Below, piece by piece: positions 1-37,454 of a DNA stretch of 37,454 nt. The notes under the pieces are model-generated. The model was given only the letters and a program-made list of their open reading frames with translations, had not been told where the DNA came from and ran no database searches. Location of the stretch: the NCBI GenBank assembly GCA_903941095.1, contig CAJANN010000075.1, positions 1 through 37,454 of the forward strand, in the 5' to 3' direction. Position numbers and translations under genes: made by a program. Within the stretch, counting starts at the first letter, position 1. Every line of letters starts with the position of its first letter. The DNA comes from an uncultured Rhodospirillaceae bacterium (GTDB taxonomy: Bacteria; Pseudomonadota; Alphaproteobacteria; Rhodospirillales; Magnetospirillaceae).

Positions 1-1566
1 AGCTACCTTGAGACCCATGCGGCGGAACTCGATCTGACCGGTGGCGGCCTGCGCGCCCTGATCGACGACATCGCCGCCATCACCGATCCTGGCGGGCGGG
101 TGGAGCGGATCAACGCCGCTGTAGTCGACACCTGCGCTCATCGCTATGAGGCGGTCCACAACCTTCTGCGGTCGAACGACCGGGACATTTTCGAGATGGA
201 CCAGTTGTTGCCGCCATCGCTGGATTCCATGCTGCGCTTCCTGCGGTTCGATCCCGCCGATCCACCCGAAACCATGCTGGAGCGGGCGGCCGAGCGGTTG
301 CTGGCCGATGTGGGATTGGACGAGGCGCTGTGGCGGCTGTCCTCGCTGCCCGTGCCCCTGCCGGTCTGTGTGATGGCTGCTGCGCGAGCGCTGCCACGGA
401 AGGAACTGCCGCGTCTGGCCCGGTCCTGGCAAAGCCGGCCGACTAGCCAATTGTCGATGCTGCATCTGATCCGGGTGCTGACCGAGATCGAGGGGCCAGT
501 CCCCGGGATGGGAGAGCGCATCCGACGGCACCTGGCCAACCCGGGGCGTCAGGAACTGCATACCCCCTTGTTCGACACCATCGGTTGGGTTCAGCGCGCA
601 TTCCTGCACCTGCCCGGATACCGCGACTTGCCCCATGCCGCCCGCCTGGCGCTGGCATGGTGTCACGGCGACAAGCTGTTCGCCGCCTTCCTGGTCGCCG
701 GCCGACATGTCGCCTTGTCGGAACAAGTCTCGCTGGCGACGCTGGCCGAACAATGTCGCCACGGAATCGACGTAACCATGAAGCGTCACCTGAGTGAACC
801 GTTGTTCCTGGTCCAGGGTCTGGCCTATGCCCTGGGTCCCCACGCCCCGGTGGTTCTGGGCGCCGAGGGGAGGGATTTGTTGCGTCCATCCTTGACCAGC
901 GGAAACCCCGATTTCCCGGTCCCGCTGGAATTTCACCGGATCATGTCCGCGGCGCCCAACGCTCTGGGGTCCTTCCTCGGCACCCCGGTCGAGCAGTCCT
1001 TATCGTCACTGGGCTTTGCAGACGAGGCGATGGCAATCCACCAACTCCGCGATCAGGCTCATGAGGCACTGATGCGTAAGGACGCCAGCCCGTGGGCCTG
1101 GCTAGTCGGGCTTTATCCTCACGGCCGGCCGCCCCAATCCATCGCTGATCATGCCCGCGACGCATTGCTGGCAACCGATGTCTTGTCACTGTGCCAGACC
1201 GGCCCGTCCGACAATTGGAGTCTGCTGGCTTATCTGGCGGAAACCGCCTGGGGACTGGCCGGCTCCGCCGGCACAGACCATATCCGCGACCAGGTGTTCA
1301 AGGTGGCGGAACGTCTGCGGGATGGAGGTGATGACGCCATTGCTCGGCGATCGCTGCTGGGCGCCCTGGTGGTTCTGGCCAGCCAACTGGGTGACGTTCC
1401 TGCCCGTGCCGAGCGTTTGGCCGAGGATGTCCGAAAATTTGTCGCCTTGGTCCCGTCCGCAGCCCCTATGTCCAGGGGGGTGATCCGTCATTTGATGGAA
1501 GACCTCGACGCCAGAGATATCGGGCGCTTGATGGCTGCGCTGCTGGAGTTGCGGGCCAATCGGTGA
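1..1566 (+). CDS. Unrecognised protein, 5' end outside window
   Basis: The ORF track starts this frame at a GTG at 100, but the frame is open back to base 1 (SYLETHAAELDLTGGG...), so the gene very probably begins left of the window and at least 521 residues of its C-terminal part are seen. The protein is leucine- and alanine-rich and looks all-helical, with no membrane segment, signal peptide or catalytic motif I recognise. Such a helical C-terminal part could belong to a large NTPase or scaffold protein, but no Walker motif is visible here, so this is only a guess. It lies inside the tRNA-fMet-integrated element and is therefore candidate cargo. It ends 375 bp before the next gene, which points the other way. 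Confidence 0.75.
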   Translation, partial: SYLETHAAELDLTGGGLRALIDDIAAITDPGGRVERINAAVVDTCAHRYEAVHNLLRSNDRDIFEMDQLLPPSLDSMLRFLRFDPADPPETMLERAAERLLADVGLDEALWRLSSLPVPLPVCVMAAARALPRKELPRLARSWQSRPTSQLSMLHLIRVLTEIEGPVPGMGERIRRHLANPGRQELHTPLFDTIGWVQRAFLHLPGYRDLPHAARLALAWCHGDKLFAAFLVAGRHVALSEQVSLATLAEQCRHGIDVTMKRHLSEPLFLVQGLAYALGPHAPVVLGAEGRDLLRPSLTSGNPDFPVPLEFHRIMSAAPNALGSFLGTPVEQSLSSLGFADEAMAIHQLRDQAHEALMRKDASPWAWLVGLYPHGRPPQSIADHARDALLATDVLSLCQTGPSDNWSLLAYLAETAWGLAGSAGTDHIRDQVFKVAERLRDGGDDAIARRSLLGALVVLASQLGDVPARAERLAEDVRKFVALVPSAAPMSRGVIRHLMEDLDARDIGRLMAALLELRANR

Positions 1567-1674
1567 TTTGGGGGCGTGCGGCAACAAACGTAACATGGCG
1601 TGGTGAGATGGAGGCCTGCCGAGTTACTGGCGGGAAACTGTGTTCGCGGTTGTGCTGGGATCGTTGGCCGAAAA

Positions 1675-1686
1675 TTGTCGCGACAA
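1675..1686. promoter_or_regulatory. 12-bp perfect palindrome TTGTCGCGACAA
   Basis: TTGTCGCGACAA is a perfect palindrome 34 bp before the iteron-like array. A related near-palindrome, TTGTCGGACAA, occurs at 1912-1922 on the far side of the array. The shorter form TTGTCGGAC recurs at 3548 (upstream of the relaxase) and at 5684 (upstream of mobC). The sites look like targets for a DNA-binding protein of the element; which one is unknown. Confidence 0.4.
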
Positions 1687-1719
1687 GATGTGGCGGCAAG
1701 AATCCGGTGTCCATACAGT

Positions 1720-1824
1720 TGACACGCCCGTTTCGAAACCAGTCACGCTGATTTCCATACCTGACACGCCCAATTCCGGCGTTGACACGCCCCTGCCGGG
1801 CGAAGTCACGGCCTGCTGCCGCTG
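1720..1824. repeat. Iteron-like array, five 21-bp units
   Basis: Five consecutive 21-bp units begin at 1720, 1741, 1762, 1783 and 1804. Units 1, 3 and 4 begin with the identical 10-mer TGACACGCCC; units 2 and 5 begin AGTCACGCTG and AGTCACGGCC. The CACG core is at the same offset in all five. A 21-bp period is two helical turns, as in plasmid iterons or tandem operator sites. The same 21-bp period would also encode a degenerate heptapeptide repeat (VDTPVSK, PDTPNSG, VDTPLPG) in a 61-codon plus-strand ORF (1640-1825), so a peptide-level origin cannot be excluded. No replication initiator gene is visible in the window. Confidence 0.65.
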
Positions 1825-1940
1825 ATTCCCTGAAAAGTCACAAGCGCCTCGCCGTGTCGGCCGGCTTTATGCGGCCTTCACGCCTCGTATCCATTCAGCA
1901 GGAATAGCAAATTGTCGGACAAATTGCCGGGGGACCGGGC

Positions 1941-2303
1941 TCAGGAGGGTGGTTTGCTAGGGCGGGATGGGCCGTCCCCTAGATCGTCATCCAAGGCCTC
2001 TAAGCATTGCCGAGTGGCCTCGAGATGCGCGAACAGCGCGGCGTCGCTGCAATTGGCGATCCAGTCCTGAAAGACCGCCTTGCGGCTTTCCGGCCAGTCG
2101 GGCATGAACCGCACCGGGATGCCGATCTCACCCGCGAACTCCACGGCGGCCGGGCTGGCCGCCATCACCTCGTGCTCGCCCTTCAGCCAGCCGCTCCACC
2201 AGGCCCTGGCCGCGTCCGAACCGTCGGCATGGGGGCATTCGGCACTGATGCGCATCGGCAGCATTGCCAGGCCGGCATAATAGCCCTCGGTGAATGGATC
2301 CAT
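1941..2303 (-). CDS. RMF/CrpP-like small protein
   Basis: The protein has 120 residues. The N-terminal 45 residues (DPFTEGYYAGL, CPHADGSDAARAWWSGW) follow the pattern of the ribosome modulation factor/CrpP fold: an aromatic-Gly motif, a Cys-Pro turn, then an AWxxGW helix. Family members bind ribosomes or have unknown roles, and small versions are common on alphaproteobacterial mobile elements. The remaining 75 residues are a separate acidic, helical extension that I do not recognise. The ATG at 2303 is preceded by a GGAGAGAGGA ribosome site. It lies 31 bp downstream of the hypothetical gene ending at 2335 on the same strand, so the two probably form an operon. The family assignment comes from pattern memory only. 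Confidence 0.65.
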   Translation of the reverse strand: MDPFTEGYYAGLAMLPMRISAECPHADGSDAARAWWSGWLKGEHEVMAASPAAVEFAGEIGIPVRFMPDWPESRKAVFQDWIANCSDAALFAHLEATRQCLEALDDDLGDGPSRPSKPPS

Positions 2304-2334
2304 GTCCTCTCTCCGCGAATTTGAGTCGCCAGTG

Positions 2335-3183
2335 TCATGCCGTCGTGGCGGTGCCGAGCAGGTTTTCGCGTTTCAGCGCCGCCGGCCAGCTTATGGCGGG
2401 CTCGATCATCTCCGGCGTGACGGTGAAGGTCGGGTGTTTGGGCGCGGGAATCCAGCCGCTCTCCAGGAACAGGATCACGCCGTCCGTACCATCAGTGACG
2501 GTCCTGATGGCGCCGATGCGATCAACCCATCCCGGCAAATGATTGCGCGTCACCTCACGCTCGGGGAGCAGCGGTTCTCCGGCTATGGTCCAGTACTCGA
2601 AATCCGTCAGCCGTCCGTTCATGCCGTGGGCGCGGAACATTTCGATCAGGAAGGCGGTCAGCGGTCGCCGTGCCGCGAGGCTGACGATGGGCACGAATTC
2701 GTAATCCTCCGGGCTGGGGCCAAACCACATGGGCACGGTGATCGCGTCGGGGAAGGTGCATCTGGCATAAGCATCGCCGATTCGACCGACACAGAAGAAA
2801 GAGCCAGTTACCAAAGCCCCGGCCCTTTCGTGCAGGCTCTGGATCATCTGGCCGGAAGCTCGGTCGAGCAGCGCCATCCAGGGACGCAGGATACGGTCGC
2901 GAAAGTCGGGGGCGACGGGCCAGGCATGGTAAATGCCGGGGACATAGCAGCGATAGCTCCAGCCGGCGAAATTCACCTGCTGGTCCTCGGTGGGAAGCGG
3001 TGACGGCAGGGGAGGGCGAAGGTCCAGCACAGGCGGGACCGAGGTGCTGTTCCGCGCCAGGAATGTGGCTTCTATGCGGGCGATTTCAGCGTTGAAACGT
3101 TCCGTGATCTCGGGCGGGCGGATTCGCGTCGCCATGCCGGGAGCATCAAAGGGCGGAAAGGGGGCGTCGAACGTTACGGTCAT
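2335..3183 (-). CDS. Hypothetical protein, 282 residues
   Basis: The ORF track extends this frame to 3687, but that would run through the divergent XRE regulator and its operator. The ATG at 3183 (MTVTFDAPFPPFDAPG) is a better start because it lies just left of the dyad at 3211-3249. The product appears soluble, with no signal peptide or membrane helix, and is rich in Pro and Trp (WSYRCYVPG, PMWFGPSPEDYEF, ESGWIPAPKHPTF). I do not recognise a family. Its divergence from an XRE regulator and its operon with the RMF-like gene suggest it is repressed by that regulator. A toxin or stress role is possible but nothing in the sequence shows it. Confidence 0.75.
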   Translation of the reverse strand: MTVTFDAPFPPFDAPGMATRIRPPEITERFNAEIARIEATFLARNSTSVPPVLDLRPPLPSPLPTEDQQVNFAGWSYRCYVPGIYHAWPVAPDFRDRILRPWMALLDRASGQMIQSLHERAGALVTGSFFCVGRIGDAYARCTFPDAITVPMWFGPSPEDYEFVPIVSLAARRPLTAFLIEMFRAHGMNGRLTDFEYWTIAGEPLLPEREVTRNHLPGWVDRIGAIRTVTDGTDGVILFLESGWIPAPKHPTFTVTPEMIEPAISWPAALKRENLLGTATTA

Positions 3184-3210
3184 CGCAGGCCTCTGGCACC
3201 GACAAGAATA

Positions 3211-3249
3211 AATAGTCCAATTCGGCCTAATATGCCGGTATGGACTATT
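3211..3249. promoter_or_regulatory. 39-bp dyad operator between divergent genes
   Basis: AATAGTCCA at 3211-3219 and its exact complement TGGACTATT at 3241-3249 flank an inner CGGC/GCCG pair. The whole forms a 39-bp dyad centred on 3230 with two mismatches in the 16-bp arms. It sits between the start of the leftward hypothetical gene (3183) and the likely start of the rightward XRE regulator (3274). That is where an autoregulating repressor controlling both promoters would bind. The binding itself is inferred. Confidence 0.65.
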
Positions 3250-3273
3250 TCTTGTCAAGGAACAGGAGGGTGC

Positions 3274-3519
3274 GTGGGAACTCGTGACAAATACGATCCG
3301 TTCTACAGGGCCATCGTAGATGGGCTGATCGCCGAGCGGAAACGCCAGCGGTTGACCCAATGGGACATCGCCCGGATGATGGGTGTCGAGCAATCGCAGA
3401 TATCGAAGTTCGAGCGCGGCGAACGCCGGCTCGATATCCTTGACTATGTGCGTTATTGCCACGCCATCGGATTGGAGCCCGGGCTTTTGCTGAGGATCAG
3501 TCCTGGGGGCGACGACTGA
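3274..3519 (+). CDS. XRE-family transcriptional regulator
   Basis: A small Cro/CI-type helix-turn-helix protein. The core reads LIAERKRQRLTQWDIARMMG then VEQSQISKFERGERRLD, the standard five-helix XRE DNA-binding domain, and there is almost nothing else in the protein. The ORF track uses an ATG at 3232, which lies inside the dyad operator. The in-frame GTG at 3274 follows AGGAGGG and is more likely, giving about 81 residues, although its spacing to the ribosome site is short. It probably represses itself and the divergent gene through the 3211-3249 dyad. The relaxase gene follows 71 bp downstream on the same strand. Confidence 0.8.
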   Translation: MGTRDKYDPFYRAIVDGLIAERKRQRLTQWDIARMMGVEQSQISKFERGERRLDILDYVRYCHAIGLEPGLLLRISPGGDD

Positions 3520-3590
3520 GGCGTCATGGGCATGAATTCCGCATAACTTGTCGGACAGACACGCTGGCAGTGCCTCGTTAGACTGGCGCC

Positions 3591-5228
3591 ATGGACGATG
3601 ACGACGACCTCTGGCGCCTGAAGATCGGCAGGTTTTCCGATGCCGATGAGCGGCTGTATGCGCGGCTGTTCCGTTTGCGCCGCCCACGCTCCCGAACCCT
3701 CAGTGGGCGTGCCCTGAGCTGGCGGGCGCGGCATGTGGACAGTGGCTGGCGGATGAACGACGGCCCCCAGGTGGTGGTTAAGGCCGCAGGCTCCAGCAAG
3801 AGCCGCTCCGGTGTCCGCGCCTGTATCTGTTATATCGCCCGGCTGCGGGCCCAGGATGATGCCGTAGTGCCGGTGTTCGACGAGATGGGGCGCCCCGTGG
3901 CGCGGGATCAGGTGTTCGGGACGCTAGCAAGCTGGGCGCTGGATGCCGATTCCGACAACCTCGCGCCAGCGGCTAGGCATCAGCCGGATGTTCAGCTACC
4001 GGAGCGTCTGCGCCTGCGCCATGTCCAGTCCCGGCACCTCGTGATGTCGATCCGGGCCGACGACATGGCGGCCGGGGCTGCCATCCTGCGGGACGCTGTC
4101 GCGGCCACGATCGACGGGGTTTTCACCCGCCAGGGCCATCGGGTGCTTTGGGCCATTCACACCGACACCCCAGGCCGCCCACATGCCCATGTAGTGGTCA
4201 AGGCGTTGTCCGAGTTGGGTGGGCGCCTGCGCTGCGATATTCACGGCGATCTTTTCGACACCATCCGCTCCGAGTTGGCGTTGAATTTGACACTGGCGGG
4301 GTTGCCGCATCAGGCGGCCCGGTGCGAGGACAGGGCGGATGTCCGGACGGCGGTGCTGAGCGGCGTCAAACCGTTACGTCGGAAGCGGGGCAGGGGGGAT
4401 GGTGATCTGCTGCGGCGTGCCCCCGCGTGGTGCGCGGAGTATGGCGCCGGTTTGGTCGCCCCATCACCATCGCCGCCACCATTGCACCAATGGTTGCGGT
4501 ATTTGGTGCCCCGCAGGAAGAAATCTGTTCAACCTTTCGAGGGGCCGGAGGAGTATCGGTTGGCTTTCTCGCTGGCGCAGGAGATTTTCTGCGATCCCAA
4601 TGCCGCACTGGTGTCCTGGCAACGTCTGACGATGGAGGGGAGCAATCGGCGTGCGAATGGGAGCGTCCACTATCCCAGCAGGGCTTTGGCTCTCTGGTAT
4701 CTCAAACGGCGTCCCGACATCTTTGGGGATCTGCTGCCGGGCTTCTCTCCCAGCGCATCAGTCCCGCTGGCGAGTGCCTTGGCTCGGGTGACGCTGCCGC
4801 CGCCCGAGGCCCAGCCAGTGCGGGCCGGCGTCATTGATCCGACCTTGGCCGTGGCGATCGCGCGGCATCTACTTGAACGGCGCATGGGGCGGGATCGCAA
4901 ACGAATTGCCGTCAGCCTTAGCCGGCTGGCGGCGCTGGTTCTGGATCGGCATGGCGATGCCCGTCAGGCCGGCCGTATCCTGGATGTCGCCGATCGAGTG
5001 GCTGTGGCATCGCTGCATCATAGAGCGACTGTCCCGCCGCCGGTGGCGGCTCGAGCTCTGGCGCCGCCTCTACTGCGGGATGTGTCAATGGCGAAGGGGC
5101 ATCTACAGGATAGGGGCACAGAGCGCCCCAAGGACCTGACACCAGCGATTCCACCGTCATCACGGCCACCGTTGGCGCCGGCCACCACCCCACGACCCCG
5201 CCCTCGCTACTCCGGGTGGGAGCGATAG
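3591..5228 (+). CDS. Relaxase, MobP/VirD2 type
   Basis: The 545-residue protein carries relaxase signatures in its N-terminal half. Motif I is SGVRACICYIARL, with the candidate nicking tyrosine. Motif III is HTDTPGRPHAHVVVK, the HxDxxxxxHxH metal-binding triad of HUH relaxases. The enzyme would nick oriT, stay covalently attached to the 5' end and pilot the strand through a conjugation channel supplied by another element. The C-terminal half (after about residue 300) is a poorly conserved helical region ending in a Pro/Arg-rich tail, and no primase or helicase motif is seen. The 3' end overlaps the convergent mobC-like gene by 22 bp. No type IV secretion genes appear in the window, so the element looks mobilizable rather than self-transmissible, unless they lie to the left. 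Confidence 0.85.
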   Translation: MDDDDDLWRLKIGRFSDADERLYARLFRLRRPRSRTLSGRALSWRARHVDSGWRMNDGPQVVVKAAGSSKSRSGVRACICYIARLRAQDDAVVPVFDEMGRPVARDQVFGTLASWALDADSDNLAPAARHQPDVQLPERLRLRHVQSRHLVMSIRADDMAAGAAILRDAVAATIDGVFTRQGHRVLWAIHTDTPGRPHAHVVVKALSELGGRLRCDIHGDLFDTIRSELALNLTLAGLPHQAARCEDRADVRTAVLSGVKPLRRKRGRGDGDLLRRAPAWCAEYGAGLVAPSPSPPPLHQWLRYLVPRRKKSVQPFEGPEEYRLAFSLAQEIFCDPNAALVSWQRLTMEGSNRRANGSVHYPSRALALWYLKRRPDIFGDLLPGFSPSASVPLASALARVTLPPPEAQPVRAGVIDPTLAVAIARHLLERRMGRDRKRIAVSLSRLAALVLDRHGDARQAGRILDVADRVAVASLHHRATVPPPVAARALAPPLLRDVSMAKGHLQDRGTERPKDLTPAIPPSSRPPLAPATTPRPRPRYSGWER

Positions 5229-5569
5229 CGGGGGCAGCGCTTGGGCGGCAAAAAATCTTTCGCCCGATGAGACAAGGATTCGATCTGGGCCAGGACGCGG
5301 TGGATGTCTTCATTCCTTTCCAGACAGCTTTGTGAGAGTAGCAGACGCTGAAGCGCGGAGGCCAATCTGTCGAGATGGAGTGTAAGATCCCGCATTGCAG
5401 GAATGACAGTCGCTGACAGAGATGTGCTCTTAGACGTCACGGTCTCCTCCAGTAGCAGCCGTGCAGTGGCGCTTAGAGATCGTGAACCTGTCAATCGGCG
5501 GAGGCGGTGTAACTCATGCTTCAGCTCGGCACAGCACCGCATTTCTATTTTTTCATCCTTGGTCGGCAT
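5207..5569 (-). CDS. MobC-like relaxosome accessory protein
   Basis: A 120-residue protein with the layout of MobC/relaxosome proteins: an N-terminal ribbon-helix-helix-like stretch (KIEMRCCAELKHELHRLRR, then SLSATARLLLEE) followed by a long helical region. Such proteins bind near oriT and assist the relaxase. The ATG at 5569 is preceded by GGAGG at good spacing. The gene converges on the relaxase gene and overlaps its end by 22 bp, an unusual arrangement because mobC usually lies upstream of and codirectional with the relaxase. The region in front of it (5570-5727) holds one arm of the 32-bp inverted repeat and may contain oriT. The family call rests on context and fold pattern, not strong identity. 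Confidence 0.6.
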   Translation of the reverse strand: MPTKDEKIEMRCCAELKHELHRLRRLTGSRSLSATARLLLEETVTSKSTSLSATVIPAMRDLTLHLDRLASALQRLLLSQSCLERNEDIHRVLAQIESLSHRAKDFLPPKRCPRYRSHPE

Positions 5570-5600
5570 GATGACCTCCGGCCCCGGCGCTCTGGCCGGA

Positions 5601-5632
5601 GAGTTTGATGGTCGAAATATTGCAGGAGGATG
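5601..5632 (+). repeat. 32-bp inverted repeat, internal copy
   Basis: The 32 bases beginning GAGTTTGATGGTCGAAATAT are the exact reverse complement of 8274-8305, next to the att site. This copy sits between the mobC-like gene (starting at 5569) and the excisionase gene (ending at 5728). Identity ends at the GAG that corresponds to the first three bases of the tRNA fragment. The remaining noncoding bases 5633-5727 contain a TTGTCGGAC motif at 5684 and nothing else I can assign. Confidence 0.9.
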
Positions 5633-5727
5633 AGAAGGCGTGTGGGGGCGGGCGGACGCTGGTTTTCGGTCTTCACGCCTAGCTTGTCGGACCGGGATCG
5701 CGCCTGCGTCGGCTGTATATCGCCTGC

Positions 5728-6018
5728 TTACCCGCCGCTGTCCTGCTTTTCATGGTCGGGCGGGGCGTCCGCAGTGTTGCGCTTAAGTCCGCCGGACAGG
5801 AGCCATTGATAAAGATGACGCCGGAAATATCGAACCAATCTCGTCCCTTTGGGGCGGATGTGGATTGGGCCGCCACCGCGCGAGCGCATTGTGACCAGTG
5901 AATCGACTGGGACGCCCGTAATACGGGAGGCTTCCTCGGTGTCGATGGCCTCGTCCAGCCAGCCGGGGTTTTGGGTAAGCAGATCACGCAATTGGGGGAG
6001 TAATTTGACGATATCCAT
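5728..6018 (-). CDS. AlpA/Xis-type excisionase, helix-turn-helix
   Basis: The likely start is the ATG at 6018 (MDIVKLLPQLRDLL), which follows AGAGGGAACC. The ORF-track start at 6093 adds 25 residues without a ribosome site. The resulting 96-residue protein has a MerR/AlpA-like winged helix: IDTEEASRITGVPVDSLVTM, then RSRGGGPIHIRPKGTRLVRYFRRHLYQWL. That is the usual excisionase layout of recognition helix, Gly-rich turn, wing with an Arg-Tyr/Phe, and final helix. These proteins bend att DNA to favour excision or switch on integrase. It is followed by mobC and preceded by the DUF2285-integrase pair, all leftward. The GGTAAGC repeats in front of the integrase gene are plausible targets. Confidence 0.75.
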   Translation of the reverse strand: MDIVKLLPQLRDLLTQNPGWLDEAIDTEEASRITGVPVDSLVTMRSRGGGPIHIRPKGTRLVRYFRRHLYQWLLSGGLKRNTADAPPDHEKQDSGG

Positions 6019-6100
6019 GGCTGGTTCCCTCTGAAAACTGGTCCCCAGCTTGGCGTTATGCGTCCCGGCTGGGGAGGGAGAGAAATCAGCCAAAATTGCG

Positions 6101-6973
6101 CTACCGTGACCTAGATTTTAGGAGCTTTCGGTAACCACCATTCACCCTGTCCAAACCAACCTCGATGCAATTCTCAATGTCTTTGCGCATGGCGTCACCG
6201 GCGCGCCATTCTTCCTTTACGCGTTGGCGGCCATATATAATTTCAGCAATAGCGCGTGGCTTGTAGTTCCTGAGGTGCCCATCCAATACCCGTAGTATTT
6301 TGACGTGTTTCCGCGCCCTTAGCATGGATGGTGAAATGAAAAAATGGCGCCCATCTCGTGCTGGTCGGTCAAAAATGTCATGCGCATGTTCTGAAAGGTG
6401 TCTTGATGGCGTAAGATTGAGTTTAAGATTCTCATGTGGACGTGGAAATGGTGCGGTTTTGCTGCGAATTGTAACTTGTGTGAATGAGTGTCTTATTGTC
6501 ATGTAGATCCCATTGTCACTAATTGTGCAATAAACACTTCCTCCGCAAGTCATTGGGTCAAGGCGCTTGCCTCTAGTACGAAGAGGTCGCTTTGTTACTT
6601 CGGCGTTGATCGCGCTCGCATTGTCAAGCCAATGAACGACAGCATTCTCGCAACTCAAAAGTGGAGATTCATATTCGACCAAGCCCCATAGAGATGGTCC
6701 ACGTTCAATGATATCCGCTGCATTTGGGGGAAGTCGGCGTAGCTCCTCACATAACTCTTTTTTCTCCTCCTCTTCAAAGCTACCTGGGATCGCAAGGTAA
6801 TTTTCACAGTGTCGCGCGGCCTTCATAACGGCCATCGCAACATAATATTCGTGTCGATAATGCTGGTTCCTCCTCAGATATTCCCAGGCGATCATTTGCT
6901 TGTTGGCTAAGAGGATGGGGAGATACGACCCAGCGAGTTCAGGATATGGTAGAGGAAGTTCGTCTTCATTCAT
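6101..6973 (-). CDS. DUF6499/DUF2285-type regulator-like protein
   Basis: The start is the ATG at 6973, which overlaps the integrase stop (ATGA), so the two genes are translationally coupled; the longer frame to 7198 is a shadow of the integrase gene. The 290-residue product begins with the pattern MIAWEYLRRNQHYRHEYY, typical of the DUF6499 transcriptional-regulator-like domain. It ends with a DUF2285-like helical region (ILRVLDGHLRNYKPRAIAE, then KEEWRAGDAMRKDIENCI). Such proteins are common next to integrases and transfer genes on alphaproteobacterial integrative elements; their role is thought to be regulatory but is not established. The gene is visibly more AT-rich than its neighbours, consistent with acquired DNA. 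The domain names are from memory. Confidence 0.75.
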   Translation of the reverse strand: MNEDELPLPYPELAGSYLPILLANKQMIAWEYLRRNQHYRHEYYVAMAVMKAARHCENYLAIPGSFEEEEKKELCEELRRLPPNAADIIERGPSLWGLVEYESPLLSCENAVVHWLDNASAINAEVTKRPLRTRGKRLDPMTCGGSVYCTISDNGIYMTIRHSFTQVTIRSKTAPFPRPHENLKLNLTPSRHLSEHAHDIFDRPARDGRHFFISPSMLRARKHVKILRVLDGHLRNYKPRAIAEIIYGRQRVKEEWRAGDAMRKDIENCIEVGLDRVNGGYRKLLKSRSR

Positions 6974-8136
6974 CGGCTGACCTCCTCTATAATGGTTCCG
7001 ATGGTTTCGCTGGCCTTGGCCAGCGGGTCTTGCCACAGGTGGGCGTAGCGCGCGGTGGTCTGCGGGCTGCTGTGGCCGAGCAGACCGCCGAGGATCTGCA
7101 ACGGCACCCCGGCCGAGGCGGCCGTACTGGCGAAGCTGTGGCGCAAGTCGTGGATGCGCACGTCGTCGAGCTTGGCGTGTTTGCGCACACGGTTCCACGG
7201 TTTCTGCAGGTTAATGAGGTGCGAGCGCTCGTTTTTTCCGGTGATGACGAAGGGGTTGTCCTCGTCTTCCTGCGGCAGGGCTTCCAGCAGCTTGATTGCG
7301 GCCGAGTTGAGCGGGATCGCCTTGGCGCCGTGCTTGTCCGTCTTGTGCCGTTCCAGTAGCAGACGGCGGTTGGCAAGGTCGACGCTGCGCCATTCTAATT
7401 CAAGAATTTCGTTGAGCCGGCAGCCGGTTAGGCAGAGGAGACGAATCGCCGCCGCCTGGTGGGTGCCTATCACCTTCATGGCTTCCTGCTCGTCGAGGCT
7501 GGCGAACAGCCGCTTGAATTCCTCGGGGGTGAGGAAGCGCTGGCGCTTGCGTTCCTGGAACGGCTTGACCGGCTCTGCGGGATTGGCATGAGTGGGGATC
7601 TCGCCCCACTGCTCGGCCTTGTTGAACATCGCCCGCAGCAGGCCGAGGCAGCGATTGGCATTATAAGGAGTGTCGCGCAGCCCTTGGTGGAAGCGGCCGA
7701 TGTCGGTGGCGGTGATCTCCTTGACCTTGTGGGCGCCGAAGCGGGGCAGGATGAACTTGTCGAGCAGCCAGCGGTGTGCCGCCATGGTGCTGGCCTTGCA
7801 GCGGCCGGTGCAGTGCTCGTCCATATAGCGGTCCGACAGGTCGCGGACGGTGTCGCCGGCGCGTGCCTCGCGGCGCTCCCGTACCGGGTCGTCGCCCAGC
7901 GACACGCCGCCCTTCAGCTTGCTCGCCTCGCGGCGGGCCTGGTCGAGCGTGAGCTGGCCCACGCGCCCGAGCGACAGCCGCTTGCTTCTGCCGTGGCGGT
8001 TGCGATACTGGAGGATGAAGGTCTTGACGCCCGACGGCTTTACCCGCACGCCGAAGCCGGGCACCGCATCGTCCCAGACGACGATGTCATCTTCCTCGGC
8101 CTTCAACCCTCCGATCACCTGCTTCGTCAGCCTCAT
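6970..8136 (-). CDS. Tyrosine integrase, P4 family
   Basis: A 388-residue site-specific recombinase. The N-terminal arm-binding domain (DUF4102-like) reads DDAVPGFGVRVKPSGVKTFILQYR. A core-binding SAM-like domain follows at about 95-180, then the catalytic domain. Catalytic residues are visible: Arg in CLTGCRLNEILEL, HxxR in IHDLRHSFAS, and the second His and nucleophilic Tyr in LLGHSSPQTTARYAHL. The length is normal for prophage P4-type integrases, which use tRNA 3' ends. The gene starts 137 bp from the tRNA-fMet fragment and points into the element. It overlaps the next gene by 4 bp. Confidence 0.95.
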   Translation of the reverse strand: MRLTKQVIGGLKAEEDDIVVWDDAVPGFGVRVKPSGVKTFILQYRNRHGRSKRLSLGRVGQLTLDQARREASKLKGGVSLGDDPVRERREARAGDTVRDLSDRYMDEHCTGRCKASTMAAHRWLLDKFILPRFGAHKVKEITATDIGRFHQGLRDTPYNANRCLGLLRAMFNKAEQWGEIPTHANPAEPVKPFQERKRQRFLTPEEFKRLFASLDEQEAMKVIGTHQAAAIRLLCLTGCRLNEILELEWRSVDLANRRLLLERHKTDKHGAKAIPLNSAAIKLLEALPQEDEDNPFVITGKNERSHLINLQKPWNRVRKHAKLDDVRIHDLRHSFASTAASAGVPLQILGGLLGHSSPQTTARYAHLWQDPLAKASETIGTIIEEVSR

Positions 8137-8153
8137 TCGAACCCCCGCCGCCA

Positions 8154-8230
8154 GGTAAGCGCTGGGTAAGCATGTGCTTACCCGTTATGGCCGCCTTTAG
8201 CAACCGTGGTCAATGATAGCGTAAACGCTA
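8154..8230. promoter_or_regulatory. Repeated GGTAAGC sites and palindromes before int
   Basis: GGTAAGC occurs at 8154 and again 11 bp later at 8165. The second copy forms half of a perfect palindrome, GGGTAAGCATGTGCTTACCC (8164-8183). A further palindrome, TAGCGTAAACGCTA, lies at 8217-8230. One-helical-turn spacing next to an att core is typical of excisionase or integrase arm sites, and the same region must hold the leftward int promoter. Occupancy by the AlpA-like protein is inferred. Confidence 0.55.
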
Positions 8231-8273
8231 ACATATTGAAATAGGCTATAAAACAAGTACTTCCAATCTCCCG

Positions 8274-8305
8274 CATCCTCCTGCAATATTTCGACCATCA
8301 AACTC
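8274..8305 (-). repeat. 32-bp inverted repeat, att-proximal copy
   Basis: This is the exact reverse complement of 5601-5632. Its last three bases (CTC) are the first three of the tRNA-fMet fragment, so the repeat runs into the recombination junction. It is element DNA, replacing what would be the 5' half of the tRNA. Confidence 0.9.
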
Positions 8306-8347
8306 ATAACCTGAAGGTCAGAGGTTCAAATCCTCTCCCCGCAACCA
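8303..8347 (+). other. attachment site: 3' fragment of tRNA-fMet
   Basis: The 45 bases starting CTCATAACCTGAAGGTC and ending CCCCGCAACCA match an alphaproteobacterial initiator tRNA from the anticodon loop (CAT anticodon) through the variable loop, the T arm (GGTTCAAATCC) and the CCA end. The D arm, the 5' half of the anticodon stem and the acceptor 5' strand are missing; AT-rich element sequence precedes the fragment. It is therefore the crossover copy left by integration at a tRNA gene, and the break falls in the anticodon loop, as is common for tyrosine integrases. The intact tRNA should be at the other end of the element, left of the window. Confidence 0.88.
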
Positions 8348-8351
8348 AATC

Positions 8352-8383
8352 AGCCCGTAAGTCTAACGACTTGCGGGCTTTTT
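8352..8383 (+). terminator. Rho-independent terminator of the tRNA-fMet locus
   Basis: AGCCCGTAAGT and ACTTGCGGGCT form an 11-bp stem (one G-T pair) with a CTAACG loop, followed by five T residues. It lies five bases after the CCA and is presumably the original chromosomal terminator of the tRNA gene, now separated from its promoter. Bases 8384-8467 hold nothing I can assign. Confidence 0.85.
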
Positions 8384-8467
8384 GATTCTTCAGCCCAATC
8401 TCCCAAAATCAACCTCGGTAGCACTGTGGTGGCAAGAGGGCGCAAGCTACCGCGAAGCATTGCGTGC

Positions 8468-9412
8468 TCATGGCATTTGGCGGGAGATTGTATATCCCAG
8501 GCTGTCGTATCCTCTGATCCGCTTGCCGCTCATGCGGGCCAGTACCGGGACGGCCTCATCGACGTAATCGTAGATGATGACTTCACGCTTCCCAGGGTGG
8601 AGTCGATGCAGGCGACCGGCATATTGGGCCAGGGTGCCACGCCAGGAGATCGGCATGGTCAGGAACAGGGTTGCTGTCTTGCCGGGTGTCAGGCGAATGT
8701 CGGACAACTCCCGCCATTCGGCTCCGTCGGATTCGACACGCCTCCGGATCTCTCTTTCCACTGCGGTATCCGTCACGGGATTGCCCATTTCGTCGAGCAG
8801 CACCGCGTGCATCACGACCTTCGGGGTAACGTATGTGGGGAAGGCGTGGCCGATGCCCGTGTTGGTGAGGGTGAAGCGGGCGCCGGTGTCATCGGCGGCG
8901 AAATCCGCCTGAAGGCCGGAGCGCGTCATCTCCGGGTCATGGATGCCGTGCCACAGATGTTTGCATCGGGCATGTGGCAGGTCTGGCAGGTTTGCCCGGC
9001 AGCAGCCTGCCGGCTTTGCCGCCATTCCGCGACGGTGTTTTCCAGCGGCTTGCCGTTGATGTCCTGGTCTTCGGAGAACTGGTGGCAGGCGGCGCAGAAC
9101 TCCGCCTTCTCGAAATCGGCGGCACGGGTGACGCCGCCGTGAGGTGACGCTGCCGCACTCGGGCCGACGGCACCCGTTTCCCGTTGTGGCGGCCCGAAAT
9201 GACGATGCCGCCGGACGTGGCAGCCAGCGCAGGAATTTCCCGACGCGGCGAGCCCTTGGGCTTCGGGCCGGTGGCCTTTTTTCCGTGTGGTTGCCGCCGC
9301 GAATGCCGCCGCCTGCTCGGCCAGGGGGGCATGGCAATTCATGCAGGCCCGCTCCGGAGGCATTCCCACAACCAAGAAGGTGACCCGACCCGACACCGAT
9401 GACATCATGGCC
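8468..9412 (-). pseudogene. Tetraheme cytochrome c, frameshifted and 5'-truncated
   Basis: Two minus-strand frames together give one protein. The first (about 9412 to 8959) has four heme-binding motifs: CMNCH, CAGCH, CAACH and CQTCH. At a GTTT run (8959-8962 on the plus strand) the coding meaning shifts to the frame continuing HLWHGIHDPEM, then LTNTGIGHAFPTYVTPK. That Gly-His-Pro-Thr strand is a typical C-terminal domain of periplasmic multiheme cytochromes. No signal peptide can be found: the frame upstream reads SADSAAFIGSQTAMM, which looks unrelated, so the 5' end also appears lost. Heme attachment without export is not possible, so the gene is very likely dead. A sequencing error could explain the shift but not the missing signal peptide. 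Bases 9413-9559 contain no gene. Confidence 0.75.
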
Positions 9413-9559
9413 GTCTGACTACCTATGAACGCGGCACTGTCAGCCGATTGCCGTCTCTGTACAATTCTTGTAGTACGCCGCGCTGCTCATCAGCTGCTGA
9501 GATGCGCTTTTCATGATAAATACTGACGTCGCAAGTTGTTTTTTTTGCAAATAAAATAT

Positions 9560-10576
9560 TTAATTTATCTGTGCAGACTTTCGTATTTTGCTTGGGCTGT
9601 AACCAAATTTTCTCTTAAATGCAGATAGAAAGTGGTTTGTGTGGCTGTAGCCAAGATTTTCAGAAATTACCTTTAGTGGCGTACTGCTGTTTTCGATTGC
9701 AGCGTGGGCTTCTAATAACCTTCTCTCCATTAAAAAATTATATATTGATTTTCCAAATACCTTTTTGAAGTCGTTGTTCAGCGTGTCGGCTGTAACATTG
9801 TATCTCTCTGCGAGTTGGTCGAGTGTTGGGATTTTTCCATTAAGTGAAGTTAGCTCAGATTCGAGCTCTCTAACTCTTTTTTGTGATTTTCCTGATTTTT
9901 GATGTGTGGTGTCTTTGTCAGCGCCAAAATGGGTTATGAGCTGAGACACATATTCAAGGCATTTTGCCTGAGCGTGTAGCACCGCTGCGGGGCCGTCCAT
10001 TTTGTGGTCGATTGCTGAATAAAGTGTCCTCCCAATATCTTGTGCAATAACTTTCTTGGAAAATGAGTTCCTGGAGGAAAGATCAACAGAGGATAAAAGT
10101 GATAAAAACGTGTCGCTCCCAACAAGGGGGGTCATCGACATCACCGGAGTTATAATACAATAAAGAATACATCTTTCGCCGGAATCCACGAATCCGGTGC
10201 TGTCATATCTGTCGGTTCGTATAAAAAGTGTTTCGCGCTTATCTTGGTGATATTTCTGTTTAAGGTGTGCATCATCGTAAACACATCGTCCTGATTTCAA
10301 CGTGTATATCATAATAACATCTTTGTTGAATTCGCTGACCGCGCGTATGACCGGGATCAGTGCCCCATTGGCTCTGGATTCAAAAATATACTCGGAATGG
10401 GCGAGTGACATTCCGAGCGGTAGATCGACGAAGGTCAACGAGGCAGAGCCAATGTTGCCTTCAAGAGGAATTTCCTGGCGTATCATCGGGGGGCGCGACG
10501 AGCCGATATTGAGATTTTTTCCGGTCTCGCCCTGAAGCCACTCAAGCCGGGCCTTATCATCGAAGATATTGCGCAT
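9560..10576 (-). CDS. AraC-family transcriptional regulator
   Basis: A 338-residue protein. The C-terminal quarter is an AraC/XylS double helix-turn-helix: TLDQLAERYNVTADTLNNDF, then the linker and second helix region TPLKVISENLGYSHTNHFLSAFKRKFGYSPSKIRK. The N-terminal 230 residues form an unidentified sensing domain, and a coiled, charged stretch (KSQKRVRELESELTSLNGK) precedes the DNA-binding part. The gene is clearly more AT-rich than its neighbours, with ATA and AAA codons, suggesting separate acquisition. It is divergent from the secretion/adhesin operon; the 414-bp gap contains two 10-bp direct repeats exactly 21 bp apart, the usual half-site spacing for this family. It is therefore the best candidate regulator of that operon. 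The inducer is unknown. Confidence 0.9.
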   Translation of the reverse strand: MRNIFDDKARLEWLQGETGKNLNIGSSRPPMIRQEIPLEGNIGSASLTFVDLPLGMSLAHSEYIFESRANGALIPVIRAVSEFNKDVIMIYTLKSGRCVYDDAHLKQKYHQDKRETLFIRTDRYDSTGFVDSGERCILYCIITPVMSMTPLVGSDTFLSLLSSVDLSSRNSFSKKVIAQDIGRTLYSAIDHKMDGPAAVLHAQAKCLEYVSQLITHFGADKDTTHQKSGKSQKRVRELESELTSLNGKIPTLDQLAERYNVTADTLNNDFKKVFGKSIYNFLMERRLLEAHAAIENSSTPLKVISENLGYSHTNHFLSAFKRKFGYSPSKIRKSAQIN

Positions 10577-10670
10577 TATGGCTTAATCCATCTTGTCGGA
10601 TGAGACTCTCTTAGCTCGCTTCTGGCAATGGCGTCCACCATCTCCCCGTCCCTTCGGACAGTGATTCGGG

Positions 10671-10701
10671 TTTTGCGTGGTTTTTCCTCGCTTTTGCGTG
10701 G
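10671..10701. promoter_or_regulatory. Tandem direct repeats TTTTGCGTGG, 21 bp apart
   Basis: TTTTGCGTGG at 10671-10680 recurs exactly at 10692-10701, a centre-to-centre distance of 21 bp. AraC-family proteins typically bind direct half-sites with this spacing. The repeats lie 95 bp from the AraC gene start and about 300 bp upstream of the first operon gene. The rest of 10577-10994 holds a terminator-like hairpin (10952-10973) and no convincing gene. Confidence 0.65.
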
Positions 10702-10951
10702 CGCAGCCCTAATGCCCTAATTCACATACGGCTTTAGTCTGTGCCGGAAGCTGTCGCTCGTCTTGTGGCAAGGCTATTCGGTCGACAAAGTGGGCATATG
10801 GGCCGTCATGGCACGCATTGCCTTGCCGACATGGCGCTTTCCTCCGCCGTCGCTGTATCGCCGTCGCACACAAGGTCGATCCGCTCTTTAGGGGGGCTCG
10901 CTGGTGGGGATCATCACCGGATTTGGATTTTGAGCGACAAAGGCCTTATCT

Positions 10952-10973
10952 CCCGCGCATAGCGGGTCTTTTT
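10952..10973 (+). terminator. Small hairpin plus T-run in operon leader
   Basis: CCCGC-GCATA-GCGGG followed by TCTTTTT has the form of a compact intrinsic terminator. It ends about 21 bp before the ATG of the mini LEPRWMFDGA gene. It could end a transcript from upstream or act as an attenuator for the operon. The stem is only 5 bp, so the call is tentative. Confidence 0.45.
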
Positions 10974-10994
10974 CATTATTTGGGGATTGGGGCC

Positions 10995-11225
10995 ATGAAT
11001 GCCTTTTTGTCAAAGCAGAAGCGCCGTCACAACACTCTCGGTCTCATGGCTCTTGAACCCCGGTGGATGTTTGACGGCGCGGCGATGGCCGATGCCGCGC
11101 ACGCCGCCCCCGATGTTGCCGCTAGGGCGCAGATCCCCGACGCCCCCGCCCCGGTCGAGGTCAAGATCGCCTTCACCCAACAGCTCAAGCTGGCCGCACG
11201 TCATGCCGCCATCCGCTTTTCCTAA
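10995..11225 (+). CDS. 76-residue LEPRWMFDGA mini-protein
   Basis: The protein has the N-terminal signature LGLMALEPRWMFDGAAMAD and an Ala/Pro-rich stretch (IPDAPAPVEVK), followed directly by the tail AFTQQLKLAARHAAIRFS. Both ends match the giant adhesin encoded downstream, which starts LGLLALEPRWMFDGAVVAD and ends LAFTQQLKKAGRHVDMARLA. The whole central portion of the giant is absent. The start chosen is the ATG at 10995, because MNAFLSKQKRRHNTLG parallels the MGSIKRKRQKISLG start of the giant; the ORF track extends further upstream without homology. There is no classical signal peptide. It is the first gene of the operon, 17 bp before the TolC-like gene. It may be a small cosecreted substrate, a decoy or assembly factor, or an internal-deletion remnant; an intact frame with both termini favours function. 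Confidence 0.8.
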   Translation: MNAFLSKQKRRHNTLGLMALEPRWMFDGAAMADAAHAAPDVAARAQIPDAPAPVEVKIAFTQQLKLAARHAAIRFS

Positions 11226-11242
11226 GTCCAGGGGATAATCAC

Positions 11243-13036
11243 ATGACCGCCAATCTGTCCCGCATGGCCCGCCAGCTGGCCGCCGTGTCCGCCGCCGCCC
11301 TGCTGTCGGCCTGCGCCGTGACGCCGACGCCGTTTACTGCCGAGGAGTTCTCGGCCAAGGCCAAGGCGGATCGCGCCGCCATGTTCGATGGTCAGGACGT
11401 CCTGTCCAAGCCGTTGACCCTGTCCGGCGCGGTGGCCCGTGTGCTGAAGTACAATCTGGACAAGCGATCCAAGATGATGGACGAAGCCCTGGCCCTGGGG
11501 CAAACCAGCCTCGACCGCTTCGACCTGCTGCCCAAACTGACGGCCAATGCGGGCTATACCGAGCGCTCGGCGCCGAACGCCACCAAGTCGCGGGATCTGT
11601 ATACCCAGACCACCAGCACGTCGAACCCCAGCTATTCGGCCGACCGCTTTTCCATCACCAACGATCTGGGCCTGACCTGGAACATCCTGGATTTCGGCGT
11701 CTCCTATTTCACCGCCCACCAGAATGCCGACCGCGCCCTGATCGCCAGAGAAAAGCGGCGCAAGACGGTGAATAACCTGGTCCAGGAGGTGCGCTTCACC
11801 TTCTGGCGGGCCGCTGCCGCCCAGACCCTGAAGGGCAAGGTCACCGAGATCATCGCCAATGCCGAGAAGGCGTTGAAGGACTCCGAGCGGGTCGAGGCCG
11901 AAAAGCTGAAGAACCCCACCGAGACGCTGCGTGTGCAAAAGACCCTGCTGGAAAGCATCCGTCAGCTTGAAGCCATCGATCAGGAGTTGACCACGGCCAA
12001 GGCCGAGCTTGCTGCATTGATCAATGTGCCGCCGGGCAGTGATTTCAAGCTTGAGGTGCCCGAGAAGGGGGGCATGACCATCCCGGAATGGTCCATGCCC
12101 GTCGAGCAGATGGAAGAGGCGGCGCTGATCAACAACCCCGATCTGCGGGAACAGGATTACCAGAGCCGCATTGCCATCGACGATACCCATAAGGAGCTTC
12201 TGAAGCTGCTGCCAGGTGTCACCCTGTCGTTTTCGCGGCAATACGATTCCAACTCGTTCCTGGTGGACAATCGCTGGAACGATGTCGGCACCAAGGTCAC
12301 CTGGAACCTGATCAACCTGCTGTCGGCCCCGGATCGCCTGGCCCACGCCGACAGTGCCGAAAAGGTGGCCGACGCCAAGCGCATTGCTTTGCGCATGGCG
12401 GTTCTGGCCCAGGTCCATGTGATCTCCCACCAATTCGCCAGCGCTGCCAGGCAGTTCGAGCGGGCCGACAAGCTGTGGGGTATCGAAACCCGCCTGGCCG
12501 AGGCCTCGGGCAACCAGCAGCGCGGTGGCACGGCCAACGATATCGAGCGTATCAGCACCGAGACCTCGGCCATTGCCGCCGAGCTTCGGCGCTTCCAGAC
12601 CTATGCCCAGATGCAGTCGGCCTACGGCAAGCTGCAATCCACCATCGGCGCCGATCCGGTGCCCGAAAGGGTGGCCTCGCACTCGCTGGACGGCCTGTCG
12701 GGCGCCATCGTGCTGGCCATGCCGCCGGTGGTGAAAGCCGATGCCGCGCCACAGGCAGCTCCTGCCGTGACAGAGGCTGTGAAGGCCGACGGTTTGACTG
12801 AAGCGGAGCAATCCGACGTGGTTGCCGATGCCCTGGGATGGCTGGGCCGCGCCATCTCAGAGAAAGTCCAGGAACTCTCCGCCCCGACCAAGCCGGACAC
12901 GGCTCCAACGGTCCTGGCGCCTCCAGCCACCGCCACGCCGGTTTCCATGACCGCCGAGCCCGCCGTGTCGCAGGTCGCTCAGGCCAATCCGTCGGACCGC
13001 CATTTCGACTGGCTGGGACGCCCCATCAACAGGTAG
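11243..13036 (+). CDS. TolC-like outer-membrane efflux lipoprotein
   Basis: A 597-residue protein. An N-terminal lipoprotein signal (AAVSAAALLSACAV) places the lipid-anchored Cys at about residue 24. The body is an outer-membrane efflux protein with long coiled-coil helices (LGQTSLDRFDLLPKLTANAGY, then EKRRKTVNNLVQEVRFTFWRA and ALINNPDLREQDYQSRIA), giving the trimeric beta-barrel/alpha-barrel of the TolC/OprM family. The C-terminal 130 residues are an extra Ala/Pro/Thr-rich extension in which WLGR occurs twice (ALGWLGRAIS and FDWLGRPINR). AGGGGA lies 7 bp before the ATG. Its position between the mini-protein and the giant, with two adaptors downstream, identifies it as the exit duct for the surface protein. 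Confidence 0.93.
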   Translation: MTANLSRMARQLAAVSAAALLSACAVTPTPFTAEEFSAKAKADRAAMFDGQDVLSKPLTLSGAVARVLKYNLDKRSKMMDEALALGQTSLDRFDLLPKLTANAGYTERSAPNATKSRDLYTQTTSTSNPSYSADRFSITNDLGLTWNILDFGVSYFTAHQNADRALIAREKRRKTVNNLVQEVRFTFWRAAAAQTLKGKVTEIIANAEKALKDSERVEAEKLKNPTETLRVQKTLLESIRQLEAIDQELTTAKAELAALINVPPGSDFKLEVPEKGGMTIPEWSMPVEQMEEAALINNPDLREQDYQSRIAIDDTHKELLKLLPGVTLSFSRQYDSNSFLVDNRWNDVGTKVTWNLINLLSAPDRLAHADSAEKVADAKRIALRMAVLAQVHVISHQFASAARQFERADKLWGIETRLAEASGNQQRGGTANDIERISTETSAIAAELRRFQTYAQMQSAYGKLQSTIGADPVPERVASHSLDGLSGAIVLAMPPVVKADAAPQAAPAVTEAVKADGLTEAEQSDVVADALGWLGRAISEKVQELSAPTKPDTAPTVLAPPATATPVSMTAEPAVSQVAQANPSDRHFDWLGRPINR

Positions 13037-13046
13037 GCGGCGAGTA

Positions 13047-13211
13047 ATGGGAGGCGACGATGATCGGTCAGACGCTCGCCCGTGCCACCAGGAATGCCAT
13101 CCGCCGGATGGGCAGCTTTCCCTGACGGAAATCGCCGTCTTGGCCAGGACGCTGCAGGATTCCAGCATGGCGGTACCCGTTGATGTTTCTCATGCCAAAA
13201 GCCAGGAGTAA
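13047..13211 (+). CDS. Possible 54-residue small protein
   Basis: A short complete frame, MGGDDDRSDARPC to SHAKSQE, fills the gap between the TolC-like gene and the giant adhesin. It begins 10 bp after the upstream stop and ends 6 bp before the downstream ATG, and its last codons contain the AGGAG ribosome site of the next gene. The middle (LTEIAVLARTLQDSSMAVPV) could form one amphipathic helix. I recognise no family. The ribosome site in front (GGCGGCGAG) is weak. Snug packing argues for coding; absence of homology argues caution. Confidence 0.4.
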   Translation: MGGDDDRSDARPCHQECHPPDGQLSLTEIAVLARTLQDSSMAVPVDVSHAKSQE

Positions 13212-13217
13212 GCGATT

Positions 13218-16200
13218 ATGGGCTCCATCAAGCGCAAGCGTCAGAAGATCAGCCTCGGCCTGTTGGCTTTGGAACCGCGCTGGATGTTCGACGGTGCCGT
13301 TGTGGCCGATGTGGCGCACGCCACCCCGGATGCATCCGCCAAGGCATTGATCCTGGACGCTCCGGCTCCAGTCCAGATCAAAGCCGCCGATCCAGACCAG
13401 AACAACGGTCGGAAGGAGGTGGTGTTCGTCGATACCTCGGTGGCCGACTACAAGACCCTTGAGGCAGGGGTGAAGCCGGGTGTCGAGATCGAGGAGATCG
13501 ATGGCGGCCAAAGCGGTTTGGCACAGATGGCAAAATGGGCCGAAACCCATACGGGCTATGACAGCATCGCCATCCTGTCCCACGGCGCTGAAGCCGCTTT
13601 GAAACTGGGGACCGACCTTATTACCGAGACCAATATTTCGAGTGTGGTGGTTGCGGCGCAGTTGGCTCAAATCGGTCGCTCGCTGGATGCCAACGGTGAC
13701 ATTCTTCTATACGGCTGCGACGTCGCCAAGGGAGAGGATGGTGCCCAATTCATCAGCGATTTTGCCGTTGCAACGGGAGCCGATGTGGCGGCATCGACAG
13801 ATGTCACGGGCGCAGATGGGAATTGGTCGCTTGAGTTATCGCACGGACAAATAGAGGCACCGGCAGATTGTCGATGGGATGGTTATGAACATGACCTGAG
13901 CGTAACCGGGGTTAATGTGGCTAATGGCGGCATAACCCTGTCCGTCACGTATGGACAATTCAGCTTCTCTTTTGCGAATTGTTCTTTGACGGGAGATGGC
14001 GCTTGGGTCAGCGCCTATCTGGGAACGTTCAAGGTTAGCCTGACGGGTTATTATAGTGGTGATGGGCAGTACTACTCTACGGCGTATACATACCAGCCGG
14101 CATTTGATTTCACGTCTCAATCATTTAGTGGTGGTGGCGCGGTTTTTGGCACTTGGAATGCGGGGTCTCAGAGCTACACACCTTATACGGCTTACGTCTC
14201 TGGCACGTTCACCATCACGGCATCATATTGGACCGACCTGAGCGGCCGCGGGTTGAGCGGATCTGTATATGGACTGACACCAAGTGGAAGCGGCTATGTC
14301 GATCTCAATGGCAAAGGCATTCAAATAAACTATGTCGCCAACACCACTCCAAGCTTCCTTGGAGGCGGTAGCCAGTCGCTCTCCTTGGGGGTTGGCGCTT
14401 CAGCCGTCGATCTGAAAACCTATCTGCATGTCAGCGATTCCGATACGACCAACCAGACCGAGACCTGGACACAAAGCAGCGGCCCCAGCCATGGCACCTT
14501 GAGCATTGCCGGGGCCACCGGCACGTCAGGTAGCACCGATATCACGCCTGGAGGCACCATCACCTATACCCCCGCTGCGGGGTATACCGGTACTGACAGC
14601 TTTTCCATTCAGGTCAGCGATGGCACTGCCACCGCCACCAAGACCTTCAGCGTCACGGTTAACGACGCGCCAACCATCACTGGTGCGTCTGCGGGCCAAA
14701 CGGTCAATGACAACGCGACCGACATGCCGTTTTCCGGTGTCACCATCGCGGACAACGGGACTTCGGATGGTAGTACGGCACAGACCCAAACCGTGCACGT
14801 TACCCTCGATACCGCCGCCAAAGGCAGTTTCACGACCCTGAATGGGTTCACGAATGCTGGTGGCGGCGATTATACCTTCACGGGGACTGCCGCGGCGGCC
14901 ACGACGGCGATCAGGGGGCTGGTGTTCACGCCCACCGCCAACCGAGTGGCACCGGGCTCGACCGAGACCACGACGTTCACCATCAGCACCAACGACGGTG
15001 TGGCATCGACGGTGACCAATGCCACCACGACGATGGTATCGACCTCGATCAACGACACGCCGACCAACATCTCGCTGTCTTCGTCGAGTGTGGCGGAGAA
15101 CAGTGGCGCCGGAACGGCGGTGGGCACTCTGTCGACCACCGACGCGGACAGCGGCGACACTTACACCTATTCCCTGGTCAGCGGTGCCACGGACAAATTC
15201 CAAATTTCTGGCAGTCAGTTGCAGGTGAAGGCGGGGGCCAATCTGGATTACGAGACGGCCACCAGCCACAGTGTGACGGTGCGGACTACTGACTCCCAGG
15301 GTGCCTTCTACGACAAGGTCTTCACGATCACGGTGACCAACGTCAACGAGGCACCGACCGATATCGCTCTGTCGGCTGCTACGGTCCCTGAGAACAGCGC
15401 GGCGGGAACGGTGGTAGGCAACCTGTCCAGCACCGACCCGGACGTCGGCAACACCTTTACCTATTCGCTGGTGGGCGGCGCTACGTCGAAGTTCCAGATC
15501 GTCGGCGGTCAGTTGCAGGTCAAGGCCGGGGCCAACCTGGATTATGAGACCGCAACCAGCCAGAGCGTGACAGTCCGCACCACCGACCAGGGGGGGCTGA
15601 CCTACGACAAGGCTTTCACCATCGCCATCGCCAACGTCAACGACGCTGCCACCGTCACCATCAACGAGGGTGCGGTGGTGGTGCAGGGGCAGTCGGTGAC
15701 CATCTCCAATGCCAAGTTGTCATCCTATGACGGTGAGCAAGCATCCAGTACCCTGACCTATACCGTCATCACCAAGCCCACCGGCGGAACCCTTTACAAG
15801 AGCGGCGTGGCGCTGAACAACGGCGACACCTTCCTGCAATCGGATCTGGGGGCGGGCAATATCACCTACACCCATGGCGGTGGAGGCGGCGCGAGCGACA
15901 GTTTCGTCTTCAAGGTGACCGACAACGCCGCCAACGATACCGCCAACACTACCTTCGCCATCACGGTGAACCGCCAGCCGGTGGTGGCCAACGCCATCGC
16001 CAACCAGTCGTGGTCCGGCTCTGGCGTGAAGAGCTTTCAGTTCGCCCCCAATGTGTTCACCGACGCCGATGCCGACACCATGACCTATTCGGCCAAGCAG
16101 CAGGATGGCTCGGCCTTGCCGTCCTGGCTGTCGTTCAGTTCCTCGACGCGGACCTTTTCCGGCAATCCGCCTTCGGGTGTGGCCAGTGTCGCTCTTAGAG

Positions 16201-19200
16201 TGACCGCCGATGATGGTCGCGGCGGCAGCGCCACCAACGACTTCACCATCAATATTTCCAATGCCAACGATACTGCGACGGTGGCCAACGCCATTCCCAA
16301 CCAGACCTGGACCGGGTCGGGGGCCAAAAGCTATCAGGTGCCCGCCAACACCTTCTCGGCCGATCCCGACGGCGACGCCTTAAGCTATTCTGCGACACTG
16401 CAAGGCGGTGGTGCGCTTCCGTCCTGGCTGAGCTTCGACACCGCCAGCCGGACTTTCAGCGGTAATCCGCCCGTCGGTGTTGGTTCCTACAATCTGACCG
16501 TCACCGCCAATGACGGCAATGGCGGCACGGTATCGTCCACCTTCACCCTGACGCTCACCTCCGTCAACGACGCGCCGGTCCTGGCCAATCCCCTAGGGCC
16601 GCAAACCATGAGTGGACCGGGGGTTTGGAGCTATACAATCCCGGCCAGCACCTTCACCGACGCCGACAACGATACGCTGACCTGGAGCGCCACCAAGGCC
16701 GATGGTTCGGCGCTTCCCGCCTGGCTGAGCTTCAACGCCACCACCCGCGTCCTGTCGGGCAACGCCCCCAACAATGTTCCCCAGGTGGACGTCAAGATCA
16801 GTGTGTCGGATGGTAATGGCGGCACAGCCTCGTCGTCCTTCCGTCTCAACATCGACCAGAACACCAGCAACGACGCCCCGGTTCTGGCCAATGCCATTGC
16901 CAGCACCACCTGGACCGGATCGGGGGCCAATACCTATCAGATCCCGGCCAACACCTTCACCGATGCCGATGGCGATACCCTGTCCCTGTCCGCCACCCTG
17001 ACCGGCGGCGGGGCGCTGCCCTCCTGGCTGCGCTTCAATCCCCAGACCTGGGCCTTTTCGGGCAATCCCCCCGCGACCGCCGACGGCCAGACCTATGCCA
17101 TCACGGTCACCGCCAATGACAATGAAGGCGGCAGCATTACCGGGGCCTTCAATCTGACCATCGCCAGCGCCAATGACACGCCGACCCTCGCCGCCGGCAT
17201 GGCCGACCAGAGCATGAGCGGAAGCGGCAGTTGGAGTTATCAGGTTCCGGTCAATACCTTCACCGATGCCGATGGCGACACCATCACCTGGAGCGCCACC
17301 CAGTCCGATGGCAGTGCCCTGCCGTCGTGGTTGTCGTTCGACGCCAATAGTCGCACCTTCTCCGGTAATCCGCCGTCCAGCGTCTCGACTTTGCTGCTGA
17401 AGGTGACCGGCACCGATCCGTCGGCGGCGGCGGCATCCAGTACCTTTACCCTTCGGGTCTCCAATTCCAATGACGCACCGGTGGTGGCCAATGGGTTGGC
17501 GGGGCAGAACATGTCGGGGCCGGGGGCGTGGACCTATCAGGTTCCGGCCAACACGTTTACCGACGCCGACAACGACACCCTGACCTATTCCGCCATCCAA
17601 TCCGATGGATCGGCCCTGCCGTCCTGGCTGTCCTTCGACGCCAGCACACGCACCTTCACCGGCAATCCCCCCTGGGGCGCGCCCAGCGTGGCGCTGAAGG
17701 TCACCGCCGATGACGGAAACGGCGGCAGCGCGTCGTCGTCCTTCCAGCTCTCCATCGACCAGAACACCACCAACGACGCTCCGGTGGTCGCCAACGCCAT
17801 TGGCGCCCAGACCAAGGACGGCTCTGGCGCCTGGACCTATCAGGTTCCGGCCAACACCTTCTTCGACGCCGATGGCACGCCGGTGACCTTGAGCGCATCT
17901 TTGAGCAGCGGCGCCGCCCTTCCGTCCTGGCTCAGCTTCAACGCTTCCACCCGGACGTTTTCCGGCAATCCGCCGGCCTCGGTCAACGGCCAGACTTTCG
18001 CCATCAGGGTGACGGCCACTGATCCGCAGAACTCGACGGTGACCAACACCTTCAATCTGGCCGCAACCAACGCCAATGACACACCGACGGTGGCCAACGC
18101 CATCGCCGATCAGAGTTGGAGCGGATCGGGAAGCAAGACGTTCCAGTTCAATGCGAACGTCTTCAATGACGCCGATGGCGATACCATGACCTATACAGCC
18201 ACTCAGGCGGATGGGACGGCACTGCCGTCCTGGCTGAGTTTCACCAGCACAACTCGGACCTTCTCCGGCAATCCTCCCTCCAGCTTGTCCTATATCGATC
18301 TCAAGGTGACCGCTTCGGATGGCAATGGTGGCGCCAAGTCCACTACCTTCCGGGAGTACATCTCCAACGTCAACGACCAGCCGACCGTCAGTTCCCCGAC
18401 GATCTCGGGCGCACTCGGCAAGGGCGGCTCGGCACCGATTCCCGGCGGCACCTTCACTGATCCCGATGGCGATCCTCTGACCTATACCGCCAAAGGGCCG
18501 AACAACACGCCATTGCCGTCCTGGCTGAAGTTTGATCCGATCACCCATACCTTCACCGGCACCCCGTCCCAGGGGCAGAGCGGTTCCATCCCGGTGACGG
18601 TGATGGTGACCGATTCCTCGGGCGCCACCGTCTCGACCACCATGACGCTGTCCTATGACAATCCGTCCCCGCCACCGCCTCCACCGCCTCCACCAGCGCC
18701 GCCGCCGGTCGTCGAGGCTCCCAAGCCGCCACCGCCTCCCCCATCAGAGGGACCGGCGCTGATTACCTCGATCCGGGCGGCGGTGTCGGATAGTAGTGCT
18801 TTCACCCAGGGAGGCTCCGGTATTGGCAGCAATGCCTTTGCCGCCAGAATCGCTTCCGTGACCAGCGGCGGCGGATTCCAGGTGGCTGTTTCGGCGCCGC
18901 CGGTCAATGCTGTCAGCGATGGCGCGTTGTTCGTCGCCAAGGGCATCCCCGCCGTGGTCGTGGACTCCAAGGTCATCAATTTCGCGGTGCCCGTGGACGC
19001 ATTCGGTCACACTAGCGCCGAGGCCGGCATCCAGCTTGCTGCCAAGATGAGCGACGGTCGCCCCTTGCCACCTTGGATGAGTTTTGATGCAACGCGCGGT
19101 ATTTTTGTCGGTGAGGCGCCGGAGGGCTTCAAGGGGTCCTTGGCGGTCATCGTGGTCGCCCGTGATAACGGAGGACACGAGGTCGCCACCAATTTCCGTA

Positions 19201-19436
19201 TCCAGATCGGTGGTGGTGCGGTGAAGGAGGGCGGGCAGGCACCAGCCAATCAGAACGGCGAAGACCAACCCGAATCGGCTTCGCAAGGACAACGGAGTGG
19301 TGACCTCGCCCCGGCGCGTGACGGCAAGCCGATCCGCACTGGCGATCTTCATCATACGGGCAAGCTGGCCTTCACCCAGCAACTCAAGAAGGCTGGCCGC
19401 CACGTGGACATGGCCCGTCTGGCGCGGTGGGCATGA
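13218..19436 (+). CDS. Giant surface protein: LEPR motif, DUF4347, Ig-like repeats
   Basis: The protein has 2072 residues. The N-terminus has LLALEPRWMFDGA (residues 15-27). A DUF4347 domain follows at about 68-211 (VVFVDTSVADYKTLEAG, AILSHGAEAALKLG, ILLYGCDVAKGEDG). Next come a unique Gly/Ser/Tyr-rich region (about 215-385), an Ig-like unit ending in VSDGTATATKTFSVTVNDAP, a second unit, two cadherin repeats (FQISGSQLQVKAGANLDYET) and a CSPG-like unit. Nine putative-Ig repeats with ALPSWLSF and RTFSGNPP follow at about 922-1815. A polyproline linker, one more divergent Ig unit and a short conserved tail, LAFTQQLKKAGRH, complete it. No RTX nonapeptides are seen, unlike most type I secreted adhesins. 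The likely role is attachment or biofilm formation outside the cell. AGGAG lies 9 bp before the ATG, and the stop overlaps the next gene by 4 bp. Confidence 0.93.
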   Translation: MGSIKRKRQKISLGLLALEPRWMFDGAVVADVAHATPDASAKALILDAPAPVQIKAADPDQNNGRKEVVFVDTSVADYKTLEAGVKPGVEIEEIDGGQSGLAQMAKWAETHTGYDSIAILSHGAEAALKLGTDLITETNISSVVVAAQLAQIGRSLDANGDILLYGCDVAKGEDGAQFISDFAVATGADVAASTDVTGADGNWSLELSHGQIEAPADCRWDGYEHDLSVTGVNVANGGITLSVTYGQFSFSFANCSLTGDGAWVSAYLGTFKVSLTGYYSGDGQYYSTAYTYQPAFDFTSQSFSGGGAVFGTWNAGSQSYTPYTAYVSGTFTITASYWTDLSGRGLSGSVYGLTPSGSGYVDLNGKGIQINYVANTTPSFLGGGSQSLSLGVGASAVDLKTYLHVSDSDTTNQTETWTQSSGPSHGTLSIAGATGTSGSTDITPGGTITYTPAAGYTGTDSFSIQVSDGTATATKTFSVTVNDAPTITGASAGQTVNDNATDMPFSGVTIADNGTSDGSTAQTQTVHVTLDTAAKGSFTTLNGFTNAGGGDYTFTGTAAAATTAIRGLVFTPTANRVAPGSTETTTFTISTNDGVASTVTNATTTMVSTSINDTPTNISLSSSSVAENSGAGTAVGTLSTTDADSGDTYTYSLVSGATDKFQISGSQLQVKAGANLDYETATSHSVTVRTTDSQGAFYDKVFTITVTNVNEAPTDIALSAATVPENSAAGTVVGNLSSTDPDVGNTFTYSLVGGATSKFQIVGGQLQVKAGANLDYETATSQSVTVRTTDQGGLTYDKAFTIAIANVNDAATVTINEGAVVVQGQSVTISNAKLSSYDGEQASSTLTYTVITKPTGGTLYKSGVALNNGDTFLQSDLGAGNITYTHGGGGGASDSFVFKVTDNAANDTANTTFAITVNRQPVVANAIANQSWSGSGVKSFQFAPNVFTDADADTMTYSAKQQDGSALPSWLSFSSSTRTFSGNPPSGVASVALRVTADDGRGGSATNDFTINISNANDTATVANAIPNQTWTGSGAKSYQVPANTFSADPDGDALSYSATLQGGGALPSWLSFDTASRTFSGNPPVGVGSYNLTVTANDGNGGTVSSTFTLTLTSVNDAPVLANPLGPQTMSGPGVWSYTIPASTFTDADNDTLTWSATKADGSALPAWLSFNATTRVLSGNAPNNVPQVDVKISVSDGNGGTASSSFRLNIDQNTSNDAPVLANAIASTTWTGSGANTYQIPANTFTDADGDTLSLSATLTGGGALPSWLRFNPQTWAFSGNPPATADGQTYAITVTANDNEGGSITGAFNLTIASANDTPTLAAGMADQSMSGSGSWSYQVPVNTFTDADGDTITWSATQSDGSALPSWLSFDANSRTFSGNPPSSVSTLLLKVTGTDPSAAAASSTFTLRVSNSNDAPVVANGLAGQNMSGPGAWTYQVPANTFTDADNDTLTYSAIQSDGSALPSWLSFDASTRTFTGNPPWGAPSVALKVTADDGNGGSASSSFQLSIDQNTTNDAPVVANAIGAQTKDGSGAWTYQVPANTFFDADGTPVTLSASLSSGAALPSWLSFNASTRTFSGNPPASVNGQTFAIRVTATDPQNSTVTNTFNLAATNANDTPTVANAIADQSWSGSGSKTFQFNANVFNDADGDTMTYTATQADGTALPSWLSFTSTTRTFSGNPPSSLSYIDLKVTASDGNGGAKSTTFREYISNVNDQPTVSSPTISGALGKGGSAPIPGGTFTDPDGDPLTYTAKGPNNTPLPSWLKFDPITHTFTGTPSQGQSGSIPVTVMVTDSSGATVSTTMTLSYDNPSPPPPPPPPPAPPPVVEAPKPPPPPPSEGPALITSIRAAVSDSSAFTQGGSGIGSNAFAARIASVTSGGGFQVAVSAPPVNAVSDGALFVAKGIPAVVVDSKVINFAVPVDAFGHTSAEAGIQLAAKMSDGRPLPPWMSFDATRGIFVGEAPEGFKGSLAVIVVARDNGGHEVATNFRIQIGGGAVKEGGQAPANQNGEDQPESASQGQRSGDLAPARDGKPIRTGDLHHTGKLAFTQQLKKAGRHVDMARLARWA
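15981..18660 (+). repeat. Nine tandem approx. 300-bp Ig-like coding repeats
   Basis: Nine units of about 97-100 codons each repeat the pattern VANAI-Q-W-GSG, then NTFTDADGDT, then ALPSWLSF and RTFSGNPP. They correspond to the dystroglycan/He_PIG-type Ig fold with an Asp-rich loop that probably binds calcium. Protein similarity between units is high and DNA similarity is patchy, so copy number could change by recombination. A tenth, diverged unit (LPPWMSFDATRGIFVGEAP) lies after the proline-rich linker. Confidence 0.85.
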
Positions 19437-20188
19437 TGCGCAACGACATGGCCGCGTCCCATTTTCCGTTCCGCCTGGGATGGGCGGTCCCGGCCCTGTG
19501 CCTGCTCTCCTTCGGAGCGCAGGCACAGGAGCCGGCGATTCCCGTTCAACTGGTGGCCGTGCAGTTCACCACCCTGTCTGCGGAACTGCCGGGCAAGATC
19601 GACCGCATCACGGTGAAGGAGGGCGAGCGTTTCAAGGAAGGCCAACAATTGGTCGCCTTCGACTGTACCATCCAGCGGGCGCAGCAGGACGAGGCCAACG
19701 CCGTATTGGCCGCTGCCGAGAAGTCCAAGTCGGTGCATAAGCGGCTGCTGGAGCTGAATTCGGCGGGCACGCTGGAGGCCGAGAAATCGGTATCCGACGC
19801 CGCCGTGGCTCAGGCCAAACTCAACTCCGCCCGCGCGGTCACCTCCAAATGCGCCATTGCCGCGCCATTCTCTGGCCGGGTAGTGGAGCAAAAGGCGCGC
19901 GCCCATCAATACATCCAGGCCGGCCAGCCGATCCTCGACATCCTGGACGACTCAGCCCTAGACGCGGAATTCATCGTGCCGTCTGGTTGGGTCAGGAACC
20001 TCAAGCCTGGCTTGGTAGTCCAGGTGGCGGTCGATGAGGTGAAAAAGGTCTATCCCGCCAAGATCGCCCGCATCAGCGCCAAGGTCGACGCCGTCAGCCA
20101 CTCGGTCAAGGTGGTGGCCGAGGTGCGTGGCGACTATCCCGAACTGATCGTCGGCATGACTGGCCGGGTCCAGATGCCGACACCATGA
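19433..20188 (+). CDS. Periplasmic adaptor, RND/HlyD type
   Basis: The start is taken as the ATG at 19433, in the ATGA overlap with the adhesin stop; the track start is a GTG two codons earlier. The 251-residue product has an Arg-containing N-region, a hydrophobic stretch and AQA-QE, a good signal-peptidase I site. It then has a biotinyl-lipoyl half-motif (GKIDRITVKEGERFKEGQQL), a coiled-coil hairpin (CTIQRAQQDEANAVL to AQAKLNSARAV) and the second half-motif (CAIAAPFSGRVVEQKARAHQYIQAG), with a beta-barrel domain after it. It ends soon after the barrel, so it is shorter than typical MdtA/AcrA proteins. It would bridge the TolC-like protein and the inner-membrane components. The downstream gene overlaps by 4 bp. 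Confidence 0.9.
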   Translation: MMRNDMAASHFPFRLGWAVPALCLLSFGAQAQEPAIPVQLVAVQFTTLSAELPGKIDRITVKEGERFKEGQQLVAFDCTIQRAQQDEANAVLAAAEKSKSVHKRLLELNSAGTLEAEKSVSDAAVAQAKLNSARAVTSKCAIAAPFSGRVVEQKARAHQYIQAGQPILDILDDSALDAEFIVPSGWVRNLKPGLVVQVAVDEVKKVYPAKIARISAKVDAVSHSVKVVAEVRGDYPELIVGMTGRVQMPTP

Positions 20189-21495
20189 GCGACAACCCGC
20201 TCGTCAATCTGCTGGGGTTGGAAGAGCACGCCCGCCGGGCCACCAATTCCACCGAACTGGGCTTCGTCATGGTCAACGACAGCCGTGTGCTGGCGGCCTA
20301 TCGCCAGGCGGCGCTGTTCATTGAGGGCGAAGGATTGAAGGCGGTGTCGGGCGTCGCCGGGATCGAGGCCGGTGCGCCCTTCACCCTGTGGCTGGGGCGG
20401 GTTTTCAAGCATCTGGCCTCCGACGAGGTCAGTTTGGCTGGTCCCACCGATCTGATTGGAGCCGATGCCGAGGAATGGTCGGAATGGCTACCGCCTTGCG
20501 CCCTGATGCTACCCTTGAAGGACCGCGACGGCAAACGGCTGGGAAATTTGCTGCTGGCCCGCGACGAGGAGTGGAGCGAGCGGGATATTGCCCTGCTGAC
20601 CCGGGCCTCCGACTTCTATGGCCATGCCTGGGCGGTGCTGCACCGGCCATCACCGGTGGTGGAATGGAAGCGGAAGCTCTCCGCGATCCCCCGCTACCGT
20701 CTGAAGCTGGCGGCGGGGATCGTCTTGGCCCTGCTGTTTCCGGTTCGCCTGTCGGTGTTGGCTCCTGCAGAGGTGGTGGCCCATGACCCGGCGGTGATCC
20801 GCTCGCCCATAGAGGGCGTTATCGAACGGGTGCATGTGCGGCCCAACCAGAAGGTGGCCGAAGGAGATGTGCTGTTCGAACTGGATCGCACCACCCTGAC
20901 CGGCAAGCTGGAAGTGGCCAAGAAGGCGCTGTCCACTGCCCAGGCCGAACTGGATCAGGCCACCCAGCAGGCCTTCTTCGATCCCAAGGCCAAGGGCACA
21001 TTGGCGGTGATCCGCGCCCGCATCGAGGAGCGCGGCGCCGAGGCCGCCCAACTGGAAGAGCTGATGGCGCGCGCCCAGGTGAAGGCGCCGCGCGCCGGCG
21101 TGGCTGTTCTGGACGATCCCGCCGAATGGCAGGGCCGTCCGGTCAATGTGGGCGAGAAGGTACTGGCGGTGGCGTCACCCGACGATGTGGAAGTGGAAGC
21201 CTGGCTGGCCCCCGCCGATGTCATCACCCTGGAGAAGGGGGGGCCGGTCATCCTGTTCCTCAATGCCGACCCGCTGTCGCCGGTTTCGGCCAAGCTGCTT
21301 TATGTCACCTATGAAGCCATCCCCCAACCCGACGGCACATTGGGCCACCGGGTGCGGGCGGAATTGGCCGAGGGTGAGGTCGGTCCCCGTCTCGGCCTCA
21401 AGGGCACCGCCCGGCTCGATGGCCATCGGGTGGCGCTGATCTACTGGTTGGCACGGCGCCCGTTGGCGGTGGTGCGCAACTTCGTGGGGCTGTAG
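20185..21495 (+). CDS. Membrane-anchored HlyD-like adaptor with GAF-like N-terminus
   Basis: A 436-residue protein. The first roughly 160 residues resemble a GAF-type sensory fold (LGFVMVNDSRVLAAYRQAAL, ALMLPLKDRDGKRLGNLLLA, WSERDIALLTRASDFYGHAW). A basic segment and one transmembrane helix (LKLAAGIVLALLFPVRLSVL, about 173-192) follow. A periplasmic lipoyl/coiled-coil/barrel region comes next: RSPIEGVIERVHVRPNQKV, a hairpin at about 240-290, and MARAQVKAPRAGVAVL. The predicted topology puts the GAF-like part in the cytosol, unusual for an adaptor, and suggests the secretion machine senses a cytoplasmic signal or docks a partner there. It overlaps the previous gene by 4 bp and is followed after 2 bp by the M50 gene. 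Confidence 0.88.
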   Translation: MSDNPLVNLLGLEEHARRATNSTELGFVMVNDSRVLAAYRQAALFIEGEGLKAVSGVAGIEAGAPFTLWLGRVFKHLASDEVSLAGPTDLIGADAEEWSEWLPPCALMLPLKDRDGKRLGNLLLARDEEWSERDIALLTRASDFYGHAWAVLHRPSPVVEWKRKLSAIPRYRLKLAAGIVLALLFPVRLSVLAPAEVVAHDPAVIRSPIEGVIERVHVRPNQKVAEGDVLFELDRTTLTGKLEVAKKALSTAQAELDQATQQAFFDPKAKGTLAVIRARIEERGAEAAQLEELMARAQVKAPRAGVAVLDDPAEWQGRPVNVGEKVLAVASPDDVEVEAWLAPADVITLEKGGPVILFLNADPLSPVSAKLLYVTYEAIPQPDGTLGHRVRAELAEGEVGPRLGLKGTARLDGHRVALIYWLARRPLAVVRNFVGL

Positions 21496-21497
21496 AC

Positions 21498-23741
21498 ATG
21501 GCCGCCACCGCCATGCCCCTGCCGGCCTTGCGCGACGAGTTGTCGCTGCATCCCGGCCCGGCCGCGCTGGATGGATCGCCCACCTGGACCATCCGGGATC
21601 CGGTGCGAAACAAGTACTTCCGCGTCGGCTGGGTTGCCTTCGAGGCGCTTTCGCGCTGGGGCGGCACGGCGGGCGAGGTGGCGGCGGCCGTCCGTGCCGA
21701 AACCACCATCGACATGGGTGACGATGAGGTGATGGATGTCGCCAAGTTCCTCCACGGCAACCACCTGACCCAGGTGGTCAGTCATGCCGACACGCTGCGG
21801 CTGGCCGAGCAGGCGGCGGCCGAGAAGCATTCCTTTTTCAACTGGCTGTTACACCATTACCTGTTCTTCCGCATTCCGCTGGTGCGGCCCGACCGCTTCC
21901 TGGGCGCCATGCTGCCGTTGGTGGCGTGGGTGGGAAGCCGCTGGTTCCGCGGGGCCACCGCCGGGGCTTTGCTGCTGGGCCTGATGCTGGTGGCGCGACA
22001 GTGGGAGCTGTTCGCCGCCACATTGGTGGATACCTTTTCGCTATCGGGCATGGTCAGCTACGGTATCGCCCTGTCGCTGGTCAAGGTGATCCACGAACTG
22101 GCCCACGGCCTGACCGCCAAGCGCATGGGGTGCCGGGTACCCACCATGGGCGTCGCCTTCCTGGTGATGTGGCCGGTGTTGTATACCGATGTCAACGAGA
22201 CCTGGACCCTGGCGTCGCGGCGTCAACGTCTATTGATTGGGGCGGCAGGCATTATGGCCGAACTGGCAGTGGCGGCCTGGGCCACCCTGCTCTGGGCCTT
22301 CCTGCCCGACGGGGCGTTGCGCCAGGGGGTCTTCGTCCTGGCCGCCGTCACCTGGGTGTCGTCGCTGGCCATCAATCTCAGCCCCTTCATGCGCTTCGAC
22401 GGCTATTTCCTGGCCATGGACGCGCTGGAACTGCCCAACCTCCACCCCCGGGCCTTCGCCATGGCCAAATGGTGGCTGCGCGAAGTGCTGTTCGGCCTAG
22501 GCGAGCCTGCGCCGGAGGACATGGATGTCGGTCGAAGTCGGGGCATGGTGGCCTTCGCCATCGCGGTGTGGATCTATCGCCTGGCGCTGTTCCTCGGCAT
22601 CGCAGTGCTGGTCTATCATTTCTTCATCAAGGCGGTGGGGGTGCTGCTGTTCGCCGTCGAGATCGGCTGGTTCGTATTCCTGCCCATCTGGAACGAGGTC
22701 AAGGAATGGGCCAAACGACGGGGCGACATCCTCGAAGGGAACCGTTGGAAACGACCACTGATCGGTCTTGGTCTCGTCTTGCTGGTGGCCGTCATCCCCT
22801 GGCGCACCCGTGTCGAGGCCCCTGCCAGCGTCGCCGCCGAGATCAACGCGCCGCTGTTCCTACCCACGCCCGCCCGGCTGGAAAGAGCTCTGGTGGAGCG
22901 CGGCCAGCGTGTCGCAGCAGGGACGCCGCTTTTGGACTTCGCCTCCCCCGACATCGCTGCCCGGCGGGCCATCATCGCGGCAAGGCTGGTTGGCAAATCC
23001 GCCGAGTTGGAGGCGGTCAGGCTCGATCCCTTCGGGCGCGAACGTTTGTCGGCCCTGACTGAGGAATTATCCCGGCTCGGCTCGGAAAAGGCGGCGTTGG
23101 ACGCCGAGGCCGAGCGCTTGACCATTACCGCGCCCCATGCCGGTGTGTTCCTCGATCCGCTGCCCGATCTGAAAACTGGTGCCTGGCTGTCGCCCAAGCA
23201 GCAACTGGGGCTGATCCGCGCCGATGGCGCCACCATCGCCACCGCCTATGTGGCCGAGGATGATCTGGAGCGGATCGGGGAGGGGGGCGAGGCCCGCTTC
23301 ATCCCCCATGGCCTCGATCACGCTGGGCTGAACGGCAGGGTGCTGTCCATCGACCGCAATCCGGTCAAGATTCTCACCGACCCAGCCCTGGCCTCGCTTC
23401 ATGGCGGCGACATCCCGGTGCGGGTATCGGGACAGATTCTGGTTCCCCAGGGCAGCTTTTTCCGCGTTAGCATCCGCCTCGACGGCCCGGCGCCCGACCT
23501 CAAACTGATCGGCCATGCCCGGATCAGCGGCCAAGGCCAAAGCCTGATCGGACGCACCATCCGCGCCGCCCTAGTAGTCCTTGTCCGCGAATGGGGGGCA
23601 ACCGTGTCTTCGAATCCTACGATCAGATCATCGCCTTGTGCTGCCATGCCTGGAACAAGCTCATCGACCAGACATGGAAAATCATCTCCATCGGCCGTCG
23701 TCAGTGGGCTCATGGGTTTTAATCAATGCAGGTTGGTATAA
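21498..23741 (+). CDS. PqqD-like / M50 metalloprotease / HlyD fusion, altered 3' end
   Basis: The predicted 747-residue protein begins with a PqqD-like winged domain (TWTIRDPVRNKYFRVGWVAF, about 28-95). A multi-spanning site-2-protease-type membrane domain follows, with zinc motif HELAH (His199-Glu200-His203) and the distal LSPFMRFDGYF motif (Asp301). Further helices lead to a periplasmic lipoyl/HlyD region (about 430-690). This is the layout of YydH-like peptide zinc metalloproteases, which accompany adaptor-type exporters. It may process or hold the LEPR protein during export. After VLVREWG the frame runs into DNA of an IS630-type transposase read in the wrong frame, so the last roughly 47 residues are not native. 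Only a few native residues are probably lost, so activity may remain. Confidence 0.88.
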   Translation: MAATAMPLPALRDELSLHPGPAALDGSPTWTIRDPVRNKYFRVGWVAFEALSRWGGTAGEVAAAVRAETTIDMGDDEVMDVAKFLHGNHLTQVVSHADTLRLAEQAAAEKHSFFNWLLHHYLFFRIPLVRPDRFLGAMLPLVAWVGSRWFRGATAGALLLGLMLVARQWELFAATLVDTFSLSGMVSYGIALSLVKVIHELAHGLTAKRMGCRVPTMGVAFLVMWPVLYTDVNETWTLASRRQRLLIGAAGIMAELAVAAWATLLWAFLPDGALRQGVFVLAAVTWVSSLAINLSPFMRFDGYFLAMDALELPNLHPRAFAMAKWWLREVLFGLGEPAPEDMDVGRSRGMVAFAIAVWIYRLALFLGIAVLVYHFFIKAVGVLLFAVEIGWFVFLPIWNEVKEWAKRRGDILEGNRWKRPLIGLGLVLLVAVIPWRTRVEAPASVAAEINAPLFLPTPARLERALVERGQRVAAGTPLLDFASPDIAARRAIIAARLVGKSAELEAVRLDPFGRERLSALTEELSRLGSEKAALDAEAERLTITAPHAGVFLDPLPDLKTGAWLSPKQQLGLIRADGATIATAYVAEDDLERIGEGGEARFIPHGLDHAGLNGRVLSIDRNPVKILTDPALASLHGGDIPVRVSGQILVPQGSFFRVSIRLDGPAPDLKLIGHARISGQGQSLIGRTIRAALVVLVREWGATVSSNPTIRSSPCAAMPGTSSSTRHGKSSPSAVVSGLMGFNQCRLV
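23597..23722 (+). mobile_element. IS630-family transposase, 3' remnant
   Basis: Read one frame off from the M50 gene, these bases encode 41 residues plus TAA: GNRVFESYDQIIALCCHAWN, then KLIDQTWKI and the end RRQWAHGF. This is the characteristic C-terminus of IS630-type transposases (SYD, AWN, WAH). The rest of the transposase, including its DDE residues, is absent. The remnant begins exactly where the M50/HlyD protein loses its family-like sequence, so an insertion followed by deletion replaced the natural 3' end of the operon. Confidence 0.8.
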
Positions 23742-23778
23742 CGTGATGCGTAACAATAGAATAACGTTATGCATAACG
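23740..23778. promoter_or_regulatory. Two related near-palindromes in noncoding gap
   Basis: CGTTATGCATAACG (23765-23778) is a perfect 14-bp palindrome, and 25 bp upstream lies the related CGTGATGCGTAAC (23740-23752). The spot is AT-rich relative to its surroundings and follows the transposase remnant. The sites could be part of the IS end or an operator. The remainder of 23779-23966 contains no gene or structure that I can support. Confidence 0.35.
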
Positions 23779-23966
23779 GTATTCCAAACGTGTGCGGGAC
23801 CTGCCAAATTCGTCGGCAACCCTCAGCTTCTGTGGGGCGTTCCCTCGACTGCCCCTGGACGAACTTGGCACCGGCCATTCTCCAGACCGAAGGGAGAATC
23901 CAGCGAAGTAGGGATTGGTCGATCTTCCGCGCCCGGGGTGTCTTGGCTGAAGCCTTCTCGGCACCC

Positions 23967-25715
23967 TCAAACGATTAACCGACCGAGCCCAATCTGTCCC
24001 ACCGGCGCCTCGGCCTGCCACGGCACCAATGCGGAGCGCTTGGCCAGGTCCTCGACGACCCTGCCGATGAACGGCCGCTCGTAGCCCCCGCGCCGGCTCA
24101 AGAGGGGATGCTCGGTCCCGCTGGCCAACAGGCTCTGGTTGATCACCCAGGCGTAGGGGATGATGCCCGCCCGGGCCAGATCCTGTTGCAGCCGCTCGGC
24201 CTCGTGCACCGGGGTGGCTTCGGCCAGGGTGACGATCAGAACGCGGGTGAAGGCGGGATCGCGCAGGCGGGGCAGCAACTGACGCACCGCTTCCGGCATG
24301 TCGGTCTGGGTGCGCATCACCTCGCGGTGATAGGCCTCGGCAGCGTCCAGCAGCAGGATGGTGTGCCCGGTCGGCGCGGTGTCGAGGATGACGAAGCGGT
24401 TCTTGCCGTCCTCCACCGTGCGGGCGAAGGCGCGGAAGACCGCGATCTCCTCGGTGCACGGCGAACGCAGGTCTTCCTCCAGCATGGCGCGGCCGGCGGT
24501 GTCGAGGCCGCCGCCGGCCTTGGCCAGCACCTCGTCCCGGTAATGTTGGACCTCGGCTTCCGGATCGATGCGGGAAACCTGGAGGTTGGCGGTCCTGCCA
24601 CCCACCGTCGCCGCCACATGGGCGGCGGGATCGGTGGTCGACAGGGTGACCGCATGGCCGCGCCCGGCCAGGGCCACCGCGATGGCGGCGGCCACGGTGG
24701 TCTTGCCGACGCCGCCCTTGCCCATAGTCATGATGACGCCATGCCCCATGGACTCCAACGTGTCGATCAGCGGCGCCAGGCCGGGGGGCAGGACCGTATC
24801 GGCCGCAGATGCGGGACCGTCATCCGTTTCCGGGATATCGGGACGGAACATCCGCCGCAGGGCATCCAGGCCGACCGTGCCGCCAGCCAGGAACGGAGTC
24901 TCCCGGCACGGCAGCAGGGCCAGCCCGTCCGGCATGGCGGCCAGGGCCTCGGCACCACGGCGCTCCATGGCCAGGGCGACGGTATCCGTGCTGTCGCCGG
25001 CCGAAAACACGCCGTTGAGCGCCAGGCACAGATTGCTGACACCCAGTTCGGCCAGTTCCTTGCGGGTCCGTTCGGCCTCGCGGAGCGCCGATGTTTCGGG
25101 GCGGGCCACCAGGACGATGGTGGTCGAGGCGGCATCGGACAACTGCGCCACCGTGGCGGCGTAGAGCGCCTTCTGTTTCTCCAGTCCCGCCAGCGGCCCC
25201 AGGCAGGACGCGCCGCCGGTGGAGGATGCGATGAAGTCGTTCCAGGCCGACGGCAGGGTCAGCAGTCGCAGGGTATGGCCGGTCGGCGCGGTGTCGAAGA
25301 TGACATGATCGAACTCCGCCGTCGCCGCCGGGTCCCCCAGCAGCTTGGCGAACTCGTCAAAGGCGGCGATCTCGACGGTGCAGGCGCCGGAGAACTGTTC
25401 CTCCATGCTGGCGATGGCGGCCGGCGGCAGGATGCCGCGGTAAGGCCCCACCATGCGCTCGCGATACGCATGGGCCGACGCTTCCGGGTCGATGTTCATG
25501 GCGGACAGCCCGGGAGCGCCGGCGATGGCGGTCGGAGCCTGTCCGAGCGGCGTGCCGAGCACCTCGTCCAGATTGGAGGCCGGATCGGTGCTGACGATCA
25601 GCACCCGCTTGCCGATCTCGGCCAGGGCCAGGCCGGTGGCGCAGGACAGCGAGGTCTTGCCCACGCCGCCCTTGCCGGTGAAGAACAAGATCCGGGTGTC
25701 GGGTGCGCTGGTCAT
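23967..25715 (-). CDS. arsA: Arsenite-transporting ATPase ArsA
   Basis: The true start is the ATG at 25715 (MTSAPDTRILFFTGKGG); the longer ORF to 25976 is a shadow of arsD. The 582-residue protein has the duplicated ArsA architecture: a first P-loop GKGGVGKTS near residue 15 and a second GKGGVGKTT near 335, each with its DTAPTGHT signature. Cysteines equivalent to the metalloid-binding trio are visible (FSGACTVEIA, GGASCLGPLA and RSPCTEEIA). ArsA hydrolyses ATP to drive arsenite or antimonite extrusion through the membrane carrier, with metalloid delivered by ArsD. It is the last gene of the ars operon, 10 bp after arsD. Confidence 0.95.
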   Translation of the reverse strand: MTSAPDTRILFFTGKGGVGKTSLSCATGLALAEIGKRVLIVSTDPASNLDEVLGTPLGQAPTAIAGAPGLSAMNIDPEASAHAYRERMVGPYRGILPPAAIASMEEQFSGACTVEIAAFDEFAKLLGDPAATAEFDHVIFDTAPTGHTLRLLTLPSAWNDFIASSTGGASCLGPLAGLEKQKALYAATVAQLSDAASTTIVLVARPETSALREAERTRKELAELGVSNLCLALNGVFSAGDSTDTVALAMERRGAEALAAMPDGLALLPCRETPFLAGGTVGLDALRRMFRPDIPETDDGPASAADTVLPPGLAPLIDTLESMGHGVIMTMGKGGVGKTTVAAAIAVALAGRGHAVTLSTTDPAAHVAATVGGRTANLQVSRIDPEAEVQHYRDEVLAKAGGGLDTAGRAMLEEDLRSPCTEEIAVFRAFARTVEDGKNRFVILDTAPTGHTILLLDAAEAYHREVMRTQTDMPEAVRQLLPRLRDPAFTRVLIVTLAEATPVHEAERLQQDLARAGIIPYAWVINQSLLASGTEHPLLSRRGGYERPFIGRVVEDLAKRSALVPWQAEAPVGQIGLGRLIV

Positions 25716-25725
25716 GGCTTTGTCC

Positions 25726-26100
25726 TCAGCAGCACCCGGACTTGGGCGAACAGCAGGATGGGCCATCGGCCTTGACGGTGATCTTCGGCTTGGGAAGGCC
25801 GATGCCCAGCTTGGCGGCCAGCTGGTCGCGGGTGAGATGGATGCCGGTCGAGACGATGTGGCCGTCGATGGCGATGATCGGCAGGCGATCCATGCCGGCC
25901 TCCATCTCCTTGACCACCGCCGGATTGGCGGCGAAGGCCTGCGGCTCGGTGCCGAGATTGTAGCGCTGGACGGCAACGCCTTGCTCGGCGACCCACTTCA
26001 GATCGGCGGCGAAGGCCACCAGGGCCGGGTCCACCTCGGGGCCGCACACGCCGGTCGAACAGCACATGGCGGGATCGTAGACTTCGAGCTTCTTCATCAT
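25726..26100 (-). CDS. arsD: Arsenic metallochaperone ArsD
   Basis: The protein has 124 residues with a thioredoxin-like fold. The N-terminal CCSTGVCGPEVD holds the vicinal Cys pair plus third Cys that bind As(III). Two further vicinal pairs occur at the C-terminus (SCCSPKSGCC), as in the plasmid R773 protein. ArsD passes arsenite to ArsA and represses weakly. Two ATGs are adjacent (26100 and 26097); AGGAGG is 2 nt from the first and 5 nt from the second, so the second is probably used. The gene lies between the glutaredoxin-type arsC and arsA on the same strand. Confidence 0.95.
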   Translation of the reverse strand: MMKKLEVYDPAMCCSTGVCGPEVDPALVAFAADLKWVAEQGVAVQRYNLGTEPQAFAANPAVVKEMEAGMDRLPIIAIDGHIVSTGIHLTRDQLAAKLGIGLPKPKITVKADGPSCCSPKSGCC

Positions 26101-26118
26101 GTCCTCCTATGCCTTCGT

Positions 26119-26547
26119 TCAGACGGGGCGCTTTCCATGCTCATCGACGACCTGCTCCCCGTCTTCCTTGGCGAAGGCGCCCCGCTGGGGGTTCGGGAGA
26201 ATGTCGAGGACCGCCTCGGACGGGCGGCAGAGCTTCACGCCCAGGGGCGTGACCACGATGGGGCGGTTGATCAGGACGGGATGAGCCATCATCGCGTCGA
26301 CAAGCTGGTCATCGGTCAGCGCCGCATCATCCAATCCCAGATCGGCGTAAGGCGTGCCCTTCCGGCGCAGCAGGTCGCGGACCGGAATGCCCATGCGCGA
26401 GATCAGCGCCTCCAGCTCATCTCTGGTGGGCGGGGTCTGCAGATATTCGATAACCCGGGGCTCCTCGCCGGAATTGCGGATCAGCCCCAACGTATTGCGC
26501 GAAGTGCCGCATGCCGGGTTGTGATAGATGGTGATTTCGCTGTTCAT
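26119..26547 (-). CDS. arsC: Arsenate reductase, glutaredoxin type
   Basis: A 142-residue protein of the ArsC/Spx family. ITIYHNPACGTSRNTL carries the single catalytic Cys followed by the conserved GxSRN, and RPSEAVLDILP is the standard C-terminal motif. It reduces arsenate to arsenite using glutathione and glutaredoxin. The operon also contains an unrelated thioredoxin-type ArsC. It lies 16 bp downstream of acr3 and 18 bp upstream of arsD, same strand. Confidence 0.95.
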   Translation of the reverse strand: MNSEITIYHNPACGTSRNTLGLIRNSGEEPRVIEYLQTPPTRDELEALISRMGIPVRDLLRRKGTPYADLGLDDAALTDDQLVDAMMAHPVLINRPIVVTPLGVKLCRPSEAVLDILPNPQRGAFAKEDGEQVVDEHGKRPV

Positions 26548-26563
26548 GCCGGTTCTCCCGCGA

Positions 26564-27622
26564 CTACGCCTTGGCCTCGTACCAGTCCTTGCTGGCGTTG
26601 ACGATCTTGACCACCGACAGCATCACCGGCACCTCGATCAGCACGCCGACCACGGTGGCAAGGGCCGCTCCCGACTGGAAGCCGAACAGGCTGATGGCGG
26701 CGGCCACGGCCAGTTCGAAGAAGTTGCTGGCTCCGATCAGCGCCGAGGGGCCGGCGACGCAATGGGCGACGCCCAGGCGCTTGTTGAGCAGATAGGCCAG
26801 ACCGGAATTGAAGTAGACCTGGATGGTGATGGGCACCGCCAGCATGGCGATGACCAGCGGCTGGGCGATGATCTGCTCGCCCTGGAAGCCGAACAGCAGC
26901 ACCAGGGTGCTCAGCAGCGCCAGCAGCGATAGCGGACCCAGCTTGGCCAGGGTGCCGGCCAGGACCTGCCCGCCTTGGGCCAGCAGGGTTTTTCGCCAGA
27001 TTTGCGCGACGATCACCGGCACCACGATGTACAGCGCCACCGACAGCAGCAGGGTGTCCCACGGCACGGTGATGGAGGACAGGCCGAGCAGCAATCCGAC
27101 GATGGGAGCGAATGCCACGACCATGATCAGATCGTTGACCGCCACCTGGCTGAGCGTGAAATGGGGCTCGCCATTGGTCAGGTTGGACCACACGAACACC
27201 ATCGCGGTGCAAGGCGCGGCCGCCAGCAGGATCAATCCGGCGATATAGCTGTCGATCTGATCGGCGGGCAGATAGGGCCTGAACAGATGGCTGACGAAAA
27301 CCCAGCCCAGCAGGGACATGGAAAACGGCTTGACGCCCCAATTGATGAACAGCGTCACACCGATGCCCCGCCAATGCTCTTTGACCTGATGCAGGGCGCC
27401 GAAGTCGATCTTCAGCAGCATGGGGATGATCATCAGCCAGATCAGAAGAGCGACCGGCAGGTTGACCTGGGCCAGTTCGAGGCGGCCAATGGCTTGGAAC
27501 GGGCCGGGCAGCCAATGGCCCAGGGCCACGCCGGCGACGATGCACAGGCCGACCCAAAGGGTCAGGAACCGCTCGAACAGGGTCATGGCCGGCTTGATCG
27601 CCATGTCGCCGGGGGCGGACAT
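26564..27622 (-). CDS. acr3: Arsenite efflux carrier Acr3
   Basis: The start is the ATG at 27622 (MSAPGDMAIKPAMTLF); the longer frame upstream belongs to the preceding arsC. The 352-residue protein has about ten hydrophobic segments. It carries the Acr3 signature around the essential Cys (AAPCTAMVFVWSNLTNGEP) and the conserved TVVGVLIEVPVMLSVV helix near the end. Acr3 carriers export arsenite across the inner membrane and can couple to ArsA. The start overlaps the upstream arsC stop (TGATG), so translation is coupled. Confidence 0.95.
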   Translation of the reverse strand: MSAPGDMAIKPAMTLFERFLTLWVGLCIVAGVALGHWLPGPFQAIGRLELAQVNLPVALLIWLMIIPMLLKIDFGALHQVKEHWRGIGVTLFINWGVKPFSMSLLGWVFVSHLFRPYLPADQIDSYIAGLILLAAAPCTAMVFVWSNLTNGEPHFTLSQVAVNDLIMVVAFAPIVGLLLGLSSITVPWDTLLLSVALYIVVPVIVAQIWRKTLLAQGGQVLAGTLAKLGPLSLLALLSTLVLLFGFQGEQIIAQPLVIAMLAVPITIQVYFNSGLAYLLNKRLGVAHCVAGPSALIGASNFFELAVAAAISLFGFQSGAALATVVGVLIEVPVMLSVVKIVNASKDWYEAKA

Positions 27623-28080
27623 CAGACCTCTCCCGCCCGGTCCGGCCCCAAGTCGATCAGTCGCCGCATCTTGGCCTCGATCATGGCGTAGACCCTGCGG
27701 AATTCGGCCAGCCGTTCCTCGGCGCTGCCCGTGGCGGCTGCCGGATCGGGGAACCCCAGGTGAACCTTGGCGGGATGGCCCTGCCACACCGGACAGACCT
27801 CGCCCGCGGCGTTGTCGCAGACGGTGATGACCAGATCCATGACGGGTGCGCCGGCCACGGCGAATTCATCCCACGATTTGGATCGGTACCCGACGGCAGG
27901 CAGGCCCTTTTCGGCCAGCACCTCCAGCGACAGGGGATTGACCTTGCCGGCAGGGTTGGATCCGGCGCTGAAAGCCCGCCAGCGTCCGCCGCCCAGATGG
28001 TTGATCAGGGCTTCGCCCAGAATGGAGCGGGCGGAATTTCCGGTGCACAGCACGAGGACGTTGATCACGGAATCGGACAT
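27622..28080 (-). CDS. arsC: Arsenate reductase, thioredoxin/LMW-phosphatase type
   Basis: The start is the ATG at 28080 (MSDSVINVLVLCTGNSARS). The 152-residue protein has the phosphatase-type loop CTGNSARS with the catalytic Cys. It also has the two redox cysteines in ITVCDNAAGEVCPVWQG that form the disulfide cascade resolved by thioredoxin. The family is unrelated to the other arsC in the operon, so two electron sources can drive the same reaction. It overlaps arsR upstream by 16 bp and acr3 downstream by 1 bp. Confidence 0.93.
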   Translation of the reverse strand: MSDSVINVLVLCTGNSARSILGEALINHLGGGRWRAFSAGSNPAGKVNPLSLEVLAEKGLPAVGYRSKSWDEFAVAGAPVMDLVITVCDNAAGEVCPVWQGHPAKVHLGFPDPAAATGSAEERLAEFRRVYAMIEAKMRRLIDLGPDRAGEV

Positions 28081-28493
28081 GGATGTTGCCTTGTGGACTC
28101 TGTCGGATGTGGGGGCTGAATCGCCAGGGCGTCCCGGCCCTGGTCGCACAGCGCCTGGACCGGAACCTCGTTGACCATCGCCAGCAGCCTGTGGTCCTCG
28201 ACGATGGTCGGGTCATCCGCCAGGGATGCCCGCACCAGGGCGAGGAACTGTGGGGCGTAGGCGTTCAGGGGCCGCTCCGCCAAACGGTAATAGACCCATT
28301 TGCCATCCCGGCGCTGCTGCAGCAAGCCGGCAACCTTGAGGGCGGCCAGATGCTTGGAAATGGTGGCGGTCGCCAGGCCGAGGACGGCGGTGATCTGGCA
28401 AACGCACAGCTCGCCGTTTTCCAGCAGCTTGAGGATCCGCACCCGCGAGGGATCGACAACGGCCTTGGCCACGGTTTCGAAGGTCTCGATCAT
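28065..28493 (-). CDS. arsR: ArsR-family arsenic-responsive repressor
   Basis: A 142-residue winged-helix repressor. ENGELCVCQITAVLGLATATISKHLAALKVAG contains the ELCVC metalloid-binding motif at the start of the DNA-contacting helices, followed by the wing (RRDGKWVYYRL). It would repress its own operon until arsenite binds. It is the first gene, 36 bp from the -10 box of the promoter identified at 28529-28557. Its C-terminal tail of about 40 residues is longer than in the shortest ArsR proteins and overlaps the next gene. Confidence 0.95.
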   Translation of the reverse strand: MIETFETVAKAVVDPSRVRILKLLENGELCVCQITAVLGLATATISKHLAALKVAGLLQQRRDGKWVYYRLAERPLNAYAPQFLALVRASLADDPTIVEDHRLLAMVNEVPVQALCDQGRDALAIQPPHPTESTRQHPCPIP

Positions 28494-28528
28494 CGGAAAA
28501 CACTATTCTCAATTAGCTGTGCGGCAAA

Positions 28529-28557
28529 ATGATACTTCCGTGACGGACTCCGTTCAA
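28529..28557 (-). promoter_or_regulatory. Sigma70-type promoter of the ars operon
   Basis: On the minus strand TTGAAC (plus-strand 28552-28557) and TATCAT (28529-28534) are separated by exactly 17 bp, close to the consensus. The arsR ATG follows 35 bp after the -10 box, leaving room for an ArsR operator around the start point. Confidence 0.7.
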
Positions 28558-28617
28558 TAGCCGAGTGGAGGTTGACCAGGGTGATCGCCTTTGGACGAGC
28601 GTAGCGAGGATTAGGCC

Positions 28618-28798
28618 CGTTGGGCGCCGCCGCCGCCGCGACGGTGGCGGAGCTGTCGGCCTGACTGCAACAGGCCGGATTCATCGATATCCGCATCCAG
28701 CCAAAGCCGGAAAGCCGCGAGCTGATCGCAGTTGGGTGCCGGGCCTGGGCATCGAGGACCACGTCGTCCCGGCTACCGTCGAGGCCCGCAAACCATGA
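28618..28798 (+). pseudogene. arsM: Decayed 3' end of arsM (arsenite methyltransferase)
   Basis: A plus-strand reading, TVAELSA-stop-LQQAGFIDIRIQPK then ESRELI, continues after a shift near 28730 in another frame as SWVPGLGIEDHVVPATVEARKP followed by a stop. This is the pattern of the ArsM C-terminus (AGF-DIRI-PK-ESR--I--W-PG---ED-V-SA-IEA-KP). An in-frame TGA at 28662 and a one-base shift near 28730 break it, and the catalytic SAM-binding part is absent. It is divergent from arsR, so a methylation gene once stood beside the resistance operon. Bases 28558-28617 and 28799-28834 hold nothing else. Confidence 0.7.
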
Positions 28799-28834
28799 GG
28801 CTGCGCCCGTCCTGACGCCGTTGCCGGATGGCGC

Positions 28835-29956
28835 TTAGGGCGAACAGCCGGCGGGATCGCTCAGGTAGGCGTCGATTCCCTGCCGGCGCAGACGGTCGAG
28901 ATAGCAGGCGTAACGGCCGGCCCAGGCGGCGGCGCGGGAATCGGCGAGAATGCCCGCAACGTTGGTCAGCTCGACCTGGGCCACCCGCATCCGGGGGATG
29001 TCGAGACCGGCCATGAAAGCCTCGACCATCAGCATGTCGGTGACGACGCTGCCGACGAAGCGCAAGGCGCATTCCGGCGGGCCTTCGCGTCCCGCACAGC
29101 CGTCAAGACGGGCGACAATGGCTGGGTCGGTCAACCCGGCCAGCCCGGCGACCGCCCGTTGCAGGGCGATGCGATCGAAGCCGTCGGAATCGACATGGCC
29201 GGCAAGCTCGGGCGATCTGGCGGCAAGGCCGAGCAGAACGGGGTGGATGCCGCGAACCACCGGCGCGCTGACGGCGGTGACGGCGAAGCCGCTGCCCAGG
29301 GCTTGCCGGGCCTCGTCCACCACACCGCCCAATATCGCGTGGGTGCGGGCGACGGCGTCGGCGCCGACCGGATTGGCCGCACACTCGGCCTCGGCACTGC
29401 CTTTGACCTTGGCGCAGAACATCTTGCGCCATGCCTTCTGGCCAAGGGCGGTTCCCCATCCGCCCGTCGCCGCGGCGAACTGCATGCTGCCGCCGCCGAT
29501 ATCCAGAATATAGGGGGTGTCCAGCCGGCCGCCCAATTGCTGCCGCGCGGCGTAATAGCCATAGCCCGCTTCCACCGCCTGCGGCATGACGAAGACCGCC
29601 ACTCCGGTGCGGGCATGCAATCCGGCCAGGGTGTCGGCCAGTCTGTCCGGTCCGCCCTGATCGGCGGCCAGCCGCCAGGCCGAATAGCCGCCGGCCACGG
29701 CCAGGCATGAACGGCCGCCGGCCAGCCGGCGCAGGGCCTCGACGGTGGCGTCGCCGGTCTGGTCGATGACGCCGTCTGCCCATACGTCGGTCAGATAGTC
29801 GATGGACACCCGACCGTCGAGGTCGCCGGCGGCAGAGCCGACGCGGATGCCCGACGATCCGATGTCGTAGCCGATGCGGCAGGGCTCGGGCGGTTGCGAG
29901 CAGGCCGCAAGCGCCAGGGCTGCCACCAGGGCTGCCAGTCGTAGGCCGGCGCTCAT
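28835..29956 (-). CDS. Ppx/GppA-fold lipoprotein
   Basis: A 373-residue protein with lipoprotein signal LAALVAALALAACSQ (lipid Cys near residue 19). The mature part matches the actin-like ATPase fold of exopolyphosphatase/GppA: GYDIGSSGIRVGSA for phosphate loop 1 and PYILDIGGGSMQFAAAT for loop 2. About eight Cys residues occur in the mature part (such as RSCLAVAGG, DGCAGREGPPECALR and DPAGCSP), suggesting disulfides, which fits export. It may act on polyphosphate or a phosphorylated polymer in the periplasm, or it may have lost activity. It is followed by nothing on its strand for 340 bp and preceded 7 bp upstream by the DUF4337 gene, so the two form an operon. Confidence 0.8.
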   Translation of the reverse strand: MSAGLRLAALVAALALAACSQPPEPCRIGYDIGSSGIRVGSAAGDLDGRVSIDYLTDVWADGVIDQTGDATVEALRRLAGGRSCLAVAGGYSAWRLAADQGGPDRLADTLAGLHARTGVAVFVMPQAVEAGYGYYAARQQLGGRLDTPYILDIGGGSMQFAAATGGWGTALGQKAWRKMFCAKVKGSAEAECAANPVGADAVARTHAILGGVVDEARQALGSGFAVTAVSAPVVRGIHPVLLGLAARSPELAGHVDSDGFDRIALQRAVAGLAGLTDPAIVARLDGCAGREGPPECALRFVGSVVTDMLMVEAFMAGLDIPRMRVAQVELTNVAGILADSRAAAWAGRYACYLDRLRRQGIDAYLSDPAGCSP

Positions 29957-29963
29957 GCCCGGC

Positions 29964-30569
29964 TCACAGATGCAGCAGATGAGGGGCCAGCCAGCCCGTC
30001 AATGCCAGCGCCACCCCGGCCAGCCCCAAGCCGCCGGCCCCCAGGGCCAGGGCGAAGACGCCGGTCACCGTGGCGGCGGAAGACAGCACGATGGCGATCT
30101 GCAGGGCGGCGGCGGCATATTCGTAGGTGTGGTAGGAGGCCAGGGCACGATCGCGCGTTTCTTCGGCGGCCTTGGCCTGGGCGGCCAGTTCCTTGCGTCC
30201 CTCGCCGGTTTCCGGCTCGCTGTCGTAACGCTGGGCGGTGGCGCGCCATGTCTCGACCTGTCTGGCGGCAGCGGCGTGGTCGGGCGAGCCCAGCAGCGTC
30301 GCCAGCACCGTGGTCTCTTCCGCGGCCGTGCGCATGGTGGTCATGCGGATCGACTTGGCCTGAAAGAACGCCCACAGGTTGGCCGCCTGGATGTTGGAAG
30401 CCATGTAGGTGTTCTGTGAGCTTTTCACCCCGATCTCGACCAGCGCCAGCAGGCATGCCAGGACGCTGATCATCACCGCGATCATTTTATTGCGGTTGAC
30501 GTGGGGGGAGTGCCCATGACCGTGATGGGCCGACTCGTGGATTTTTTCGTGGGTTTCGTGCGCTTCCAT
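29964..30569 (-). CDS. DUF4337-type membrane protein
   Basis: A 201-residue protein. The N-terminus is His-rich (HETHEKIHESAHHGHGHSPH), which may bind metal. One transmembrane helix follows (MIAVMISVLACLLALVEIG), then a charged helical region with the motif NTYMASNIQAANLWAFFQAKSIR characteristic of DUF4337. Two hydrophobic segments lie at the end (AAALQIAIVLSSAATVTGVF and a Gly/Leu-rich helix). The function of this family is not known. It is the first gene of a two-gene operon with the Ppx/GppA-like lipoprotein. Confidence 0.85.
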   Translation of the reverse strand: MEAHETHEKIHESAHHGHGHSPHVNRNKMIAVMISVLACLLALVEIGVKSSQNTYMASNIQAANLWAFFQAKSIRMTTMRTAAEETTVLATLLGSPDHAAAARQVETWRATAQRYDSEPETGEGRKELAAQAKAAEETRDRALASYHTYEYAAAALQIAIVLSSAATVTGVFALALGAGGLGLAGVALALTGWLAPHLLHL

Positions 30570-30804
30570 GCCCTGTCGTTCCGATATGGCGGCGAGGTCG
30601 GCCGATAGTGACGGTTCGTCGCGGCCAGTTCAAGTCAAGGGCGGCAGGGCGGCTTGGTGCCGCCGAATGGAATTTCATAAAAACAGGTGAGCTGCTACCC
30701 TTGATCGGTCGATAAGGTTTCCACCCTCGGGCTCATGCACGCAGGAAAATGATTGCCGGGGGGTGTTCTTGACGGATTGTGGAACCTGCACAGGGGGGAC
30801 GGGC

Positions 30805-31905
30805 ATGGAGCGGCTGGGGCTGGATACGATCATCAGGGCGTTGGAGCATTCTGGCGACGGGGTGCTGATCACGGATGCCCGGATGGCGCCGTCCGGTCCG
30901 CGCATAGTCTATGTCAACCGGACCTACCTGCAACTCACCGGGTATGCCGAGCACGAACTGATCGGACAGACGCCGCGCATCCTTCAAGGCCCCGAGACGG
31001 ATCGGGCGGTTCTGGACAACCTGCGCCACAATCTTGAGCATGCACTGCCGTTTCACGGAGAAACCGTCAATTACCGGCGCGACGGTTCGCCGTATTGGGT
31101 TGAATGGGACATCGCGCCTGTGCGGGATGAGACCGGCGCCGTAACCCACTTCATTTCGATCCAGCGCGACGTCAGCGCTCGCAAGGCCTCGGAACGGGCG
31201 TTGGCTTCGACGATGGCTGATCTTCAGGACCGGAACGAAAGGCTCGACCAATTCGCGTCGGTGGTATCTCATGACCTTCAGGATCCGCTGTCGGCGGCAC
31301 GCGGTTACCTGGAACTCACCCTGATGATGGCCGGTGACGAATTGGGGGAACGCCGGCATTACCTGGAAACGGCCATCGAGGGCATTGACCGCGCCGTAGC
31401 CAAGGTTCGCGATCTGCTGGGCCATGCCCGGGGAGAACGGCAGTGGGCTCGGGTGGATCTCGGGTCGGTGATCGCTTCGGTACTGGCCGATCTGCGGATG
31501 CGCCTGGGTGAGACCCAAGCGGACGTCGTCGTCGCGGACCTGCCCGTTGTGGTCGGAGACCCCGTTCTTTTGGGCCAGATTTTTCAGAACCTGATCGGCA
31601 ACGCCCTTAAATATCGCCAGCCCGGTCGGGTTCCGCGTATCCGCGTCTTTGCAACTCTCATGGACGGGGACTGGCGTTTCACTGTCGAGGACAACGGCAG
31701 AGGCATCCGTCATGAAGACCGGCAATCGGTCTTCGAACGGTACAATCGCGGGTCAACGGTCCACGAAGAGCGCGGGCACGGCATAGGGCTTGCCGTGGTC
31801 AAGCGCGCTGTCGAAGCGCACGGCGGGTGCATCTGGCTGGACTCGGAGCCGGATGCGGGAACTTGCGTGCACTTCACCCTTCCGGTCGCGCCGTCCGCCC
31901 CGTAG
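30805..31905 (+). CDS. PAS-domain sensor histidine kinase
   Basis: The start is the ATG at 30805 (MERLGLDTII), after CAGGGGGGAC; the track begins 14 codons earlier. The protein has 366 residues with no membrane segment, so it is cytosolic. A LOV-like PAS domain (about 10-130; VYVNRTYLQLTGYAEHELIG, GQTPRILQGPETD, HFISIQRDVSARK) lacks the flavin-binding Cys of true LOV domains (TPRILQ instead of NCRFLQ). The kinase core follows: H-box VVSHDLQDPLSAARGYL, N-box NLIGNALKYRQPG, G1 DNGRGI and G2 GHGIGLAVVKRA. It has no adjacent response regulator, so its partner is elsewhere. Confidence 0.92.
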   Translation: MERLGLDTIIRALEHSGDGVLITDARMAPSGPRIVYVNRTYLQLTGYAEHELIGQTPRILQGPETDRAVLDNLRHNLEHALPFHGETVNYRRDGSPYWVEWDIAPVRDETGAVTHFISIQRDVSARKASERALASTMADLQDRNERLDQFASVVSHDLQDPLSAARGYLELTLMMAGDELGERRHYLETAIEGIDRAVAKVRDLLGHARGERQWARVDLGSVIASVLADLRMRLGETQADVVVADLPVVVGDPVLLGQIFQNLIGNALKYRQPGRVPRIRVFATLMDGDWRFTVEDNGRGIRHEDRQSVFERYNRGSTVHEERGHGIGLAVVKRAVEAHGGCIWLDSEPDAGTCVHFTLPVAPSAP

Positions 31906-31934
31906 TCAATCCCCCGCAATGCCGCCGCTTGCGG

Positions 31935-32630
31935 TCATGCACCCGGCGGGACGGCCGGACATTCCATTAAAAGAGAGCGCGGTGCGGCGTCGGAGAGGGT
32001 GTTCATCGGCAGGCGGTCCAGCCTGAACAGTGCCGACACCAAAGCAATGGATGACACCACCATCAGAATCGGCCCGAATAGCCATAGAACCATCGGAACC
32101 AGAAGGAAGTAGGTTCTCATGCCGACCCAATAGAAGCGGCCGGCACGGTTCAATTGGGCTGCAACCAGGGGAGGGGACATCCCCCGGCTGATCGGCACGT
32201 TGATCATGTAGCCGACATGGTGAAAAACGCGAATGGACATAGTGAAGCTAAAGAAGGCGATGAACAGATCGGTCAGCAGGACCAGCATCTTGATCAGCCA
32301 CAGACCGGGTGTTGCGATTGTCCCGGCATCCAGGACCTGCCAGGTCGCCGCAAGCTTGTCGCCCTGGGTGCTGAGGGTCAGTACGCCGGAAATCAGTAAG
32401 ATCGCCGTTGAGGCCAGAAAGGTTGCAGCCATCGTGGAATTGCGCAGGGTCTGGACCGCCAGGATGTCTTTGTGTTCTTCCATCACGGCGCGGGTCCAGG
32501 CAGCGCGGGATTCCGCCATCATGGCCTGGAAGGTGTAATTGGGATCAGTGCGCAGCTTGATCACCAGAAAAAGGTGATAGCCGGCCAGCAAGGCCATGCT
32601 TCCGGCAAAGGCAATCAGGTCGGTCGTCAT
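31935..32630 (-). CDS. DUF599 membrane protein
   Basis: The ORF is open to 32813, but the ATG at 32630 (MTTDLIAFAGSMALLAGYHLF) matches the usual start of DUF599 proteins, giving 231 residues. Four hydrophobic segments are seen (for example MAATFLASTAILLISGVLTL and MLVLLTDLFIAFFSFTMSIR). The family-typical stretch SIRVFHHVGYMINVP and the following RAGRFYWVGMRTYFL are present. The function is unknown in this family. The gene is convergent with the PAS kinase (29 bp between stops) and lies about 190 bp downstream of the HAMP kinase. Confidence 0.85.
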   Translation of the reverse strand: MTTDLIAFAGSMALLAGYHLFLVIKLRTDPNYTFQAMMAESRAAWTRAVMEEHKDILAVQTLRNSTMAATFLASTAILLISGVLTLSTQGDKLAATWQVLDAGTIATPGLWLIKMLVLLTDLFIAFFSFTMSIRVFHHVGYMINVPISRGMSPPLVAAQLNRAGRFYWVGMRTYFLLVPMVLWLFGPILMVVSSIALVSALFRLDRLPMNTLSDAAPRSLLMECPAVPPGA

Positions 32631-32823
32631 GAAAGACGCTACTCCCCAAAGAACGGGAATGGCCGTTCCGGCGAGCGTGCCGAGAGAGCAGCCGTTCCCG
32701 TGATTCTGCGTGGAAGCAATATGGCGACGATCATTCGTAACAGGTACATGGATAGTCTCCGAAGCTATCGACAAGGATAGGCTTCGAGAATGCAGCCATG
32801 TTGACAGTCTCATTAAATGCTTG

Positions 32824-34215
32824 TCAGGTTCGTGATATGTCGATTGTCGGAGCTAGAGGCAGGCGTAGCGAAACCCGCAAACCGGGATTGTTTTCGGCCA
32901 GCCCAAGTTGTGCATGGAGGTGGCGGGCCACGGCCTGCACCACAGCCAGACCCAGGCCATTGCCAGGACTGTGCCTGCTGGCGTCCAGGCGGACGAAAGG
33001 CTGCAATACGGTGTCGCGCTGGTCGGCGGGGATACCCGGGCCGTCGTCGGCAACCAGAATTTCAGCGGTCCCGCCGCACCGCCGGAGGTGTACCGCGACG
33101 TGGCCTCCAGCCTGGGTATAGCGGATGGCATTGTCGACGATGTTGGAAAGTGCCTGGAACAGCAGGTGGCGGTCGGCCATTACCGAGATATCCGGATCGC
33201 CGCTGAACTGGAGGCTCTGGCCTTTATCTTCTGCGACAGGCTGATAATAATCGATCAGGTCCGTCGTCAGATCCCCCAGATGCACCAGTTCCAGGTCGGG
33301 GGGCACGCCATGCTGCAACCGGGCGATAGCCAGAAGCGCCTCGAAGGTTTCCAGGAGGCGGTCGGTGTCTTCGATGGTTTCGCTGACGGCCTCTTCCAAT
33401 GCATCGCGGCTGTTTCCCTGCAACAGGCACAGTTCAAGCCGATTGCGCATCCGCGCCAGCGGGCTGCGCAGATCGTGGGCGATATTGTCAGTGACCTGAC
33501 GGGTGGCCTGCATCAGTTCGGCGATCCGGTCCAAAGCCTCATTGATATTGTCGGCCAGATGATCGAACTCGTCGTCGCTACCAGACGTCGGGACCCGCTC
33601 GTCCAGGTTTCCGTGCAGCAGGCGCCACGACGTGGCATTGACCCCCGACAAGCGGTGAAGGACTGCGCGGCTGTTGACCAGTCCGGCGAACAGGGCCAGC
33701 AACACCATCAGGACTGCGGCGACGGCCAGGGTCTCTTCGATCATTTGCCGGAATGCGGTTTCCTCGGCCAGGTCGCGCCCCAGCACCAAAGTCAATCCCT
33801 GGGGAAGCGACAGGGCTGTGACCCGTGCCAGAATCTCCTGACCCTCGGGGATGCGCCGCACCGGAATGTCGGCAAAAGCGTCAAGTGCGGGAATGCTGTG
33901 GCGGCCAATTTCGACATTGGCCGCGATGGTTTCTCCATCGGCACTTTTCAGGAGGTACAGCCGGGTACTGCCACGTTCCGCGGCGATGCGTGCCTGCACC
34001 TCGCCGGCGGGGGGCCTGTGCCGGTCTGTCTGGATAGCTGCCGTCAGGCGCTTGCGCTCGGCATCCAGTCCGACGTCGATGCGTCGTTCCATGATGGAGA
34101 GGGTGTTGCTGTAGACGAAACCAAGCAACGCCCAGCCAGCCAGCAGGTATAGCGGCACTGCCAGCAGAGCCAGACGGAAGGTGGCGGAACGGAATGGGCT
34201 AATTGACAGGCGCAT
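32824..34215 (-). CDS. Two-component sensor kinase, HAMP type
   Basis: The ATG at 34215 (MRLSISPFRSATFRLALLAV) is preferred; the track adds 7 residues. The protein has 463 residues. One N-terminal transmembrane helix, a periplasmic sensor of about 125 residues and a second helix (TLAVAAVLMVLLALFAGLV) lead to a HAMP linker ending in EFDHLADNINEALDRI. The kinase core follows: H-box NIAHDLRSPLARMRNRLE, N-box NIVDNAIRYT, G1 DDGPGIP and G2 GNGLGLAVVQA. It overlaps the upstream OmpR-type regulator by 17 bp, so the two are a cognate pair, the kinase second. The layout resembles metal or envelope-stress sensors, but the ligand is not evident. Confidence 0.93.
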   Translation of the reverse strand: MRLSISPFRSATFRLALLAVPLYLLAGWALLGFVYSNTLSIMERRIDVGLDAERKRLTAAIQTDRHRPPAGEVQARIAAERGSTRLYLLKSADGETIAANVEIGRHSIPALDAFADIPVRRIPEGQEILARVTALSLPQGLTLVLGRDLAEETAFRQMIEETLAVAAVLMVLLALFAGLVNSRAVLHRLSGVNATSWRLLHGNLDERVPTSGSDDEFDHLADNINEALDRIAELMQATRQVTDNIAHDLRSPLARMRNRLELCLLQGNSRDALEEAVSETIEDTDRLLETFEALLAIARLQHGVPPDLELVHLGDLTTDLIDYYQPVAEDKGQSLQFSGDPDISVMADRHLLFQALSNIVDNAIRYTQAGGHVAVHLRRCGGTAEILVADDGPGIPADQRDTVLQPFVRLDASRHSPGNGLGLAVVQAVARHLHAQLGLAENNPGLRVSLRLPLAPTIDISRT

Positions 34216-34882
34216 GGCGAAGACAGTAGCCGGCACCGCGTACGGTGTGGATCACCGGACTGGGAAAACCTTTCTCGATCTTCTGCCGCAGGCGGCTGAC
34301 ATGGACGTCAAGGGTGTTGGTCTGCGGGTGAAAGTGATAGTCCCAGACTGCTTCTCGCAGCATGGCCCGCGTCACCACCTGCCCGGCGTGGCGCATCAGA
34401 TATTCCAACAGCCGAAACTCGCGGGGATGCAGCGGGATTGGCACGCCATCCCGCCGGACGGTCCTGGCGTTCAGGTCCATTTCGATGTCCAGAACCCTCA
34501 GCACGGATTGGGGGGCGGCGTTGTCGCGCCGACGCAACAACGCTTCAAGCCGGGCATGCAGTTCGGCCAGCACATAGGGCTTGGTGACGTAGTCGTCGCC
34601 GCCGGCCCGGAGACCACGAATGCGCTCGTCGACATGCGACAGCGCCGACAGGATCAGGATCGGGGTGCGGACACCCTCGCCCCGCAGGTGCCGGATGACT
34701 TCAAGCCCATCCAGGCCGGGCAGCATCCGGTCGATGATCAGGGCGTCGTATTCCGGTCCACGAGCCAGATGTAGGCCATCGGTGCCGTCTGCGACGCAAT
34801 CGACGACCACTCCCAATTCCTGCAGTCCCCGCTGCAGGTAGGCGGCGACGTCGCGGTCGTCTTCGATCACCAGCACTCGCAC
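34199..34882 (-). CDS. OmpR/PhoB-family response regulator
   Basis: A 227-residue protein. The receiver domain has MRVLVIEDDRDVAAYLQRGL with the acidic pocket, the phospho-acceptor Asp in DALIIDRMLPGLDGLE, and Lys in GGDDYVTKPYVLAEL. The C-terminal winged helix contains LHPREFRLLEYLMRHAGQVV and TNTLDVHVSRLRQKI, typical of OmpR-type DNA binding. It overlaps the downstream kinase gene by 17 bp. The CDF transporter gene ends 52 bp upstream on the same strand; regulation of that transporter is possible but not shown. Confidence 0.95.
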   Translation of the reverse strand: MRVLVIEDDRDVAAYLQRGLQELGVVVDCVADGTDGLHLARGPEYDALIIDRMLPGLDGLEVIRHLRGEGVRTPILILSALSHVDERIRGLRAGGDDYVTKPYVLAELHARLEALLRRRDNAAPQSVLRVLDIEMDLNARTVRRDGVPIPLHPREFRLLEYLMRHAGQVVTRAMLREAVWDYHFHPQTNTLDVHVSRLRQKIEKGFPSPVIHTVRGAGYCLRHAPVN

Positions 34883-34934
34883 GGGGAATCCTCCGATCTC
34901 ATGCCGGAGATGCTACGTCGAAGCCTCCGCGACC

Positions 34935-35900
34935 TCAACGCCCATCCGGCCGGGCCGGACGGCTTTCGAACATGTCGGTCAGGACATCGACCTCGTCGGC
35001 GTTTTTCCGGCGTTCCGCCTCGGCGGGATCGGGGGCGAACTGGATGTGGATGTGGCAGGCGTGGGCGATTTCCCGGGAAATCCGGATCGTCATGTCCTGC
35101 TCCAGGCCGTGCCATTCATCGATGGTCAGGTGGTGGGCCGGCAACACCGTCAGGTCGATTTCCCAGGCTTCGCCCATGCGGCGTCCCCGCGCGGCGGTCA
35201 CCTTCACCGAGGAATAGTCGGCTTCGACCAGATCCCGGATTTCGGCGATGCGATGGGGCGGGATGGCGCCGTCCATCAGGCCGTGGACGCTGTCCCACAC
35301 GATGGCGGCGCCGATCTTCAGCACCAGCAGCGACACGACGATCGCGGCCAGATGGTCGGCGGAGCTCCAGCCCAGGATGGACAGCACGATGCCGGCCAGG
35401 ACGGCCAGGGACGAATAGGCGTCCCCGCGATTGTCCGCCGCCGCGGCCATGATGGCCGGGCTGTTGGTCTGTGTTCCGACGCAGCGGAGGTAGCGGTGCA
35501 TCAGTTCGGCGGTGACGGCGGACAGCATGGCGGCGAACACCGCCCAGATCTCGGGGACCTGAACGTGGCCGGAGCCCAGGTGGCTGACGTTGTACCACAG
35601 CATCGCCAGCGCCCCGCCGGTCAGGCTGAGACCGATGAAGGTGGCCGACAGGAACTGGATCTTGCCGAAACCATAGGGAAACGCGGCATTGGGCGGACGG
35701 CTGGACAGCTTGACGCTGGCCAGGGTGATGCCCTTGGTCAGGAAGTCGCCGAAGGAATGCAGCGAATGGGCCTGCAGCGCCATGCTGCCGCTCAAGGCCC
35801 CCAGCACGGTCTTGAACACGGCCAGCGCCAGGGCGACGACCATGTCGAACCAGGCGGCCCGGTCGCGGCAATTTCGGCAATTGGTGGGGATCATGTCCAT
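34935..35900 (-). CDS. Cation-diffusion facilitator, MamB-like
   Basis: A 321-residue CDF transporter with about six transmembrane helices and a C-terminal cytosolic domain. Metal-site motifs are present: HSFGD in helix 2 and DNRGD in helix 5. Several stretches resemble the magnetosome iron transporter MamB as I recall it: the N-terminal NCRNCRDRAAW, ELMHRYLRCVGTQTNSPAI, and SVHGLMDGAIP. The residue before the helix 2 site is AHS where CDF proteins usually have ADS. None of the usual mam genes lie nearby, so it is a MamB-type paralogue outside a magnetosome cluster or a related iron/zinc exporter from a non-magnetic relative. It lies in a leftward series with the kinase before it and the regulator after it. 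Confidence 0.85.
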   Translation of the reverse strand: MDMIPTNCRNCRDRAAWFDMVVALALAVFKTVLGALSGSMALQAHSLHSFGDFLTKGITLASVKLSSRPPNAAFPYGFGKIQFLSATFIGLSLTGGALAMLWYNVSHLGSGHVQVPEIWAVFAAMLSAVTAELMHRYLRCVGTQTNSPAIMAAAADNRGDAYSSLAVLAGIVLSILGWSSADHLAAIVVSLLVLKIGAAIVWDSVHGLMDGAIPPHRIAEIRDLVEADYSSVKVTAARGRRMGEAWEIDLTVLPAHHLTIDEWHGLEQDMTIRISREIAHACHIHIQFAPDPAEAERRKNADEVDVLTDMFESRPARPDGR

Positions 35901-35991
35901 TCCGAGGGGCTTTGACCGGCGGCGAAATCAGCCGGGGCAGATTTGCATAAATTCCATGAACGACCAAGGGGGGATTGTCCCGGACGGAAAT

Positions 35992-37362
35992 CTACGGCCG
36001 GGGCAGCCACAGGCAAACCGCCGTGCCGCCGTCCGCCCCGTCCTCGATCCAGATCCGTCCACCGTGGGATTCGACGATCTTCTTGCAGATGGCCAGACCG
36101 ATGCCGGTTCCTTCGCAGGCGTCCGGCCCGACCATGCGCTGGAAGATCAGGAAGGCGCGTTCGCGGTCTTCGGGGCGGATGCCGGTGCCATTGTCCTGGA
36201 CCCGGATGATCCAGCCGCCGGTTTCGTTCCGGCACGAGACGTCAATGCGTGCCGTCCGGAGCGGATGCCGGTACTTCAGGGCATTGCCGATCAGATTCTG
36301 GAACAGGCGCACCAGTTCGTCGGCATCGCCCGAAACGGCGGGCAGGCCGGCGGCGATGACGATTTCGGCGCCGGCCTCGGCGCGGGCGGGCTCAAGGATT
36401 GCGGCGGTTTCCGCCAGGACGGCGGCCAGATCCACCGGCCGGTGCGGCTTGTTGTCGCGCCCCAGGCGCGCATATTCCAGCAGGTCGACGATCAGCCGGT
36501 CCATCCGCCTGGCGCCGTCCACGGCAAAGCCCAGGAATTCCCGTGCCTCCTGGGTCAGGGACTGCCCGAACCGCCGTTCCAGGATGCCGAGATGGCCGGA
36601 CACCATGCGCAGCGGCTGGCGCAGATCGTGCGAGGCGACATAGGCGAACTGCTCCAGTTCGGCGTTGGAGCGGGCCAGTTGTCCGGCCTTGACGTTCAGC
36701 GCGTCATTGGCGCGGCGCAAGTCCTGCTCGGCCTTGTGGCGGTACATCAGGACCAGGGCGAACGAGCTCAGGATGGTGCCGACGAACGAGGCCAGCCAGG
36801 TCATCGACTGCATCATGCTGGTCGAGGACAACGACGAGAACAGCCCGGGGTCCAGCAGGGCGGGAACCCCGCGGCAGGCGAAAATGGCGGCCAGCAGGCC
36901 CAGCCCGGCGATCATGACGATCTGGGCCGGGTCGCGCCGGACCGACCCGTACTGCAGGACCACCAGGACCAGCAGCAGGTGCTGCAGGAAGCGGATCAGA
37001 TCGACGATGGCGATGGCGGTAGCGGGGTGCGCCGGAAACGACACGATCACCAGCGCCTCGATGGCGGCCGGGCCGTACAGCAGCAGGGGCCGGCGCGGGG
37101 CCGAGAAGAACAGGCACAGGGCGTAATAGCGCAGGCCGTATGCCAGACCCAGCAGGGCCGTGCGCCCCGTCAGCAACCAGGGCGACGACTGGATGCCCTG
37201 GATCAGGATGCTGCCGACGGCGATCGCAATCAGGAACAGCGACAAGATCCACAGCCCGACGCCTTTTTCCCTGCGCAGCCCCAGGATCGCCCACAGGGCG
37301 AAGCCCATCATCGTGCTGGCAAGGGCAACAACGGCGATCAGTGTGCGGGGGTCGAACGTCAC
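35992..37362 (-). CDS. Membrane sensor histidine kinase
   Basis: A 456-residue protein starting at a GTG (37362) with GGAG six bases upstream. The first roughly 210 residues are six or seven hydrophobic helices (LIAVVALASTMMGFALWAIL, ALCLFFSAPRRPLLLYGP, FLQHLLLVLVVLQYG), a membrane sensor with little periplasmic sequence. A coiled linker (RRANDALNVKAGQLARSNAEL) leads to the kinase core: H-box VASHDLRQPLRMVSGHLGIL, N-box NLIGNALKYRHP, G1 DNGTGI and G2 GTGIGLAICKKI. The core resembles phytochrome-like kinases. No response regulator is adjacent. The 92 bases after its start (37363-37454) contain no further gene. Confidence 0.92.
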   Translation of the reverse strand: MTFDPRTLIAVVALASTMMGFALWAILGLRREKGVGLWILSLFLIAIAVGSILIQGIQSSPWLLTGRTALLGLAYGLRYYALCLFFSAPRRPLLLYGPAAIEALVIVSFPAHPATAIAIVDLIRFLQHLLLVLVVLQYGSVRRDPAQIVMIAGLGLLAAIFACRGVPALLDPGLFSSLSSTSMMQSMTWLASFVGTILSSFALVLMYRHKAEQDLRRANDALNVKAGQLARSNAELEQFAYVASHDLRQPLRMVSGHLGILERRFGQSLTQEAREFLGFAVDGARRMDRLIVDLLEYARLGRDNKPHRPVDLAAVLAETAAILEPARAEAGAEIVIAAGLPAVSGDADELVRLFQNLIGNALKYRHPLRTARIDVSCRNETGGWIIRVQDNGTGIRPEDRERAFLIFQRMVGPDACEGTGIGLAICKKIVESHGGRIWIEDGADGGTAVCLWLPRP

Positions 37363-37454
37363 CGGGGCTCCTGCCGCAATGGCCTATGGCGAATGGTATG
37401 GTGTTTCACGGAAAATAAACAAGCCCCATCGTGGCCGCCCCCAGGGTGATCGCC

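Follow-up and report, generated by a model that had tools for sequence, protein, structure and literature searches.

A 32-bp perfect inverted repeat at the end of an integrated element in an uncultured Rhodospirillaceae bacterium is read here, with a probability of about 0.6 for the explanation as a whole, as part of two mirror-image P'-type half-sites of the element's own integrase, on both of which the integrase would dock, whose identity would be kept by strand exchange between them, and one of which would be tied to the mobilisation genes. The layout is mirrored, its arm-type motifs are phased, the arrangement is conserved throughout an integrase clade, and the two copies evolve in concert. 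The stretch of DNA analysed, called the window throughout, comprises 37,454 nucleotides; its features are collected in Table 1, where X1 is the internal copy of the repeat and X2 the copy at the attachment (att) junction.

Table 1. Features at the integrase end of the element (window coordinates)
Feature	Coordinates	Strand	Remarks
MobP1-like relaxase	3591..5228	+	MobP1/Relaxase matches weak, below curated cut-offs; relatives found
Small mobC-like gene	5207..5569	-	points outward from X1; mobC name from a weak profile match and position
X1, internal copy	5601..5632	+	between the mob accessory gene and xis; opens with core half-site GAGTTTGATGGTC
X1 arm-type motif GGGTAAGC	5726..5733	-	125 bp inward from the X1 core
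xis-like HTH protein, putative recombination directionality factor	5728..6018	-	HTH_17 below cut-off
DUF2285-type regulator	6101..6973	-	PF10074 and PF20109 above cut-off; FseA-like
Tyrosine integrase	6970..8136	-	PF00589, PF13356 (arm-binding) and PF14659, all above cut-off
X2 arm-type motifs GGTAAGC/GGGTAAGC, three	8155..8183	.	8155-8161 (+), 8164-8171 (+), 8176-8183 (-)
AT-rich TTTCAATATGTTAGC, IHF-like	8227..8241	-	putative IHF role
X2, att-junction copy	8274..8305	-	the tRNA-Met anticodon-loop overlap begins with its outer end, CTC (8303-8305)
tRNA-Met (CAT) 3' fragment, displaced half of the target tRNA	8303..8347	+	45 bp; adjoins X2

The inverted pair and the element end

The repeat described in the sequence-only reading was confirmed, its arms being 100% complementary and 2641 nt apart; for a window of equal length and composition, chance predicts about 3e-10 such pairs. 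No third copy was found in the 3.57-Mb genome with up to 3 mismatches. The genes said to lie between the copies were likewise recovered, namely a xis-like gene (HTH_17, a weak match), a DUF6499/DUF2285-type gene (PF20109 and PF10074) and the tyrosine integrase gene (int). Leftward from the tRNA, the order is integrase, DUF2285/DUF6499-type regulator, HTH protein, X1, mobC-like gene and relaxase, so that features of the FseA/RdfS type adjoin int, the two regulator domains scoring above cut-off and HTH_17 below it. The start of the regulator was placed by inspection inside ORF 6101-7198, and that of the xis-like protein inside ORF 5728-6093. The small HTH protein, which has homologues in the same place in L038, L210, L211 and L213, is probably an excisionase, a name taken from a weak profile match and its position. 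The mobC-like gene has no Pfam or NCBIfam match, and homologues of 36-41% identity occur in L038, L207 and L208.

X2 ends inside the crossover region CTCATAA (8303-8309), in the anticodon loop of the tRNA-Met 3' fragment. Outward from this overlap, TTTGATGGTC on the element side and CCTGAAGGTC on the tRNA side form, by inspection, an imperfect inverted pair, as expected of integrase core sites. The integrase family targets tRNA-Met, many relatives of about 40-47% identity likewise ending at CTCATAACC. In a complete one-contig relative, G139, an intact tRNA-Met at one end is separated by 78.7 kb from the 3' fragment at the opposite end, which indicates whole-element integration of the ordinary kind. 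In the window the 3' fragment is at the int end and the far end lies beyond the contig, the full layout being known from G139.

To the right of the tRNA fragment (window 8303-8555), 253 bp at 78% and 134 bp at 88% identity match sequence flanking two more tRNA-Met fragments of this genome (G000:C266 and G000:C41). This suggests that the DNA there is the end of a neighbouring island, with tandem or repeated tRNA-Met integration, and not plain chromosome.

Elsewhere in the window, positions 13218-19436 encode a 2072-aa repetitive surface protein with DUF4347, ten He_PIG and cadherin-like domains, beside TolC-like, HlyD-like and M50/HlyD genes, apparently its own secretion system, and positions 23967-27787 hold an arsenic-resistance-like cluster with a double-domain ArsA ATPase and an SBF-family transporter.

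Core half-sites and arm-type motifs

The mirrored unit is larger than 32 bp, since both X1 and X2 open with the same integrase core half-site and carry arm-type motifs about 125-145 bp inward. The motif GGGTAAGC occurs four times in the window against 0.64 expected, with two copies adjoining the att copy and one inside X1. The three motifs of X2 lie 145, 134 and 123 bp inward from the core, about one helical turn apart.

The same spacing recurs in other elements, with distances counted here from the first G of GAG. At X1, GCTTACC stands at +125 in the window, +125 (1 mismatch)/+136 in L213, +125/+135 in L235, +135/+144 (1 mismatch) in L242 and +125/+136 in L038; at X2, it stands at +134/+145, +133/+144, +134/+145 and +133 (1 mismatch)/+144 in GCTTACC-type elements. 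The offsets, typically about 125/136 at X1 and 134/145 at X2, are thus helically phased and hold within 1-2 bp across elements, and for one exact arm motif at that place in shuffled X1 sequence P was 0.0007-0.001 per element. The arm word of L210 and L211 differs, with TGATTTCC at X2 +134/+145 and, by inspection, GATTCCC near X1 +125. In these two elements the word has switched from TGCTTACC to TGATTTCC at the same positions, an apparent case of co-evolution with the integrase N-terminal domain.

Between repeat and arms, X1 and X2 are only 15-40% identical. The AT-rich IHF-like segment belongs to X2, being clearest in the window, L210, L211 and L213, and X1 has no such segment. With core and arm sites assigned by position and conservation, X1 would be a mirror-image copy of the P' half of the attachment site and not an oriT, since a core half-site and phased arm-type motifs are present on both copies. 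X1 would so be kept by selection on putative integrase contacts, with one architectural difference from X2.

The same pair in related elements

Five other distinct elements proved to have the same arrangement with different sequences, a finding which also disposes of the pair being a relic. The perfect pairs measure 32 bp in the window, 44 bp in L213, 50 bp in L210, 48 bp in L211, 57 bp in L235 and 29 bp in L242. Each of the six has an att copy ending within the tRNA overlap, an int gene that faces the tRNA, and an internal copy, X1, in inverted orientation 1.8-13 kb inside the element. An assembly artefact was ruled out, as the pair is present in six distinct elements, one of which sits in a one-contig genome. 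L274, from another species, has a 57-bp pair identical to that of L235, which brackets int and a small ORF only. In L242 the copies enclose 13 kb of cargo (580-13620), which includes a UvrD-family helicase gene beside an AAA_21 (AbiEii-like) ATPase gene, a Gabija-like combination, as well as HTH/M78 peptidase genes. The decayed element L038 (G054:C119), in which a deletion fused xis to the middle of int, has lost the int start and kept X1 and the arms.

These relatives were found through neighbouring proteins (synteny), because the letters of the repeat drift and a sequence search misses them; when 99 related genomes were searched for the 32-mer, allowing 3 mismatches, the window alone was matched. 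The identity of the copies had been taken as a possible sign of recent transfer; the arrangement turns out to be as old as the integrase clade, now diverged to about 50% identity. The same integrase identity of about 50% between carriers rules out a recent duplication as the source of the pair.

In a maximum-likelihood tree of 48 integrases, those of the carriers form one clade (nine rows) with 100/100 support. Two members are exceptions: for L241, X1 was not found on its 25-kb contig, which may end early, and L240 has neither a tRNA junction nor arm motifs near int. A 23-bp inverted repeat of L240/L003, which has no arm motifs and no tRNA core, was set aside. No pair was found at 22 junctions of other tRNA-Met integrases, where the best inverted match to the att sequence was 18-23/37, equal to shuffled controls, against 33-37/37 in carriers; these control loci cover no more than about 15 kb of each element, and a copy lying farther away could have escaped the comparison. 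Close relatives of the integrase were absent from the viral contigs, phages and plasmids scanned, and from 399 genomes of the phylum at E <= 1e-108. The 15-mer GAGTTTGAYGGTCGA gave 86 matches in viral contigs, 0 of them with an arm motif within 200 bp.

Concerted evolution of X1 and X2

Within each element, X1 matches X2 without a difference for 28-55 bp from GAG onward, positions 13-27 included, and between elements identity outside the core falls to 24-82% at positions 13-30. The closest elements, L210 and L211, differ by four substitutions in the tract, every one present in both copies of each element, while identity in the DNA just inside X1 and X2 is down to 53% and 84%, respectively. Since the tracts change in both copies while their flanks diverge, the two sites are, to judge from these comparisons, evolving in concert, some process copying one onto the other, and for this homogenisation a strand exchange between the two sites, initiated by the integrase, would be the simplest explanation.

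The outer edge of the tract bears on this process. The identical tract stops inside the 7-bp overlap, of which 3-5 of 7 bases match; with L038 included, the internal copies agree with the tRNA in GAG (7/7), TGAG (6/7) and ATGAG (2/7). Such a boundary agrees with strand exchange beginning on the P' side of the overlap and failing before it reaches the other end, though it does not prove it, because under ordinary gene conversion the tRNA would set the same edge.

Proposed mechanism and alternative explanations

In the scheme proposed, X2 would be the working site, combining arm sites and an IHF-like bend with the core half-site and with a 7-bp overlap in the anticodon loop of tRNA-Met, and X1 would offer a second core half-site with arm sites, in the opposite orientation, inside the element. 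The integrase would dock on both, pair X1 with X2 and begin strand exchange, as would be possible because they share the P' half-site and the 3-5 overlap bases next to it; since the remaining overlap bases differ, the exchange would mostly be aborted or repaired, thereby copying one site onto the other and leaving 29-57 bp identical. X1 may fail to build a full recombination complex, since it lacks the IHF-like segment and its arms are about one turn closer to the core. In elements that carry mob genes, X1 stands just upstream of the small mob gene pointing away from it, as X2 stands upstream of int, and for this reason integrase bound to X1 would probably tie mobilisation-gene expression to the integration/excision state. 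In a wider and more tentative form, considered rather less likely than not, the internal mirror of the P' half would be obligatory for the clade, and its integrase-driven exchange would serve the element, by flipping or locking the module or by a tie between mobilisation and excision, and would give rise to the concerted evolution.

For the homogenising step the main alternative is RecA-dependent conversion, which could keep repeats of 30-57 bp identical. X1 would in that case be a P' half duplicated once and still used as an integrase operator, its central tract being maintained by ordinary gene conversion. A very low conversion rate already outruns mutation over about 40 bp, and the tract edges of L242 decay, with 2 mismatches in the 16 bp beyond the 29-bp tract; nevertheless, tracts as short as these (29-57 bp) lie at, or close to, the lower length limit of RecA recombination, yet all are perfect, even 13 kb apart, and the outer edge falls inside the 7-bp overlap in every case, so this account is considered possible but somewhat unlikely. 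Complete recombination between X1 and X2 would instead flip the xis-DUF2285-int segment, placing the X1 arm where the working P' arm stands at the junction and toggling the element between excisable and locked forms. The sequence-only reading had suggested such an inversion, and two observations favour it: inverted core half-sites with arms flank the integrase gene on both sides, and the identity of X1 and X2 implies some recombination between them. Some tyrosine recombinases, among them those of Tn916 and CTnDOT, tolerate overlaps with partial mismatch. PMC10214605 refers to a heteroduplex spacer of the Tn916 type. However, the second orientation was not seen, int adjoining the tRNA in all 6 distinct pairs, and the X1 overlap matches the tRNA in just 3-5 of 7 bases, so that an invertible module is unlikely.

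Two further readings centre on mobilisation. If X1 were the mobilisation system's nic region or oriT, with the att copy derived from it, its position beside the small mob gene in the window, L038, L210, L211 and L213 would be accounted for, as would the GC-rich hairpin that can be drawn just outside X1 in the window, L038 and L210; but what is conserved is the integrase core half-site and arms and nothing else, no similar motif was found near distantly related MobP plasmid relaxase loci, and in L235 and L242 X1 lies away from mobilisation genes. An oriT origin is therefore regarded as highly improbable and, of the earlier interpretation as a whole, it falls away together with recent transfer, the integrase-site part standing on the core half-sites and phased arm-type motifs of both copies conserved across the clade, and inversion being possible but unseen. 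Inverted half-sites may also pair into one recombination site, as in the folded attP of CTXphi and integron attC, and if X1 paired with X2 in the single strand during transfer, perfect complementarity would be under selection. Such pairing would explain sequence changes in both arms and a stem end inside the overlap, giving a fork, and would suit elements that carry a relaxase. The arms here, unlike those of CTXphi and attC, are 1.8-13 kb apart, and the tRNA is restored as in ordinary double-stranded integration, as G139 shows at its far end; a folded site, though possible, is unnecessary and very unlikely. Pairing of transcripts is not favoured, as X2, about 170 bp upstream of int, is probably not transcribed.

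Relation to known systems

ICEMlSymR7A of Mesorhizobium targets a different tRNA. As described in PMC11963761, this IntS/RdfS/FseA system resembles the present element in its tRNA-targeting tyrosine integrase, in arm-type sites adjoining int, and in a small wHTH directionality factor with a DUF2285/DUF6499-type activator (FseA); its excision factors bind attP and element promoters, and an operon couples excision to the relaxase gene. A mirrored second P' half-site is not described in the parts of that source considered here.

Strand-biased circularizing elements (SEs), GInt, RIT and Tn554 likewise have tyrosine-recombinase genes within inverted repeats bearing core motifs, but there the repeats form the termini of the entire element (in SEs they are imperfect and 13-19 bp long), and the elements use two or more recombinases without a tRNA (PMC10214605). 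The present element, in contrast to RIT, SE and Tn554, has one integrase, only X2 at an element end, and direct tRNA core repeats, so that it was not placed among them. In addition, the pTN3 integrase of Thermococcus offers a precedent, as it inverts DNA between inverted att sites and also carries out homology-driven exchange; it is archaeal and needs about 104 bp for its homology-type reaction, whereas the mirrored tracts described here are known from sequence (PMC5495485).

Significance

For tRNA-targeting integrases, the usual picture of the attachment site is a single attP with a P and a P' arm. Throughout the present integrase clade, the element contains another P' half in mirror orientation, which stays identical to the first within each element and drifts between elements. 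No earlier description of this arrangement was found in open-access papers, and its novelty is provisional. The combination of an inverted P' tract with phased arms provides a search signature by which such elements and their cargo may be found, the 13-kb defence-like cargo of L242 being an example. The pair would amount to a record, left in nature, of exchange still going on between integrase sites. With it one could test directly whether the integrase acts on its own module by conversion or by inversion, and what couples mobilisation to excision.
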